DNA from: Bacteroidetes bacterium SB0662_bin_6
GTDB taxonomy: Bacteria; Bacteroidota; Rhodothermia; Rhodothermales; VXPQ01
Direction: 5' to 3'
Length of the DNA: 64,000 nucleotides
NCBI GenBank assembly: GCA_009839485.1
Contig: VXPQ01000009.1
Span: forward strand, 1 to 64,000
In this document: positions 1-64,000 of the stretch, piece by piece
Numbering within the stretch: position 1 is the first letter of the stretch
Layout: every line of letters begins with the position of its first letter
Made by a program: the position numbers and the translations under genes
The notes under the pieces: model-generated
Databases searched by the model: none
Told to the model about the DNA's origin: nothing
The model's input: only the letters and a program-made list of their open reading frames with translations

Positions 1-200
1 ACGTCTTTCTTTAAATTCCCTTATACACCCCCACGCTTAGGCGGTATAAAACTTTTTGGGGGCCCTTTTGGGCGGGTGGGAGGCCGCATGCCGGATGTAT
101 TGTTCGGAACTGCCGAATATCGACGAAATACGGAATTCCGAGAAGCAGCGTATTCTATCAACGTACGGCATTTCCTGCGGTTTCGCAACCGCCAGCAGCA

Positions 201-755
201 TTATTTCGGTTTCCACAGGTGTTCCTTTCCTCCTGCCGTGCTATTTGCCCATCGCGCCAGCACGAACAAGTAATCAGATAGCCGATTCAGGTAGGCCAAG
301 GCGGCTTCATTGAGCGGTTCGCTTTCTGCGGCTGCAACGACCCGCCGTTCGGCCCGGCGACAGGTCGTTCGCGCGACATGGAGTATGGATGCGATCGATA
401 CGCCTCCGGGAAGAATGAAATTATCCAGAGGCGGGAGGTCTTCTTCCAGGCAGTCTATTTCCTGTTCGAGCCGCTCTATGTGCGTGGTTGCCAGGCGTGG
501 TACAGCGGCTTTGCTGTCCAGTGGTGTAGCAAGGTCGCTTCCGGCTACGAAAAGATCGTCCTGCAGGGCTGCAAGAAGTTTGTCGAGACGTTCACAGGCC
601 GGGTGTTCCGAGGCGAAGGCCCGCGCCATGCCGAGCAGCGCATTCGTTTCGTCGACGGCGCCATAAGCTTCGATGCGTACATGTGCTTTGGATACCCGGT
701 TACCTCCGAACAGGCCGGTATCCCCGCGGTCTCCCGTGCGCGTATATATTTTCAT
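201..755 (-). CDS. PduO-type cob(I)alamin adenosyltransferase
   Basis: Transfers the adenosyl group of ATP to cob(I)alamin to make the coenzyme B12 form. The 184-residue protein opens with the family's ATP-binding motif TRTGDRGDTGLFGG (about residues 4-17) and carries CRRAERRVV and LNRLSDYLFVLARW near the C-terminus, both characteristic of the PduO/MMAB trimeric family. The reading frame stays open upstream to 1022, but the family starts at MKIYTRTGD, so I chose the ATG at 755. The upstream residues look like antisense of the neighbouring lipoprotein gene. It is divergent from that gene. No other cobalamin genes are in the window, so it probably serves salvage. Family assignment is secure. 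Confidence 0.93.
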   Translation of the reverse strand: MKIYTRTGDRGDTGLFGGNRVSKAHVRIEAYGAVDETNALLGMARAFASEHPACERLDKLLAALQDDLFVAGSDLATPLDSKAAVPRLATTHIERLEQEIDCLEEDLPPLDNFILPGGVSIASILHVARTTCRRAERRVVAAAESEPLNEAALAYLNRLSDYLFVLARWANSTAGGKEHLWKPK

Positions 756-910
756 GGGGCGAGCATGCTTGCTGCGAAGGGGTACACGTATTTTTATGAC
801 AGAATATGCAAGGAATCGGGACCCTTGGGAGCATGCCGTCGTGCAAGCGGTGGCTGATCGTTTTCGTTGATCGCTCCGCCAATGTGATCCGATGCCTTTT
901 GCGCAAGGTA

Positions 911-1402
911 ATGTTTTCCCGAAAATGCTTTGCCGGTTTTTGCATTGCGATGCTTGCGGGCATGTTCCTGTCTGCCGGGTGCGATACGCAGGAGGAGCAG
1001 GATGATTTTGCAGAGCAGGCAAGTCGTTCTCCGGAGAACATTACGCGCGTCGATGCGTCTGGAAAAATTTTATCCGAAGACAAGGACGATTGGCGGACGG
1101 CGCCTGTATACGTGGGGGAGATCAGGGTAGACCCGGCCATGCCGAATCCGGCGCCGATCGGGGATTTTATCACGATCCGCGTCACCGTGACCGTGTTTGA
1201 TGCCGTGTATTCCCCGCTTCGTTTGAAAAACCTGCACGACAACCGCTTGCAAACGCTTTCTGAAATAGAACAGGCCAGCGACCCGGGAGCCTATCTGTTT
1301 CATGTGCCGGTTTCCCTGATCGGGCCGGTCGGCTTGCATCGCCTGCTCATTTTCGATGGCATTGGCGAAATCGTTTCGTACGGCGACGTACTTGTCCAAT
1401 AA
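911..1402 (+). CDS. Predicted lipoprotein, function unknown
   Basis: A 163-residue protein with a short basic N-terminus, a hydrophobic stretch and a lipobox LSAG|C with the lipidated cysteine at residue 24, so it should be exported and acylated. The mature part starts with an acidic Gln/Glu/Asp-rich linker and continues into a roughly 100-residue beta-rich region (ITIRVTVTVFDAVY and following). I do not recognise the family. The frame is open from 806, but the ATG at 911 gives the proper signal peptide. The gene ends 4 bases before the HNH nuclease start, so the two are probably cotranscribed. Confidence 0.75.
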   Translation: MFSRKCFAGFCIAMLAGMFLSAGCDTQEEQDDFAEQASRSPENITRVDASGKILSEDKDDWRTAPVYVGEIRVDPAMPNPAPIGDFITIRVTVTVFDAVYSPLRLKNLHDNRLQTLSEIEQASDPGAYLFHVPVSLIGPVGLHRLLIFDGIGEIVSYGDVLVQ

Positions 1403-1406
1403 CGCT

Positions 1407-1907
1407 ATGAATGGCCACGTACTCGTACTGAACAATGACTACCGCGCATTGACGACATGCAGCGTCGAGCGTGCAGTAGTGCTGGTCTTTCTGCAAAAAG
1501 CCGAACTCGTCGAGTCCGTACCGGATCGATACGTCCGGTCGCCGACGACCCGGTATCCCTTTCCCAGTATTGTACGGCTCAGGACATACGTACGCGTTCC
1601 GTACAAGCGGGTCATGATTACGAGAAAAAACATTCTCCGACGGGATCGATTCCGGTGCCAGTATTGCGGGTGCCGCGAGAAATTGACTGTGGATCATGTG
1701 ACGCCCCGGTCCCAAGGCGGGCGGGATACCTGGGAAAATCTTGTGACGGCCTGCACCCCGTGCAACAACAAAAAGGGAAATCGTAAACCCGAAGAGGCCG
1801 CTATGCCGCTGTTTCGTAAGCCGTACCGGCCCAGTCACGTGATGTTTATCCGCGATTATATCGGGATATTGCACGAGGCATGGAAGCCGTATCTATTCCT
1901 CAAATAG
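1407..1907 (+). CDS. HNH endonuclease family protein
   Basis: A 166-residue HNH nuclease. The zinc-finger-like fold is visible as CQYC (Cys84, Cys87), the catalytic VDHVTPRSQGG (His97) and CTPCNNKKGNR (Cys116, Cys119). The N-terminal half, with NGHVLVLNNDY and an RYPFPSIVRL stretch, is typical of the stand-alone chromosomal HNH family common in bacteria, not of a homing endonuclease. The start at 1407 (ATG) gives MNGHVLVLN, the usual N-terminus. It follows the lipoprotein stop by 4 bases. Its cellular role is unknown; nothing nearby suggests restriction or phage functions. Confidence 0.88.
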   Translation: MNGHVLVLNNDYRALTTCSVERAVVLVFLQKAELVESVPDRYVRSPTTRYPFPSIVRLRTYVRVPYKRVMITRKNILRRDRFRCQYCGCREKLTVDHVTPRSQGGRDTWENLVTACTPCNNKKGNRKPEEAAMPLFRKPYRPSHVMFIRDYIGILHEAWKPYLFLK

Positions 1908-1952
1908 CCGGTCGCCGACCGCTTTTCGCACCGCTCCCTAAACCGCCTTCTT

Positions 1953-2435
1953 ATGCGTCATCGTGCTTCCCTGCTCGTGGCTCGTCTTTTATGGGTGTTT
2001 CCCGGTTTGCTCTTTTTGCTGGCGGTCAATCAGGCGGTAGTGACGATGAATCTCCGGGAAACGGTGCGAACCGGCGCCGTGGTCAAAGCGGATGTGGTGG
2101 CGCTTTCCACCACCGACCGGGCAGATATCACCATGGCGTCGGCTCATCTCCGGGTACCTGAAGCGGACGGCTCGTATACCGAGCACGTGTTGCCGCTTCC
2201 CATTACGTTTGTGCGGTCGCTCGAGGGGAGCGATTCGCTGGACGTGTTTCTGTCCGGAGGGCCATCGCAGGAAGTGGTGATCGCGGCGATCGGCCGCGCT
2301 CAATGGCGTCTTGCCGGTATAAACGGCGGAATTGCCCTCTTTGGATGCATTCTCCTTTCCTGGGGCGTGTACGCCTGGAATCGATACCTGCACAGGAGGG
2401 GAGACCCTGCGGAAGTCGCCGGGTTACCGCGCTAA
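1953..2435 (+). CDS. Small two-helix membrane protein, DUF3592-like
   Basis: A 160-residue protein with one hydrophobic helix near residues 10-30 and a second near 120-142, flanking an extracytoplasmic domain of about 90 residues rich in beta-type sequence. This architecture resembles DUF3592-type proteins, but I cannot confirm the family. The C-terminal end (about 18 residues, Arg-rich) is cytoplasmic by the positive-inside rule. The gene converges on msrP and overlaps its 3' end by 12 bases. Function unknown. Confidence 0.7.
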   Translation: MRHRASLLVARLLWVFPGLLFLLAVNQAVVTMNLRETVRTGAVVKADVVALSTTDRADITMASAHLRVPEADGSYTEHVLPLPITFVRSLEGSDSLDVFLSGGPSQEVVIAAIGRAQWRLAGINGGIALFGCILLSWGVYAWNRYLHRRGDPAEVAGLPR

Positions 2436-3431
2436 GGGTCTGCCGGGCTGGCGGGGTTCGCCCGGGTATAGTGCGGATACCCATTCGTCGTATCCGTTGA
2501 AAATTTGCGTGGGGACACGCTCGTCGATTTCCAGCAATGTTTCCGTGGCCTGGCTCCAGCGCGGATGGGGAATATTCGGATTCACGTTCGACAAGAAGCC
2601 GTATTCCAGGGGTTGCAGGTCGTTCCAGAAGGTCCCCGGCTGGCTATCCGTGAATTCAATACGTACGATAGCTTTCGGTCCCTTGTAGCCGTATTTCCAG
2701 GGAAGGGCGAGTCGCAGCGGAGATCCGTTCTGCTTCGGGAGGGGCTCCCCGTACATTCCGGTTACGACAAAGGCCAATTCGTTCATTGCCTCGTCCATGC
2801 GCAGGGCTTCGTAATACGGCCAGGGATACCAGTGCTGCTTTCTGATGCCCTCCATTTGATTTGGGCGGTTGACCGATACGAAGCGCACATGAGTCGCCCG
2901 GGAAAGCGGTTTGCACCGTTCGATGAGTTTGCTGAGCGGGAACCCTGTCCACGGCACCGTCATGGCCCAGGCCTCGACGCACCGGAAGCGGTACAGGCGT
3001 TCTTCGATATCCATGGTGCGGATCAACTCCGCCACATCGAATGTGAGCCGTTTTTCGACGAGCCCGCGTACCCGGATCGTCATCGGAAACGGTTCATAGG
3101 GCTCCGTGAGAGGCCAGATTTCCTTGGAGGCCCCGTCGAATTCGTAGAAATTGTTGTAGGAGGAGGCGTAGATGCGTCCGGTTACCGCCCGTTCCGGGAC
3201 AGAGAATGCCTCGTTGCGCGCGGCCGGATATCCTTCACGCGGTGCATTGTCCGGAATGGTGTCCAGCGGCCCGAACGAAGTCATGGAGCATCCCATGGCG
3301 CCAAGGGCCGCCATCCCGATGGCGCCCAGACCCAACTCCTGGATGAATTGCCGCCGATTCCGGTACGTATGTTCGGAAGTTACGTCGTTTTCTCTGGCTT
3401 GCCAGCGCGGGCGCAGAACGATATGGGCCAT
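2424..3431 (-). CDS. msrP: Periplasmic methionine-sulfoxide reductase catalytic subunit MsrP (YedY)
   Basis: Molybdopterin enzyme of the sulfite-oxidase fold that reduces methionine sulfoxide in exported proteins. Residues 24-50 form a twin-arginine signal (RNRRQFIQ, Arg26-Arg27, then a hydrophobic stretch), so it should be exported folded by Tat. The cofactor-binding NNFYEFDG (about 93-100) and the Mo-ligand cysteine in RFRCVEAWAMTVPWTGF (Cys151) match the family closely, as does the 335-residue length. The heme membrane partner MsrQ normally sits next to msrP, but here the upstream gene is thiC, 51 bases away, and the other neighbour is a convergent membrane protein. Electrons must come from MsrQ encoded elsewhere or from another donor. 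Confidence 0.93.
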   Translation of the reverse strand: MAHIVLRPRWQARENDVTSEHTYRNRRQFIQELGLGAIGMAALGAMGCSMTSFGPLDTIPDNAPREGYPAARNEAFSVPERAVTGRIYASSYNNFYEFDGASKEIWPLTEPYEPFPMTIRVRGLVEKRLTFDVAELIRTMDIEERLYRFRCVEAWAMTVPWTGFPLSKLIERCKPLSRATHVRFVSVNRPNQMEGIRKQHWYPWPYYEALRMDEAMNELAFVVTGMYGEPLPKQNGSPLRLALPWKYGYKGPKAIVRIEFTDSQPGTFWNDLQPLEYGFLSNVNPNIPHPRWSQATETLLEIDERVPTQIFNGYDEWVSALYPGEPRQPGRPLAR

Positions 3432-3482
3432 GACACTCGATAGAAAGAATCAGGTGAAACGGAGGGCGGGGTCTCCTTAAAT

Positions 3483-5468
<1,986 letters not shown>

Positions 5469-5525
5469 TCACCGTTCGGAGCCGTCTCTACATGGAGGAC
5501 ATCCTGCAGAATTACAGGTCGTAAC

Positions 5526-5565
5526 GCAAACCCTGGTCACTTCGTACCCTACCCTGCGGGTTTGC
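5526..5565 (-). other. Inverted repeat in the leader between glycosyltransferase and thiC
   Basis: GCAAACCC (5526-5533) and GGGTTTGC (5558-5565) form an 8-bp perfect stem around a 24-base loop, in the 267-base gap upstream of thiC. On the thiC strand it lies about 160-200 bases before the start codon. It lacks the CUGAGA and the ACCUGAUCUGG-type core of the TPP aptamer, and no T-run follows, so neither a thi box nor a standard terminator is supported. Role unknown. Confidence 0.35.
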
Positions 5566-5633
5566 TTGTGTTCCATGCATGCGTTCCGGTATTGAAAATG
5601 GGCGATACGGCAGGCGTTGGTGAAATCCGGGGG

Positions 5634-6329
5634 TTATCCTGTACGGGCTTTTTGTTTTCCATACGGGTACCAGCTTGCAAGGGTTTTCGGGTCCGCCCCG
5701 ATCGCGTACCGGATCCACAGGTAGGTGTTTTGGAGTTGTTGCAGAAAGGGTCCGCGTTCCCGAAAACGGCGCGCCGAAGAGGTGACATAATTCTTTAGAA
5801 AGACGAAGCCGCCGCGTTCGTGGAGCTTGCGCACGAGTTCGATGTCCTCAAAAATGGGGAGATCCGGATAGCCGCCCAATTCCTCGAATACGGAACGCCG
5901 AACGAAACAGCCACGGTCCCCGAAACAGATCCGTGGCGCGTGCAGGTACGTGAACCAGCTGTAAAAGCGAAGAAGGGGGGTATTGCGGTCGAATCGGAGC
6001 CGAAAGGCGCCCCCTGCCAATTCGGGATCGGATAATGTACCCCGCACCTTTTCGAGGCCGTCGGGGGGCAGGAGCGTGTCGGCATGCAGGAAAAGCAGGA
6101 TATCCCCTCTGGCTTGTGCAGCTCCCGCATTCATTTGTCTGGATCGTCCGCGTGGCGCCTGGACGACTCGTCCGTACCTGCTCGCAATAGCTGCCGTTTT
6201 GTCGAGAGAGCCGCCGTCCGCGACAATGATTTCATGTTCGGGCGCCTGCCGGCTTACGGACCGCAACGTGTTTTCGATGCCCGCAGCCTCGTTCAATGCT
6301 GGGATGATCACGGAGATGAGCGGTTCCAC
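5634..6329 (-). CDS. Family 2 glycosyltransferase (TIGR04283-like)
   Basis: A GT-A fold transferase of 231 residues. ISVIIPALNEAAGIENTL is the N-terminal nucleotide-binding strand, VADGGSLDKTAAIA the next, and FLHADTLLPPDGL contains the metal-binding DxD-like site. GDRGCFVRR and GYPDLPIFEDIELVRKL complete the acceptor region, where the ED is the probable base. Overall it looks like the TIGR04283 group, named for arsenosugar biosynthesis in some bacteria, but no arsenic genes are nearby, so the substrate is unknown. It starts with GTG one base after the TAA of the amidinotransferase gene, which implies translational coupling. No membrane segment is evident. Confidence 0.85.
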   Translation of the reverse strand: MEPLISVIIPALNEAAGIENTLRSVSRQAPEHEIIVADGGSLDKTAAIASRYGRVVQAPRGRSRQMNAGAAQARGDILLFLHADTLLPPDGLEKVRGTLSDPELAGGAFRLRFDRNTPLLRFYSWFTYLHAPRICFGDRGCFVRRSVFEELGGYPDLPIFEDIELVRKLHERGGFVFLKNYVTSSARRFRERGPFLQQLQNTYLWIRYAIGADPKTLASWYPYGKQKARTG

Positions 6330-6330
6330 C

Positions 6331-7218
6331 TTACCATGTGGTTAACTTCATGCAATACACCGCCGCGCCGGCCTTAAGAAATTCTCCGATGTCGATTTCG
6401 ATCGGTTCGAACCCCGCATCCCGCAGTTTTTGCGTGGTGTGCGGACACCCTTTCTGAAGCAGCACGTGCCGCCCGTCCGGGCAATGCGCATTACACGCCA
6501 GCCGTTCGCGGCCCTCGGTTTCCGGGACTTCTATGATACGTTCGAAGAGTCGGTGAATCATGGCTATATCTTCGGGACGCAGTGCAGCCGGGCAGATGAG
6601 CGCCGTGCGTTCGTCCAGCGTGCAGAGACACGTATCGAGGTGGTAGAAGGCTTCGTCGTCGAGTCGTATTGGAATAACGGGTACGTCCAGCATGGCCGAA
6701 ATGGCATCATGGGTAGCTCGGTCGGTGCGCTGGCCGTATCCGCCCCAAATCAGACGTCTGCCGGGATGCCAGATGGCGTCTGCGCCTCCTTCGAAGGTAA
6801 GCCCCTCGGGGAGATGCAGCACATCATACCCCAGTTCACGAAAAAAGCGCTCGTAGTGTACGCTTTCGTCGTATCGGGACGCTGTGGCCATACGACTCAT
6901 AATAACCCCCGGCGATTTCCCGTCCGGAGACAGGAATGCTGCGGCGGCATTAGCCGCAAAAACCATATCGTACAGTTTCTCTACGCCCTGGGTGCTGTGT
7001 ACTTCCATGCCGAGGGCCCGGTAGGTATCCCGCAGTGTTTCCCATTGGCGCTGTGCCCGGACACGGTCCACGTTGCCCACATGACCGGCCATATGCGGGT
7101 TGATTACGTATTGCACATCATAGTGCGCCGGCGTTGCCATGACAACACGCCCCTGCAGGGGTATCGCCGGGCAATCGCTGACAGCGAAGTCGATCTGATC
7201 GACGGATTCGTAAATCAT
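6331..7218 (-). CDS. Amidinotransferase / dimethylargininase-like guanidine-modifying enzyme
   Basis: A 295-residue pentein-fold protein of the amidinotransferase/DDAH group, which hydrolyses or transfers guanidino groups. Visible family marks are the N-terminal [17 protein letters not shown], the [12 protein letters not shown] block (substrate acidic residues), FYHLDTCL with the catalytic His, and the C-terminal nucleophile Cys289 in VYCMKL. The ATG at 7218 is used, but an internal ATG at 7140 (MATPAHYD) is a credible alternative. It lies 39 bases downstream of pgk and one base from the glycosyltransferase. The exact substrate (arginine, methylarginine or another guanidine) cannot be read from sequence. 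Confidence 0.85.
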
Positions 7219-7257
7219 GACCGTAAGAATGCACGAAGAAATCCGGGCGCCGGTGAA

Positions 7258-8448
7258 CTATCTGTCACTCAGCGCCGCAATGCCGGGCAGGATCTTGCCT
7301 TCCAGAAACTCCAGCATGGCGCCGCCGCCCGTCGAGACATGGCTCACAAGCTTTTCGTACCCCGCCTGAGAGACTGCTGCTACTGAATCCCCTCCACCTA
7401 CCACCGTAAGGGCGCCGTGCGCAGTGGCTCCGGCAAGCGCTTTGGCCACAGCGAACGTTCCTGCGGCGAAATTCGACATTTCAAATACGCCCATCGGGCC
7501 ATTCCACACGATGGTGCGCGCTTCTCCGATTGCACGACCGTATTCCCTGATCGTTTCCGGGCCGATATCGAGACCCATTTGCCCCTCGGGAATGGCGCCG
7601 GAAACGATGTGTCGAGGAGCCTCGTTGTCGAACGCGCCTGCCGTGACATGGTCAACCGGCAGCCTGATTTTGCCGCCGGCTTGTTCGTACAGCGCTTTTG
7701 CATCGTCGAGGCGATCCGTTTCCACTCTCGAAACCCCTGTTTCGTGCCCCAGTGCTTTCAGAAAGGTGTAACTCATGGCGCCGCCGATGAGCAGCGCATC
7801 GACCCGATCAAGCAGGTTTTGGATGACGCCGATCTTGTCAGATACCTTTGCGCCGCCCAGTACAGCCACATACGGCGGCTCCGGACTATCAAGCAACTTC
7901 GACAGGTATTCGATCTCTTTATCGAGGAGCAACCCCATGCCTGCTTCTTTAACCCGGTGCGCTACTCCCTCTGTCGAAGCGTGGGCGCGATGGCAGGTGC
8001 CGAATGCATCGTTTACATACAGCTCTGCGAAGGCAGCCAGTTCCCCGGCAAGATCAGGATCATTCTTCGTTTCTCCCGGATGGAACCGGGTATTTTCGAG
8101 CACCAGTACTTCTCCTTCGTTCAGTACGTTGATGGCCTGCCGGCTTGCCGGGTCCGTCGGCCCCGTGGCATGGTCTGCAAAGTGCACGGGCGCCCCCAGC
8201 AATTCTTTCAGGCGGTCCGCGACGGGGCGCAGTGTAAAGGCAGGATCCGGCTTACCCTTCGGGCGGCCAAGGTGGCTCATCAGGATGGCCTTTCCGCCGT
8301 TTGCAAGGATGGTGCGTATCGTAGGCAACGCGGCCCGGATGCGCGTGTCGTCCCCGATGGCGCCATCCGCGATCGGTACGTTGAAGTCAACGCGCACCAG
8401 CACACGCCGCCCACGCACCGTCATGTTTTCGATGGTCCGTTTGCGCAT
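7258..8448 (-). CDS. pgk: Phosphoglycerate kinase
   Basis: Glycolytic and gluconeogenic enzyme interconverting 1,3-bisphosphoglycerate plus ADP and 3-phosphoglycerate plus ATP in the cytosol. It has the normal 396 residues. [11 protein letters not shown] near residue 20, [18 protein letters not shown], the nucleotide-binding [10 protein letters not shown] and the C-terminal [11 protein letters not shown] and [13 protein letters not shown] are all intact. It follows gap by 16 bases on the same strand, the common gap-pgk operon. Confidence 0.98.
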
Positions 8449-8464
8449 GCGTCTGTACTTCCGG

Positions 8465-9794
<1,330 letters not shown>

Positions 9795-10490
9795 ATGCCA
9801 GCCCCCCGAAGTATTTCCAGAAGACATGAGTTGCGTGAGGACAAGGTTGTCACGTTCTATGCGCGTGCGTGGCGATTCGTGGACGCCAACAGGAAGGTGG
9901 TCTACGGCGGGGCCGCTGCCCTTGCAGTGATTGCTGCTGTGATCGTCGGGAATGTTTTCTATCAGGGCCGACAGGCCTCCGAGGCGGAGGTGCTCCTGGC
10001 CCAGGTCCTGCCCCTGTATGAGGAAGCATCGTACCAGCAGGCACTGGACGGATCGCTGGAGAATCTGGGCTTGCTGGAAATTGCTGATGAGTACGGTAGT
10101 ACGCCTGCAGGAAATCTTGCGCGGTTCTATGCAGCGGATGCACTCTTCAATCTGGGCGAATACGACCGGGCGCTTTCGTACTTCGAGGATTTCGACAAGG
10201 GGCCGGACTTTATCGGTGCGGGCGCCATTGCGGGGGAGGCGGCGGCCTGGGAGCAGCGCGAGGAATATGCCCGCGCCGGGGATTTGTACCGGCGCGCTGC
10301 ACGTCACTTCGAAAGTGAACTGACGACGCCGGAATATCTCCTGCATGCCGGTCAGCTCTACGAGCGGGCGGGGCAATACGAGGATGCCCTCGAACAGTAC
10401 GAAGCAGTCGAAGCGGAATATCCCGAATCCAGCCAGGCTGCAAATATCCGGGTATATATTGCACGTGCAACGGCGAAACAGTCATCCTGA
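9795..10490 (+). CDS. Membrane-anchored TPR-like protein (YfgM-like)
   Basis: A 231-residue protein with a basic cytoplasmic N-terminus, one transmembrane helix at about 36-56, and an extracytoplasmic helical region. That region has degenerate tetratricopeptide repeats, for example FYAADALFNLGEYDRALSYF and LHAGQLYERAGQYEDALEQY. The arrangement resembles YfgM, a periplasmic chaperone-network protein partnering PpiD in proteobacteria; a PpiD-like gene exists at 60.4-62.5 kb, but the link is inference. It ends 8 bases before the sigma-54 regulator gene, suggesting one operon. Confidence 0.8.
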   Translation: MPAPRSISRRHELREDKVVTFYARAWRFVDANRKVVYGGAAALAVIAAVIVGNVFYQGRQASEAEVLLAQVLPLYEEASYQQALDGSLENLGLLEIADEYGSTPAGNLARFYAADALFNLGEYDRALSYFEDFDKGPDFIGAGAIAGEAAAWEQREEYARAGDLYRRAARHFESELTTPEYLLHAGQLYERAGQYEDALEQYEAVEAEYPESSQAANIRVYIARATAKQSS

Positions 10491-10498
10491 CCGATCGC

Positions 10499-11884
10499 AT
10501 GCCTCCTGTTATTCTTGTTGTCGACGATGAACCGAGTATTCGACGTACGCTACGCGAAATATTCGAGTACGAAGGGTTCGGCGTAGAAGAAGCCGTCGAC
10601 GGGGAAGAGGCCCTTGCCCGGCTGCGCGCCGGGCGGTACGATGTCGTTATGCTCGATGTCAACATGCCGAAACGGGATGGCATGGAGGTCCTCGCCGTGG
10701 CGCGCGAAGAAATGCCCGAGACGCCCATTGTTATGCTCTCCGGGCACGGCGCCATAGAGACGGCTGTGAAGGCAACCAAGCTGGGGGCGTACGATTTTAT
10801 CGAAAAGCCGCCCGACCTGAATCGCTTGCTTGTTTCCGTACGCAACGCCATGGACCGGGGGGTTCTGGCCACAGCGAATCGCCGGATGAAGGAAGCGATA
10901 GACGCCTACGAGGGCGAGCTCACCCCTATCCTTGGCGATAGTCCTGCTATTTGCGCCGTCCGCGACACGATTGAACGCGTTGCGCCTTCGGAAGCGCGTG
11001 TGCTCATTACGGGCGACCCCGGTACGGGAAAGGAACTCGTTGCAAAGTGGATTCGCCACCTGTCGCCCAGAAAGGACGGGGCGATGGTAGACGTGAACTG
11101 TGCCGCGATCCCCGACGAATTGATCGAAAGCGAACTCTTTGGCCATGAGAAGGGGGCTTTTACCGGCGCGGTGAAGCAGCGTATCGGCAAATTCGAGCAG
11201 GCGGACGGGGGTACGTTGTTTCTCGACGAGATCGGGGACATGAGTTTGTCTGCCCAGGCCAAGGTGCTGCGGGTGCTTCAGGAAAACAATATCCAGCGCG
11301 TAGGCGGGGATCGGGTCATTCCGGTGGATGTACGCATCGTCTGCGCCACCAACAAGGACCTTGCTTCGTGCATCCGGGAGGAAACCTTTCGGGAGGACCT
11401 GTACTACCGGCTCAGCGTGATTCCCATACATCTTCCGACCCTGCGGGAACGTGTCGAAGATATTCCTGTCATCGCTGCCCGTTTTTGCGAGGACCTCGCA
11501 CGGCGCAACGGCCGGCCCGGAAAGCATTTTACCGCGTCGGCCATGAAGCGCCTCATGGAGCAGGAATGGCGAGGCAATGTGCGCGAACTGCAAAACGTAA
11601 TAGAGCGTCTCATCGTGCTTACGGCCGATGACGAGATTCGTGTAGAGGATATCGACCGCTATGCGTTTTCCCGGGAAACCTCCTGGGATCCCCTGATGGA
11701 TCTGCTTGCCAGGACGGAAGACTGGGGTGATTTTCGCGACACGGCGGAAAAAATGTTTCTTGAGCGGAAATTGAATGATTTCGATTGGAACATTAGCCGA
11801 ACCGCAGAAGCCATTGGGATGCAAAGGTCTCATTTGTACAACAAGATGAATAAATACGGGATCGAACGCGAAGAGGGAGCATAG
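10499..11884 (+). CDS. NtrC-family sigma-54-dependent response regulator
   Basis: A 461-residue transcription activator with all three expected domains. The receiver domain has the acidic pair near residues 9-10 and phospho-acceptor Asp53 in MLDVNMPK. The AAA+ domain has Walker A GDPGTGKE (172-179), the sigma-54-contacting GAFTGA loop (219-224) and Walker [11 protein letters not shown]-terminal Fis-type helix-turn-helix contains [19 protein letters not shown]. No cognate sensor kinase is adjacent, so the input is unknown. It sits 8 bases after the TPR-like gene and is followed immediately by an ABC ATPase gene that may be cotranscribed. Confidence 0.95.
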
Positions 11885-11885
11885 T

Positions 11886-12629
11886 TTGAGTGTGGCGGAA
11901 CATACCCTGGAATCCATGGGGGATACCCCCCGGGGTGCGCCGCTTCTGAGTGTGCGCGCGCTTAGAAAGAGCTACCCTTCGGGGGGTGATCGATCCTTGC
12001 AGGTGCTCCGTGGCGTGGATTTCGAGGCGCGTTCCGGCGAAGTGGTGGCCATCGTAGGGGAAAGCGGAACCGGCAAGAGCACCCTGCTACATCTTCTCGG
12101 GGCGCTTGACCGCCCGGACAGCGGCTCGGTGTATTGCCGGGGCAAGGAGGTGTTCAGCGCGTCAGACGAGGAGTTGGCTGCATTCCGCAACCGGGAGATC
12201 GGGTTCGTTTTTCAATTTCACCACCTGTTGCCGGAGTTTACGGCGCTCGAAAATGTGGCCATGCCGGCACTCATTCGCCACCAGCGCCTTTCGGAGGCCC
12301 GTGACCGCGCCATCATGCTTCTCCGCATGTTGCATCTGGATGATCGGGCGGAACATCGGCCCGGCGAGTTGTCCGGGGGGGAACAACAGCGGGTTGCCGT
12401 GGCCCGGGCGCTTATGAACCAGCCGGGTCTGGTGCTGGCTGATGAGCCGTCGGGCAATCTCGATGTGAAAAACGCTGCGCATCTGCATGAGGAAATGCTT
12501 CGGCTTAGCCGCGATTTCGGGTGTACGTTCGTGCTCGCCACGCACAATCCTGCACTGGCGGCGAGCGCCGATCGGGTGCTTCGGCTTGAGGAGGGCGTAC
12601 TGCGTCAGGAAACTCCGGACAGGGTCTGA
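11886..12629 (+). CDS. LolD/MacB-like ABC transporter ATPase
   Basis: ATPase subunit of the lipoprotein-releasing or MacB-type exporter group, 247 residues. Walker A GESGTGKS (59-66), Q-loop [16 protein letters not shown], signature [15 protein letters not shown] and Walker [13 protein letters not shown] are all present; the [11 protein letters not shown] region is typical of LolD. No permease (LolC/E) gene is adjacent, so its partner is elsewhere. The start is uncertain. TTG at 11886 has a good ribosome site (GAGGGAG about 5 bases upstream), while the ATG at 11916 (MGDTPRG) does not. The TTG lies 2 bases after the regulator stop. Confidence 0.9.
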
Positions 12630-12635
12630 TGATTA

Positions 12636-12668
12636 GGGCCTGTTGACACTATGCAGCGGCGCTCTGCG
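12636..12668 (+). repeat. Dispersed repeat family B, copy 1
   Basis: A 33-bp sequence starting GGGCCTGTTGACACTATGCA, seven bases after the stop of the ABC ATPase gene. It matches the copy at 63430-63462 (opposite strand) at 31 of 33 positions, and its first 21 bases nearly match 30925-30945. All copies are intergenic. It resembles a transposon end or a small mobile hairpin element. Confidence 0.8.
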
Positions 12669-12774
12669 CCGTTTCCGTTTCAGAGAACGCACAGAGCGTT
12701 ACGGCGTTACATTTCCTTACTGCTTTTGCGAGCGGAGATACGCTACCGTACGGTCACTATTTCTCCCGTGCATT

Positions 12775-13770
12775 ATGGTGGACATTCCGGTATTGGACAG
12801 GGAGGCCGGTTTTATCGACGCACCCGTCGATCCTATGCTGAATCTGTTTGAGGAAATCGAACGGATGAAGCAGGAAAAGAACGCGGTGCTCCTGGCGCAC
12901 TATTATCAGGAACCGGACATTCAGGACATCGCCGATTATATAGGCGACTCGCTGGGGCTCGCCCGGAGAGCCGCCGAGACGGACGCGGATATCATTGTAT
13001 TCGCCGGCGTGCATTTCATGGCGGAAACGGCGAAAATCCTGAATCCCGGACGAAAAGTGTTGCTGCCGGATCTGAACGCCGGGTGTTCTCTTGCGGACTC
13101 GTGTCCGGCGCCCGAACTGGCTGCGTTCAAAAAGCGCCATCCCGACCACCTTGTGGTCTCCTACATTAACTGTACGGCGGGCGTGAAAGCGCTCAGCGAC
13201 ATTATTTGCACCTCGTCGAACGCTGCACATATCGTGTCCTCCATTCCGGAGGACCAGCCGATTATTTTCGCGCCGGATCGTAACCTCGGGCGGCACCTTG
13301 TGCGGGAAACGGGGCGCGATATGGTGCTTTGGGAAGGGGCATGTATCGTACACGAAACGTTCAGCGAGCGCAAGTTGCTTCGTCTGAAAGTGCGCCATCC
13401 GGATGCATTGGTCCTGGCGCATCCCGAGTGCGAGGAGCCGGTCTTGCGCCATGCGGACCATATCGGCTCTACGACGTCCATTCGCCGTTTTGCCCGGGAA
13501 AGTGCGCATGATGCCTTTATCGTGGCGACGGAAGAAGGCATTCTGCACCAGATGCGCAAGGATAGCCCCGAAAAGACATTTATTCCGGCGCCGCCGGAAA
13601 GCGGGTGCGAATGCAGCCGGTGTCCTCACATGCGGCTCAATACCATCGAGAAAGTGTATCTCTGCTTGCAATTCGAGGAGCCCGAGATGCATATGGAGGA
13701 GACAGTGCGCCTGGCGGCGCTCCGTCCGATCGAGCGCATGCTGGAACTGAGCGAGGGAGTGGGTACATGA
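12775..13770 (+). CDS. nadA: Quinolinate synthase NadA
   Basis: Iron-sulfur enzyme condensing iminoaspartate with dihydroxyacetone phosphate to quinolinate for de novo NAD synthesis. It has 331 residues. Blocks visible are [22 protein letters not shown], the cluster cysteines in [12 protein letters not shown] and near the C-terminus in [14 protein letters not shown], and [10 protein letters not shown] and HPEC in between. The frame is open from 12643 across a dispersed repeat, but the ATG at 12775 gives the expected N-terminus MVDIPVLD. NadB and NadC are not in the window. It precedes the metallo-hydrolase gene by 79 bases. Confidence 0.96.
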
Positions 13771-13787
13771 TGGTCGTACAATGCCTT

Positions 13788-13800
13788 GATCAGAGTATCC
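13788..13800 (+). repeat. Half-copy of palindromic repeat family A
   Basis: GATCAGAGTATCC in the 79-base gap between nadA and the metallo-hydrolase matches one arm (TCAGAGTATCCT) of the palindromic element found complete at 44686-44724. The other arm is missing. Confidence 0.6.
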
Positions 13801-13849
13801 CCGGGTATTCCGCCTCCGGCAGGTCGAACGCATACGATCGGTAGGGCGG

Positions 13850-14704
13850 ATGGCGCGCATCGGTTCCTACGAACTGCATACGATCGAGACGGGTCGATTC
13901 GGTCTGGATGGCGGCGGCATGTTTGGTGTGGTGCCGCGTGCGTTATGGGAGCGCCATATCCGGCCGGACGACAAGAACCGGATTACGCTTGCCCTGCGTT
14001 GCCTGCTTCTGGAGGGAGACGGGCGCGTTATTCTCATCGACAACGGCATCGGTACCAAGGGCAATGAGAAATTCGCCAGCATCTATTCCGTGGATTACAC
14101 CGATACCGAGCTGCACAGGTCGCTTGACCAGGCAGGTTTCCGTGCGGCGGACGTGACGGATGTCGTGTATACCCACCTGCATTTCGATCATTGCGGCGGC
14201 GGCACCGCAACAGGCCGGAATGGCCCGGTCCCGGTTTTTGAAAATGCATTGTATCACGTGCAGCGCGCGCATTGGGAGTGGGCGTTACACCCGAACGCAC
14301 GCGAAGCCGCGTCATTTATGAAGGAAAATATGGAACCGCTCGAGCGTGCCGGACAACTGCGTCTGATAGACGGGCCGGGTGCGCTTTTTCCCGGGGTCGA
14401 GGCGATCGTTGTGGATGGACATACGGAGGCGCAGCAACTGGTGAAAATATCCGACGAAGAACGCACGCTCGTTTTTGTGTCGGATCTCCTGCCTACAGCG
14501 GCCCATTCAAGGGGGGCCTGGACTGCTGCGTATGATGTGCGTCCGCTTGTGACCCTAAAAGAAAAGGCGAATTTTCTTGAAGATGCCGTAGAGGGGGGAT
14601 GGCATTTCTTTTTCGAGCACGACCCGGTGACGATTGTGGGTACGCCCGTGCGTACGTCCAGGGGCATTGCTGTTGCAGAGGAACGGCCCCTCGAAGAACT
14701 GTAG
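13850..14704 (+). CDS. Metallo-beta-lactamase-fold hydrolase
   Basis: A 284-residue MBL-fold protein with the metal motif THLHFDHCGG (His109, His111, Asp113, His114), a downstream metal His in VDGHTEAQ and an Asp in VFVSDLLPTAAH. A basic stretch and GTKGNEKF follow the first strands, similar to the lactonase/AttM-like branch. The substrate cannot be inferred. There is no signal peptide, so it is cytoplasmic. It ends in TAG, and these bases are also the first bases of a palindromic-family repeat. Confidence 0.9.
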   Translation: MARIGSYELHTIETGRFGLDGGGMFGVVPRALWERHIRPDDKNRITLALRCLLLEGDGRVILIDNGIGTKGNEKFASIYSVDYTDTELHRSLDQAGFRAADVTDVVYTHLHFDHCGGGTATGRNGPVPVFENALYHVQRAHWEWALHPNAREAASFMKENMEPLERAGQLRLIDGPGALFPGVEAIVVDGHTEAQQLVKISDEERTLVFVSDLLPTAAHSRGAWTAAYDVRPLVTLKEKANFLEDAVEGGWHFFFEHDPVTIVGTPVRTSRGIAVAEERPLEEL

Positions 14705-14728
14705 GATACGCTGAACTTCGCGGACTTA
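14703..14728 (+). repeat. Palindromic repeat family A, one arm plus centre
   Basis: Starts AGGATACGCTGA, continues through the shared centre ACTTCGCGGACTTA and then, instead of the second arm, runs directly into GGGCCTGT (14729-14736), the start of repeat family B. It overlaps the TAG stop of the metallo-hydrolase gene. Confidence 0.75.
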
Positions 14729-15048
14729 GGGCCTGTAGCTGTTTCGTCGAAACTTCACCGGCCGATACGCTGCAGGTGGAACCTTGCCGGGCGGGTTTCG
14801 TTTTGTGCGGGTAAGGGGGCCGTTTGTGCCCGTCGAACGAGGGTGTATTGCTTTGTATAATCGGGTACACCCGGCGCGGCTCGATATAATGCCCCCGTAT
14901 CGCTTCCTTACTTCTTTTCGCCTATCGACCTGAGACTGTTACGAAACCGGACGGCTGCTTCGTCCTCGTTCCCTTAATCGTTTTCCTATTTCGTAACAGC
15001 ATGTTTTTCTCTGCCGCGTAAGCGATCCGGCGAGAGAAGCAAGGTATC
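14729..15048. other. Long intergenic leader upstream of porU
   Basis: About 320 bases without a gene. It begins with an 8-base fragment of repeat family B, contains two TATAAT hexamers at 14856-14861 and 14885-14890 (no good -35 partner for either), and a long-range inverted repeat just before porU (separate entry). If either TATAAT is used, the porU mRNA would have a leader of about 150-190 bases. Confidence 0.5.
14936..14999 (+). promoter_or_regulatory. 11-bp inverted repeat in the porU leader
   Basis: CTGTTACGAAA at 14936-14946 is perfectly complementary to TTTCGTAACAG at 14989-14999, separated by 42 bases and ending 49 bases before the porU ATG. In RNA it could form a closed stem enclosing a structured loop; in DNA it could be a pair of operator half-sites. 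No known riboswitch is recognised. Confidence 0.55.
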
Positions 15049-18000
15049 ATGAGTGTTCGATTCGCGTTCCTTGCGGTTTTCCTGTGCTTCGTTCGGGCGA
15101 ATGTGTCCGTAGCGCAGGATGTGGATATCCGTACGGTGGAATCTTCTTCGGAGGGCGTGGTTGTGGAGATTACGGTGGATTGGCCGGTTTCCATGCAGGC
15201 CCTTGTCGATTCGGCGGGGATCGAGGCATTTACGATTTCTTCTGCCCGCGCGTTGTCTTTTGGGCTGCCGACCGTTTCGGAAACGATCGAATTGCCGTCG
15301 AAGGATGTCCCCGATCTTTCGTTGCTTGCGTCTGCATACGACGAACTGGATCTTCCCGTCGGAGATACGCTGGTCGCGCAGGAAACGAGTGGTCCTGTAG
15401 TATGGCTGGATGGGTTGGGCACAAGTCAGGGGCGGCATCTCATCAATCTTGGTGTGCGGTTGCTTGTCTACGAGGATGGGGTGGTCCGCCGCTATCGACA
15501 GGTGCGCGCTTCCGTACGCTACGCAAGCGGGGCCGGCAAGCAGGGCGTGGCTTCCCGTTTCGCCGTATCCCGCCGTAACGACAACCCGCACCTCGACATT
15601 GAGGAGAGTGTGCTGGCCAACGGCGTGGTCTACAAGATTCCTGTGCATACCACGGGCTTGTACCGCATCGACAGGGAGTTTCTGGCCGCCCTGTCTGATT
15701 TTCCCTCTCCGGACGCCATCGATCCGGACCGCGTCGCTATTTACGGCAATGGGGGGGCGCCCGTACCGGCGCTCAATTCGGTGCCCCGGCTCGCGGATCT
15801 TGTCGAACAGCCCGCCTATCGCTCGGGCGGCGGCGACGGCAGCTTCGATGCAGGGGATTCGGTGGTTTTCTACGGGAAAGGGCCGTACGGCTGGACATAC
15901 GGGGAGGAGGGATGGGAGCATTACGTTCATCCCTTTTCCAATGAGAATTATTACTTCGTCAAGATACTGGACGAAGATGCTGCTTTGCCTGTATCAGAGC
16001 CTTTCCCTGCGTATACGGGCCTCGAAACGCGCTCCGAGACGGAAGGGCGGTATATGGTGGATTTCGACGAGTTCATGTGGAGCAAGGAGAACGGAACCGG
16101 ACACACATGGGTTATGACGCCGATCCGTGCCGGGGACTCGCGGCCCCTGATCGAAAACCTGATGCTGCCGGGACTTGTGCAGGGAGCTGTTCGCTATCAG
16201 GCGCGGGTGGCTATCCGCTCCAATCCCGCCGCCACGGTGCGCTTCGAATCGAATGGGGCGTTGGCGGGTTCTCTTCGGGCCGCGAGGAGTGTGCTTTTTG
16301 ATGGTGAGGTTGCGCCCATTGCGGTTCCCGGTGTTGCTGTGTTCGCGCGCGACGCAGGCGCCAACGACCCCCTGAATCTTTCGATCCGCCTGGATGGAGA
16401 CGCCGAAAACGATGCCCAGGCTTCCGTGGACTGGATGCGGGTATTTTATACGCAGCAGCTGCGGGCAACCGGCGACTCGCTCCATTTCAGTACGCCCGGG
16501 GGACAAACGGGAACGTTCGAATTTGCCCTGGAAGGGTTTACCGCAGAACCGCTGGTGTGGGACGTGACGGAGCCCGGTCATGTCCGCAGTCTTGTCGTGC
16601 GGCAGGTCGGGAACGCCTGGCGCGTTCAGATGCAAGTGGCCGATGCATCCGCGCCGCGTGAACTGGCGGTGTTTCGTCCGCCAGCAGCCCGGCCGCTTCG
16701 TGCAGAGAATGCGCAGCGTGTCGCTTCGCAGAATCTGCACGGACTTGCCGCGTATCCGGATTTCGTGATTGTAACCCCCGATGAATTTCATTCCGCTGCG
16801 GAGGAGTTGGCGGAACATCGCCGCGGGGACGGACTCGACGTGCTGGTGACGGATATTCGCGAGATATACAATGAGTTTTCCGGGGGGCTTACGGACATGC
16901 GCGGGTTGCGCGATTATCTGCGTTTTCTGTACGACAGGGGCAACGAGGCGGGTAAGCCGCTCCGGTATGCCCTGCTCTTCGGAGACGGGCACTTTAATTA
17001 TCGCCGTCTGGGCACGGATAACGAGTCTATCCTCGAAAACTGGGTTCCGCCCTACGAAACGGAAGAATCGTTCAGTCCGATCGAATCATACACCAGCGAC
17101 GATTACTTCGGCTTGCTGGATGCGGACGAGGGAATATGGGAATGGCCAGGCAATTCGCGTTTAACGGGTCGGGAACGTGTCGATATAGGCATCGGCCGGT
17201 TTCCTGTGCAGACTTCGGAAGAAGCCGCCGTCATGGTGGCCAAGATCAAGCATTACGAGAATCCCGCTACCTACGGCGCCTGGCGCAAGCAGTATCTGCT
17301 TGTGGCTGACGATGCGTACAACGAACTCCGGGCAGTGAAAGAAGGGACTCCGGATTTGCATACGCAGAATACGGATGTAGTAGCCGAACTGCTCGCGCAG
17401 GAGTATCCGCAAATCGATCTGCGCAAGGTGTACGGTATCTCTTACAAACGGGAATTCGCCAACGGCTGGCGCCTGCCCGGCGTCGAGCGGGACATCAACG
17501 AGGACATTCAGGACGACGGCGTACTGGTCATGAATTACAGCGGGCACGGGGGGGAATACGGGCTTGCCCAGGAAAGAATTTTTACCCTTGAGGATGGACG
17601 GGAATTGCGCAATTATGACCGCCTGCCGCTGTTCATTACCGCGACCTGTTCTTACGGGTGGTGGGATCTGTCCGGAGAACAAAGCGCTGCGGAAGTGCTG
17701 CTGCTCAACGAGCGCGGAGGCGCCATTGCGCTGATGACGACGGTCCGTCTGGTCTATACGAGTACGGGACTCGACGAGTTGAACGTGGGTCTGAACCGGG
17801 CGTTGAACAAGGAGTTGTTCAAACCCGCACCGGACGGAAGGCCCCGCCGATTGGGTGATGTCATGGTGAGCACGAAGAATACCCGGGCGGGCTTGCAGGC
17901 GAACAATCGCAAATTCAGTTTGCTCGGCGATCCGACGTTGCGTCTCGGGTATCCTTCGCGCGAAGCCGTGGTCGAGCGGGTGAACGGAACACCCGTTGAG

Positions 18001-19071
18001 GAGATGCCCGCTTTCCGGGCGCTGGACGAAGTAACCATCGAGGGCCATGTACGTACGACTGCGGGCGCGGTGGATCCGGGATTCGAAGGGCAGGCGCACC
18101 TTGTGGTTTTCGATGCAGCGCGCCGCGTCAACGTACCCGATCGTACTGCTATGCCCCGGGACTACTATACGGTTTGGGAGGATCTGCTCTGGCGGGGTAG
18201 CGTGCCGGTAACCTCGGGCCGCTTCAGCGCCACGTTTGTGGTGCCGAAAGATATTTCGTACAGTAACGAACCCGGTCGTGTGAGTGTCTATGTGCGCAAT
18301 GCCTCCGAACATGCCGGCGGCTATACGGAGCAGATCGTGGTCGGCGGGACGGCCGCCACCTTGCCCGACGATCATGTCGGACCGGATATTTCCCTCTTTT
18401 TGAACGATACCACGTTTGTTTCCGGCGGATTGACCCCGGCGAACCCCCGCCTCATCGTAAAACTGCGCGACGACAGCGGCATCAACACGGTAGGCACGGG
18501 CGTGGGGCACGAGATGCTGCTGGTGGTCGACGGAGACGAACGCTCCGCCGTGGATATAGGCCGCCGCTTTGAAAGCGATCCCGGTTCGTTCCGGAGCGGC
18601 CGTGTCGAATATTCGTTCAGGGATTATGCGGACGGGTTGGCCGACGGGCCGCATTCGTTGTCGGTGCGCGCCTGGGATGTACTCAATAATTCGAATGTCG
18701 AATCACTGGATTTCGTGGTGGCTTCCACGCAGGACGTGGTGTTGAACAATGTGTACAACTACCCGAATCCGACGAGCGGTCACACTCGGTTCGTGTTCGA
18801 GCATAACCAGCCGGCGGGTAGCATGGCTTCCGTGCAGGTGCGCATTTACGCCCTGTCCGGACGCCCGGTCCGTACTATCGATACGGAAGAGGCGCTGCCT
18901 TCCGGAGTTTTGACCGCCGGCCCCGTGCAGGTGACCTGGGATGGGCGGGACGAGGATATGAACCTCCTTGCATCCGGTATTTACCTGTACAAGGTGCGCG
19001 TGCGCGTGGAAAATCCGGACGGCGGCCGTTCCGTATCCGAACACATAGAAAAACTGGCTATCATCCGATAG
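15049..19071 (+). CDS. porU: Type IX secretion system sortase PorU
   Basis: Gingipain-like (C25) cysteine transpeptidase of 1340 residues that removes the C-terminal signal of T9SS cargo at the cell surface and links the cargo to its anchor. A signal peptide covers residues 1-23 (cleavage after VSVAQ). The protease domain has catalytic His833 in NYSGHGGEYG and Cys867 in TATCSYGWWD, both intact. A C-terminal beta domain contains VYNYPNPTSG and ends in EKLAIIR, like a type A sorting domain; PorU homologues are known to carry one. PorV follows 49 bases downstream, the conserved T9SS pair. Length is slightly above the usual 1100-1300. Confidence 0.95.
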   Translation: MSVRFAFLAVFLCFVRANVSVAQDVDIRTVESSSEGVVVEITVDWPVSMQALVDSAGIEAFTISSARALSFGLPTVSETIELPSKDVPDLSLLASAYDELDLPVGDTLVAQETSGPVVWLDGLGTSQGRHLINLGVRLLVYEDGVVRRYRQVRASVRYASGAGKQGVASRFAVSRRNDNPHLDIEESVLANGVVYKIPVHTTGLYRIDREFLAALSDFPSPDAIDPDRVAIYGNGGAPVPALNSVPRLADLVEQPAYRSGGGDGSFDAGDSVVFYGKGPYGWTYGEEGWEHYVHPFSNENYYFVKILDEDAALPVSEPFPAYTGLETRSETEGRYMVDFDEFMWSKENGTGHTWVMTPIRAGDSRPLIENLMLPGLVQGAVRYQARVAIRSNPAATVRFESNGALAGSLRAARSVLFDGEVAPIAVPGVAVFARDAGANDPLNLSIRLDGDAENDAQASVDWMRVFYTQQLRATGDSLHFSTPGGQTGTFEFALEGFTAEPLVWDVTEPGHVRSLVVRQVGNAWRVQMQVADASAPRELAVFRPPAARPLRAENAQRVASQNLHGLAAYPDFVIVTPDEFHSAAEELAEHRRGDGLDVLVTDIREIYNEFSGGLTDMRGLRDYLRFLYDRGNEAGKPLRYALLFGDGHFNYRRLGTDNESILENWVPPYETEESFSPIESYTSDDYFGLLDADEGIWEWPGNSRLTGRERVDIGIGRFPVQTSEEAAVMVAKIKHYENPATYGAWRKQYLLVADDAYNELRAVKEGTPDLHTQNTDVVAELLAQEYPQIDLRKVYGISYKREFANGWRLPGVERDINEDIQDDGVLVMNYSGHGGEYGLAQERIFTLEDGRELRNYDRLPLFITATCSYGWWDLSGEQSAAEVLLLNERGGAIALMTTVRLVYTSTGLDELNVGLNRALNKELFKPAPDGRPRRLGDVMVSTKNTRAGLQANNRKFSLLGDPTLRLGYPSREAVVERVNGTPVEEMPAFRALDEVTIEGHVRTTAGAVDPGFEGQAHLVVFDAARRVNVPDRTAMPRDYYTVWEDLLWRGSVPVTSGRFSATFVVPKDISYSNEPGRVSVYVRNASEHAGGYTEQIVVGGTAATLPDDHVGPDISLFLNDTTFVSGGLTPANPRLIVKLRDDSGINTVGTGVGHEMLLVVDGDERSAVDIGRRFESDPGSFRSGRVEYSFRDYADGLADGPHSLSVRAWDVLNNSNVESLDFVVASTQDVVLNNVYNYPNPTSGHTRFVFEHNQPAGSMASVQVRIYALSGRPVRTIDTEEALPSGVLTAGPVQVTWDGRDEDMNLLASGIYLYKVRVRVENPDGGRSVSEHIEKLAIIR

Positions 19072-19120
19072 CCTTGCACATAGCAATCAGGAACCTTTTT
19101 CGCCTCCTTGAGAACGAATC

Positions 19121-20320
19121 ATGCAACCATTCAACGAAAGCAGCAGGTACATTGCCATGAGCCGAAGATTTCTTGCCGCGGCTATTCTCACCGTATTTTT
19201 TGCAACCTTTGCCAGCCAGGCGGCTCATGCGCAGGCCGGCGGGGCCGCCGTGGTTTTTCTGCAGATCGAGCCGGATAGCCGTTCGGCAGGCATGGGAAAT
19301 GCAGGCGTTGCCGTTGCAAACAATGCCTACGCGATCTTCTGGAATCCGGCAGGTTTGGCCCGGCAGGATGGCACAGAAGTTTCGCTAACCTATTCCCAGT
19401 GGCTTCCGGAGTTTAATGCAGATCTTAGCTACAGTTATTTGGGAGGTAAGCATCGGGTAGACCGTATCGGCACGTTCGGGGCCCATCTGACCTACCTGTT
19501 TCTTGGCGAGCATGAAGGGCGGGACGCCCAAAACAATCCCACAGGCACGTTCAAGTCGTACGATCTGGCGGCGGGCGCTTCCTACGGGACGAATGTGTTG
19601 GAGAATCTGGCTCTGGGCACGGGCATCCGCATGATCTATTCGAATCTTGCGCCGGGACAGACCGTGGGGGCGCAGGAAACGCGCGCCGGGGTAACGATCG
19701 GCTTCGATATTGCGGGTCTGTACAGCGTGCCGCGTTTCCAGGCCGGTAATACGGAGGTGGGGGTTGATCTTGGATTCAATCTCGCCAATATGGGTCCGCA
19801 GATCCAGTATTCGGATCAGGGACAGGCCGACCCCATTCCCCAGAATCTCAGGTTCGGGTATGCCGTTACGTTCAATTTCGACGAGTATAACAAACTGACG
19901 CTTGCACAGGATTTCAACAAAATGCTGATTCGCGTCAATATATCGGAGGACGACACACCCGGCTCTTCCACCCGGGAAGCAGATCCGTTCTACAAAGCGA
20001 TTTTTTCCGGCTGGCAGCCCATTGATGTACGGATCGGTGCAGCAAATAGTGAGGAAGATGCCACCTACGAGACACTCAATGCATTCAATCAGATGACCAT
20101 AGGCACAGGTTTCGAATACTGGTACCGGGACCTGTTCGCCATTCGCGCCGGGTATTTTTATGAAAACCCGAATTTCGGTAACAGGAAGTTCCTGACGTTC
20201 GGTTCGGGGGTCCGGTGGAACATCATCGGGGCCGACTTTTCGTACATCTATGCCCTGGAGGAGAATCACCCGCTGGCGAACACGATGCGGTTTTCTCTCC
20301 TCCTGAATTTCCTGCGCTAA
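19121..20320 (+). CDS. porV: Type IX secretion outer-membrane protein PorV
   Basis: Outer-membrane beta-barrel shuttle that carries substrates from the translocon to PorU. It has 399 residues, with an N-terminal signal ending near AAHAQ and the family motif GGAAVVFLQIEPDSRSAGMG followed by AYAIFWNPAGLA. FGSGVRWNIIGADFSYIYAL is in the last strands. The ATG at 19157 (MSRRFLAA) would give a more conventional signal peptide than the one at 19121; either is possible. Immediately downstream of porU, with a probable T9SS cargo gene after it. Confidence 0.95.
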   Translation: MQPFNESSRYIAMSRRFLAAAILTVFFATFASQAAHAQAGGAAVVFLQIEPDSRSAGMGNAGVAVANNAYAIFWNPAGLARQDGTEVSLTYSQWLPEFNADLSYSYLGGKHRVDRIGTFGAHLTYLFLGEHEGRDAQNNPTGTFKSYDLAAGASYGTNVLENLALGTGIRMIYSNLAPGQTVGAQETRAGVTIGFDIAGLYSVPRFQAGNTEVGVDLGFNLANMGPQIQYSDQGQADPIPQNLRFGYAVTFNFDEYNKLTLAQDFNKMLIRVNISEDDTPGSSTREADPFYKAIFSGWQPIDVRIGAANSEEDATYETLNAFNQMTIGTGFEYWYRDLFAIRAGYFYENPNFGNRKFLTFGSGVRWNIIGADFSYIYALEENHPLANTMRFSLLLNFLR

Positions 20321-20354
20321 GTACTCTCCGCATCCGCTTTTTCATGAGCCGTAT

Positions 20355-23300
20355 ATGGCGAGGATGTGCATGATCGGTGGCGATGCGATGCGGCTCCTCC
20401 TTTTGCCTGCACTTGTTTGGGCGGCAGTCGGATGGTCGGCGCCGGGGCATGCGCAGATTCATTCCGGCCCGCTCCGCAAGCCTGCAGCGCCTGCGTATGA
20501 CGTGGTGGCGCTCCGCGTCGAGTTCCAACCCGATACGACCCGTTTTTCGACCGGTGACGGAACGTTTGCAGGCGATCCGTACCATGGAATCGAGCCGCTG
20601 ATCGATCCGTTGCCCCATAACGCCGCCTACTTTGAGGCGCACCTTGCTTTTCTGGAAGATTACGTGGCGCGTGTTTCCGATGGCAAAACGGCAGTACGCA
20701 CGCATCTTGTACCCGGCGTGGTGCAGCTTCCCAGGTCGATAGGAGCCTATGCGCCCACAGGCCTCGATGCCGACAGCGACATGGAGCGGGCGAAGCTGGC
20801 CCGCCTGGTGCATGATGCCTGGACGCTTGCCGAGGCGGACATTGCCTTCGATATGAGCGGGTTTGTACCCGGACGTACGGCGCTGCTCCTGTTTCATGCC
20901 GGCGTGGGGCGGGATACGGAGCTTTCCGGTACCTCGCTGGACCGGACCCCGGAAGATTTACCCTCGATCTTTTTCGATGCGGAAACGCTGAGCAGGCTCG
21001 GCGCCGGGGGAGCGACATTTCACGGATTTCCTGTCGATCATTCCATGATCGTTCCACGCACCGAAACCCGGCCAGGCACGGACCCCTTCAGCGGGGAGCG
21101 GTATCTGCTTGAACTTTCCATCAATGGCCTGCTTGCGGCCAGTTTTTTCAATTTTCTGGGTGTGCCGGACCTGTTCGATACCGAGAACGGGCAAAGCGCC
21201 ATCGGGCCGTTCGGCCTGATGGATGCGCAGGGAATTTTTGCATACAGCGGGCTTCTCCCGCCCGAGCCCATGGCATGGACGAAGTATTTTCTGGGCTGGA
21301 CGGATCCGGTGGAACTTACCGGGGACGGCCCGCGGACCGTCCGGCTTCGCGCCGTTTCGGCCCCGGATGTTTCCGAATCGGCTCGCGTGCTCGTTTCGGA
21401 CACCGAATATTTTCTGGTCGAGAACCGTTACCGGGATCCGGAAGGGGATGGCCTGACGCTGCGCGTTTTTAAAGACGGGCAAATTGTCGAACAGCGCGTG
21501 GACAACGGCGATTCGCTCTTCAACAGCGTGACAACGACCGGCTTTGTCGGGGGTGTAGTGGTGGGAGCGGACGGGTACGATTGGGCGCTTCCAGGCGGTG
21601 TGGATAGTGAGGACGAAGAAATTGAGTTGAACGGGGGGCTATTGATCTGGCATGTGGATGAGCGGCGATTGTGGGCCGGACTGGCGGATTATGCCGTCAA
21701 TGTGGGGGAGGAGCGCGCCATCGATCTTGAAGAAGCGGATGGCCCGCAGGACATCGGCTATCCGTCGGAGGGTTTATTCGGACACCGGCGGCATTTGGGC
21801 ACGCCTTTTGACTTTTTCTACGAAGGGAATCCGTTTGGCCCCGACGGCGGGCCGCCATTGTACCGGAACCGCTTCGGCCCGGACACATATCCGGGCAGCG
21901 AGACGAATGCCGGCGGACCCAGTTTCATTGTGCTGGATGCATTTTCCGAGCCCGGTGCAGAGATGTCGTTCGATTACCGGCGGGAGACCGTGGGCGGGGC
22001 CCTCCCGGTAGATGCCCCGGAACTGCAGGCGTTGCACGGGGCCCTCATGTCGCTTCCCGCCGGGTCCAAAGTGTCGAAAGCGGGAGACCACCTGCTGCTG
22101 TACGGGCGGGATAGCGTGGCCGTTGCAACCCGAGGGCGAACCGTGTTGACAGGGCGTGTTGCTACGGCGGCATCCCCTGCCGTGGCTCCTGATAACCGCA
22201 TGGCTACGTTCGAATGCAGGACGGATGCCGGCGCCGAACGCTGCGCCATCGTGGTACGGGACCTTGGGGGCTCGCTGGATGCCCCCGAAGCCGTTTGGGA
22301 AATTCCTCCCGAGGCGGGGGCGGGGCGGCCGATTTCTCCAATCGTGCATATACCGGCGGGAAACGGAGATGCATGGCATGTGCTTCTTGAAGGGGAAACG
22401 GGTGGGGTGCATGTGCAGGCCTCTGCATCCGGCGCCCGGGTTATCCCTGGTAAGTCCGGGGGAGCGTTGGGGTTGGCCGCATGGCACGGTCCGGCAGGCG
22501 CTGCGGCGCCTGTGGTCTTTGAAACCGGGGGCGTCGAGATCGACGGGACGGCCTGGAGGTATACGGTAGACGCTGCTTCCGGCGTCGGGAGTCCGGCGAT
22601 AGGCAGGGAGCGCGCCGGCAGCATGGCGGTGCTTCCGCTCACCGGAACAGGGGAGTTGCTGCTGCTTGCGCCGGGCGGGGTAACGCGCCGGATCGACGTA
22701 CGAGCGGTGGCCGCGTCCGCCGGGAGGGTCGGTGAAGGCGTGCTTTCGAACTACCCGGTACTCGTGGATGTGGATGGGGACAACCGGCTCGATGTGCTTG
22801 CGGCGATGGATTCCACAATCTTCGCATTTACGCAATCCGGGGCATTGGCGGCCGGATTTCCGGTGATGCTTCCGGCCCGCATTGCCGTCCAGCCGCTCGT
22901 ATTCCGGTTCGAAGGGGCTGAAGGCTGGACGATACTTGCCGCCGGAACGGATGGATATCTATACGCTGTCGAACCCGGTGGCAGGACGGCAGCGCCGTTC
23001 CCTCTTGAAGCGGGGGGTGCTGTGTATACCACGCCGTTGCTTCTGGATAATCGCGTCATCGCCGTGTCTGCGACCGGCTTTGCAAAAGCATGGCAATTGC
23101 CTCCCATCCCGGAAATCTGGTGGGGGGAATTGTACGGTTCCGGCGCCCAAAGCAGTTTTTCAGCGCTCGAAGAGCAGGCCGATCCGTTTGTACCGGATGG
23201 ATTGATCGATTCGAAAGAGACCTATAACTGGCCCAATCCGATAGAAGACGGCATCACACACTTGCGCATCCGGACGTCCCGCGACGCCCAGGTGCGCGTG

Positions 23301-23486
23301 ACGATTCTGGACGCGGGCGGCGCTCAGGTAGGCGATGTGGACATGGGCAGCATCGTGGGGGGCGTGCCCACGGAAACGGTTTGGCAGGCCGACGTGCAGA
23401 GCGGTCTGTATTTCGCGCGCTTCACGGCAAAGGCGGCGGACGGGACCCGCGCCACCAAACTCATCAAGATGGCGGTTATTCGGTAA
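20355..23486 (+). CDS. Secreted M6-like pseudo-metalloprotease with T9SS sorting domain
   Basis: A 1043-residue exported protein: signal peptide to about residue 34, then a region resembling the immune-inhibitor-A (M6) peptidase group, with FNFLGVPDLFDTENG, IGPFGLMDAQG and AWTKYFLGWTDPV in family order. The HExxH site expected just before the GVPDLFD motif reads ASFFN (262-266), so both zinc His residues and the catalytic Glu are gone. The rest holds beta-rich modules, including a DVDGDNRLDVL calcium-loop repeat near 807. The last 90 residues (YNWPNPIEDG to KMAVIR) are a type A T9SS sorting domain. Likely a surface or matrix protein, possibly binding peptides instead of cutting them. Confidence 0.8.
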   Translation: MARMCMIGGDAMRLLLLPALVWAAVGWSAPGHAQIHSGPLRKPAAPAYDVVALRVEFQPDTTRFSTGDGTFAGDPYHGIEPLIDPLPHNAAYFEAHLAFLEDYVARVSDGKTAVRTHLVPGVVQLPRSIGAYAPTGLDADSDMERAKLARLVHDAWTLAEADIAFDMSGFVPGRTALLLFHAGVGRDTELSGTSLDRTPEDLPSIFFDAETLSRLGAGGATFHGFPVDHSMIVPRTETRPGTDPFSGERYLLELSINGLLAASFFNFLGVPDLFDTENGQSAIGPFGLMDAQGIFAYSGLLPPEPMAWTKYFLGWTDPVELTGDGPRTVRLRAVSAPDVSESARVLVSDTEYFLVENRYRDPEGDGLTLRVFKDGQIVEQRVDNGDSLFNSVTTTGFVGGVVVGADGYDWALPGGVDSEDEEIELNGGLLIWHVDERRLWAGLADYAVNVGEERAIDLEEADGPQDIGYPSEGLFGHRRHLGTPFDFFYEGNPFGPDGGPPLYRNRFGPDTYPGSETNAGGPSFIVLDAFSEPGAEMSFDYRRETVGGALPVDAPELQALHGALMSLPAGSKVSKAGDHLLLYGRDSVAVATRGRTVLTGRVATAASPAVAPDNRMATFECRTDAGAERCAIVVRDLGGSLDAPEAVWEIPPEAGAGRPISPIVHIPAGNGDAWHVLLEGETGGVHVQASASGARVIPGKSGGALGLAAWHGPAGAAAPVVFETGGVEIDGTAWRYTVDAASGVGSPAIGRERAGSMAVLPLTGTGELLLLAPGGVTRRIDVRAVAASAGRVGEGVLSNYPVLVDVDGDNRLDVLAAMDSTIFAFTQSGALAAGFPVMLPARIAVQPLVFRFEGAEGWTILAAGTDGYLYAVEPGGRTAAPFPLEAGGAVYTTPLLLDNRVIAVSATGFAKAWQLPPIPEIWWGELYGSGAQSSFSALEEQADPFVPDGLIDSKETYNWPNPIEDGITHLRIRTSRDAQVRVTILDAGGAQVGDVDMGSIVGGVPTETVWQADVQSGLYFARFTAKAADGTRATKLIKMAVIR

Positions 23487-23506
23487 GATGGTTATTCGAT
23501 AAAATA

Positions 23507-26500
23507 ATGACCGGGCTACATACATACGACAGGGGGCAGGGGGTCTGGCGCCGGGTTGCCGGGCGTTTGGCGTCGGCGCGGATGCTCTTTGCGGTCGTGC
23601 TGGCCGGTATGCCTCTCGTGGGCGGAGCTCCGGCGGTTCAGGCGCAAAATATCGTGGATTTATACGATTTCACTCGTCCGGGGCTGGATTGGTACCTCTT
23701 CGAAACCGAGCATTTCCAGGTGGTTTTCCATCATGACGGGGCGGATAACGGAAGCAGCCGGACGGCACGGGTCGTTGCCCGCATTGCCGAAGAAATATAT
23801 GCCCCGATCACTTCGTTGTACCAGTATGAGCCCGACGGCAAGGTAACCTTCGTGCTCAAGGATTTTGAGGATTATTCCAACGGCGCCGCCTATTTCTTTG
23901 ACAACAAGATCGAGATATGGGCGCCTGCACTGGACTCCCCGCTTCGCGGCGACCACAACTGGCTGCGCAACGTGATCACACACGAGTTTACGCACATAGT
24001 GCAGTTGCAGGCGGCGATGAAAGCGGGCCGCCGGTTTCCGTTCCTGTATTTCCAGTATCTGGATTACGAGGACGTAAAGAGGCCTGACGTATTGTACGGA
24101 TATCCGGACGTGATTGTTACGTATCCCGTCCCGACACTCAACAACCCCGCCTGGTTGGCGGAGGGGACGGCGCAGTACCAGCGCGCGTTCATGCACTACG
24201 ATCACTGGGATACCCACCGCGATATGGTGCTGCGGACCCGGGTGTTGGCCGGTGAGGAACTGACGCTGGCCGAAATGGGGGGATTTTATTCGCATTCCAG
24301 CTTGCTGCGCGAACTCGTATACAATCAGGGGTTCGCGTTCACGCACTATCTCGCCGCTACGTATGGGGAGGACATACTGCGCCGATTGACTTCCGGGCTC
24401 GGAAAATGGAATACCTGGAATATTGAGAAGGCCCTGAAGGATGCGACAGGCCTTGACGCAGCCGGCGTCTATGCGGACTGGATAGAAACGCTCCGCCGCG
24501 AGTACGAGGAGCGCATGGGCCCCGTTCGGGATCATATGGTCGAAGGACGCCTGATCGAGGCGGAAGGATTCAGCAATTTTTATCCCCGTTTTTCGCCCGA
24601 TGGCCGCCGCCTTGCCTATGTATCGAACAAGGGCGAGCACTACAATCTTTCTTCCCTGTATATTCTGGATCGGGAGACCGGAGAAGAGGAGGCGTACCGG
24701 CTGGAGGGCCTGGACCTGCAATCCGGTACGGCGGCGGCACACCGGCATCGGCATGGGGGCGGTGCACAGTTTGAGTGCTCACTGGGATATACGCAGAAAG
24801 CGAAAGCCGGTGTGGGCGGGTCCGTAAGCTGGCATCCCGGTGGGGATCATCTGGTATATGCCCGCACGAAAACCAATGCGGAGGGGTATCTGTTTTCGGA
24901 CCTGTACCGGTTCGATCCGGAAACGAAGGAAACGGAGCGGCTGACCCGCAACCTGCGCGCGGCGGCGCCCGCATACAGCCCGGACGGTTCGCAGATCGCC
25001 TTCCTGGGACAATCCGACGGCAGCGCCAATCTGTATCTGCTGGATGTATCGAGCGGGCAAACGCGCCGCATCACGCACTATGACGACGGCACCCAGGTAA
25101 CCGAGCCGGTCTGGCGCCCGGACGGCGCATGGATATACCTGACGCTTTCGCGGGGCGGCGGGCGCGATATCTACAGGGTTGCGGTCGATGATAGTTCCGC
25201 CACTCCGGAGGAGGTGCTGGTGTCGGACGCAGACGAACGGTCTCCTGCGTTCGATGCCTCCGGAACCTGGTTGTATTACGCATCAGACCAATCGGGCATT
25301 TTCAACGTCTACCGGATGCGCCTCGACGACGGAGGGGGCATATCCAGTACTTCTCCGGAGCCGCTGACCAATGTGACAGGGGGCGCCTTCATGCCTGATC
25401 TGGCCCCGGACGGCGCGATGGCGTTTGCGCGGTACGATGCGGACGGTTACCACATTGCCATGCTGGATCACCCTGTATCCATTCCGGCTCCGGCAGTGTA
25501 TGTCCCGCCTGTCATTACCGGAAAAGGGGAGCCGGCGCCGGTTCTTCCGGACCAATGGGGGATGCTCGATGCGTTCGACGATACGGATATTCGCCCGTTC
25601 GACGGGGAGACCGTGTTGCGGGTGCGGAGGACGCGGGGCGATTCGAACGCCGGCCAGGAAGCGCAGCCGGAAACGGAAGAAGCGGCGGTGACGGAGGGCG
25701 TGGAGAAATACCGGAATGTGTTTACTCCGATCGGGTTTTTCCCTGTGCTGCGCATCGACAATTACGTGTCGCGGCGCGGGCGATCATTGGGCGCGCGTAT
25801 TCCACAGCGCTCCGTGGGGGGGCATCTCCTGCGCACGACCAAACTGGGCGTGTATGTGAATTCGCGCGAGATGCTCGAAGAGATGTCGTTTTTCGGGGGA
25901 ATCATGGTGGGTCCGGGTTCCACGAAGGCGAAGGGGGCGGGCGATCTTCTGGCGCCTTCCAATCTGCTGAAAATGGAGCGCGACGCCTTCCTCACCATTG
26001 CATACAACCGCGGCTTCCGGTTTCTGCCGAAACGATGGGCGCCGCAGTTTTCCATCGAACTGTATAACATCCGCCGGAATGTGGAGAACGGGTTGCGGAT
26101 CGAGGAATTTCCCTGTACGGCCTGTTATCCGGATACGACGCACGTGGATATTGCCTACAGCCTGTGGGAAGGCAATGTCTACGCCCGCAGCAAAGTGAAC
26201 AAGGCCCTGCTGCTCGAGGCCGGATACCGGTACAGTCCCTATCGCGTTTCGACCGAGCGGTTCTTCTCCGCAGAGGAAAACGGTTTCGTACCCGGTACGG
26301 CTTCCCGCTATTTCATCGGACGCGCGTTTACGGCAGGCGCCCGGTTCCAGTCTAAAAAGCTCCATCGCCACAGCGATGTACTGCCCCAACGGATACGCGC
26401 CGATGTACATTACGAGGCCGAATCGGGCCGCTTGCTGCAGCGGTTCGACGTGGAGGACGGTGTCCTCGTACCCTCGTACGAACGCGGGCGCAACCATCGG

Positions 26501-27043
26501 CTTACCCTGGATGCGCGAGCGGGCTTCCGGCTTCCGGGTTTGTCCGCTTCCGCAAGCCATGGTCTGGGAATCCGGTTGCGCGGCAGCACCATTCTGGGGG
26601 CCGAGGTGGATGATTTTTACAACGACTATGTAGGCGGCCTGCTGCGTGCACGGGGATATCCGTTTTACGCCCTCGGAGGCAACGAAACCTTATGGTTGCA
26701 GGTGGCCTATCATTTTCCGATATGGTCTCATGTGTCGAAGCAGGCGCTGTTCGCTTATTTCGACAAGGTATACGGCCGTATCTACGCGGATGCGGCGCTC
26801 GCCTGGAGCGAGGGGACGCCCAGGGCTGCAGACATGCGGCGCGACATCGGCATGGAACTGCGTGTCGGGCTCGGTTCTTTCTACCTTCTGCCCACTGCGT
26901 TTTTTGTCAGCGCAACCTACGGACTGGATACGTTCACGTTCGAACCCGACGAGGATTTCCTTACGGTCGACGGGAGTCGCTTTATCCGGTACGGGCACGA
27001 GTTGTTATGGCATTTCGGACTTCTCTTTGACTTTGATCTTTAA
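23507..27043 (+). CDS. Gluzincin peptidase / TolB-like propeller / beta-barrel fusion
   Basis: An 1178-residue envelope protein. A signal peptide ends near VQAQ (the ATG at 23582 is an alternative start that shortens the n-region). Residues about 60-340 are an MA-clan peptidase domain with zinc motif HEFTH (159-163) and third ligand Glu219 in WLAEGTAQY. Residues about 350-690 hold PD40/WD40-like blades (FYPRFSPDGRRLAYVS, PAYSPDGSQIAF, PVWRPDGAWIYL). From about 730 on, alternating aromatic strands look like an outer-membrane beta-barrel. A His-rich insertion (HRHRHGGG) lies between the first two blades. It follows the pseudo-protease by 20 bases. I know no characterised protein with this order; function is inferred only. 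Confidence 0.8.
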   Translation: MTGLHTYDRGQGVWRRVAGRLASARMLFAVVLAGMPLVGGAPAVQAQNIVDLYDFTRPGLDWYLFETEHFQVVFHHDGADNGSSRTARVVARIAEEIYAPITSLYQYEPDGKVTFVLKDFEDYSNGAAYFFDNKIEIWAPALDSPLRGDHNWLRNVITHEFTHIVQLQAAMKAGRRFPFLYFQYLDYEDVKRPDVLYGYPDVIVTYPVPTLNNPAWLAEGTAQYQRAFMHYDHWDTHRDMVLRTRVLAGEELTLAEMGGFYSHSSLLRELVYNQGFAFTHYLAATYGEDILRRLTSGLGKWNTWNIEKALKDATGLDAAGVYADWIETLRREYEERMGPVRDHMVEGRLIEAEGFSNFYPRFSPDGRRLAYVSNKGEHYNLSSLYILDRETGEEEAYRLEGLDLQSGTAAAHRHRHGGGAQFECSLGYTQKAKAGVGGSVSWHPGGDHLVYARTKTNAEGYLFSDLYRFDPETKETERLTRNLRAAAPAYSPDGSQIAFLGQSDGSANLYLLDVSSGQTRRITHYDDGTQVTEPVWRPDGAWIYLTLSRGGGRDIYRVAVDDSSATPEEVLVSDADERSPAFDASGTWLYYASDQSGIFNVYRMRLDDGGGISSTSPEPLTNVTGGAFMPDLAPDGAMAFARYDADGYHIAMLDHPVSIPAPAVYVPPVITGKGEPAPVLPDQWGMLDAFDDTDIRPFDGETVLRVRRTRGDSNAGQEAQPETEEAAVTEGVEKYRNVFTPIGFFPVLRIDNYVSRRGRSLGARIPQRSVGGHLLRTTKLGVYVNSREMLEEMSFFGGIMVGPGSTKAKGAGDLLAPSNLLKMERDAFLTIAYNRGFRFLPKRWAPQFSIELYNIRRNVENGLRIEEFPCTACYPDTTHVDIAYSLWEGNVYARSKVNKALLLEAGYRYSPYRVSTERFFSAEENGFVPGTASRYFIGRAFTAGARFQSKKLHRHSDVLPQRIRADVHYEAESGRLLQRFDVEDGVLVPSYERGRNHRLTLDARAGFRLPGLSASASHGLGIRLRGSTILGAEVDDFYNDYVGGLLRARGYPFYALGGNETLWLQVAYHFPIWSHVSKQALFAYFDKVYGRIYADAALAWSEGTPRAADMRRDIGMELRVGLGSFYLLPTAFFVSATYGLDTFTFEPDEDFLTVDGSRFIRYGHELLWHFGLLFDFDL

Positions 27044-27067
27044 CGGCGCGTTTCGCCGCTTTTGCTC

Positions 27068-27754
27068 ATGGATTTTGCGCTTTCCTATTTCGCTGCCGCC
27101 GGTATGATCGCTGCCGGGACCGGCTTTCTGATCTTCCTGTACCGCAAGACCGGCACGCTGCTGCCGGCAGACGCCGTAGAGCGGCTGGGGTCGCTCATGT
27201 CCATGGCGCTCATTGTGACTGCCGGGCTCCTGGTGTATGTAACGTACCGGGTCGATTCGGGAAGCGGGTTCGTTTTTTCCGGCGAGCCCCGGCTGGAGGA
27301 TACCGAACTGGGTGCTCCGGCTCCGGATTTTGCGTTCGTGGAGCTGCTTTCGGAAGAAGAGATGCACCTGTCCGATTACCGCGGCAAGGTGATCCTGCTC
27401 AACTGGTGGGCTACCTGGTGCGCGCCTTGCCTCGAAGAATTACCGGCGCTCAACGGGCTCCAGGACCGCTACGCGGATGAAGGGTTGGTCGTGCTCACGA
27501 TTTCGGACGAATCGCGGCCGACGCTTGTTGATTTCAACAACGAGTTGCCGTTGCGCACGGTTGCGGGGTATGTCCAGGACGAACATCTTGAAAACCTTTC
27601 CGATCCGTTCCGGCGCACCCTTCAGATTCGCCCGACGACCTATGCGATCGACCGGGATGGCGTGATCCGCGATTTCGTCCTGGGAGCGCAGGATGCCCCG
27701 GCGTTCGAGCGCATGATCGCCCCCTGGCTTAAACAGACTGTTCCTTCAGAATAA
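27068..27754 (+). CDS. TlpA-like membrane-anchored thiol-disulfide protein
   Basis: A 228-residue protein with two N-terminal hydrophobic helices (about 5-25 and 50-66) and a periplasmic thioredoxin fold from about 78 on. The redox motif is WATWCAPC, and the AhpC/TSA-like YRGKVILLNWW precedes it. It fits the TlpA/ResA group, which reduces periplasmic disulfides, for instance in cytochrome c or cargo maturation. The frame could start at TTG 27062, but ATG 27068 is preferred. It lies 24 bases after the fusion protein gene and 7 bases before the next gene, so the run is probably one operon. Confidence 0.9.
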   Translation: MDFALSYFAAAGMIAAGTGFLIFLYRKTGTLLPADAVERLGSLMSMALIVTAGLLVYVTYRVDSGSGFVFSGEPRLEDTELGAPAPDFAFVELLSEEEMHLSDYRGKVILLNWWATWCAPCLEELPALNGLQDRYADEGLVVLTISDESRPTLVDFNNELPLRTVAGYVQDEHLENLSDPFRRTLQIRPTTYAIDRDGVIRDFVLGAQDAPAFERMIAPWLKQTVPSE

Positions 27755-27761
27755 GGATGCT

Positions 27762-28745
27762 ATGCAACGCATTGTTTTGATGGGTTTTGTTGTGTTCGTT
27801 GCCGTTGTGGCGGTCCGGCCGGCTTCGTTGGCGGCGCAGGATGCAAACGAGGATGTCATCTCGGCGGCGCAACTGCGATCCCGGATACTATACCAGGATA
27901 TGCCGGGACAAGCTTCGGAAAGCGTCGTACGCAGCGTGTCGCTGGCTTTCGGGATGTCGGCGGTTCTGCCGGGGCTTGGGCAAGCCTACAACCGGAACTG
28001 GATCCGTTCCGCGGCGGCGGTTGCGATAGAAGGCGGGTTGCTGGTGGCCTATTTCACCTGGAGAGATCAGGGGCGCGATGGCGAAAGGGCCTATCAGGCG
28101 TATGCCCATCGGTTCTGGGATCCGGTGCGGTATGCTTCCTGGTTGAACGATTACGCGGCCTGGCTTGAAGCGGGCACCGAGGAAATGACGCTGGGCGCCG
28201 CCGTGATTTCCCCGCCCTCCGGAATCGATTTCATGAGGCCGGACGGATGGACGGACGCAGATCGGCAGGTTGTCCGGGAGTTTTTCGATGCGATGCGTGC
28301 GGTCGAGCGCGAGGTATGGCATCCGGAGACCGGTGCGGTCTTTTCGCACGAGATCCCGTATTTCGGCGAGCAGCAGTATTATGAACTGATCGGGAAATAT
28401 TTTCAGTTTGCGCCCGGATGGGTGGACTACCCTGCGTGGAAGAGCGGCGAAGATTTTACCGATGCCATCGATCCCGAGCGAACCGGCGCAAACGGTTCCA
28501 AGCCGAACGTACAGGGCCGGTTTCTGGACTACGCTGACGACCATGCCCACGCCAACACCTTACTCCGGCGCGCTTCGCGCATGTCGGCAGTGCTTATCCT
28601 GAATCATGTGCTTGCGGCGTTCGATGCGGCTATTGCGGCCCGGCTCCACAATCACCGCATCGAAACGAACATGGGGGTGGGGTATACGGAATACGGGCCG
28701 TATCGTACACCGGAGATATCCGCTGTGGTGACGTGGAGGTTTTAG
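27762..28745 (+). CDS. DUF5683-like membrane protein
   Basis: A 327-residue protein with an N-terminal signal (cleavage near SLAAQ). The motif AVLPGLGQAYNRNWIRSA is typical of the DUF5683 family found in Bacteroidota, and it is followed by a hydrophobic helix (AAVAIEGGLLVAYFTW). The middle 150 residues are rich in Trp, Tyr and acidic residues. A second hydrophobic stretch (SAVLILNHVLAAFDAAIAA) is near the C-terminus, which ends in strands AVVTWRF. Function unknown. It is 7 bases downstream of the TlpA-like gene. Confidence 0.75.
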   Translation: MQRIVLMGFVVFVAVVAVRPASLAAQDANEDVISAAQLRSRILYQDMPGQASESVVRSVSLAFGMSAVLPGLGQAYNRNWIRSAAAVAIEGGLLVAYFTWRDQGRDGERAYQAYAHRFWDPVRYASWLNDYAAWLEAGTEEMTLGAAVISPPSGIDFMRPDGWTDADRQVVREFFDAMRAVEREVWHPETGAVFSHEIPYFGEQQYYELIGKYFQFAPGWVDYPAWKSGEDFTDAIDPERTGANGSKPNVQGRFLDYADDHAHANTLLRRASRMSAVLILNHVLAAFDAAIAARLHNHRIETNMGVGYTEYGPYRTPEISAVVTWRF

Positions 28746-28806
28746 GGGGCTATGCAACCCGCCACACCCCTTAAAACGTTAGACAACCCCGCACAGCATG
28801 GCGAAA

Positions 28807-28885
<79 letters not shown>

Positions 28886-28984
28886 GCATTTGTTGCGCCA
28901 TAGATAACGATTGGCAGGCGCCAGGTTCCCTTGTCGTAACAGCCCGTTCCGTTTTACATCGTTACCTTTTCACCTGTACGAATC

Positions 28985-30001
28985 ATGGATGAGTCGCCCC
29001 AACATCTTTCTCCGGATGTATCTCAAGGGGAGCCGGCCTCCGCACCGGGGGCGCGGAGGCCCATTCCGCTGGACGGATTGTTTGAACGCCGCGGCTTTTC
29101 GCCGCTGTGGACGACCTTTGCCGCCCTGGTTTTGGCTTTCGTCCTTTTTCAGATGATCATCAGCCCGCTTGCCGTAGTAGTGCTTCTGCTGATAGAAGGG
29201 GTTTCTACGGATGCGTTGCTGACGGATCCGTCCATGCTCATAGAACAGCATGCCGGCATCCTGCTTACGGCGAATACGATCGGTCAGGTGTTGGGCTTGT
29301 GCCTGCCGGCGTGGTGGCTGGCGCGGATGCACACCCGTCGTCCTCTCGCTTTTCTCCGGGTGCGGCGGCTCGATACGTCTTTCATGGTACCTGCGCTTGC
29401 CGCGCTTATTGCGCTTCTGCCCGTCGTACAGTGGCTTGGCGCCGTAAATGGAGCGCTTCCTCTACCCGAAGTCATTCGGGAGTTCGAGGCCTCGCAGATG
29501 GAACTCATCCGTCAGGTGCTTCATGTAGACACGAACATCGCATTTCACCTGGTCGTGCTGGCGCTTACGCCCGCCTTCTGCGAGGAGTTGCTGTTCCGAG
29601 GCTATGTACAGCGTCAGGCCGAGCGGGGTCTCGGCGTGGTCGGGGGCATCCTGTTTTCGGGGATTGTTTTCGCCCTGTATCATCTGCGTTTTTCACAAAT
29701 CCTGCCGCTTGCGGCGCTGGGCGTGTTCATGGCGTATCTCGTGTGGCGGACCGGAAGTATCTGGCCGGCCATCGCCGTGCATTTTGTGAACAATGCCGTT
29801 GCCGTAGTAATGGGCGCCTATATTGCAAGGCATCCGGAACACGAAATCACCGATATCGAACACATAAATATGCCGTGGTATCTGGTGGTTCTGGGCGGAT
29901 GTTTGTTTGTTCTGTTCGTGCTGGCGATCGAACGGAGAGCGCAGGGTCAGACCGGCAATGCGCCTGTTTTCGAAACGCTTCCGCGTTTTCGGCGTGAATA
30001 A
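28985..30001 (+). CDS. CPBP-family intramembrane metalloprotease
   Basis: A 338-residue polytopic membrane protein of the CAAX-protease/bacteriocin-processing (Rce1-like) family. The three family motifs are present: FCEELLFRGYVQR (Glu199-Glu200 and Arg), FALYHLRF, and HFVNNAVAV near the C-terminus. Hydrophobic helices occupy most of residues 38-320. The physiological substrate is unknown. The plus-strand gene cdsA begins 45 bases later. Confidence 0.9.
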   Translation: MDESPQHLSPDVSQGEPASAPGARRPIPLDGLFERRGFSPLWTTFAALVLAFVLFQMIISPLAVVVLLLIEGVSTDALLTDPSMLIEQHAGILLTANTIGQVLGLCLPAWWLARMHTRRPLAFLRVRRLDTSFMVPALAALIALLPVVQWLGAVNGALPLPEVIREFEASQMELIRQVLHVDTNIAFHLVVLALTPAFCEELLFRGYVQRQAERGLGVVGGILFSGIVFALYHLRFSQILPLAALGVFMAYLVWRTGSIWPAIAVHFVNNAVAVVMGAYIARHPEHEITDIEHINMPWYLVVLGGCLFVLFVLAIERRAQGQTGNAPVFETLPRFRRE

Positions 30002-30046
30002 ATTATTCAGCACCAGGTCCGGCCTCTTCCATACCTTGCGGGACAC

Positions 30047-30925
30047 GTGTATAAAAGTATCCTTCTTCGTCTTCTTACCGCACTGGTAGGCATTCCGATT
30101 ATCGTCGGACTGCTTTATCTGGGTTCCTGGCCGTTCGTCCTGCTTGTATTGGGTCTGGCTTTGATGTGCCAGCATGAGGTGTACCGCCTGCTTGAGGAGG
30201 GGGGGCTGCATCCGCATCGCATTCCCGGCTTGCTCATCGGCGCGCTTTTTGTCCTGCAAGCCGCCTGGCGCCCTGCGCTTTATGTGGCCGCTGCAGTCGT
30301 TGTAGGGGTGGTGGCCTGCTTTCCCTTGTATTCCGGATTGTCGGGGCGGGAGGGGGCGGAGACGCGTGTGGCAGGACCGGGAGGCGTTCGGCCCGATTCG
30401 CCGGGGACGCGCCGCCTCGGAGCCACACTGCTGGGCATTGTGTATCCGAGTGTATTGTGGGCCTTTTTGATCGAACTGCGTTTTGCAAACGGGCTGGGCA
30501 TGGACGATGTATCGGCATTCTATCTGACGCTGGCCGTTTTCGTGATTGTATGGACTGCCGATACCCTGGCGTTTATAACCGGGCGGCTTTTCGGACGGTA
30601 TCCGCTTGCGCCTGCGGTGTCGCCGAAGAAAACATGGGCCGGCGCTATTGGCGGGGTGTTCGGGGCGCTTGCGGCAGCGGTCCTGTTTCAGCTGTTCGTG
30701 TATGAGATAACTTCCTGGGTAAACATACTGCTTCTGGGCGGGATCGCCGGGGTGTTGGGACAGTTGGGGGATCTTGCGGCCAGTCGGTTGAAGCGGTTGG
30801 CCGGTGCGAAGGATTCCGGCTCGCTGTTGCCCGGGCATGGCGGCGTGCTGGACCGGTTCGACGCCATGCTTCCGGTAGCGGCTGCGATGTATTTGTACCT
30901 GCGCTTTGCCGCCGGTGTCTTTTAG
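30047..30925 (+). CDS. cdsA: Phosphatidate cytidylyltransferase CdsA
   Basis: Makes CDP-diacylglycerol from CTP and phosphatidate in the inner membrane. It has 292 residues with several transmembrane helices and the CDP-alcohol motif SPKKTWAGAIGGVFGA in the middle. The C-terminal signature starts at GQLGDLAASRLKRLAGAKD and continues to LLPGHGGVLDRFD. It starts with GTG at 30047. A Gly/Arg-rich loop near 105-125 is longer than usual. Its TAG stop is shared with the first bases of a dispersed repeat at 30925. Confidence 0.95.
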   Translation: MYKSILLRLLTALVGIPIIVGLLYLGSWPFVLLVLGLALMCQHEVYRLLEEGGLHPHRIPGLLIGALFVLQAAWRPALYVAAAVVVGVVACFPLYSGLSGREGAETRVAGPGGVRPDSPGTRRLGATLLGIVYPSVLWAFLIELRFANGLGMDDVSAFYLTLAVFVIVWTADTLAFITGRLFGRYPLAPAVSPKKTWAGAIGGVFGALAAAVLFQLFVYEITSWVNILLLGGIAGVLGQLGDLAASRLKRLAGAKDSGSLLPGHGGVLDRFDAMLPVAAAMYLYLRFAAGVF

Positions 30926-30945
30926 GGCCTGTTAGCACTATGCAG
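30925..30945 (+). repeat. Dispersed repeat family B, copy 2 (partial)
   Basis: GGGCCTGTTAGCACTATGCAG differs at two positions from the first 21 bases of the copy at 12636, and at one from that at 63430-63462, but lacks the GGCGCTCTGCG half. The preceding TA plus its first G form the cdsA TAG stop codon. Confidence 0.75.
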
Positions 30946-31063
30946 TTGCCTGCCGGTTCGGAGCGATGCCGGTAAGGCTGCTGTGTGCAACGAGTGGACA
31001 CTCGTTCCGGAACGGGGCACCCCGCCTTGTGTATATTCGATCGGGAAATCAGAGGAGCGTGTC

Positions 31064-31270
31064 ATGGGTATTTTTTTGCCGGGTTCTCGTGCAAAGCATC
31101 GCAGGTTCTCCTACGAGCCGCGATTCTACGATCCCAAAAAGGATCAGGACTTGCGCCATCGCATGCGCATCAAGAGCCTTTCGCGCCGTAAACGGAGAAA
31201 CCCGGCAGGAATCATTCTGTTTGTGATTTTGCTGGCGATGGCCCTGTTTATCTATTTCCAGCTTGGTTGA
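31064..31270 (+). CDS. Small basic single-helix membrane protein
   Basis: A 68-residue protein with a strongly basic first half (RRFSYEPRFYDPKKDQDLR then SLSRRKRRNP) and one C-terminal transmembrane helix (about 45-65, IILFVILLAMALFIYFQLG). The ATG at 31064 has an AGAGGAG ribosome site upstream, and the frame is open further to 30983 without a better start. The YEPRFYDP motif resembles short uncharacterised proteins of Bacteroidota, which I recall only loosely. It sits alone between cdsA and mutL. Confidence 0.7.
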   Translation: MGIFLPGSRAKHRRFSYEPRFYDPKKDQDLRHRMRIKSLSRRKRRNPAGIILFVILLAMALFIYFQLG

Positions 31271-31315
31271 CCCTGTTCCGACCACGCGTTTTTTACATGT
31301 TGTCTCTGTTGTCGT

Positions 31316-33151
31316 ATGGCGCATGACGTAGCCATGGATATCGAGGGAAGCATCCGGGTGATGCCGGAGACGCTTTCCAACAAAATCGCTGCCGGAGAAG
31401 TGGTGCAACGCCCCGCTTCGGCCGTGAAGGAATTGCTGGAGAACGCGGTGGATGCCGGCGCCGGGTCCATTACGCTGATCCTGAAGAGGGCGGGTAGTGA
31501 ATTGATTCAGATTGTGGATGACGGGTGCGGTATGAGCCGGCACGATGCGGCCGCGTGTTTTCAGCGGCACGCCACGAGCAAAGTCTTTGCGGCCGAAGAT
31601 CTGGATTGTATTCGCACCCTCGGTTTTCGGGGGGAAGCCCTTGCGTCTATCGCGGCGGTGGCACAGGTCGAGTTACGCACGAAACGGGCCGTTGACGACG
31701 CCGGGCTCTGCATCCGCAACGAGGGAGGACGTATTGTTTCTTCGGAGCCGTGCGCAATGAGCGACGGCACGTCGCTGGCTGTGCGGAATCTGTTTTACAA
31801 CGTGCCTGCCCGAAGGAATTTTCTGAAAACGCCGGCCACGGAGCTCCGTCATATCATAGAGACGTTCCAGGCGCTTGCGCTGTCCCGCCCCGACATCGCC
31901 TTCACGCTCATTCACGACGATGTGGAAATGCATCAGCTTCCTGCCGAGTCCGGGGAGCCTGCCGAGGCGCTCCGCGCCCGCATCGGAGCATTGTTCGGCG
32001 ACCAGTATCCCGGTATGCTCGTCCCTGTGGGGGAGCAGACGAGTTACCTGACCGTGCACGGGTTTGTCGGCATGCCCGAATTGCACAAGAAGCATCGCAA
32101 CGAGCAGTTCCTGTTTGTCAACGGGCGCATTGTGAAGAGCCGTTCGCTGGGACATGCGATTCAATCGGCCTACGAGGGGCTCGTGCCTCAAGGCGCCTGG
32201 CCGTTTTTCTGTGTTTTCCTGTCGGTGGACCCGTCCCGCGTCGATGTCAATGTACATCCGGCAAAGGCCGAAGTACGATTCGACGACGACCGGGGCGTCT
32301 ACGGATTTCTCCATGGGGTGGTGCAGAAAGGGCTTGGCGGGATGTTATTGACGCCGCTCGTGGATGCGTCGTCCACCGATACAGCCGAACCCTGGGTGCT
32401 GAAATCGCCTGCGAAGGAATTTACCGTTCCCGGAACAACCCGTCCGGCGGGCGCTTCCGGATTTTCTTCCGGGGCGTTCCCGGCAGGGCTTTACCAAAAG
32501 AATGAACGGGATGCAGGCCGGCAATCCGAGGAACTGTATCGCGGCGCGGCGTCCCTGCCGATTCCGGCTGCGGCGCCCGGGGACGAGGATATGCTCCTCT
32601 GGCAGCTTCACGGCTGCTACATTCTCACGCAGATCCAGTCGGGGCTGATGATCATCGATCAGCATGCTGCGCACGAGCGTATTCTGTACGAGCGGGCGCT
32701 TGGCCATCTCCTGCAGGGGCAGGGGCTGTCCCAGCAACTGCTGTTTGCCCGCACTGTAGAGTTTTCTCCTGCGGATTTTGAGCTGCTCAAGGAATTATTG
32801 CCGGATCTGAGCACTCTCGGCTTTGACATCGAATTGCTCAGCGGGCGGACTGCTGTGGTGCGGGGCGTGCCGTCGGAAATACATTCCGGCGACAAGGAGG
32901 TTTTGCTGGAAGATATTCTGGCGCAATACCGGCGTGACAACGAGCAGGCCGGGGCGGAGCAAGGCGAGCGGCTTGCAAGGAGTCTGGCGCGGCGTGGCGC
33001 CATCCGGTCCGGCGTTACCCTCGCACCTGCGGAAATGCGCTCCGTGATCGACCAGCTCTTTGCATGCGACAAACCCTATGTATGTCCGAGGGGACGCGCC
33101 ACCGTGGTTCGGATCCCCATTGAGGAGTTGCAGAAGCGCTTCGGTCACTGA
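31316..33151 (+). CDS. mutL: DNA mismatch repair protein MutL
   Basis: ATPase that links MutS to strand cleavage. It has 611 residues. The GHKL ATPase motifs are clear: NKIAAGEVVQRPASAVKELL, VDDGCG, GFRGEALASI and the SLAVRNLFYNVPARRNFLK block. After a Pro/Ala/Ser-rich linker (about 345-420) the C-terminal dimerisation domain has the endonuclease motif DQHAAHERILYE, so this MutL should nick DNA itself, as in organisms without MutH. The first ATG at 31316 is used; MDIEGSIRVM (31334) is an alternative start. Confidence 0.97.
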   Translation: MAHDVAMDIEGSIRVMPETLSNKIAAGEVVQRPASAVKELLENAVDAGAGSITLILKRAGSELIQIVDDGCGMSRHDAAACFQRHATSKVFAAEDLDCIRTLGFRGEALASIAAVAQVELRTKRAVDDAGLCIRNEGGRIVSSEPCAMSDGTSLAVRNLFYNVPARRNFLKTPATELRHIIETFQALALSRPDIAFTLIHDDVEMHQLPAESGEPAEALRARIGALFGDQYPGMLVPVGEQTSYLTVHGFVGMPELHKKHRNEQFLFVNGRIVKSRSLGHAIQSAYEGLVPQGAWPFFCVFLSVDPSRVDVNVHPAKAEVRFDDDRGVYGFLHGVVQKGLGGMLLTPLVDASSTDTAEPWVLKSPAKEFTVPGTTRPAGASGFSSGAFPAGLYQKNERDAGRQSEELYRGAASLPIPAAAPGDEDMLLWQLHGCYILTQIQSGLMIIDQHAAHERILYERALGHLLQGQGLSQQLLFARTVEFSPADFELLKELLPDLSTLGFDIELLSGRTAVVRGVPSEIHSGDKEVLLEDILAQYRRDNEQAGAEQGERLARSLARRGAIRSGVTLAPAEMRSVIDQLFACDKPYVCPRGRATVVRIPIEELQKRFGH

Positions 33152-33164
33152 CGGCGCTTGCGGC

Positions 33165-34553
33165 ATGGATTCCTTCGAGCGACGTATCGACGCTTTTCTT
33201 CGCCGGCATGCCCTGCTGGAAGCCGGCGAACCGGTGGTGGTCGGTCTGAGCGGCGGGGTGGATTCGATGGTGCTCACTTCGGTGCTGGCGGGGCTGGGCA
33301 TGTCTGTGCGAGCGGTGCATGTCAACTACCGGCTGCGCGGGGACGCATCGGATGAGGACGAGGCGTTCGTGCGGAACTGGTGCGCGGAGCAGGGTATCGA
33401 TCTGATCGTGCGCTCATTCGATGGGGAATGGCCGTCCGGGGCCTCGGTGCAGCAGGCCGCGCGAGATTTTCGCTATGTCGTTTTCGAGGAGGCGGCCATG
33501 GAGATTTCCTGGGGAAAGGTGGCTGTGGGCCATCATCGCGACGATCAGGCGGAGACCGTACTGCTGAACCTGTTTCGGGGATCGGGACCCGAAGGGTTGG
33601 CGGGAATGCCGACCCGGCGGGAGATTGCTCCCGGATCGTCCGTACAGGTAGTACGCCCCTTGCTGGCTGAGCGGCGGCGGGACATTGCGGCGTATGCCCG
33701 TGCAAAAGGTCTTACGTGGCGGGAGGATGCATCGAATACCGCTCCCAAATACCGGCGCGGCGCTCTGCGGGAGCACATTTTTCCCCTGATCGAACAGCAT
33801 TTCGGGGAAGCGGTCGTGGAGAACATTGCCCGGTCGGGCGCGCTCGTCCGGGAATATGTGGACGAAGTGCTGCGCGATGAACTGGAAGCCTGTTTCGATG
33901 CGGCATTGACAGGGGAAGGCGTGGTGGACGAGGCTGCGATCCTTGCCTTGCCGCCGGTGTTGCGTCGCCGCGTATTTATCGAGGCCCTGCGGCGCTGGGC
34001 CCCGGGATTCGAGGCGGATGCCCGCGCCGCGGCCCGCATCGAACACCTTCTGGACAGGCAGCCGGGCCGGCGGCTCGTATTCGGAAATATCGTGGTATGG
34101 CGGGAGCGGGACCGGATCGTTTTTGCGCCCTCCGGTTCCTCTGTCGAAGCCGCCTCTGCATGCCGTCTCGATGAGGAGGGCGCCATCGAAATTCCCGGAG
34201 GATATCTGCACGTCGAGCGGCTCGGAGCGCCTCCCGGCAATGTGGCCGCCGGTGCGCCCGACGAGGTGTATCTTGATGCGCGGACGGCCCGGTTCCCCTT
34301 GCTGGTGCGCCCGTGGGAAGCGGGTGACCGGTTTGTACCGCTCGGCATGCGCCGGGGCAAGAAAATCAGTGATTTTTTGACGGACGAGCATGTGCCGCCG
34401 CACCGGAAACGCGCCGTCCATGTGGTCGAGTCGGAAGGACGGATTGTATGGGTGCTTCCGCTGCGGATTTCGGAGGAAGCGCGTGTGAGAGAGGATTCTT
34501 CGGAGGTGGTCCGGTTACGGTTTACAAGGAACCGGAAAAGTTCGAATTTGTGA
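33165..34553 (+). CDS. tilS: tRNA(Ile)-lysidine synthetase TilS
   Basis: ATP-dependent enzyme that converts C34 of tRNA-Ile(CAU) to lysidine. It has 462 residues with PP-loop SGGVDSMV (29-36), GHHRDDQAETVLLNLFRGSG and a C-terminal substrate-binding domain with PLLVRPWEAGDRFVPLGM. The frame is open from 33060, inside mutL, but the ATG at 33165 gives the expected length. It follows mutL by 13 bases and precedes hpt by 55, the common tilS-hpt arrangement. Confidence 0.95.
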   Translation: MDSFERRIDAFLRRHALLEAGEPVVVGLSGGVDSMVLTSVLAGLGMSVRAVHVNYRLRGDASDEDEAFVRNWCAEQGIDLIVRSFDGEWPSGASVQQAARDFRYVVFEEAAMEISWGKVAVGHHRDDQAETVLLNLFRGSGPEGLAGMPTRREIAPGSSVQVVRPLLAERRRDIAAYARAKGLTWREDASNTAPKYRRGALREHIFPLIEQHFGEAVVENIARSGALVREYVDEVLRDELEACFDAALTGEGVVDEAAILALPPVLRRRVFIEALRRWAPGFEADARAAARIEHLLDRQPGRRLVFGNIVVWRERDRIVFAPSGSSVEAASACRLDEEGAIEIPGGYLHVERLGAPPGNVAAGAPDEVYLDARTARFPLLVRPWEAGDRFVPLGMRRGKKISDFLTDEHVPPHRKRAVHVVESEGRIVWVLPLRISEEARVREDSSEVVRLRFTRNRKSSNL

Positions 34554-34608
34554 ACCTGGATCGTTTCTGCAAGCGCTCTGCAAGAACTCTGAAAAAACAC
34601 AGCCGGCC

Positions 34609-35187
34609 ATGTCCGATACGTCTAATCTTTCCAGATTTTCAGACACTTCCGTGTTGTGCCGGGGCGAGCGCTTCGAGGTGTACATCGACCGCGATGAGAT
34701 CCGACGCCGCGTGGCTGAAATAGGAGAGGAGATTTCCTTGCACTACGCGGGCAAGAATCCGGTGCTTATCGGCGTGTTGCATGGCGCCTGCATGTTTCTC
34801 GCCGATTTGCTGCGTGTGCTTACTATAGATTGCGAGGTGGATTTTCGGAGGTTGTCTTCGTACGAGGAAGGGAAAACCTCCAGCGGTCAGATCATTGAAC
34901 GGGAAGGCGTGGCCCGTATCGATTTGAGCGGGCGCCATGTCATTGTGGTGGAAGACATTGTGGATACAGGACTTACTATGGCCTATCTCATGGAACGCAT
35001 CAGGGAGCAGGAGCCGGCTTCACTCCGTATCGCTACGCTTCTGCACAAGCCGGAAGCGGTCCGTGTGCACGTTCCTCTCGATTATGTAGGGTTCCGGGCG
35101 CCTGATCGTTTTCTTATCGGCTACGGGATGGATTACGAACAAACCGGGCGCCACCTGCCGGAGATATATATTCAGGTGGCGGGGTAG
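34609..35187 (+). CDS. hpt: Hypoxanthine phosphoribosyltransferase
   Basis: Purine-salvage enzyme making IMP or GMP from hypoxanthine or guanine and PRPP. It has 192 residues with the PRPP-binding VVVEDIVDTGLTM (about 114-126), the flexible loop SSYEEGKTSSGQI and the C-terminal DYVGFRAPDRFLIGYGMDY with the aromatic base-stacking residue. It lies downstream of tilS and is the last plus-strand gene of this block. Confidence 0.96.
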   Translation: MSDTSNLSRFSDTSVLCRGERFEVYIDRDEIRRRVAEIGEEISLHYAGKNPVLIGVLHGACMFLADLLRVLTIDCEVDFRRLSSYEEGKTSSGQIIEREGVARIDLSGRHVIVVEDIVDTGLTMAYLMERIREQEPASLRIATLLHKPEAVRVHVPLDYVGFRAPDRFLIGYGMDYEQTGRHLPEIYIQVAG

Positions 35188-35223
35188 GGGGTTAGGTAAT
35201 GCACCTATCCCGCACACGCTTCA

Positions 35224-36687
35224 TCATTCCCATTTCCCCAGCACCTGCGCCAGCCCCATGATGCATGCGCCTTCCCGCTTCGCTTCGTCCAGCGTTGAGA
35301 GAAAGTGCCTCTCCCATCCCGGAAAATCGATTTCGTCCCCCAGCACCGGATGCCACAGCCCCACGAACGCGCCCCCGTACCGGCGGCATGTCTCCATCAG
35401 GCCGGATGTCGTCCGGATAGCCTCTTCAGGATCAAGCCCGCGATGTCCGAACAGCGTGGAATCCATTGCGGTGAGCGGCATTTCCCACACATCCAGCGGA
35501 CGGTCTTCCTCGAGATCGTATAATTGAAACGGCAGACACGTGCCGCGCCGGAACCCTTCGTGTTCGGCAAACCCCAGTGTGCTGTCTATGCGGAAACCGT
35601 GCGCTGCCTGCAGCCGGGGCGTGGTCACTGGATCGAACCGGAGATAATGCTGCCGAACCGATATGGGAGGAGGCGTGCCCACCTGTTCCAACACCTTTGC
35701 CAGTTGTTTCTTCTCGAGTCCGAAACGATCCGGCTCGTCAATAGCACGGTACGCAGGGTGCAGACCAATCTCGAAATCTTCTTGCGAAATCCGGGCCATC
35801 CAGTTTCTCAGGAAAGGCGAACCGAGGCGATATTCTGTGTCACGCGGGTGACCGGCGCCCGCTTTTACGAAGAACGTAGCGGTTCCGCCACGCGAAACAA
35901 CCTCGCGAGGAATTTCCCGGATCGAACGCCGGAATGGATCTCCCTTGAGCATTTGACGGCCTACGCGCCCGAGACGCCCGCACCGTTCCCGGAAGGATTC
36001 TCCTCGGTGGTTCTGCACGAAATAGGCTATTCCTTCGCGGTACAGAATACCGGGTCGCCATTTCCTTCCGTAATCCACGTCGTGGGTGGGGCAAAACGCC
36101 CAACCGGAGCCTGCCCATCTGCGAGGCGAGACCGGTACGCCTCCGGCCCGTAGCCGTTCGGCCAACCATACGCGATAGGCATCCACTACAGGAAAGCAGG
36201 CCGTGTCGAACCGGGCCGGCAGCGAATCCGCAAATGGAACGCGCCCGTGCTCATCCCGTCTTTCCGTCGCCTGCTCCTGCCAACCACTCAGCCACAGGAA
36301 CGTGGAAGCAACGATATCCGGACGTCCTTTTTCGTCGGCAAAGCAAACCGGGACGGACTCCCCCTCAATCTCGCATGCGGTGGCATCCTTCGCGTCGAAG
36401 GGAGACGTTCCCGCAAGAAAAACGGCGGCGCCCGGCGCATGGGTACACGGAATTATGCGCGGATCCGGCGGCGTAGTCCCATGCCGTCCGTAATACAACA
36501 CCGGAGCATCGGGTGGCGCCATGTCGGCGAGGGCATCAGGCGAGATCCAGCGCGGCTCCAATCCGAGCGGCGTCAGCAGCATCCGCAGGGCGTATTTTGC
36601 CCGCACCGCAAAGTCGGGCGCCACGTCGACGCAACAGGCGATATGGGTCCCTCGTGAAACGATCACGTCCGTTCGCAGGAATGACAA
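35224..36687 (-). CDS. Polysaccharide deacetylase-family protein
   Basis: A 487-residue protein with a roughly 190-residue N-terminal domain of the type found before NodB-like domains in Bacteroidota (DUF7033-like, assigned loosely). A carbohydrate-esterase-4 fold follows, with metal motif CPTHDVDYG (about 195-205), FEIGLHPAY with the second His pair, FRRGTCLPFQ and the C-terminal FVGLWHPVLGDE. It probably deacetylates an N-acetylated polymer. There is no clear signal peptide, so the location is uncertain. It is divergent from the HD phosphohydrolase gene. Confidence 0.8.
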   Translation of the reverse strand: MSFLRTDVIVSRGTHIACCVDVAPDFAVRAKYALRMLLTPLGLEPRWISPDALADMAPPDAPVLYYGRHGTTPPDPRIIPCTHAPGAAVFLAGTSPFDAKDATACEIEGESVPVCFADEKGRPDIVASTFLWLSGWQEQATERRDEHGRVPFADSLPARFDTACFPVVDAYRVWLAERLRAGGVPVSPRRWAGSGWAFCPTHDVDYGRKWRPGILYREGIAYFVQNHRGESFRERCGRLGRVGRQMLKGDPFRRSIREIPREVVSRGGTATFFVKAGAGHPRDTEYRLGSPFLRNWMARISQEDFEIGLHPAYRAIDEPDRFGLEKKQLAKVLEQVGTPPPISVRQHYLRFDPVTTPRLQAAHGFRIDSTLGFAEHEGFRRGTCLPFQLYDLEEDRPLDVWEMPLTAMDSTLFGHRGLDPEEAIRTTSGLMETCRRYGGAFVGLWHPVLGDEIDFPGWERHFLSTLDEAKREGACIMGLAQVLGKWE

Positions 36688-36773
36688 TGTAACAAGGTTG
36701 TAACTTGTCCCGAAGTTTGGAGCAGGCAGATCGTCCGGGCGTTCTTATCGAAACGCATCATGTCACGTAATTC

Positions 36774-38066
36774 ATGGTAAGTCGATTCAAAATATTCTGC
36801 GATCCGGTGCACGGGTTCATCTCCGTTCCGAAGAACATCCTCATGGACTTGATCGGAACGCCGGAAATGCAGCGCCTGCGACGCATCCGCCAACTGGGTA
36901 TAGGGCATCTCGTGTTCCCTGGCGCAGAACATACGCGCTTCGGTCATGCACTGGGCGCCATGGCCCTGATGCAGGACGCCCTTTCGAATCTTGCCGACAA
37001 GGGAACGCCCATATCGCCCGAAGAATCCATTGCCGCACAAGCGGCGGCGATGCTGCACGACATCGGACACGGCCCGTTCTCCCATGTACTGGAACATACC
37101 TTTATTGACGGTTATCGTCATGAAAACATGAGCCGGGAGCTCATGGTTTCGCTCAATGAACGCTTCGAGGGCGCCTTGGACCTGGCGCTGAAGATATTCG
37201 ACGGTACGTACGAACGTCCTTTTTTTCACCAACTCGTTTCCAGCCAACTGGATATGGACCGCCTCGATTTCCTGCGGCGCGATTCCTTTTATACAGGCGT
37301 CGTAGAGGGAGATGTGGGTGTAGATCGCATCATCAAAACCATGCGGGTGCATCCGCAGGAGGGAGGTCCGGATTCCCGTATCGTCATCGAGGCCAAGGGC
37401 ATCTACGCCATCGAAAACTATATCATCTCCCGGCGGCTGATGTACTGGCAGGTCTACCTGCACAAAACCGTCGTCGCGGGGGACCGGCTCCTGCGCACCG
37501 CTTTCGGGCGGATGCGCGAACATCTTGCGCGGGATTCGAAAAGCCTGGACGGATTTTGCTCACCTTCTCTGCTCTTTTTCCTGACGAATAATCTGACACT
37601 CGACGATATACGGCGGAAAGATGTCCGGGAGCATTTTTGCCGGATCGACGATGTGGATGTCATGCATTGCATGAAAGCATGTATGCGCCACCCGGACCGC
37701 ATCCTGGCAGACCTCTGCCGCCGGTTTATCGAACGGGATTTCTTTCGCGTTACTTTTCTGTCCGATCTCCCTACTCAGGAGCAGGTAGAAGCATGGACAG
37801 ACCGCATCGCAACATGGCTCGTAAGCAAGGGATTGAGCGATGCCGATTGCGCCTCAGAAAACACCCAATGTTATCTGATCCAGGACGACACGCGCCACCT
37901 TGCCTACGAACATGTGCGGGATTCGGTCCATGTGCTCGACAGGACAGGGGCCGTCCGGGAGCTTTCCCAAACGGTCGAGGCGACGACGGTGGCTTCGCTT
38001 GGGGAAGTGGTGGTGAAGCCGTTCGTATGTTACCCGAAGGAAGTGGAACTGGAGATGGGAGGGTAG
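36774..38066 (+). CDS. HD-superfamily phosphohydrolase (dNTPase-like)
   Basis: A 430-residue protein beginning KIFCDPVHGFISVP and continuing with RRIRQLGIGHLVFPGAEHTR, FGHALGAM and the metal-binding HDIGHGPFSHVLE. These match the YdhJ/SAMHD1-like HD family rather than classical Dgt. A second conserved block, HQLVSSQLDMDRLDFLRRDS, binds substrate and metal. Activity on dNTPs or nucleotide messengers is likely but not provable here. It ends 12 bases from the convergent kinase-like gene. Confidence 0.9.
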   Translation: MVSRFKIFCDPVHGFISVPKNILMDLIGTPEMQRLRRIRQLGIGHLVFPGAEHTRFGHALGAMALMQDALSNLADKGTPISPEESIAAQAAAMLHDIGHGPFSHVLEHTFIDGYRHENMSRELMVSLNERFEGALDLALKIFDGTYERPFFHQLVSSQLDMDRLDFLRRDSFYTGVVEGDVGVDRIIKTMRVHPQEGGPDSRIVIEAKGIYAIENYIISRRLMYWQVYLHKTVVAGDRLLRTAFGRMREHLARDSKSLDGFCSPSLLFFLTNNLTLDDIRRKDVREHFCRIDDVDVMHCMKACMRHPDRILADLCRRFIERDFFRVTFLSDLPTQEQVEAWTDRIATWLVSKGLSDADCASENTQCYLIQDDTRHLAYEHVRDSVHVLDRTGAVRELSQTVEATTVASLGEVVVKPFVCYPKEVELEMGG

Positions 38067-38078
38067 CGCATCGGTTCC

Positions 38079-38684
38079 TCACCCCACCACCCACAACACC
38101 GCCGTCATCACAAAAGGCACCCGGATATTATCGTTCACGGGGAGCTTCGGGGCCTCGACGATAGCGCCCGCCAGCGCGGTCAGCGCGGCAGTTCCCACCG
38201 GGATATGTCCGAACGGCAACAGAACGGCCCATGCTATGACTACGAAGGCGATTGATCCTTCCAGCGTGCGGTGCGTTCCCGGCCATGGCGTGCGTCCGAA
38301 CCGTATCCCCGTGATGGCGGCGGCAGCGTCCGCAACCATGAAAGAAGCAAATCCCGGAACGACCACATCGACCGGGAAGAGGAGGAGAAGCAAGGTGGCG
38401 GAGACGACCACCCATGTCGCGCCGTTAATGATCACATTACCGCCTATGGCCGGTACTTCGGCGGGGCGCATCATATAGCCGAAGAAACGGGCAATGAAGC
38501 GCGCGAAGCCTTCCGACCTCGTGCGCAACACATCGGCGCCTATGGCGACAAGCGACAGGGGCAGCAGTACAAAAAGGGCAAGCGGCTTATCGAGGATATA
38601 AATACCCGCCGGGATGGCCAGCGCCAGCAGATGAAGGCTTTTGCGCAGCAGTTCGTTACGGGACAGGCGACGCAGGGGGGGCAT
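38079..38684 (-). CDS. Dolichol/phytol kinase-like CTP-dependent membrane kinase
   Basis: A 201-residue polytopic protein of the SEC59/VTE5/DGK1 family, which uses CTP to phosphorylate polyprenols, phytol or diacylglycerol. Visible are the N-terminal ELLRKSLHLLALAIP, the ADAAAAITGIRFG nucleotide motif, TLEGSIAFVV and the C-terminal VEAPKLPVNDNIRVPF, which is diagnostic for the family. The lipid substrate is unknown. It converges on the HD gene and diverges from the repeat-rich DNA upstream of hemE. Confidence 0.88.
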   Translation of the reverse strand: MPPLRRLSRNELLRKSLHLLALAIPAGIYILDKPLALFVLLPLSLVAIGADVLRTRSEGFARFIARFFGYMMRPAEVPAIGGNVIINGATWVVVSATLLLLLFPVDVVVPGFASFMVADAAAAITGIRFGRTPWPGTHRTLEGSIAFVVIAWAVLLPFGHIPVGTAALTALAGAIVEAPKLPVNDNIRVPFVMTAVLWVVG

Positions 38685-38772
38685 TGAGAACTACGGACAC
38701 AAGTGGGGGTGTTTGCTACGCCGGCACGGGCACGTCAGCGAACGGAGCCGATTTGAAAATGTTCGAAAATAT

Positions 38773-39034
38773 TATAGGATACTCTGACCAAAACCGCTTC
38801 GATCAGCGCTTCACGTTCGTGCGTAAAGGATACCATAATTGCATCGTTGAAATCAGCGTAAAACCCTGCGGATTCGGGGCAGTGCGGACGTGAAGCGCCC
38901 TTCGGGAGGCTGAGAGGGATGCGCTGGCTGTGTCATTCCTCATTATGTGGAGCCTGCCACACTGCTTCGTCATTCCTTGCCAGCGCATCCCTCTCAGCCT
39001 CTGAACTTCGCGGACTTAATCAGAGTATCCTATA
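38773..39034. repeat. Nested inverted-repeat element (MITE-like), family A
   Basis: Outer arms TATAGGATACTCTGA (38773-38787) and TCAGAGTATCCTATA (39020-39034) are perfect 15-bp inverted repeats. Next to the right arm is the family centre ACTTCGCGGACTTA (39005-39018). Inside lies a second, longer inverted repeat at 38906-39001. The ends, size of 262 bp and absence of a gene fit a miniature inverted-repeat element or an expanded REP-type palindrome. Confidence 0.8.
38906..39001. repeat. 23-bp perfect inverted repeat with 50-base loop
   Basis: The left arm (38906-38928) starts GAGGCTGAGAGGGATG. The right arm (38979-39001) is its exact reverse complement over 23 bases, starting GCCAGCGCATCC. The loop carries GTCATTCCT twice (38932-38940 and 38969-38977) and a small TGTGG/CCACA hairpin (38946-38961). 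A transcript would form a very stable stem just 87 bases before the hemE start codon. Confidence 0.92.
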
Positions 39035-39087
39035 CCGGCACCCGTTGTGTGCGGAACATCCGGGTTCCGGATTCTTTCTTTCGGACC

Positions 39088-40152
39088 ATGTGCGATTTTC
39101 CCCTTCTGCAAAACGATCTCCTTCTGCGCGCCGCCCGCGGGGAAGACACGCCCCGCACCCCCGTGTGGATGATGCGTCAGGCCGGGCGCTATCTCCCCGA
39201 ATACCGCGCATTGCGGGCCGAAAAGCCGTTTTTCGAAGTGTGCCGCACCCCTGCCCTGGCCGCTGAGATCACCTTGCAGCCGCTCGAACGGTTCGATCTG
39301 GACGCGGCAATCATTTTCTCCGACATTCTTGTAGTGCCCCAGGCCATGGGTATGGAGGTTCGTATGGAGAAGGGGGTGGGGCCCGTGTTTCCCGAACCAT
39401 TGCGCCAACCGGACGATCTGGATCGCCTGCTGGCGCCCGACGTATCGACCGAACTGGACTATGTGTTCGATGCGTTGACTGCGGTGCGGCGGGCCCTTGA
39501 CGGCCGTGTGCCGCTTATCGGTTTCTGCGGCGCTCCCTGGACACTCATGGCCTACATGGTCGAGGGCGCAGGAAGCAAGCAATTTGCCCATGCCCGTTCC
39601 TGGCTATACAGGTATTCTCTGGCAGCACATGAACTCTTGCGTTCCCTTACGGATGTGCTCGCGGACTATCTGATCCGGCAGGTTGAGGCAGGAGCGCAAG
39701 TCGTGCAGGTGTTCGATTCGTGGGCGGGTCTTCTCGGTCCCGGGGAATTTGCAACATTTTCGCTCCCCTATTTGCGCGATCTGGCGCATCGTTTCAAACA
39801 GGCGCATCCCGAAGTACCGTGTATCGTATTTGCCCGCGGGGCGCATCATGCCCTGAAGATTCTGGCCGATACGGAGTACGATGTGATCGGGCTGGACTGG
39901 ACGATGGACCCTGTGGCGGCCCGTAAAGAGACAGGTCGCAAGTCATTGCAGGGCAATCTCGATCCTGCTGTCCTTTTTGCGAAGCCCAGTACGATTCGCG
40001 CCGAAGTGCGCCGCATGCTGGAGGCATTCGGCCCCCAACGCCATATCGCCAATCTGGGCCATGGCATGCATCCCAACCACGACCCGGCGCATGCCCACAT
40101 TTTCGTGGACGCCGTACACGAATTTTCCGAAACGCTGCGTGCCCCGGAATGA
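39088..40152 (+). CDS. hemE: Uroporphyrinogen decarboxylase
   Basis: Decarboxylates the four acetate side chains of uroporphyrinogen III to give coproporphyrinogen III. It has 354 residues; the substrate-binding signature PVWMMRQAGRYLPEYR lies near residues 25-40, and DAAIIFSDILVVPQAMG, GFCGAPWTLM and LGHGMHPNHDP are intact. The frame is open from 38947 through the inverted repeat, but the family start is the ATG at 39088. It overlaps the next gene by 4 bases (ATGA), so translation is coupled. First gene of the heme operon. Confidence 0.97.
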   Translation: MCDFPLLQNDLLLRAARGEDTPRTPVWMMRQAGRYLPEYRALRAEKPFFEVCRTPALAAEITLQPLERFDLDAAIIFSDILVVPQAMGMEVRMEKGVGPVFPEPLRQPDDLDRLLAPDVSTELDYVFDALTAVRRALDGRVPLIGFCGAPWTLMAYMVEGAGSKQFAHARSWLYRYSLAAHELLRSLTDVLADYLIRQVEAGAQVVQVFDSWAGLLGPGEFATFSLPYLRDLAHRFKQAHPEVPCIVFARGAHHALKILADTEYDVIGLDWTMDPVAARKETGRKSLQGNLDPAVLFAKPSTIRAEVRRMLEAFGPQRHIANLGHGMHPNHDPAHAHIFVDAVHEFSETLRAPE

Positions 40153-40922
40153 ACGCATCCGATGCGAATATATCCGGCCTGAACCCGGTCGACCCAAAGC
40201 GGCCTGATCTCCACATCCTGTACATGGACAACCATCTCCTGGTGGTGAACAAGCCGCCCGGCATGCTTGTGCAGCAGGACGAAACGAACGATCCTGATCT
40301 GCTCCGCCTCGGAAAGCGGTATCTCAAGGAAACCTTTGCGAAGAAAGGTCAGGCGTTTCTTGGTCTTGTACATCGTCTCGATCGTCCTGCCTCGGGCGTC
40401 GTCGTATTGGCCCGTACCTCGAAAGCGGCGGCTCGTCTTTCGGATCAGTTCCGGCAACGGACCCCTGAAAAGGAGTATCTTGCGCTGGTGGAAGGAGTAT
40501 GCAGGGGAAGCGGTACGCTCCGGCACACCCTTGCAGCCAGTGTGCGGGGTGGCGTGCGCATTGTACCCGCAGGAGATGCTTCAGGAAAAGAAGCCCGGCT
40601 GCAGTGGCGCTCGCTCGGCGTGCAGGATGATCTGAGCCTCCTTTCGGTGCGGCTGGAAACGGGCCGGAAACACCAGATTCGCGTGCAATTTTCGGCGGAG
40701 GGGCATCCGATCCTGGGGGATTTCAGGTATGGCGCCTTGCGGGAACTGGACGGACGTAATCTTGCGTTGCATGCTTTCAGGCTCACGGTGGCGCATCCGG
40801 TTACCCGCGAGCGCATGACGTTCTGCACGCCTCCTCCTCCGGCCTGGGGAACCTTGTTCGCCCGGGAAATCGCACAGGCGCTTGCGTCATCCGATGCCTC
40901 GGCGCATCCGGCAGGACCCTGA
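40149..40922 (+). CDS. RluA-family RNA pseudouridine synthase
   Basis: A 257-residue single-domain pseudouridine synthase without an S4 domain. The catalytic Asp is in VHRLDRPASGVVVLA. ILYMDNHLLVVNKPPGML begins the domain, and LETGRKHQIRVQF and HPILGDFRYGA complete it. The target RNA position cannot be predicted. It is embedded in the heme operon with a 4-base overlap with hemE, and hemF follows 29 bases later. Confidence 0.94.
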   Translation: MNASDANISGLNPVDPKRPDLHILYMDNHLLVVNKPPGMLVQQDETNDPDLLRLGKRYLKETFAKKGQAFLGLVHRLDRPASGVVVLARTSKAAARLSDQFRQRTPEKEYLALVEGVCRGSGTLRHTLAASVRGGVRIVPAGDASGKEARLQWRSLGVQDDLSLLSVRLETGRKHQIRVQFSAEGHPILGDFRYGALRELDGRNLALHAFRLTVAHPVTRERMTFCTPPPPAWGTLFAREIAQALASSDASAHPAGP

Positions 40923-40951
40923 AGAAAGACCCCGGGCTATCTTTTTCTTTC

Positions 40952-41914
40952 ATGTCGATGTCATCCATCCATAACCGGGAAACCGTCGGCGGACGTATGC
41001 AGGCCTTCGTACAGGAGCTTCAGCGTACGATCCGCGGCGCGATCGAGGAGATGGACGGGCAAGCCGTTTTCCAGGAAGATGTGTGGGTACGGCCCGGAGG
41101 CGGGGGCGGTTTGTCGGCTGTACTTTCGGAGGGCGCTGTGTTCGAAAAAGCAGGCGTCAATACGTCCGTCGTGTATGGGGAACTCTCCGAACAGGTGCTT
41201 GCAGACCTTTTGGGGAATATATCGGGGGCGGATGCGCACTCTTTTTTTGCTACGGGTATTTCTCTGGTGTTCCATCCGAAAAATCCCCATGTTCCGTCGG
41301 TCCACGCCAATTTCCGGTACTTCGCATTGGGCGATGACCTTGCCCGTCCGGTGAATCAGTGGTTCGGGGGGGGCGCCGACCTGACGCCGTACTATCCTGT
41401 CCTGAAGGATGTACAGCATTTCCACCGGACCTGGAAGGATGTGTGCGACGCGCACGATGTGGCCGATTATGAGGCGTTCAGGAAACGGTGCGACACGTAT
41501 TTCTATTTGCCGCACAGGGGGGAAGCGCGCGGTGTCGGCGGTATTTTCTTCGACGGCTTGCGGGAAGCGCCGGAGGAAACGTTTGCGTTTGTGCAGCAGG
41601 CCGGGACGGCCTTTCTCCATGCATACGCCCCCATTGTGGCGCGTCGCCTGCACGAATCCTGGGGCGAGCGGGAACGGGCGTTTCAGACGCTTCGGCGGGC
41701 GCGGTATGTCGAATTCAATCTGCTCTATGATCGCGGTACGAAATTCGGCATAGATACGGGCGGGCGGACGGAAAGCATTCTGATGAGCTTGCCGCCAGTG
41801 GCCCGGTGGGAATACGACTGGACACCCGATCCCGGTACGCCCGAAGCTCGCTTGCAGTGGTTTTTACAGCCCAGGGACTGGCTTTCCCTGTCGTCCGCCG
41901 GCGATGCACCGTAA
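40952..41914 (+). CDS. hemF: Oxygen-dependent coproporphyrinogen III oxidase
   Basis: Oxidatively decarboxylates two propionates of coproporphyrinogen III using O2, so it indicates aerobic heme synthesis. It has 320 residues with WFGGGADLTPYYP, KRCDTYFYLPHRGEARGVGG and the C-terminal YVEFNLLYDRGTKFGIDTGG, which is the family signature. The ATG at 40952 (MSMSSIHN) is used; no anaerobic HemN is seen in the window. Confidence 0.97.
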   Translation: MSMSSIHNRETVGGRMQAFVQELQRTIRGAIEEMDGQAVFQEDVWVRPGGGGGLSAVLSEGAVFEKAGVNTSVVYGELSEQVLADLLGNISGADAHSFFATGISLVFHPKNPHVPSVHANFRYFALGDDLARPVNQWFGGGADLTPYYPVLKDVQHFHRTWKDVCDAHDVADYEAFRKRCDTYFYLPHRGEARGVGGIFFDGLREAPEETFAFVQQAGTAFLHAYAPIVARRLHESWGERERAFQTLRRARYVEFNLLYDRGTKFGIDTGGRTESILMSLPPVARWEYDWTPDPGTPEARLQWFLQPRDWLSLSSAGDAP

Positions 41915-42017
41915 AGTGCGCCTGTCGGAGTTAGTGGAAACTTCAACGTCCGGGCGAAACCGCAGGGGTGTTTTTTCCGAATAATTGGTGCCCCTGTGTT
42001 CACGCCGTACTTTTTCC

Positions 42018-43328
42018 ATGACGCCTCGAGAATTCCTGAAAGGATATTCCTACGACCGCCGCCTTGTGACCGGTGCGTTCTTTTCTTCCGATCCGCTCAG
42101 GGTCGAGCGGGGCGATACGGTGGGCGTCGTACTTTTTAACCTGGGGGGGCCGGAAAAAGGGGAGGACATTGCGCCGTTTTTGTACAATCTCTTCATGGAT
42201 CCCGCCATTATCGACATTCCTGTCGGCGGGCGGCTGCGGCACTGGCTGTGCCGGCTTATCTCCAAACGGCGTTCGAAGGTGGTGGGCAAGGATTACGCTG
42301 CGATCGGCGGCGGATCACCCATCAATCGTCTGACCCGCGAGCAGGCGCACGCGCTTGAAGAACGTCTCATGCGGGATTATGGCCGGGCGGAAGGCGTCGT
42401 GTTCAGGACCTACCCGGCTATGCGTTACTGGCATCCTCTTAGCGAAGAAGCCGCTTCCAGGATGCAACGCGACGGGGTTACCAAGGCAGTGTTGCTGCCG
42501 CTGTACCCCCAGTATTCCAAGACCACCACAGGCGCCTCGCTTGTGTACTGGCATGCGCTTAGGGAAGCGGGGGAGATTCCGGACTGGGATACCACCTCGG
42601 TATTCGAATATGCGGCGCACCCGAGGTATATACAGGCTGTTTCCGAACGTATAGACGAGGCGTTGCAGCGTTTCCCCCGACCCGCACGCACGGGTACGCA
42701 TTTACTTTTTAGTGCGCACGGTACGCCGTTGCGGGAAATGAAAGAACGGCGGGACCCCTATTGTTGTCTGATTCACTCGACGGTGGATCGGGTCATGGCC
42801 CACCGTGAATATGACCGCCCGTACCATGTTTCCTTCCAGAGCAAAGTGGGGCCCATGGAATGGCTGACGCCGAGCACGATCGATAAGGTCCAGGAGCTCG
42901 GTGCGGAAGGCGTCGCTTCGCTTGTTGTGGTCCCCATTGCCTTCGTGACCGATCATATAGAAACGGCCTTCGAACTGGATGTGGATTTGCGCGAACGGGC
43001 CGAAAATGCAGGCATTCACCAGTTCGAGGTCATGTCGGGCTTGAACTGCCATCCGCTTTTTGTGGAGGCCCTTGCAGAAGCCGTGGTTTCGCAAATCACT
43101 TTCCCGGAAGCTTCGAAGAAGTCATCTTCTGCCGATGCTCCCGACTTGCTTTCCGGGGTTGGCGATGTTTCGCGCAAGGTCCATGCACTATGTCCTGTCC
43201 AGTCATATTCCCGCCCATCGGAGCGGCGTACGCGATGCAGGAAATGCGAATTGATTGCCGAGGCCCGCAGATGGGTTGCGCCCGCATCTGCTTCGCCAAC
43301 CTCTTTGATTACGGAAACGCCCACGTAA
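42018..43328 (+). CDS. hemH: Ferrochelatase with Cys-containing C-terminal extension
   Basis: Inserts Fe2+ into the porphyrin ring (protoporphyrin or coproporphyrin). The catalytic core is normal, with VVLFNLGGPEK near the N-terminus, YPQYSKTTTGAS, LLFSAHGTPL with the catalytic His, and VVVPIAFVTDHIETAFELD. The core ends near residue 365. A further roughly 70 residues follow, with three cysteines spaced CX14CX2C (LCPVQ and RCRKCEL). Some ferrochelatases carry a C-terminal [2Fe-2S] site with similar cysteine richness. The frame is open from TTG 41985, but ATG 42018 is preferred. The tail is unusual and unconfirmed. Confidence 0.9.
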   Translation: MTPREFLKGYSYDRRLVTGAFFSSDPLRVERGDTVGVVLFNLGGPEKGEDIAPFLYNLFMDPAIIDIPVGGRLRHWLCRLISKRRSKVVGKDYAAIGGGSPINRLTREQAHALEERLMRDYGRAEGVVFRTYPAMRYWHPLSEEAASRMQRDGVTKAVLLPLYPQYSKTTTGASLVYWHALREAGEIPDWDTTSVFEYAAHPRYIQAVSERIDEALQRFPRPARTGTHLLFSAHGTPLREMKERRDPYCCLIHSTVDRVMAHREYDRPYHVSFQSKVGPMEWLTPSTIDKVQELGAEGVASLVVVPIAFVTDHIETAFELDVDLRERAENAGIHQFEVMSGLNCHPLFVEALAEAVVSQITFPEASKKSSSADAPDLLSGVGDVSRKVHALCPVQSYSRPSERRTRCRKCELIAEARRWVAPASASPTSLITETPT

Positions 43329-43354
43329 GCAAGGGCGTTGCCTGTCCACTGCAT

Positions 43355-43388
43355 CCTCTGAGTTTTGCGGAATAGAGTGTCCTGATAG
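43355..43388 (+). repeat. Degenerate copy of palindromic repeat family A
   Basis: The 69-base gap between hemH and hemL contains CCTCTGAGTTTTGCGG and then AATAGAGTGTCCTGAT, which follow the family order (arm end, centre, second arm) with several substitutions and a small deletion compared with 39000-39034. Confidence 0.55.
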
Positions 43389-43397
43389 CAGGTTCCG

Positions 43398-44687
43398 ATG
43401 TTCAAGACCAGCGCGGCGTTATACGAAAGGGCCCGGAGCGTTATTCCGGGCGGCGTAAATTCTCCGGTGCGGGCTTTTGGGGCCGTGGGCGGGACCCCTG
43501 TCTTTTTGCGAAGCGCCTCCGGAGCCTGGGTCGAAGATGAGGACGGACGCCGTTATATCGATTATGTGGGGTCATGGGGCCCGATGCTCTTTGGGCACGC
43601 GGAGCCCGAGATCGTGCGGGCTGTGGCGGAAGCAGCGAAATCTTCCACATCCTTCGGCGCCCCCACTCGCCTCGAGGCTGAGATGGCCGAGATCGTTTCG
43701 GAGATCGTGCCTTCGATAGAAATGGTCCGCATGGTGAATTCCGGTACCGAGGCGACCATGAGCGCAGTGCGTCTTGCGCGCGGTTTTACCGGACGCGACA
43801 AGATCATCAAGTTCGAGGGAAATTATCATGGCCATGCCGATTTCTTTCTTGCGGCGGCAGGCAGCGGCGCGACCACATTCGGGCATCCCGATTCGCCCGG
43901 GGTACCGCTTCCGGCGATCCGGAATACGCTGCTGGCACGGTACAATGACCTCCAAAGCGTAGTGCGGCTTGCCGAAGCGCACGGGGACGACATTGCCTGT
44001 GTGATCGTGGAGCCTGTGGCAGGGAACATGGGCTGCGTGCCGCCCGATCCGGGTTTTCTCGAAGGGCTTCGGGATATATGTACGGACCGGGGCATCCTGC
44101 TTGTTTTCGATGAGGTGATGACCGGGTTCCGTGTGGCCCGGGGAGGCGCCCAGGAGCGCTATGGCGTGATTCCCGATTTGACCACGCTCGGGAAAGTGCT
44201 GGGCGGTGGTTTGCCCGCGGGTGCGTACGGCGGACGGCGCGACATTATGGAGCATCTTGCTCCGTCCGGCCCCGTATATCAGGCGGGTACGCTTTCCGGG
44301 AATCCCCTTGCTATGGCGGCGGGCCGGACGGCGTTGATGCGTATCCTGAATGATTCGACCCTTTATGACCGGCTTGAAGCATCGGGTCGTACTCTGGAAG
44401 AAGGGACCCGCAAGAATCTCCGCGACCTGGATCTTGATTATTGCTGCACCCGGGTAGGGTCCATGGGATCCCTTTTCTTTACCAGCCGTCGCGTGACGGA
44501 TTACGAAGGGGCCCGATCCTGCGATACAAAGCAATATGCGCGTTATTTTCACGCGATGCTGAGACGGGGGGTTTATCTTGCCCCTTCGCAGTTCGAGGCA
44601 TTTTTCGTGTCGGCTGCGCACGGCGACGATGAAATCGAGCAAACGCTTGCGCTGCAGCGCGAAGCGCTTGCAGAAATTCATGCATAG
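43398..44687 (+). CDS. hemL: Glutamate-1-semialdehyde 2,1-aminomutase
   Basis: PLP enzyme that makes 5-aminolevulinate in the C5 pathway. It has 429 residues with VIPGGVNSPVRAFGAVGG at the N-terminus, NSGTEATMSAVRLARG, the FDEVMTGFRVA block and the PLP lysine in TLGKVLGGGLPAGAYGG. It is placed at the end of the heme operon although its reaction comes first. The TAG stop (44685-44687) is also the start of a complete palindromic repeat. Confidence 0.97.
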   Translation: MFKTSAALYERARSVIPGGVNSPVRAFGAVGGTPVFLRSASGAWVEDEDGRRYIDYVGSWGPMLFGHAEPEIVRAVAEAAKSSTSFGAPTRLEAEMAEIVSEIVPSIEMVRMVNSGTEATMSAVRLARGFTGRDKIIKFEGNYHGHADFFLAAAGSGATTFGHPDSPGVPLPAIRNTLLARYNDLQSVVRLAEAHGDDIACVIVEPVAGNMGCVPPDPGFLEGLRDICTDRGILLVFDEVMTGFRVARGGAQERYGVIPDLTTLGKVLGGGLPAGAYGGRRDIMEHLAPSGPVYQAGTLSGNPLAMAAGRTALMRILNDSTLYDRLEASGRTLEEGTRKNLRDLDLDYCCTRVGSMGSLFFTSRRVTDYEGARSCDTKQYARYFHAMLRRGVYLAPSQFEAFFVSAAHGDDEIEQTLALQREALAEIHA

Positions 44688-44724
44688 GATACTCTGATTA
44701 AGTCCGCGAAGCTCAGAGTATCCT
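44686..44724 (+). repeat. Complete palindromic repeat, family A
   Basis: AGGATACTCTGA (44686-44697) and TCAGAGTATCCT (44713-44724) are perfect 12-bp inverted arms around the 15-base centre TTAAGTCCGCGAAGC. It follows hemL immediately and shares bases with its stop codon. It could act as a transcript-end hairpin, but no T-run follows. Confidence 0.85.
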
Positions 44725-44744
44725 ACTAATCATCCGGCGAGACT

Positions 44745-46667
44745 ATGCAACAGGAAATCGGTGCTTCCCGCAAGGCGCTTTCCGGTTCGGGTAGGTATCC
44801 CGAGCGGGTCCCTGTCGAAATTTTTGACGATCCTGTATCGCTGGCGCGTAAGGCTGCCGGGCGCATTGCCGCGCTGATCAGGGAACACCAGGCTGCGGGC
44901 ACAAAATTTGTGCTTGGCCTTCCCAGCGGTTCCACCCCCATTGGGGTATATCAGGAACTGATCCGGATGCACCGGGAGGAGGGACTGGATTTTTCCGGCG
45001 TGGTTACGTTCAGCCTCGACGAATACTATCCCATTGCGCCGGACAGTCTGCAGAGTTATCACCGGTTTATGTGGGAAAACTTTTTTGACCATGTGAACAT
45101 TCCCGAGGACCACATTCATGCGCTGGATGGGGCGCTCCCCGAGGACGAGGTGGCTGCATTTTGCCAACGGTACGAACAGGCTGTGGAAGAAGCAGGCGGA
45201 TTTGATTTGCTTCTTCTCGGGATCGGTCGCAGCGGGCACATCGGATTTAACGAACCGGGTTCCGGCCCGGAGACCGTTACCCGCCTTATCGTTATCGACG
45301 AAATTACCCGGAAGGATGCCGCCTCCGATTTCTTCGGAGAGGAGAACGTTCCACGGCAAGGCATTACCATAGGCGTTCGCTCGTTATTGGCGGCCCGGGA
45401 AATCATTCTGCTTGCGACGGGGGAGCACAAGGGGCCCATTGTCCGGCGTGCCGTGGAGGAGGAGCCGAACCTGCAGGTTACCGCCAGCTATTTGCAGGAG
45501 CATCCGAACGCCGTCTTCTATCTGGACCGGGCTGCCGCCGGTGCGCTTGTTCGAGAGAAAACTCCCTGGTTGGCCGGTTCCGTGCATTGGGATCAGGCCA
45601 TGGCAAAGCGGGCGGTTATCTGGTTAAGCGAGAAACTGGGGAAAGCTATTCTTACGCTTGACGAGTCGGATTTTTACCGGCATAATCTGCACAATCTGGT
45701 CTATGCGTACGACAATATCGACAATCTGTGTCGCACGGTGTTCGAGGATCTCCGCAAACGCATTACGTATCCGGACGACCTTATATCGAATCAGTCCGTA
45801 ATCGTGTTCAGCCCGCATCCGGACGACGACGTGATTTCAATGGGAGGTATGCTCGACAAGCTTGTGATCAAGGGCAACGATGTGGTGGTGGCGTACATGA
45901 CCAATGGTTCCGTGGCCGTTTTTGATGCGGATGTCCGGCGTCACCTGCAATTTCTCGAATTCAGCCGGGAGACGTTGGGGCTCGATGACGGGGTCTGCCC
46001 GGATTTCGAAAACCGGTGCGAAGAAATACTCCGATTTCTTGAAGGCAAAGCCCCGGGTGAGGTGGATACGGAGGAAGTACGCGCCATCAAGGCGAACATT
46101 CGCTATGCCGAAGCCATTGAGGCCATAGAGGTGATGGGGCTCGGCAAAGACAATGCACGATTCCTCGATATGCCCTTTTACAAGACGGGCCGGGTGCGAA
46201 AGGATCCGATCGGACCGGCAGACGAGCAGATCGTACTGGACCTGCTTGAGGAAGTCCGGCCGGATCATGTGTTTGTGGCAGGAGATCTGTCGGATCCGCA
46301 CGGGACCCATCGCATGTGCTACGAGGCGATCGGCGGGGCATGCAGGGCGTATGCAGCCCGGCATGAAACCGACGCCGGTTTTCGCAGACCGGTTATCTGG
46401 TTATACCGTGGTGCCTGGCAGGAGTGGGATATTCACCAGGCCGACGTTTTTCTACCTCTCTCCAAGGCCGATCTGGATCGCAAGGTCGAAGCCATTTACA
46501 AGCACGAGAGCCAGAAAGACCGTGCCATGTTTCCGGGGGCATACGATGAACGTGAATTCTGGCAGCGTGCCCGGGACCGGAATACGAGTACGGCCCGCGC
46601 ATTGAACAAGCTTGGCCTGCCTGAATTTTATGCCGCTGAGGCGTATGTGACCACGTCCGGTCTATAG
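44745..46667 (+). CDS. nagB: Glucosamine-6-phosphate deaminase fused to LmbE/PIG-L domain
   Basis: A 640-residue fusion. Residues about 10-280 are a NagB deaminase/isomerase with LGLPSGSTPIGVY, TFSLDEYYP (the catalytic base Asp) and LLGIGRSGHIGFNEPGS. In the Escherichia coli enzyme the last motif reads GNDGHIAFNEP; here that Asp is replaced by Ser, as I recall for the fused branch of Bacteroidota. Residues about 350-620 are a PIG-L/LmbE metal-dependent deacetylase-like domain with FSPHPDDDVISMGG and DPHGTHRMCYEA. It may couple deacetylation with deamination of amino-sugar phosphates; this is inferred. It is convergent with tamB. Confidence 0.92.
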   Translation: MQQEIGASRKALSGSGRYPERVPVEIFDDPVSLARKAAGRIAALIREHQAAGTKFVLGLPSGSTPIGVYQELIRMHREEGLDFSGVVTFSLDEYYPIAPDSLQSYHRFMWENFFDHVNIPEDHIHALDGALPEDEVAAFCQRYEQAVEEAGGFDLLLLGIGRSGHIGFNEPGSGPETVTRLIVIDEITRKDAASDFFGEENVPRQGITIGVRSLLAAREIILLATGEHKGPIVRRAVEEEPNLQVTASYLQEHPNAVFYLDRAAAGALVREKTPWLAGSVHWDQAMAKRAVIWLSEKLGKAILTLDESDFYRHNLHNLVYAYDNIDNLCRTVFEDLRKRITYPDDLISNQSVIVFSPHPDDDVISMGGMLDKLVIKGNDVVVAYMTNGSVAVFDADVRRHLQFLEFSRETLGLDDGVCPDFENRCEEILRFLEGKAPGEVDTEEVRAIKANIRYAEAIEAIEVMGLGKDNARFLDMPFYKTGRVRKDPIGPADEQIVLDLLEEVRPDHVFVAGDLSDPHGTHRMCYEAIGGACRAYAARHETDAGFRRPVIWLYRGAWQEWDIHQADVFLPLSKADLDRKVEAIYKHESQKDRAMFPGAYDEREFWQRARDRNTSTARALNKLGLPEFYAAEAYVTTSGL

Positions 46668-46680
46668 AATACTGCGGGCG

Positions 46681-49600
46681 TCATTCGCTGTCGGGGGTTT
46701 CGGCCGCGATGTCTTCAGACGGTTCGTTGTCGTCTTCCGTGGGTTCCCTCAGTCCGAAAAGGCGGCTGAACAGGCGTTTCCAGGTAGAAAACCCCGTTTT
46801 GTACGAAAGACCTGCCCCGGTCGTATTGGTGCTGTTCACCGATTCCGTACTGAGTAGAATGCCGTCCTCCCGGCGGTGGAACACATCCATGGATACGTGC
46901 GGCCCCAGACGCACCTCCACGACAAATTCGTCGAGTCCGCTTTGCCGTTGTCTGGTTTCGTCGTTGTGATAGATGCCATGTCCCCGGATAATGAGGCGGT
47001 CGTCGAGCAACTGCAGGGCCACGGCATAGGCAACGCCGAGGTCCTGGGCATTTTCTCCATGCACGTTGACGTTGAGTTCTACGCCCGGCAATGCATTGTT
47101 GATATACCGGTTGAGTTGGCCGGTGACCAGTTGAGACAGGCTATTGAATGCCAGGCTGCCTCTGCCTCCTTGCGTCAGAGGCTGTTGCTCGGCAAGCAGG
47201 AACGAATTCGTAAGCAGCACGCTGGTGGCGTACTGGGCAGCTCGTTCGGGCTGGTTGAGCAGGGTTTCCAGCCCTTCATAGTTGCCGATGTAGCTGCGTT
47301 TCTCCCGGTCTACGGAGAGTCTCAGATCGACGATGGGTGTTGCGACACGCCCACTCACGCCCAACTCGATGACGAGGGGAATGAGTTGGCGCTGTTGTGT
47401 GCTGAGGCCCAGGCCTTCCAGAGAAGCTCGGGTCCGATACGAGGCCGCGATGTTCATCTCGGCATTGAGCGGATCGCCGTCCCAGTCTATCGTGCCGCTG
47501 TCGATGAGAAATCTTCGGGAGAATACCTCGGCGGCCGTAAACAGATAATCCCCGGAAGTAACGGTGAAGGCTCCGAATGTGTAGAATTCGCCTTCGTCTC
47601 GTCCGAGCTGAACCCGTCCGCTTCCTCGGGCATTGATGACGTCGCCAAGAAGCGGATCGATCACAAGGTGGACCGTAGTGCCTTCCGGACTCAGAATGTT
47701 GATGTCCATGTCGAGGCCGTCCACGAATGGCCGTTCGCCCGCAGGGCGTTCCGTCAGGAGGTTACGCCGCCGGGTGATCCGGACGGAATCGGATGGCGTA
47801 TATCCCATGGAGTCCGCAAATACGATGAAACCGGTGTCCGTATTTTCACTTGTTTCAGCGACCGGGATGTATATCTCGCTGCCCGCAGTGGTTCTCAATT
47901 CACTCGATTCCAGGAGCGCATTGGAAATCGGTCCTCTGAGCAGTACGTCGCCGGAAGCCCAGACGCGTCCATAGAAGGGCAATTCTCTCGAATTGCGCAC
48001 ATTCATCACATTCAGCCTGTCAAGCGCCCCCTCAAGCCTGAAAGAGAAAAAGCGATAGTCGTTGAACAGGATGGATCCCCCCACGACAGCTGTTCCGTTT
48101 CGGGTATCGGAGAGGCGCAGGTTCGCGAGATGAATACCCTGTCTGTCCACGACAAGAGGGCCGGTTGCCTCGTAGGCAAGTTGGAATTCGGGAACATGAA
48201 ATCGCACGCCGCGCAAGGCGAGATCGGCATTGAAGGCCGGTTTTGAAAAATCTCCGCCGATGTGTCCGCTTCCGTCGACATATCCTGTTACGTCGGCAAT
48301 GGCCTCGCTGAACAGGAGTTCAAAAAAGAAGGCATCCGCTCGTTCGATACGTATGTTCAGGTCCAGGGCCCCGGGATCCCGTGTTTCGGAGACGCTCTGC
48401 GGCCCGGGGAGTCGGAACGTGCCGTTCAGGGTCAGGTCGTTCCGATAAGGCAGCAGGTCCGTATCGCCGGATATTGAAGGAGTCAGACGGGCTTGCAGGG
48501 CGACGTCCGGGGAACCGGGAATATAGCGGCTATCGAGCGCAAGATGCCCCAACGGGCGGTTTTTGAAGGTCAGGGAGTCCACGAAAACATGCCCGGTGAG
48601 TTCGGGCCGACGGCCCCACCCCGTAAAAGCGATTTTTCCTCCAAGTTGTCCATCGACTGCATTGCGCAGGCCCATCAGTTCGCCCGCATGCCGCATGCGA
48701 ATATCTTCTGCACGGATGAATAGCGTGTCCTGTGGCGAAGCGGAAAGCGCACCGGTGATATGCAGGTATTCCTGTGGGCCCGCAGCGAACCGGTCCTGCC
48801 GGGTAATCCGGATATCGGGAATATGAATAGCGTCCTTGTAGAAATCGATGATCCGGTTATCGGTTGCTGTCCAGATCTGATTTCTGGCGGCTATCTGAAG
48901 CTCTTCGATAAACAGTCGGTTGCGGTCGTTCAGGATATCCATGCGGGCGCGTAGCCGCAACGGCGTCGCCGCCCCGGGGGCGTTTGCCTGTGCCGTAAAG
49001 TCAAGGGTCCTGTTTCGGAAACCGCTCTTCAGGGAGGCCTGTTCGAGGCGCCTTCCCCTGACATTCATGTCCGAGATTGTTGCCGACAGGGCGGATCGCA
49101 ATGTGCGTGCGATGGCGTCTGCATCGTCGCTTGCGGCTGACAGATTTGCTGCAACCTTGTAGGCCCGTACCTCGCCGGTATGCAGCGAGTCAGCTTCGAC
49201 ATCCATGTCGAGATCAAACGAGTCGGGGGACAACCGGAGGCGGCCTTCCGCCCGGAGGTCGGTATGTACCGAAGGCAGGGCCGGAAACAGGGCGGCAAGG
49301 ATGTCCGAACGCAGCAAGTGCAACTTTACATCGATTTGTCTTGCTTCCAGGCCGGTTACTGTACGGCTGCCGGCCTGTCGTCCAGCACCTGCGGGTTCTA
49401 TTTTTGGCGCTGCCGTACGGTACGGTTTCGATGTCTCATACGCTGCCGATCGGGCGATGGCCTCGCCCCAATGTCGCACGAGTCGTATGACCGGCTCCAG
49501 TGCTACATCCCCCGTTATTTTCAATGCCGCCATGTCTCCATCCAGCACAACCTGAGGTTCCCCGGAGTCTCCCGTATTGTTCTGACGGATCGACAGCGAG

Positions 49601-51435
49601 GAGCGGTGGGCCGGGATAGTGCGTTGAGTCGTTCCCATCGACATGACGGATGGATCGAACGCCACCTCCATATCCCCTTCGAAACTCGTCCACGATACGC
49701 CGCTTCCTTCCACCGTGAATCGGGTATTGAGTGACGAAGAAAGGGAGTCGTTGCGGAGGATATTTGCAATATCGAATCGGGTCGTGGCGCCTTCCATGCG
49801 GTAATGGAAAGGGGCCGAATCCAGGTCGGCCCGGAAAGAAGCATCCAGCGATCCGCTGCGCTCTGCCGCATGAAGGGTTCCCTCGAAGGCATGCCGCGTG
49901 CCGGATACCACTGCACGGAGCGTATCAAATCGCCCGTAGGCGGTATTCGAGCGGGTCAACTCCAGTTCTGCTTCCCCGGCCAGTTCGGGGAGAGAGGGGC
50001 CATCCCCATGTAATGTGATGCGCCCCGTGAGATCGCTTGCCAGATTCGGTTTCCTGAATACGCGACCGGGGTCTACATCGGTGAGGTCCAGCGCGCCGTC
50101 TACAGAGAACGTGCGCTCGTTGCGCGTAATCCGGGCGTCTCCCTCGATGGTGCCGGCATCGCTTTCGACCGCAAATTCGTGCACTCCTTGCCACCGGGGC
50201 GCAGTTTCTCCTCTGCGAAAATGCGCCGTCCCTTTTGCATAGCCCGTGAAGGCGATGCGGCCAAGGTGTTCAAAGGACGGGATGGCAATAGTGTGCCGGA
50301 GTGGACGTATATCCTGCCAGTGCATTTGCCCTTCCCGTACCGCCAGTTCGTAATCCAGCGAGTCCGGTAAGCCGAAGACGGTTCCTTCGATTGCCAGTGC
50401 AGAGGAGTTTTTTTCGAGAGAGAGGCGCTCAATCATCAGCGCCTCGACAGGACCCCGCACTCTTGCGGCAGCCGTAACGGTTTCCATGGAGGGCAGAGCC
50501 GGGAATACCCTGCTCCATTCTCCGGAGTGGATGGTACTGCGGTCGAGGTGAATATCCAGGACAGGGGAAGAAACATGGCCGGAAAGCGTATCGGGTGTCG
50601 ATATCGAACCGTTCAAATACAGGTTGCTCTCCGTCGTGCGAAGGTTGACTTCGCGCAGCGCGATATTGTTTTCCTGTGCGGTCAGTTGCCCGTGCAGCAG
50701 GGCGATTTCCATATCCGGATCAATAAGCCGGGCCTTGAAATCGAGCGCCTCAACGTTTTTTGTTTCCGGTGTTATGTCGATCGCCAGCCGGGCGTCGATA
50801 TTTTCCATCGAGGCATTACCCCAGTCGAACAAAACCTCCGAAGAGGAAGGAAATGCCGATCGGGTCCGGATGCTTCCCTCTACGATGTGTACGAGGCTGG
50901 ACCGCAAAGACCAGGGGTTCGTGTCCGACCGGGACGTATCAGTAACAGACCGGAAAACCTCTGTAATATTCCAGGCGCCCGATTCATCCCTTTGCAGGGT
51001 GATACGCGGGCGAACGAGCGTGACATGCCCCGTCGAGATGGTGCGGCCGACCAGGGAGCGCCATGTAGGGTGCAGGACCACTGAATCGATGCGGGCGATC
51101 GGGTTTCCGGCGGCATCCCGTACGACGACTTGTTGGGCGGTGAGTCGTCCGGGCACGCTGCCCGACAAACTGCCGATCTCCAGGTTTCCCTCCAGCGAGC
51201 GGTTGATCAGGCGCTCTGCTCCAATGCGCAGTGTTTCTCTACCTTGTTCGGTGCGCGCCAGAGCAAAGAATGCCAGCACTCCAAACAGCACTGCGCCCAA
51301 GGCGAACTGCAGGAGACTGCCGGAGAAGCGTATGACTCGGCGGGAGGACAAGGTGCAGGGAAGGTTTGCCAGGAATAAGTACGCAGGCGTACCGAAATAG
51401 TGCCTGCGTACGAAGCGCGTTGTACGCCTGTACAA
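46681..51435 (-). CDS. tamB: TamB-like translocation and assembly module protein
   Basis: A 1584-residue AsmA/DUF490 protein, the inner-membrane and periplasm-spanning part of the TAM/lipid-transport machinery. One transmembrane helix is at about 34-62, followed by more than 1100 residues of repetitive beta-strand sequence. The C-terminal DUF490 block contains INARGSGRVQLGRDEGEFY and GTIDWDGDPLNAEMNIAASY; the last residues are acidic and disordered. It is 12 bases downstream of aroB's start-side neighbour order (aroB stop is at 51448), but both are on the minus strand with tamB first in position and second in transcription. No tamA/bamA gene is nearby. Confidence 0.93.
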   Translation of the reverse strand: MYRRTTRFVRRHYFGTPAYLFLANLPCTLSSRRVIRFSGSLLQFALGAVLFGVLAFFALARTEQGRETLRIGAERLINRSLEGNLEIGSLSGSVPGRLTAQQVVVRDAAGNPIARIDSVVLHPTWRSLVGRTISTGHVTLVRPRITLQRDESGAWNITEVFRSVTDTSRSDTNPWSLRSSLVHIVEGSIRTRSAFPSSSEVLFDWGNASMENIDARLAIDITPETKNVEALDFKARLIDPDMEIALLHGQLTAQENNIALREVNLRTTESNLYLNGSISTPDTLSGHVSSPVLDIHLDRSTIHSGEWSRVFPALPSMETVTAAARVRGPVEALMIERLSLEKNSSALAIEGTVFGLPDSLDYELAVREGQMHWQDIRPLRHTIAIPSFEHLGRIAFTGYAKGTAHFRRGETAPRWQGVHEFAVESDAGTIEGDARITRNERTFSVDGALDLTDVDPGRVFRKPNLASDLTGRITLHGDGPSLPELAGEAELELTRSNTAYGRFDTLRAVVSGTRHAFEGTLHAAERSGSLDASFRADLDSAPFHYRMEGATTRFDIANILRNDSLSSSLNTRFTVEGSGVSWTSFEGDMEVAFDPSVMSMGTTQRTIPAHRSSLSIRQNNTGDSGEPQVVLDGDMAALKITGDVALEPVIRLVRHWGEAIARSAAYETSKPYRTAAPKIEPAGAGRQAGSRTVTGLEARQIDVKLHLLRSDILAALFPALPSVHTDLRAEGRLRLSPDSFDLDMDVEADSLHTGEVRAYKVAANLSAASDDADAIARTLRSALSATISDMNVRGRRLEQASLKSGFRNRTLDFTAQANAPGAATPLRLRARMDILNDRNRLFIEELQIAARNQIWTATDNRIIDFYKDAIHIPDIRITRQDRFAAGPQEYLHITGALSASPQDTLFIRAEDIRMRHAGELMGLRNAVDGQLGGKIAFTGWGRRPELTGHVFVDSLTFKNRPLGHLALDSRYIPGSPDVALQARLTPSISGDTDLLPYRNDLTLNGTFRLPGPQSVSETRDPGALDLNIRIERADAFFFELLFSEAIADVTGYVDGSGHIGGDFSKPAFNADLALRGVRFHVPEFQLAYEATGPLVVDRQGIHLANLRLSDTRNGTAVVGGSILFNDYRFFSFRLEGALDRLNVMNVRNSRELPFYGRVWASGDVLLRGPISNALLESSELRTTAGSEIYIPVAETSENTDTGFIVFADSMGYTPSDSVRITRRRNLLTERPAGERPFVDGLDMDINILSPEGTTVHLVIDPLLGDVINARGSGRVQLGRDEGEFYTFGAFTVTSGDYLFTAAEVFSRRFLIDSGTIDWDGDPLNAEMNIAASYRTRASLEGLGLSTQQRQLIPLVIELGVSGRVATPIVDLRLSVDREKRSYIGNYEGLETLLNQPERAAQYATSVLLTNSFLLAEQQPLTQGGRGSLAFNSLSQLVTGQLNRYINNALPGVELNVNVHGENAQDLGVAYAVALQLLDDRLIIRGHGIYHNDETRQRQSGLDEFVVEVRLGPHVSMDVFHRREDGILLSTESVNSTNTTGAGLSYKTGFSTWKRLFSRLFGLREPTEDDNEPSEDIAAETPDSE

Positions 51436-51447
51436 ATATTCCCTGGT

Positions 51448-52518
51448 TCAGCCGATGGCTTCCTGAACGAACGCCCAGGCCTTCTCCACCAGGGTGGAAG
51501 GTATATCTCCGGTTACGAAGGCATGGCCGATTCGGTCAAGCAGCACCAGCCGCACGTTGCCCCTGCGCACCTTTTTGTCAAGCTTCATGGTGTCCATGAG
51601 ATCCGCTATCGAAAGAGAAGCGAGTCCGGGAGGTACCGGAATACGCCGGACGATACGATCGGCTCGCTCGGCGTCGAAGCCTGGTGTGGTGTGTTCGGAA
51701 ACGTACAAGGCTGCCCGCATACCCGCAGCTACGGCTTCCCCGTGCGTGTATACTCCGTATCCGGCTACTTTTTCGATGGCGTGCGCGAACGTATGACCGA
51801 AATTCAGAATGGTTCGCAGCCCGGTTTCGAATTCGTCTTCATCCACGATGCGCACTTTCACGCCCGCGGCGTGAGGAACGATGCGTTCCACGACCGGCTC
51901 GTTGCGACCAAACAACGCATCTATCTGCGTTTCCAACGCTGTAAAGAGTGTGTCGTCGGCAATAAGGCCGTGCTTGATCACTTCCGCAAGGCCGCTGGTC
52001 CACTCACGCGTTGGGAGGGATTTCAGTAAAGCCGGATCCGTCAGGATCCCGGCAGGGCGGTAGAATGCGCCGATCAGGTTCTTTCCGGTTTCATGATTGA
52101 TGCCGGTTTTGCCTCCAATAGAGCTGTCCACTTGTGCGATCAGTGTGGTGGGGACCTGAAAGAACGGAATGCCGCGCAGGAGGGTGGCCGCTGCAAAACC
52201 GGCGAGGTCGCCTATGACACCCCCTCCGAGGGCTACAAGGGGCGTACTTCGCTCGATGCCCCATGCCAGCGCTCGGTCGCAGATTTCTGCGAGTCGATGC
52301 TGCGACTTGCTTTCTTCGCCAGGCGGCAGTACGATGAGGAGCGGTTCGAATTCGTTCCGTGCAAGGTGGTTACATACGGCATCGCCATAGAGCGCCGCCA
52401 CATGTTCGTCCGTCACTACGAGACACCGGTCAGCCTCCACGCCGCCAGTGCGTATGACTGCAGGCAACGTGTCCAGGGGAGCGAAAGAGATGGGTATGGG
52501 CATGGTCGTCGTATGCAT
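51448..52518 (-). CDS. aroB: 3-dehydroquinate synthase
   Basis: Second step of the shikimate pathway, an NAD- and metal-dependent cyclase. It has 356 residues with the NAD-binding LPPGEESKS, ALGGGVIGDLAGFAAATLLRG, the metal and substrate region TTLIAQVDSSIGGKTGINH, AEVIKHGLI and the His cluster NFGHTFAHAIE and HGEAVAAGM. It is transcribed before tamB with a 12-base gap. The start at 52518 (MHTTTMPIPIS) is the first ATG; MPIPISF (52503) is equally possible. Confidence 0.97.
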   Translation of the reverse strand: MHTTTMPIPISFAPLDTLPAVIRTGGVEADRCLVVTDEHVAALYGDAVCNHLARNEFEPLLIVLPPGEESKSQHRLAEICDRALAWGIERSTPLVALGGGVIGDLAGFAAATLLRGIPFFQVPTTLIAQVDSSIGGKTGINHETGKNLIGAFYRPAGILTDPALLKSLPTREWTSGLAEVIKHGLIADDTLFTALETQIDALFGRNEPVVERIVPHAAGVKVRIVDEDEFETGLRTILNFGHTFAHAIEKVAGYGVYTHGEAVAAGMRAALYVSEHTTPGFDAERADRIVRRIPVPPGLASLSIADLMDTMKLDKKVRRGNVRLVLLDRIGHAFVTGDIPSTLVEKAWAFVQEAIG

Positions 52519-52651
52519 GGGACGGTGCGGACGGGTCCGCCGGGAGGCGCAATATAGCGTTTAGGAACATAAGGGGTGGACGGGGAACCGTGTGCAGCCG
52601 TTGCGATAAGAAATACAGGCACTGCGTATTTTATGGAACAGGGAGGGTGGC

Positions 52652-53092
52652 ATGATGATCGCAAGACTTGTTGTAACGCTAACGGTTCTGGTTCCGCTTG
52701 TTGCAGGTTGCAGTGCGTCGAAAGACGTGGCCCAGGGGGACGAGGCAGTGGCGGATTCGCTTCGCTACGGCAAGGCTGTTTATGTACTCATCGACGGCAG
52801 GGACGCGGGTACCGTTCCCAAGACCATTCGTTTGTACCGTAGTTACGGTACGCGGGAGGTTTCCCTTTTTCAGCGGGGCAAGGAGATCCGCAAGTACGAA
52901 ATAGGTATTGCCGCGACCGCGGCCGGCGAGCAGGCCCGTATGGGATTCTGGAGCAACCGTTCGGCGGAGGGGGAGACCTACGATGTGCGTACACTACCGA
53001 ACAAGGACGAGGTCTACCTGATTCCCTTCTCCGAAGCGCCCATGCGGATCGAAGACCACCAGTATGGGCTAACTATGCTGATTCGGCAGTAG
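52652..53092 (+). CDS. Predicted lipoprotein, function unknown
   Basis: A 146-residue protein with a signal peptide and lipobox LVAG|C (Cys20), then a small beta-rich domain. VYVLIDGRDAGTVPKTIRLY with a conserved-looking Gly-Pro turn resembles PEGA-type modules, which decorate surface proteins. It is monocistronic, between the divergent aroB and the convergent htrA gene. ATG at 52652 or the next codon ATG (52655) can start it; GGAGGG lies just upstream. Confidence 0.75.
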   Translation: MMIARLVVTLTVLVPLVAGCSASKDVAQGDEAVADSLRYGKAVYVLIDGRDAGTVPKTIRLYRSYGTREVSLFQRGKEIRKYEIGIAATAAGEQARMGFWSNRSAEGETYDVRTLPNKDEVYLIPFSEAPMRIEDHQYGLTMLIRQ

Positions 53093-53124
53093 GCGGACCT
53101 CGAACCGTCTCCCGGCGCTCTGAC

Positions 53125-54723
53125 TTATTCCTCTTGCGCCTGCGGCTTTTTCAGCGCAGTGATTCCGGCGCCTCCATTCGGGGCGCGCAGCCGGACGATA
53201 AAGGCCTTGCCCGCCTCTATATTATCGTAAACCGCCTCGAATTCCTTAAGGTTGCGGACTTCCTTCCGATCGATTTCCGAAATGACGGCGCCCTGGCGGA
53301 GGTTTGCTTCACGAGCCGCATAACTCGTTGGGTCTATATCCGTAACGATCACACCATCGATCGTTTCCTCTTCGAAACCCGCTTCGCGAGCCAGATCGGG
53401 GGTAACGTTGCCCAGCGTGATGCCCAGTTCGTCCATCAGGCGGTTTCCGATCGTTTCCGGCGCATCCTCGTTCCCGGCCAGGGTCGATTCACCGTTCTCC
53501 CAGCCTCCGAGTTTGATGCGGAAGATTTTCTGCTCCCCGTCCCGGTTGACCTCGACTTCGGCATAGTCTCCCGGTTTCATGGCGCCGATCCATAGAGAGA
53601 GCTGCTGATGATTGCTCAGCTGCTTGCCATTCAGGCTGACAATGATATCGCCGGGACGGATGCCTGCATTGTCCGCCGCGGAGCCGGCTACTACGGACCC
53701 GACAACGGCTGCACCCTGAGACAGGTTCAGCGTTTCGATAAGGGCTTCGCTCGCGGGACCATAACTTACGCCAAGCTTCCCTCGCTCGACGCGCCCGGTG
53801 GCTATCAACTGGTCGGCCACGTTTCGTACGGTATTGACGGGGATGGCGAAGCCGATTCCCTGATATCCGCCCGTGCGAGTGATAATAGCCGTGTTGATCC
53901 CGATCAGTTCGCCCCGCAGATTGACCAACGGCCCCCCGGAATTTCCCGGATTGATCGCTGCATCCGTCTGAATGAAATTATATGTGGGGGCGGGTCCGCT
54001 TGCGTCGTCATTTACGCTGCCGTTTCCTATCCGAATCCGGCCTGTTGCGCTGATGATACCCGCGGTAACCGTATTGCCGAGCGATGCTTCTATAGGCGAT
54101 CCGAAAGCCATGACCCACTGTCCGACCTTGATATGGTCGGAGTCTCCCATGCCGACATAAGGCAATGCTTCTGCGTCGATCTTGATCACGGCAACATCGC
54201 TTACAGGATCCGCTCCGATGACGCGCGCCTCGTATTCCGTACCGTCCATGGCGATGACGGCCAGCTCGTTCATGTTTTCGATGACATGATTATTGGTCAG
54301 GATATGCCCATCCGGCCGGATGAGGACGCCCGACCCGAGCCCCCTTCGCGGAATCTGCGGGCCATCGAAGTCGAAATCTCTGAAGAAATCCCCGAACGGG
54401 GTGTTCTCGAAAGGATTTGTCCGCGGTGCATCCGGGCTCCAGTCGGTCGGGAGGTTTTCTGCCTGGATCTGTACGACAGCCGGATTGACGCGTTCGACTA
54501 CCTGGGTAAATGTGTCTTCCAGGGTGGTTGCTTCAGGGAGCGCATCGACGACCGGGGCACTTTCGGCGGCCCGGGTCTCGACGCCGGCCTTGTCTCCTAT
54601 GCCGAATAGGTTGGCTCCCGTCATTGCGAACAGGCCGCCGGACAGGAAAACGGCAACGATCACGGCCAGCGAAACGGGATAATTTCTTTTTGTGCGCATG
54701 TTCGGATGTGGATTGGATTGCAA
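53125..54723 (-). CDS. HtrA/DegP-like periplasmic serine protease
   Basis: Envelope quality-control protease of the Do family, 532 residues. An N-terminal hydrophobic segment (about 16-40) anchors or exports it. The trypsin-like domain has the full triad His146 (ILTNNHVIEN), Asp177 (SDVAVIKID) and Ser262 (INPGNSGGPL). Two PDZ domains follow: about 320-410 with GIRPGDIIVSLNGKQL, and about 430-520 with GAVISEIDRKEV. It is 139 bases after the end of fumC in the same direction, so it could be part of the fumC unit or transcribed on its own. Confidence 0.95.
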   Translation of the reverse strand: MQSNPHPNMRTKRNYPVSLAVIVAVFLSGGLFAMTGANLFGIGDKAGVETRAAESAPVVDALPEATTLEDTFTQVVERVNPAVVQIQAENLPTDWSPDAPRTNPFENTPFGDFFRDFDFDGPQIPRRGLGSGVLIRPDGHILTNNHVIENMNELAVIAMDGTEYEARVIGADPVSDVAVIKIDAEALPYVGMGDSDHIKVGQWVMAFGSPIEASLGNTVTAGIISATGRIRIGNGSVNDDASGPAPTYNFIQTDAAINPGNSGGPLVNLRGELIGINTAIITRTGGYQGIGFAIPVNTVRNVADQLIATGRVERGKLGVSYGPASEALIETLNLSQGAAVVGSVVAGSAADNAGIRPGDIIVSLNGKQLSNHQQLSLWIGAMKPGDYAEVEVNRDGEQKIFRIKLGGWENGESTLAGNEDAPETIGNRLMDELGITLGNVTPDLAREAGFEEETIDGVIVTDIDPTSYAAREANLRQGAVISEIDRKEVRNLKEFEAVYDNIEAGKAFIVRLRAPNGGAGITALKKPQAQEE

Positions 54724-54862
54724 CTATGCATGAGGTATGGCGCCGCCGCACAAGGCGCTGCGGCGACGTATTTCGTTGGCAGACAAAAACGTGCCAAATT
54801 CGAAATTATTGCGAAAATCCCGGACAAGCAGGTCGTTTGCCCATGTTACAGGCTACGTATGG

Positions 54863-56263
54863 CTACGTGCCCGGAATGCCCGGTTCGGTCATGGGGCGTA
54901 CATCGAGGATGGCGTCAATGTCCGCCTCCGGGATCAGATTCATCTCCTGAAGGACATCCCGTACCGAACGCCGTTCCAGAGCCGCCTTTTTGGCAACCTG
55001 TGACGCTTTGTCATACCCGATAGCGGCATTGAGCGCTGTTGCGATCGACGGATTCAACTCAAGCAGTTCGCGGCAGCGTGCGCGATCCGCTTCAATTCCT
55101 TCTACGCATCGGATACGGAACGCATCACATGCCCCGGTCAGGATCGAGATGCTTTCCAGCATGCAATGCGCCATAACGGGCATCATCACATTCAGTTCGA
55201 GGTTGCCATGCTGTCCGCCAATCGTGATGGTTGTATGATTCCCCATCACGCGGGCGCAGGTCATCATCATGGCCTCACTGAGTACAGGATTGACCTTGCC
55301 CGGCATAATGGAGGATCCGGGCTGTACGGCAGGAACCCGGATTTCGGCTGCTCCGCTGGTGGGCCCTGCCCCGAGATAGCGCAGATCATTCGCTATTTTC
55401 ATCAACGAGACCGCCAGTGTATTGAGTGCTCCGGATGCGCTGACGTACGCGTCTCTGGCGGACTGTGCTTCGAAGTGATTTTCCGCTTCGCGAAACGTCA
55501 GCCCGGATAACCCGGAAAGGTTTGCAATGGCTTTTTCGGGGAATTGCTTGTGCCGGTTGATCCCTGTCCCTGTGGCCGTACCTCCGAGGGCCAGTTCTTC
55601 CAGTTCCCCGGAAGCATCTTGCAGGCGGTTCATGCCATGCGCTATCTGGGACGCGTATCCGCCGAACTCCTGTCCGAGCCGCACGGGCGTGGCGTCCATC
55701 AGGTGGGTGCGCCCGCTTTTTACAACGTCGTCAAATTCGACGGACTTGTTTACAAGAGTCTCCCGAAGCCGCTCCAGCGCGGGAAGCAGCGTATGCTCGA
55801 TGGCCATGCGGGCAGCGATGTGCATGGTTGTCGGAATGACGTCGTTCGACGACTGCGACATGTTTACATCATCGTTCGGATGGATATGCTTGCCATCTTC
55901 TTTTCCCCCCAATGCCTTGTTTGCAAGCGTTGCGATCACCTCATTGGCATTCATGTTGGTAGAGGTGCCGCTACCCGTCTGAAAAATATCCAGTATGAAT
56001 TGATCGTCGTATTTTCCGTCGATGATTTGCTGCGCGGCGTTCGCGATGGCGTCCGCCTTGTCCTCCGGCAACATGCCCAGCGAGCGGTTTGCCCGGGCGG
56101 CAGCATGCTTGATCATGCCGAGCGCCTGGATGAATGCCCGCGGAAAGCGCAGGCCGCTGATGGGAAAATTTTCGGCGGCTCGTTGTGTCTGCGCGCCGAA
56201 GAGTGCGTCGGCCGGCACATGAACCTCGCCGAGGGAATCGGTTTCAATACGAAACTCAGACAT
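54863..56263 (-). CDS. fumC: Fumarate hydratase, class II
   Basis: TCA-cycle enzyme that hydrates fumarate to malate. It has 466 residues with FGAQTQRAAENFPISG, the active-site FQTGSGTSTNMNANEVIA, the lyase signature GSSIMPGKVNPV, and SGRTHLMDATPV. NMNANEV and HPNDDVNMSQSSND favour fumarase over aspartase. It diverges from panC, whose start is 52 bases away, so the promoters are packed into that short gap. Confidence 0.97.
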   Translation of the reverse strand: MSEFRIETDSLGEVHVPADALFGAQTQRAAENFPISGLRFPRAFIQALGMIKHAAARANRSLGMLPEDKADAIANAAQQIIDGKYDDQFILDIFQTGSGTSTNMNANEVIATLANKALGGKEDGKHIHPNDDVNMSQSSNDVIPTTMHIAARMAIEHTLLPALERLRETLVNKSVEFDDVVKSGRTHLMDATPVRLGQEFGGYASQIAHGMNRLQDASGELEELALGGTATGTGINRHKQFPEKAIANLSGLSGLTFREAENHFEAQSARDAYVSASGALNTLAVSLMKIANDLRYLGAGPTSGAAEIRVPAVQPGSSIMPGKVNPVLSEAMMMTCARVMGNHTTITIGGQHGNLELNVMMPVMAHCMLESISILTGACDAFRIRCVEGIEADRARCRELLELNPSIATALNAAIGYDKASQVAKKAALERRSVRDVLQEMNLIPEADIDAILDVRPMTEPGIPGT

Positions 56264-56315
56264 GGGAATACAATATGATGATGGCGGGAGTACCGGGCAT
56301 TATACGCTGCATTCC

Positions 56316-57218
56316 ATGAAAATAATCACTTCCGTTCGGAAGATGCAGGCATGGGCCGATCAGCGGCGCCGTGAAGGGCGCTGTATTGCGCTTGTGCCCA
56401 CGATGGGAGCTTTGCACGCAGGGCATGAGGCGCTTGTTCGGGCGGCGCTTTCCTCTGCGGACGATGTAGTGGTGTCCATTTTTGTGAATCCGACGCAATT
56501 CGGTCCCCGGGAGGATCTGAATGACTACCCGCGTTCCTTCGATAAGGATGTGGAAATTCTTGACAGGTTGTCTTCCGGACTCACCGTGTTTGCCCCAGGG
56601 ATAGAGGAGATGTACCCGGAAGGTGTGCAGGCAGACCGGATATCTGTCGATGTGGGGGATATGAACAGATATCTGTGTGGACCATTCAGGCAGGGGCACT
56701 TCGAGGGAGTGGCAACGATCGTGTTAAAGCTTTTTCATGCATGCCGCCCGCATGTGGCTGTTTTCGGGTTGAAAGATGCCCAGCAATTTGTCATTCTGAG
56801 CAGGCTGGTGCGGGAGATGCTGCTGGACATCAGCGTGGTTGGCGTGCCGACCGTTCGCGCCGCGGATGGATTAGCGTTTTCATCCCGCAACGTTTATCTG
56901 TCTCCTGTGCAGCGCAAGGCGGCGGTCGTCGTGTCGCAGGCAGTGTTTGGCGCAGAAGAGGCTATCGGGAAAGGGGAACAGCACCGGGCGGCACTGGTTG
57001 AAATCATGCGCTCGATACTCCGCCGGGAAACCGATGCACAGGTGCAATATGCGGATGTGGTGGATGCGGATACGTTGCAGCCGATCGACGAAATATCGCC
57101 CGGTCAGCACGTACTGGCGGCGGTGGCCGTCTGTTTCGGGAGCACACGACTTATCGACAGTGTTTTTACGCAAGCCCCCGCGGGTCAGCGTGTGGAAAAA
57201 TATGACGAAGGAAGTTAG
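56316..57218 (+). CDS. panC: Pantothenate synthetase
   Basis: Joins pantoate and beta-alanine with ATP to make pantothenate. It has 300 residues with the nucleotide motif VPTMGALHAGHEALV (about 27-41), FVNPTQFGPREDL, FGLKDAQQFVIL and the C-terminal-domain motif GLAFSSRNVYLS. The frame is open from 56262, but ATG 56316 (MKIITSV) matches the family. It is followed 54 bases later by panD, which supplies its beta-alanine. Confidence 0.97.
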   Translation: MKIITSVRKMQAWADQRRREGRCIALVPTMGALHAGHEALVRAALSSADDVVVSIFVNPTQFGPREDLNDYPRSFDKDVEILDRLSSGLTVFAPGIEEMYPEGVQADRISVDVGDMNRYLCGPFRQGHFEGVATIVLKLFHACRPHVAVFGLKDAQQFVILSRLVREMLLDISVVGVPTVRAADGLAFSSRNVYLSPVQRKAAVVVSQAVFGAEEAIGKGEQHRAALVEIMRSILRRETDAQVQYADVVDADTLQPIDEISPGQHVLAAVAVCFGSTRLIDSVFTQAPAGQRVEKYDEGS

Positions 57219-57272
57219 ATTCCCTGTACTTCTTACGACAAGTTATGCGAAAGGCCGGCCAGCCGGATTGTT

Positions 57273-57668
57273 ATGACCGTTACCATGTTCAAGGCGAAGT
57301 TGCAGCGGCTTCGGGTTACCGAAGCCGACCTCTACTACGAAGGGTCCATTACACTGGACGAAGCGTTGCTTGAAGCAGGAGGGATCCTTCCCTACGAAAA
57401 GGTGCAGGTGGTGAATGTAAACAACGGTTCGCGTCTTGAGACATACGCTATCCCGGGTCCAGCCGGAAGCGGTATCGTCAAGTTGAATGGCCCCGCCGCC
57501 CGCTCAGCGGCCAAGGGGGATGAAGTGATTGTCATCGCGTATGCCCACATGACCCCCGAGGAAGGCGGCCGCCACCGTCCTCGCGTGGTTCTGGTGGACG
57601 AAGAAAACACCCCGGTGGATATAAAGGATCTTCCGGCGGTAGAGTCAGCGGGCATGCTGGCGTTCTGA
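57273..57668 (+). CDS. panD: Aspartate 1-decarboxylase, pyruvoyl-dependent
   Basis: Makes beta-alanine for pantothenate. The proenzyme has 131 residues and self-cleaves between Gly24 and Ser25 in YYEGSIT to create the pyruvoyl group; using the ATG at 57273 places the cleavage at exactly the canonical residue number. The NGSRLETYAIPG and LNGPAARSAAKGDEVI blocks are typical. It lies between panC and the dehydrogenase gene. Confidence 0.97.
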   Translation: MTVTMFKAKLQRLRVTEADLYYEGSITLDEALLEAGGILPYEKVQVVNVNNGSRLETYAIPGPAGSGIVKLNGPAARSAAKGDEVIVIAYAHMTPEEGGRHRPRVVLVDEENTPVDIKDLPAVESAGMLAF

Positions 57669-57694
57669 CCTTTCCTCATTCTGGTTCAAGTCGC

Positions 57695-58540
57695 ATGAGC
57701 CGGTGCAGGACATCTGTAGTGGGAGCCGGCGCAATGGGATGCGGCATTGCTCATGTCTTTGCCCTGCATGGGCATCCGGTACATCTCGTCGACGTGTCCG
57801 CGGCCGCTCTTGAACGGGCCCTTGTTTCGATCCGGCGAAATCTGGACCGCCAGGGTGTTGCCCAGCCGGAAGACATCTTGCGCCGAATTGTTTCTTTTTC
57901 CGATCTGCATGAGGGGGTGGCGCACGCCGATCTGGTTATAGAGGCCGTACCGGAGGACGCGGCGCTCAAACAAACCGTGTTCACGAGGCTGGATGCTGCG
58001 GCGCCGGCCCATGCCGTGCTGGCGAGCAACACCTCTTCCATATCCATTGCCTCGCTGGCCTCTGCGACCGCCCGCCCCGAACAGGTAATCGGTATGCATT
58101 TCTTTAATCCCGTACCGGTTATGAAGCTGGTTGAAGTCGTGCGTGGTCCGGCGACGAGCGAGGCGACATTCGAGCAAGTGTTCCGCCTCGCGCGCGATCT
58201 TGGCAAAGAGCCGGTCGAGGTGCGGGATGCTCCGGGATTCGTTTCGAACCGGGTTCTGATGCCGATGATCAACGAGGCCTGCCGCTGTGTCATGGAAGGC
58301 GTAGCATCGCCGGAGAGTGTCGATAAAGTGATGACCCTTGGAATGCGTCATCCGATGGGACCGCTTGCTCTTGCGGACTTCATCGGTCTGGATGTGTGCT
58401 TGTCGATTATGGAAGTGCTCTATGAGGGACTGGACGACGATCGATACCGGCCCTGTTCTCTTCTCAGAGAGATGGTGGATGCAGGCCGGCTGGGCCGCAA
58501 ATCCGGGCGCGGGTTTTACGATTACGACGCGGCTTCCTGA
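57695..58540 (+). CDS. 3-hydroxybutyryl-CoA dehydrogenase family protein
   Basis: A 281-residue NAD-dependent L-3-hydroxyacyl-CoA dehydrogenase. The dinucleotide motif is SVVGAGAMGCGIA, the catalytic region is IGMHFFNPVPVMKLVEVVRG with the active His and Glu, and the C-terminal dimer domain has DAPGFVSNRVLMP and HPMGPLALADFIGLDV. It acts in fatty-acid oxidation or short-chain acyl metabolism. The 3' end overlaps the phoH stop region by 19 bases on the opposite strand. Confidence 0.95.
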   Translation: MSRCRTSVVGAGAMGCGIAHVFALHGHPVHLVDVSAAALERALVSIRRNLDRQGVAQPEDILRRIVSFSDLHEGVAHADLVIEAVPEDAALKQTVFTRLDAAAPAHAVLASNTSSISIASLASATARPEQVIGMHFFNPVPVMKLVEVVRGPATSEATFEQVFRLARDLGKEPVEVRDAPGFVSNRVLMPMINEACRCVMEGVASPESVDKVMTLGMRHPMGPLALADFIGLDVCLSIMEVLYEGLDDDRYRPCSLLREMVDAGRLGRKSGRGFYDYDAAS

Positions 58541-59514
58541 TCCGGCGTACTATCTCTGACATCCGGCCCGCCGCGTTCGTAGGCGTCGATAATGTTTTTC
58601 ACGAGGCGATGACGCATAACGTCATGGCGGTCAAAGTAAACGAATTGGATGCCCTCTATGTCGGACAGCACGTTCCGGACCTCGACGAGTCCGCTTTGCT
58701 CGCGGGCCGGTAAGTCCGTTTGGGTAATGTCCCCGGTGACGATCGCCTGACTGTTTACCCCGATACGCGTCAGAAACATCTTCATTTGCAGCGAGGTGGC
58801 GTTTTGCGCCTCATCCAGAATAACGAACGCATTGTTCAGCGTACGCCCGCGCATGTAGGCCAGCGGCACAATTTCCACCACTTTCTTTTCCATGAGCCCC
58901 CGCAACTTTTCGCTGGAGAGCATGTCTTCAAGGGCATCGTAGAGGGGGCGCAGGTATGGATCGACCTTTTCCCGGAAATCTCCCGGCAGAAAGCCAAGCC
59001 GTTCACCGGCCTCTACGGCCGGTCGGGACAGTACGATCCGTTTCACCTTGCGTGATTTGAGTGCAGATACCGCCAGAGCAACCGCGGTGTAGGTTTTTCC
59101 CGTGCCCGCCGGGCCAATGGCGAAAACGATGTCGTTCGACCTGGCAGCCTCCACCAGGTGGACCTGGCCGCGCATCGTTGCCCGAATGGCTTTACCCGAG
59201 GGGGTGAACAGGATGACATGGTGCGTACCCGTGGAACGGGAACCCGCGCCGTCCCCGGTGGTGAAGAGAGCCAGTACGGTGTCTACATCGTTTTCGGTCA
59301 GGGCGCCGTTACGGGTAATGACGTTAACGAGTTCTTCGACGATTCGCTCAATGTCTTCCACGGCGCTTTTTTTGCCGTTGAGCATAAGCGCATCGCCGCG
59401 CGCCGTGACGTGCGTTTCGGGAAAGGCCTCTTCGATCTTGCGCAGATATGCGTCGTTGAAGCCGTACAGGAGGAGGGGTTCGACGCCTTCGATCGTTAAT
59501 GTCTTTTCCGCCAA
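58522..59514 (-). CDS. PhoH-like ATPase
   Basis: A 330-residue PhoH-family ATPase of the RecA/helicase type, often linked to RNA metabolism. Walker A is GPAGTGKT (134-141), RPAVEAGERLGFLPGD and the Walker B ILDEAQNAT follow, and the C-terminal part has TGDITQTDLP. The frame is open to 59718, but the family start fits a TTG at 59514 (MAEKTLTIEG), which has AAGGTGA 4 bases upstream. This start is only 18 bases from the divergent dapF ATG. Confidence 0.92.
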   Translation of the reverse strand: MAEKTLTIEGVEPLLLYGFNDAYLRKIEEAFPETHVTARGDALMLNGKKSAVEDIERIVEELVNVITRNGALTENDVDTVLALFTTGDGAGSRSTGTHHVILFTPSGKAIRATMRGQVHLVEAARSNDIVFAIGPAGTGKTYTAVALAVSALKSRKVKRIVLSRPAVEAGERLGFLPGDFREKVDPYLRPLYDALEDMLSSEKLRGLMEKKVVEIVPLAYMRGRTLNNAFVILDEAQNATSLQMKMFLTRIGVNSQAIVTGDITQTDLPAREQSGLVEVRNVLSDIEGIQFVYFDRHDVMRHRLVKNIIDAYERGGPDVRDSTPDQEAAS

Positions 59515-59532
59515 GAGGTCACCTTGCTTGCT

Positions 59533-60363
59533 ATGCAAATCATTGTGGAATTTACAAAAATGAATGGGGCCGGAAACGATTTTATCGTCATTGACAATCG
59601 TTTCTATCGTTATTCCGATGCAGAATTGAGCGGCTTTGCCCAGCGCCTGTGCCCTCGGCGCAAAGGCATTGGTGCGGATGGCCTGCTGGCATTCAATGCT
59701 CCGGACGATGCCGGGCATGATTTTCGGATGCGTTACGTCAACGCGGACGGTACGATCGGCACCATGTGCGGAAACGGCGCCCGTTGCCTTGTGCTGTTTG
59801 CCCGGCGGGCCGGGATGGATACGTCAGAGATGCAGATCGAAACAGATGCGGGTGTTTTTCGGGCGGAAGGCCCGGAAGGCGGGGCCGTGCGCATCTACCA
59901 GCATGCGCTGGCCGGCTATACGCCGCACCGGGTACTTCGCAGCATGGCGGAAATGAACATTGCCGATGCCCATTATATCTGGACCGGTACGGAACACCTC
60001 GTGTGTTTCGTGGATCGCGCGGCCGATATTCCCGTGGGGACCTGGGGGCCGGCGATCCGGCAGGATGAAGCACTGGCTCCGGCCGGAGCCAACATCGACT
60101 TTGTCGAAGTCGTAGACGATGGTCGATTGCTTGTCCGTACCTACGAAAAAGGCGTGGAGGCGGAAACGCTGGCATGCGGTACGGGGGCGGTGGCCTCCGC
60201 TGTGGTGGCGCGTATGCTGGAACGCACAGACGCTGACCGGATCGATGTGGATATGCCCGGCGGGCGTCTGACGGTAGGATTCCGACTGGGAGAACGGGGC
60301 GTACGAGACCTTTACCTGGAAGGTCCTGCGGAGGTGGTGTATCGGGGAACCTTTGAGGCGTAA
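59533..60363 (+). CDS. dapF: Diaminopimelate epimerase
   Basis: Interconverts LL- and meso-diaminopimelate for lysine and peptidoglycan. It has 276 residues with FTKMNGAGNDFIVID, the first catalytic cysteine in MCGNGARC and the second in LACGTGAVASAV, and GANIDFVEVVDDGRL between. The ATG at 59533 is used; the frame opens at TTG 59524. It is divergent from phoH and convergent with the PpiD-like gene. Confidence 0.97.
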   Translation: MQIIVEFTKMNGAGNDFIVIDNRFYRYSDAELSGFAQRLCPRRKGIGADGLLAFNAPDDAGHDFRMRYVNADGTIGTMCGNGARCLVLFARRAGMDTSEMQIETDAGVFRAEGPEGGAVRIYQHALAGYTPHRVLRSMAEMNIADAHYIWTGTEHLVCFVDRAADIPVGTWGPAIRQDEALAPAGANIDFVEVVDDGRLLVRTYEKGVEAETLACGTGAVASAVVARMLERTDADRIDVDMPGGRLTVGFRLGERGVRDLYLEGPAEVVYRGTFEA

Positions 60364-60375
60364 CGACGCCTGCCG

Positions 60376-62460
60376 CTATTGCTGCTGACGGAAACGACTG
60401 CGGAAGTCATCGATATCCGCATGTTCGCGCAGGGATGTAATCCATTGGGTGCGCACGGCGTTTTGCCGCTGCTGCAATAGTTGCTGCCGGATATTTTCCT
60501 GTTCGCTTTCCGTGATAGGCGCCGGTTCGTTGATCTGGCTTACCCGCAAGGCAAAGACGCTATTGTCTCCGGCAACGATGCCCGAAGAGGCGCTCTCGTC
60601 AAGAGCAAACGCAGTCCCCACGAACAAGGGTTCGGCGCCGAGCCCGGGGACCACATTCGATTCAAAGGTTAAAAAAGCGTTCTGCGTCCGGATGCCGGGT
60701 ATACTCGAAAGATTGTCGAAGCCTCCGGACTCGTAAGCGCGTTCCAAACGCTCTACGAGCACCTCTTTTTTCTTCTCGATATAGGTCCGGGGTTCTATTT
60801 CCGTTTGTACCTCTTCGAAAGACTGGTAGCCCTCCGGTATAATCTCGTCGACATGAACGATGATAAAGGTTTCGTCCAGTTCGATGATGTCGCTTATATC
60901 ATTTTGCTCTGACGTTTCGAGAAAGTCGAGCACGGCATACCCGCTGCCGATTCCCGGAATGTCTACCTGTTCCTCTTCAACCCGGACCCGCTGAATGCTC
61001 ATACCCATACGTTGCGCTTCCTGGTCAAAATCTCCTGTCTCTTCCGCAAAGTACCGGAGGTCTTCCAGTTGTTCCTGAATCTGGTTGAGCGTGGCGACAT
61101 TCGCGTCGATTTCCAGAGCGAAATCCGCGATATTCACCTCGTTCTCCGCACGTGCGACGACAACAATCAGGTGATACCCGAATTGCGTTTTGATCGGACC
61201 GACGACCTGATTTACACGAGCCCCGAACGCCGCCTCTTCGAAGGGCGCCACCATGCGGCCGGGACCGAACCAGCCCAGGTCACCACCCTGCGGAGCCGAT
61301 CCGTCTTCGGAATATTGCCGGGCCATTTCCGCGAAATCAACTTCCCCTGACTGGATGCGGTTGCGTATCTCGGTCAATTGACTGCGTATGTTCTCATCCT
61401 CGTCGGAGGTGCGCAGTAATATATGCGATGCGCGCACGGAAACGTCTTCCGCAGGTCGTATGTCTCTGATTTTGACAAGGTGCGCTTCACTGCCTACGGC
61501 GACCGGACCCAGCACCGATCCCCTTTCCGGGTTGGGGAAAACCACGGAGGCAATTTCCGTATCGAGGTCACCGGCACTGAACCAGGCGTCGGAGAAGGGT
61601 CGCCGGGACACATTGCGAAGGAGGAATAACGAATCGTCTTCCGCCGCCGCAAAACTGTCCTTCATACGTTCGAGTTCTGCATAGACCGCGGCGGAATCTT
61701 CCGCGGAGGGTAATTTGGACTGCGAAACATACGCTATGTCATACGCGCGATTACGTGCGTACTCGTCCCGGTGATCGTCATAGAATCTCCTCAGGTCACG
61801 CTCCTCAACCACCACCGAGTCATTTGGAATGGACGCGTACGGCAATCCCGCCCATTCCACATTCACGCTCAGGTTGCGGCGCCGGTATTCTTCCTCTACG
61901 TTGCGATCGGTGACATGCACCGTTGCCGCGAGGAGGTTGTCCATCTTCTGACGCCGTCGCTCCGAACGGAGATAGTCCTCGATCTGAATCCAGTCTTCGC
62001 TGGCGTCCGGATTTTCAATGAAATTTTGAAGAAGGCCCCTGTCCACATTGCCTTGTTCATCGCTGAAATACGTGCGGATGATCGCATGCGGATTGTCGCC
62101 TGTCACCATTTCATAGATTTCCTCGCCGGTAACCGATATGCCCAGGCGATCCATCTCATGTTCGCGCAACTTGTCATCAACGAGAGCCTGGAAAATAAAC
62201 TCCCGCTGCTGCTCCAGCAGTTGCGGAGGTATCGATTCTCCCGTCTGGTCCTGATATTGCTGTACCTGTTGCTGTACCGTCTGGACATATGTCTGATAGG
62301 GAACGGGATCTCCATCCACGGCTGCAATGTCTACGCCAGTGCCGATGCCGACGGCGTCCAGGCCGCCGGAATCCTGGAGCACCCAGATTACTCCGAACGC
62401 GAACACCAGAATCCACAGGATGATGCCTGTGTTCTCTCGCATCTTGTTCATCGTGCCCAT
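60376..62460 (-). CDS. PpiD-like membrane-anchored peptidyl-prolyl isomerase
   Basis: A 694-residue periplasmic foldase with one N-terminal transmembrane helix (about 11-31), then a SurA/PpiD N-terminal helical domain and a parvulin PPIC domain at about 340-445. That domain contains [33 protein letters not shown] and FGYHLIVV. A long helical C-terminal part follows. It likely helps newly exported proteins leave the Sec translocon and fold. The divergent M90-like peptidase gene starts 107 bases away. Confidence 0.9.
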
Positions 62461-62567
62461 CAGATCACCTCGTTGAAGATACTATTCATGATCAGGTTTG
62501 CCGGATCGGTATTACAAGCCGTATTACACTACCCCATAGCTGTTTTGTTCGAAAAAAACACGGAATC

Positions 62568-63425
62568 GTGCAGGTAGTCAATCGAAAAAGCGTGGTGTTT
62601 TTCCTGGTGCTGGCGGGGGTGACAGGCGCCGGCGCAGGTATCGCGACCGAGCCATCCACCTCGGCGGGATGGGTGTTCGGCGTAGCAATGTTTATCCTTG
62701 TGGCAGGCTGGGGAGCACGGCGGCCATTGCGTCGCTTACTGACTGTACGCAAGCCGTTGTCCCCCGCTGTGGTCGGATGGCTCAGGGCGGATTTTCCTTT
62801 CTATCGTTATGTCGAACGGGAACGGTTCGAGCGCGATATGAAAATTATTCTTTCCGAATGGACCTTCGAAGGCGTATCGGGAGTGGAGGTCACCGACGAG
62901 CTGAGGGCGGCGGTTGCAGCCGGCGCCGCGCTTCTTCTGCATGGCCGGCCGGATCGGGAATGGCCTTCACGCTGCACGATATTATTGTATCCGGACCGTT
63001 TCGACGATGAGTATGCAGCCGGCGAAGACGGGGAATTCGAAGGAATGGCGCATTCGCAGGGGCCCGTGATTCTGTCCGTGGAATCCGTCCGTCAGGGATG
63101 GAAGAATCCGGGGGACGGCCATAATGTGGTGCTCCATGAAATGGCCCACCTGCTCGATTACGAAAACAACTTTGCCAACGGGGCGCCGTCTCTCATTGCT
63201 TCGGCGTCTGCGGCGGCCTGGCGGGAATTGGTGCGCAAGGAAATCCGGCGCGTGCGTATAGGCCGATCTATGCTACGACGTTACGCGGCTCAGAATCCGG
63301 CGGAATTGTTTGCCGTAGCCGTGGAGAATTTTTTCGAACGCCCCGATCTCATGGCGAGGAGACATCCGGAATTATTTGCGGCGCTCAGGAATATTTTCCG
63401 GATCGATCCGCTGACATGGGATTAG
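62568..63425 (+). CDS. Zinc-dependent peptidase of the M90/MtfA family
   Basis: A 285-residue protein with one or two N-terminal hydrophobic helices (about 8-52) and a peptidase domain with HEMAHLLDYE (zinc His190 and His194) and downstream NPAELFAVAVENFFERP, the third-ligand Glu region. The FERDMKIILSEWTFEGV and LLHGRPDREWPSRCTILLYP blocks match MtfA-like peptidases, whose best-studied member interacts with the Mlc regulator in enterobacteria. The target here is unknown. It starts with GTG at 62568. Its TAG stop adjoins a dispersed repeat. Confidence 0.88.
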   Translation: MQVVNRKSVVFFLVLAGVTGAGAGIATEPSTSAGWVFGVAMFILVAGWGARRPLRRLLTVRKPLSPAVVGWLRADFPFYRYVERERFERDMKIILSEWTFEGVSGVEVTDELRAAVAAGAALLLHGRPDREWPSRCTILLYPDRFDDEYAAGEDGEFEGMAHSQGPVILSVESVRQGWKNPGDGHNVVLHEMAHLLDYENNFANGAPSLIASASAAAWRELVRKEIRRVRIGRSMLRRYAAQNPAELFAVAVENFFERPDLMARRHPELFAALRNIFRIDPLTWD

Positions 63426-63429
63426 GCCC

Positions 63430-63462
63430 CGCAGAGCGCCACTGCATAGTGTTAACAGGCCC
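63430..63462 (-). repeat. Dispersed repeat family B, copy 3 (minus orientation)
   Basis: Read on the minus strand it starts GGGCCTGTTAACACTATGCA and ends TGGCGCTCTGCG. It differs from the copy at 12636-12668 at only two of 33 positions. It lies in the 76-base gap between the convergent M90-like peptidase and rpmA genes, four bases after the peptidase stop. Confidence 0.85.
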
Positions 63463-63501
63463 TGGTGAACGGTGCGTGCTGATGCGCAAGATGTGGCGCA
63501 A

Positions 63502-63762
63502 TCACTCTCCGTCGAGATCCACATGCACGAACCGTCGTCCGGCACGACTGCGTGAGAAGCGCACGGTTCCGTTTGACCTGGCGAACAGCGTGTCGTCTCC
63601 GCCGTGACCCACATTGCGGCCAGGGTGAAACTTGGTTCCGCGTTGACGCACGATGATGCCGCCGGCCTGGATGGATTGGCCGGCATAGACTTTCACCCCC
63701 AGCATTTTGGGGTTCGAGTCACGGCCGTTCTTTGTGGAACCTACGCCTTTTTTATGCGCCAT
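63502..63762 (-). CDS. rpmA: 50S ribosomal protein L27
   Basis: A short ribosomal protein (86 residues) near the peptidyl-transferase centre. [19 protein letters not shown] and LGVKVYAGQ begin it, [15 protein letters not shown] and [12 protein letters not shown] complete the core, and the Arg-rich C-terminus is normal. No N-terminal extension needing cleavage is present. It is the second gene of the rplU-rpmA pair. Confidence 0.98.
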
Positions 63763-63811
63763 GACGACTTTTCCTGTTTAGTGGTAAAAAACGTTTTGTC
63801 GAAGCGGAATT

Positions 63812-64000
63812 TCAGGAAGCGGCTTCGCTTTCAGGAGGTATGGCCTCTTCGGTGGCCTTGGGGGCAGGCTTTTTCTTAACGGTTTTTTGTGCAGCGCCTG
63901 CTGTTTTCGCGCTGGCGGTCGTTTTCTTTGCAGCGGGTTTCTTTGCGGCCGTCTTTTTTGCCGCAGGTTTCGTGGCAGCCGTTTTCTTTGCGGCGGGTTT
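63812..64000 (-). CDS. rplU: Probable ribosomal protein L21, C-terminal part with Lys/Ala-rich tail
   Basis: The window cuts this gene; only the last 62 codons are visible on the minus strand. They encode a low-complexity tail with repeated KPAAKKTAA units followed by an acidic end (PPESEAAS). Its place 49 bases upstream of rpmA strongly suggests rplU, because L21 and L27 are almost always adjacent. No L21 core is in view, and I recall such tails on L21 of Rhodothermia-type bacteria. A histone-like protein is the alternative. Confidence 0.7.
   Translation of the reverse strand, partial: KPAAKKTAATKPAAKKTAAKKPAAKKTTASAKTAGAAQKTVKKKPAPKATEEAIPPESEAAS

Follow-up and report, generated by a model that had tools for sequence, protein, structure and literature searches.

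The gene at 23507-27043 of the window (the whole stretch of 64,000 nucleotides that was analysed) encodes a predicted outer-membrane metalloprotease of the Omp85 superfamily, probably an active zinc protease, which occurs across Bacteroidota genomes together with M6i, a T9SS-dependent inactivated M6-like metalloprotease. The pair is also kept in genomes where the sortase PorU is not detected. A gluzincin peptidase, a PD40 propeller and an Omp85-type barrel follow one another in a single chain; this three-part chain constitutes a family, of which the gene described here is the branch linked to T9SS and to M6i.

Domain Architecture and Predicted Structure

The source is a 2.92 Mb draft genome whose closest named relatives are metagenome bins of Rhodothermales. 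The gene is an uninterrupted reading frame of 1178 residues, with its ATG about 20 bases past the stop codon of M6i (Table 1). Related proteins were found at 78 loci in Rhodothermia, Balneolia and Ignavibacteria, and the whole chain is conserved down to about 35% identity. This rules out an assembly or frameshift artefact fusing separate genes, and the single intact chain described in an earlier note on this DNA therefore stands.

Table 1. Features of the gluzincin-PD40-Omp85 gene, its neighbours and its paralogues. Positions are those of the window unless a locus is given.
Feature	Position	Strand	Basis
PorU sortase (C25)	15049-19071	+	NF033707, 962 bits
PorV, T9SS shuttle	19121-20320	+	NF033710, 298.6 bits (cut-off 250)
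M6i, T9SS-dependent inactivated M6-like metalloprotease with type A sorting-like C-terminus	20355-23486	+	NF052323, 703.8 bits (cut-off 600)
Gluzincin-PD40-Omp85 protein, 1178 aa	23507-27043	+	ORF, Pfam, AlphaFold2 model, structure matches
Predicted signal peptide region, residues 1-46	23507-23644	+	Hydrophobic core from M26 and AQA-type end, read from the sequence
Gluzincin peptidase domain, residues 47-340	23645-24526	+	Peptidase_MA_2; invariant HEFTH (159-163) and Glu219
TolB-like PD40 propeller, probably six-bladed, residues 341-660	24527-25486	+	Pfam PD40, TolB structure match
Predicted Omp85-type barrel, about 16 strands, residues 727-1178, RGYPFY at 1049-1054	25685-27040	+	Model, structure matches, motif
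TlpA/ResA-like thioredoxin-fold protein	27062-27754	+	Profile matches
DUF5683 protein, conserved neighbour	27762-28745	+	Pfam, neighbourhood comparison
Three-part paralogue (gluzincin-PD40-Omp85)	L134:649-3831		Paralogues of the same taxonomic order, also in genomes without the T9SS-linked copy
Three-part paralogue (gluzincin-PD40-Omp85)	L135:988-4323		As above
Three-part paralogue (gluzincin-PD40-Omp85)	L137:1573-4881		As above

The N-terminal domain was matched by Peptidase_MA_2 in Pfam (E 1.6e-8, 35.0 bits against a cut-off of 32.4). It contains the HExxH motif and downstream glutamate ligand of gluzincins, as HEFTH at residues 159-163 and Glu219 inside WLAEGTAQ. This zinc site had already been read as intact, and our alignment bears this out: HEFTH and the glutamate (W-x-AEG-x-AQ) are invariant in 90 of 90 rows, which span sequences from about 35% to 95% identical and represent some organisms twice, via two collections. 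Such invariance across diverged rows strongly argues that a working metallopeptidase has been maintained by selection, and the protein is predicted to be active. A sequence search of solved structures gave no credible match to the peptidase domain.

We modelled the protein with AlphaFold2 from a 72-sequence alignment (mean pLDDT 84.1, pTM 0.86; model residue numbers plus 46 give protein residue numbers) and compared the model with solved structures using Foldseek and VIA-align. Single-sequence folding gave a pLDDT of 34 and was unusable. The central part of the chain, where Pfam reports PD40 in 4 stretches (E 2.1e-25), superposes on TolB 2ojh with a Z of 26.9 over 250 residues at 2.8 A, and also on the designed protein Pizza6, six-bladed like TolB. 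Because of these two alignments the propeller probably has six blades; the propeller proposed earlier was thus recovered, with this number in place of the original 'five or more'. TolB is also the closest solved structure by sequence, covering the propeller only. The TolB equivalog model TIGR02800 scored 112 bits against a cut-off of 343, and kinship to TolB appears to be limited to the shared propeller.

The C-terminal 450 residues matched no curated sequence model, including those of Omp85/BamA (Pfam and other profiles). The earlier caution that the barrel call rested on strand pattern was therefore fair, as sequence profiles name no barrel family. The predicted structure does form a barrel, with about 16 long strands between residues 743 and 1174. 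Its best superpositions were on the BamA of D. radiodurans (8xnb, Z 22.9, 339 residues, 4.4 A), FhaC (4ql0, Z 21.8, 300 residues, 3.6 A) and the BamA proteins of B. thetaiotaomicron (9hiv, Z 21.2) and F. johnsoniae (9n2f, Z 21.0). At the position of loop 6, the aligned proteins carry [RK][GSA]YPFY, a variant of the Omp85 RG[FY] motif, with the tyrosine in 89 of 90 rows, arginine in 52 of 90 and a variable second residue. Downstream of this motif, GAELR and SFYLFP are strongly conserved. A paralogue of the same design (L135) is matched by the Pfam Omp85 model PF01103 with 38.0 bits (cut-off 24). By its modelled 16-strand BamA/FhaC fold, we assign the predicted barrel to the Omp85 type. Pfam identified no POTRA domain, and none is evident in the secondary structure of the model between propeller and barrel. 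Profile searches of the 1178-residue protein gave no match to a T9SS C-terminal sorting domain (CTD), and the C-terminus is the last barrel strand.

In the normal topology of Omp85 proteins, both ends of the barrel and all that precedes the first strand are periplasmic. Because of this topology, we place the protease and the propeller in the periplasm, and the surface location suggested for the protease in the earlier note is doubtful.

Gene Neighbourhood and M6i

In the window, the genes for PorU, PorV, M6i, the gluzincin-PD40-Omp85 protein, the TlpA-like protein and the DUF5683 protein lie in this order on one strand, and the run from M6i to DUF5683 looks like an operon. This order upholds the link to T9SS that had been raised before. 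M6i is immediately upstream in all 73 loci with enough upstream contig (78 loci in total). In Rhodothermia, Balneolia and Ignavibacteria alike, PorV and PorU mostly come before it where the contig is long enough. In the same three groups, the DUF5683 protein neighbours the module. The window also contains other genes of outer-membrane biogenesis, encoding a TamB-like protein (46681-51435, minus strand) and a SurA/PpiD-like foldase (60376-62460, minus strand).

None of 65 M6i orthologues has HExxH. They retain LGxPDLF, the segment that follows HExxH in M6 peptidases, as well as a T9SS-type C-terminus. With the motif lost in every orthologue read and the rest of the M6 domain kept, M6i appears to be an old and stable pseudoprotease.

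Co-occurrence with M6i across Bacteroidota

Among 60 relatives, in which the gluzincin-PD40-Omp85 protein was counted at E below 1e-100, we found the gene in 33 genomes. M6i was detected in 31 of these 33 and in none of the 27 genomes without the gene. In both misses, G010 (780 contigs) and G020 (620 contigs), the assembly is fragmented and the gene itself runs off the end of a contig. PorU was over its cut-off in 54 of the 60 relatives and SprA in 59. PorZ and PorQ were over theirs in 49 and 46, including genomes that carry the pair, and we rejected the idea that M6i and the gluzincin-PD40-Omp85 protein replace PorZ and PorQ.

The phylum-wide set was an even draw of 392 Bacteroidota genomes with completeness of at least 85%, searched with thresholds of E 1e-30 or better for the protein, 1e-20 or better for M6i and 1e-90 for PorU. 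The protein was present in 154 genomes and M6i in 154, and the two sets are identical. PorU was present in 263 genomes, of which 138 also have the pair and 125 lack the gene; overall, its presence disagrees with that of the pair in 141 of the 392. Since the PorU set differs from the pair set, the identity of the pair is not a mere reflection of having a T9SS. A role of the protein as a core T9SS component was rejected on its absence from those 125 PorU-positive genomes. The Fisher value for the pair is 2e-113, which treats the genomes as independent although they are related and is not to be taken literally.

The paired absences represent about five separate events (genera g5 and g43; families f2, f12 and f13). 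Both genes are present in one genome of g5 (G009) and neither in two others (G041 and G378). Four genomes of g43 have both and four (G198, G265, G284 and G317) have neither. At three loci (L118-L120), porU, porV and tlpA are consecutive and both the M6i and the gluzincin-PD40-Omp85 genes are cleanly missing.

For 141 genomes, positions were available for both genes, which are adjacent in 122, on one contig 859 kb apart in one (G063) and on separate contigs in 18. Some of the separate-contig cases are draft-assembly breaks, an explanation that is hard to apply to G302 (2 contigs) and G185 (10 contigs). With the genes unlinked in G063, and in G302 and G185 on separate contigs that are large, the co-occurrence is not only a matter of physical linkage.

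Genomes without PorU

Sixteen Balneolia genomes among the 392 keep the pair and have no PorU at 1e-90 (G113, G133, G158, G169, G216, G244, G272, G298, G305, G334, G348, G361, G370, G381, G384 and G387). Presence of the pair is thus independent of PorU. In all 16, as well as in four genomes of g43 without the pair, SprA is present and a PorU2 match is absent; the 16 also have PorV. At four PorU-negative loci (L029, L031, L035 and L040), the order PorV, M6i, gluzincin-PD40-Omp85, DUF5683 is kept, and M6i retains its sorting-like C-terminus.

The pair does not replace PorU across the board, because the four PorU-negative genomes of g43 lack it and the two of them that were counted (G198 and G265) keep 8-9 CTD matches. 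The 14 PorU-negative genomes with the pair that were counted have 5-32 sorting-domain matches, and these counts do not discriminate among the PorU-negative genomes. We also observed that family f14 (G018, G028, G037, G043, G049 and G055) has kept SprA and lost PorU; its members have only weak PorU-like matches of 1500-1800 aa, perhaps PorU2-like.

Possible Role of the Pair

Proteins of the Omp85 superfamily take part in building the outer membrane or in crossing it. We tentatively propose, as a reading that falls slightly short of an even chance, that the protein and M6i form a two-protein module in which an outer-membrane Omp85 metalloprotease works with a T9SS-exported pseudoprotease in surface assembly. 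The barrel would span the outer membrane, and both the TolB-like propeller and the active gluzincin domain would lie on its periplasmic side. M6i would cross the periplasm and then be exported by SprA-PorV. The protein would bind M6i via the propeller or the barrel, and its protease might serve the maturation of M6i, its quality control or the removal of failed product during surface assembly, acting on or with M6i with no requirement for PorU. In an alternative form of this proposal, M6i would be the surface-side partner of the protein. We infer the periplasmic topology, the contact with M6i, the proteolysis and the choice of substrate.

A more speculative extension, which we consider rather unlikely, is that surface assembly by the type IX system has a branch in Rhodothermia, Balneolia and Ignavibacteria that works independently of PorU and consists of these two proteins, inherited only as a pair and finishing or policing surface delivery; the protease would mature M6i in genomes that have lost PorU. 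The 'cargo gate for T9SS' of the earlier note is not supported, given that the barrel resembles those of Omp85/BamA, that SprA and PorV are separate and that many PorU-positive genomes lack the gene. Its other suggestion, a 'processing machine', is possible, most likely for the single partner M6i.

Tree distances were compared across 22 loci. The partial correlation between the protein and M6i was 0.20, with no excess, and those with PorU and PorV were 0.45-0.49, which slightly favours PorV and PorU as the more closely tied proteins. Our confidence in the M6i module stays below even because these distances add no support for direct contact with M6i. Their following PorU and PorV more than M6i is what might be expected of a BepA/BamB/BamA-like factor in one chain, which would assist, in the periplasm, the folding or degradation of outer-membrane barrels such as those of PorV or SprA, with only an indirect connection to M6i. 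This alternative has a limited though real chance of being correct: it would fit the BamA-like barrel and the TolB-like propeller, and three-part paralogues in genomes with and without M6i suggest a general role in the envelope. However, many genomes have SprA, PorV and PorU without the protein, and the strict pairing with M6i would be left unexplained.

A second alternative is that M6i, acting as a lid, plug or inhibitor at the surface or in the periplasm, regulates the protease while the enzyme cuts other substrates. Strict co-occurrence would fit this, as would the loss of HExxH in 65 of 65 M6i sequences and its retention in 90 of 90 rows of the partner peptidase. It is nonetheless improbable, as the T9SS export signal puts M6i mostly outside, opposite the predicted periplasmic protease. 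Least probable of all, the protease and propeller might pass through the barrel and act at the cell surface, which was the view of the earlier note and has a precedent in PlpD, which combines an enzyme with an Omp85 barrel (PMC4104836), but a 16-strand barrel would have to pass a bulky cargo, a folded peptidase and propeller of 600 residues, and no POTRA is evident in the model.

If the proposed module with M6i is correct, an Omp85 protein that bears a protease and a propeller and is inherited strictly with a type IX-exported pseudoenzyme would point to a component of the pathway that is missing from the Porphyromonas and Flavobacterium models. Balneolia with PorV, SprA, M6i and this Omp85 protease but without PorU would offer a way into the sortase-free maturation of sorting-domain proteins.

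Comparison with Known Systems

Our literature search gave no match linking PD40 to Omp85 or PorU to M6 proteases. We found no publication on the T9SS- and M6i-linked branch or on the pairing; coverage of the literature was incomplete, and this absence is unproven.

By description, there is overlap between the protein and the WD40-Omp85 subfamily, which Heinz and Lithgow (2014) described and compared with a fusion of BamA and BamB. Its members likewise join an N-terminal TolB-like WD40/PD40 propeller to an Omp85 barrel, and they have no POTRA domains (PMC4104836). Unlike the protein in the window, the subfamily is not credited in the available text with a peptidase domain or with a link to T9SS or M6i (PMC4104836).

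Paralogues with the three parts exist in the same genome and in others. Those at L134, L135 and L137 come from the same taxonomic order and share the design, with HELVH plus an EG motif, a PD40 propeller and a barrel bearing RGY. They are about 30% identical in matched parts and, unlike the protein in the window, they occur in genomes without M6i. The T9SS attachment complex PorU-PorV-PorQ-PorZ shares the porU and porV neighbourhood, and M6i is a CTD protein like PorZ; PorZ and PorQ exist alongside the pair, so it is no substitute for them.

In E. coli, the zinc metallopeptidase BepA and the propeller BamB act at the Omp85 barrel BamA. The protein described here likewise brings a zinc metallopeptidase and a propeller to an Omp85-type barrel. 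The E. coli components, however, are separate proteins, and BepA is an M48 peptidase with TPR repeats, as opposed to the fused gluzincin found here.
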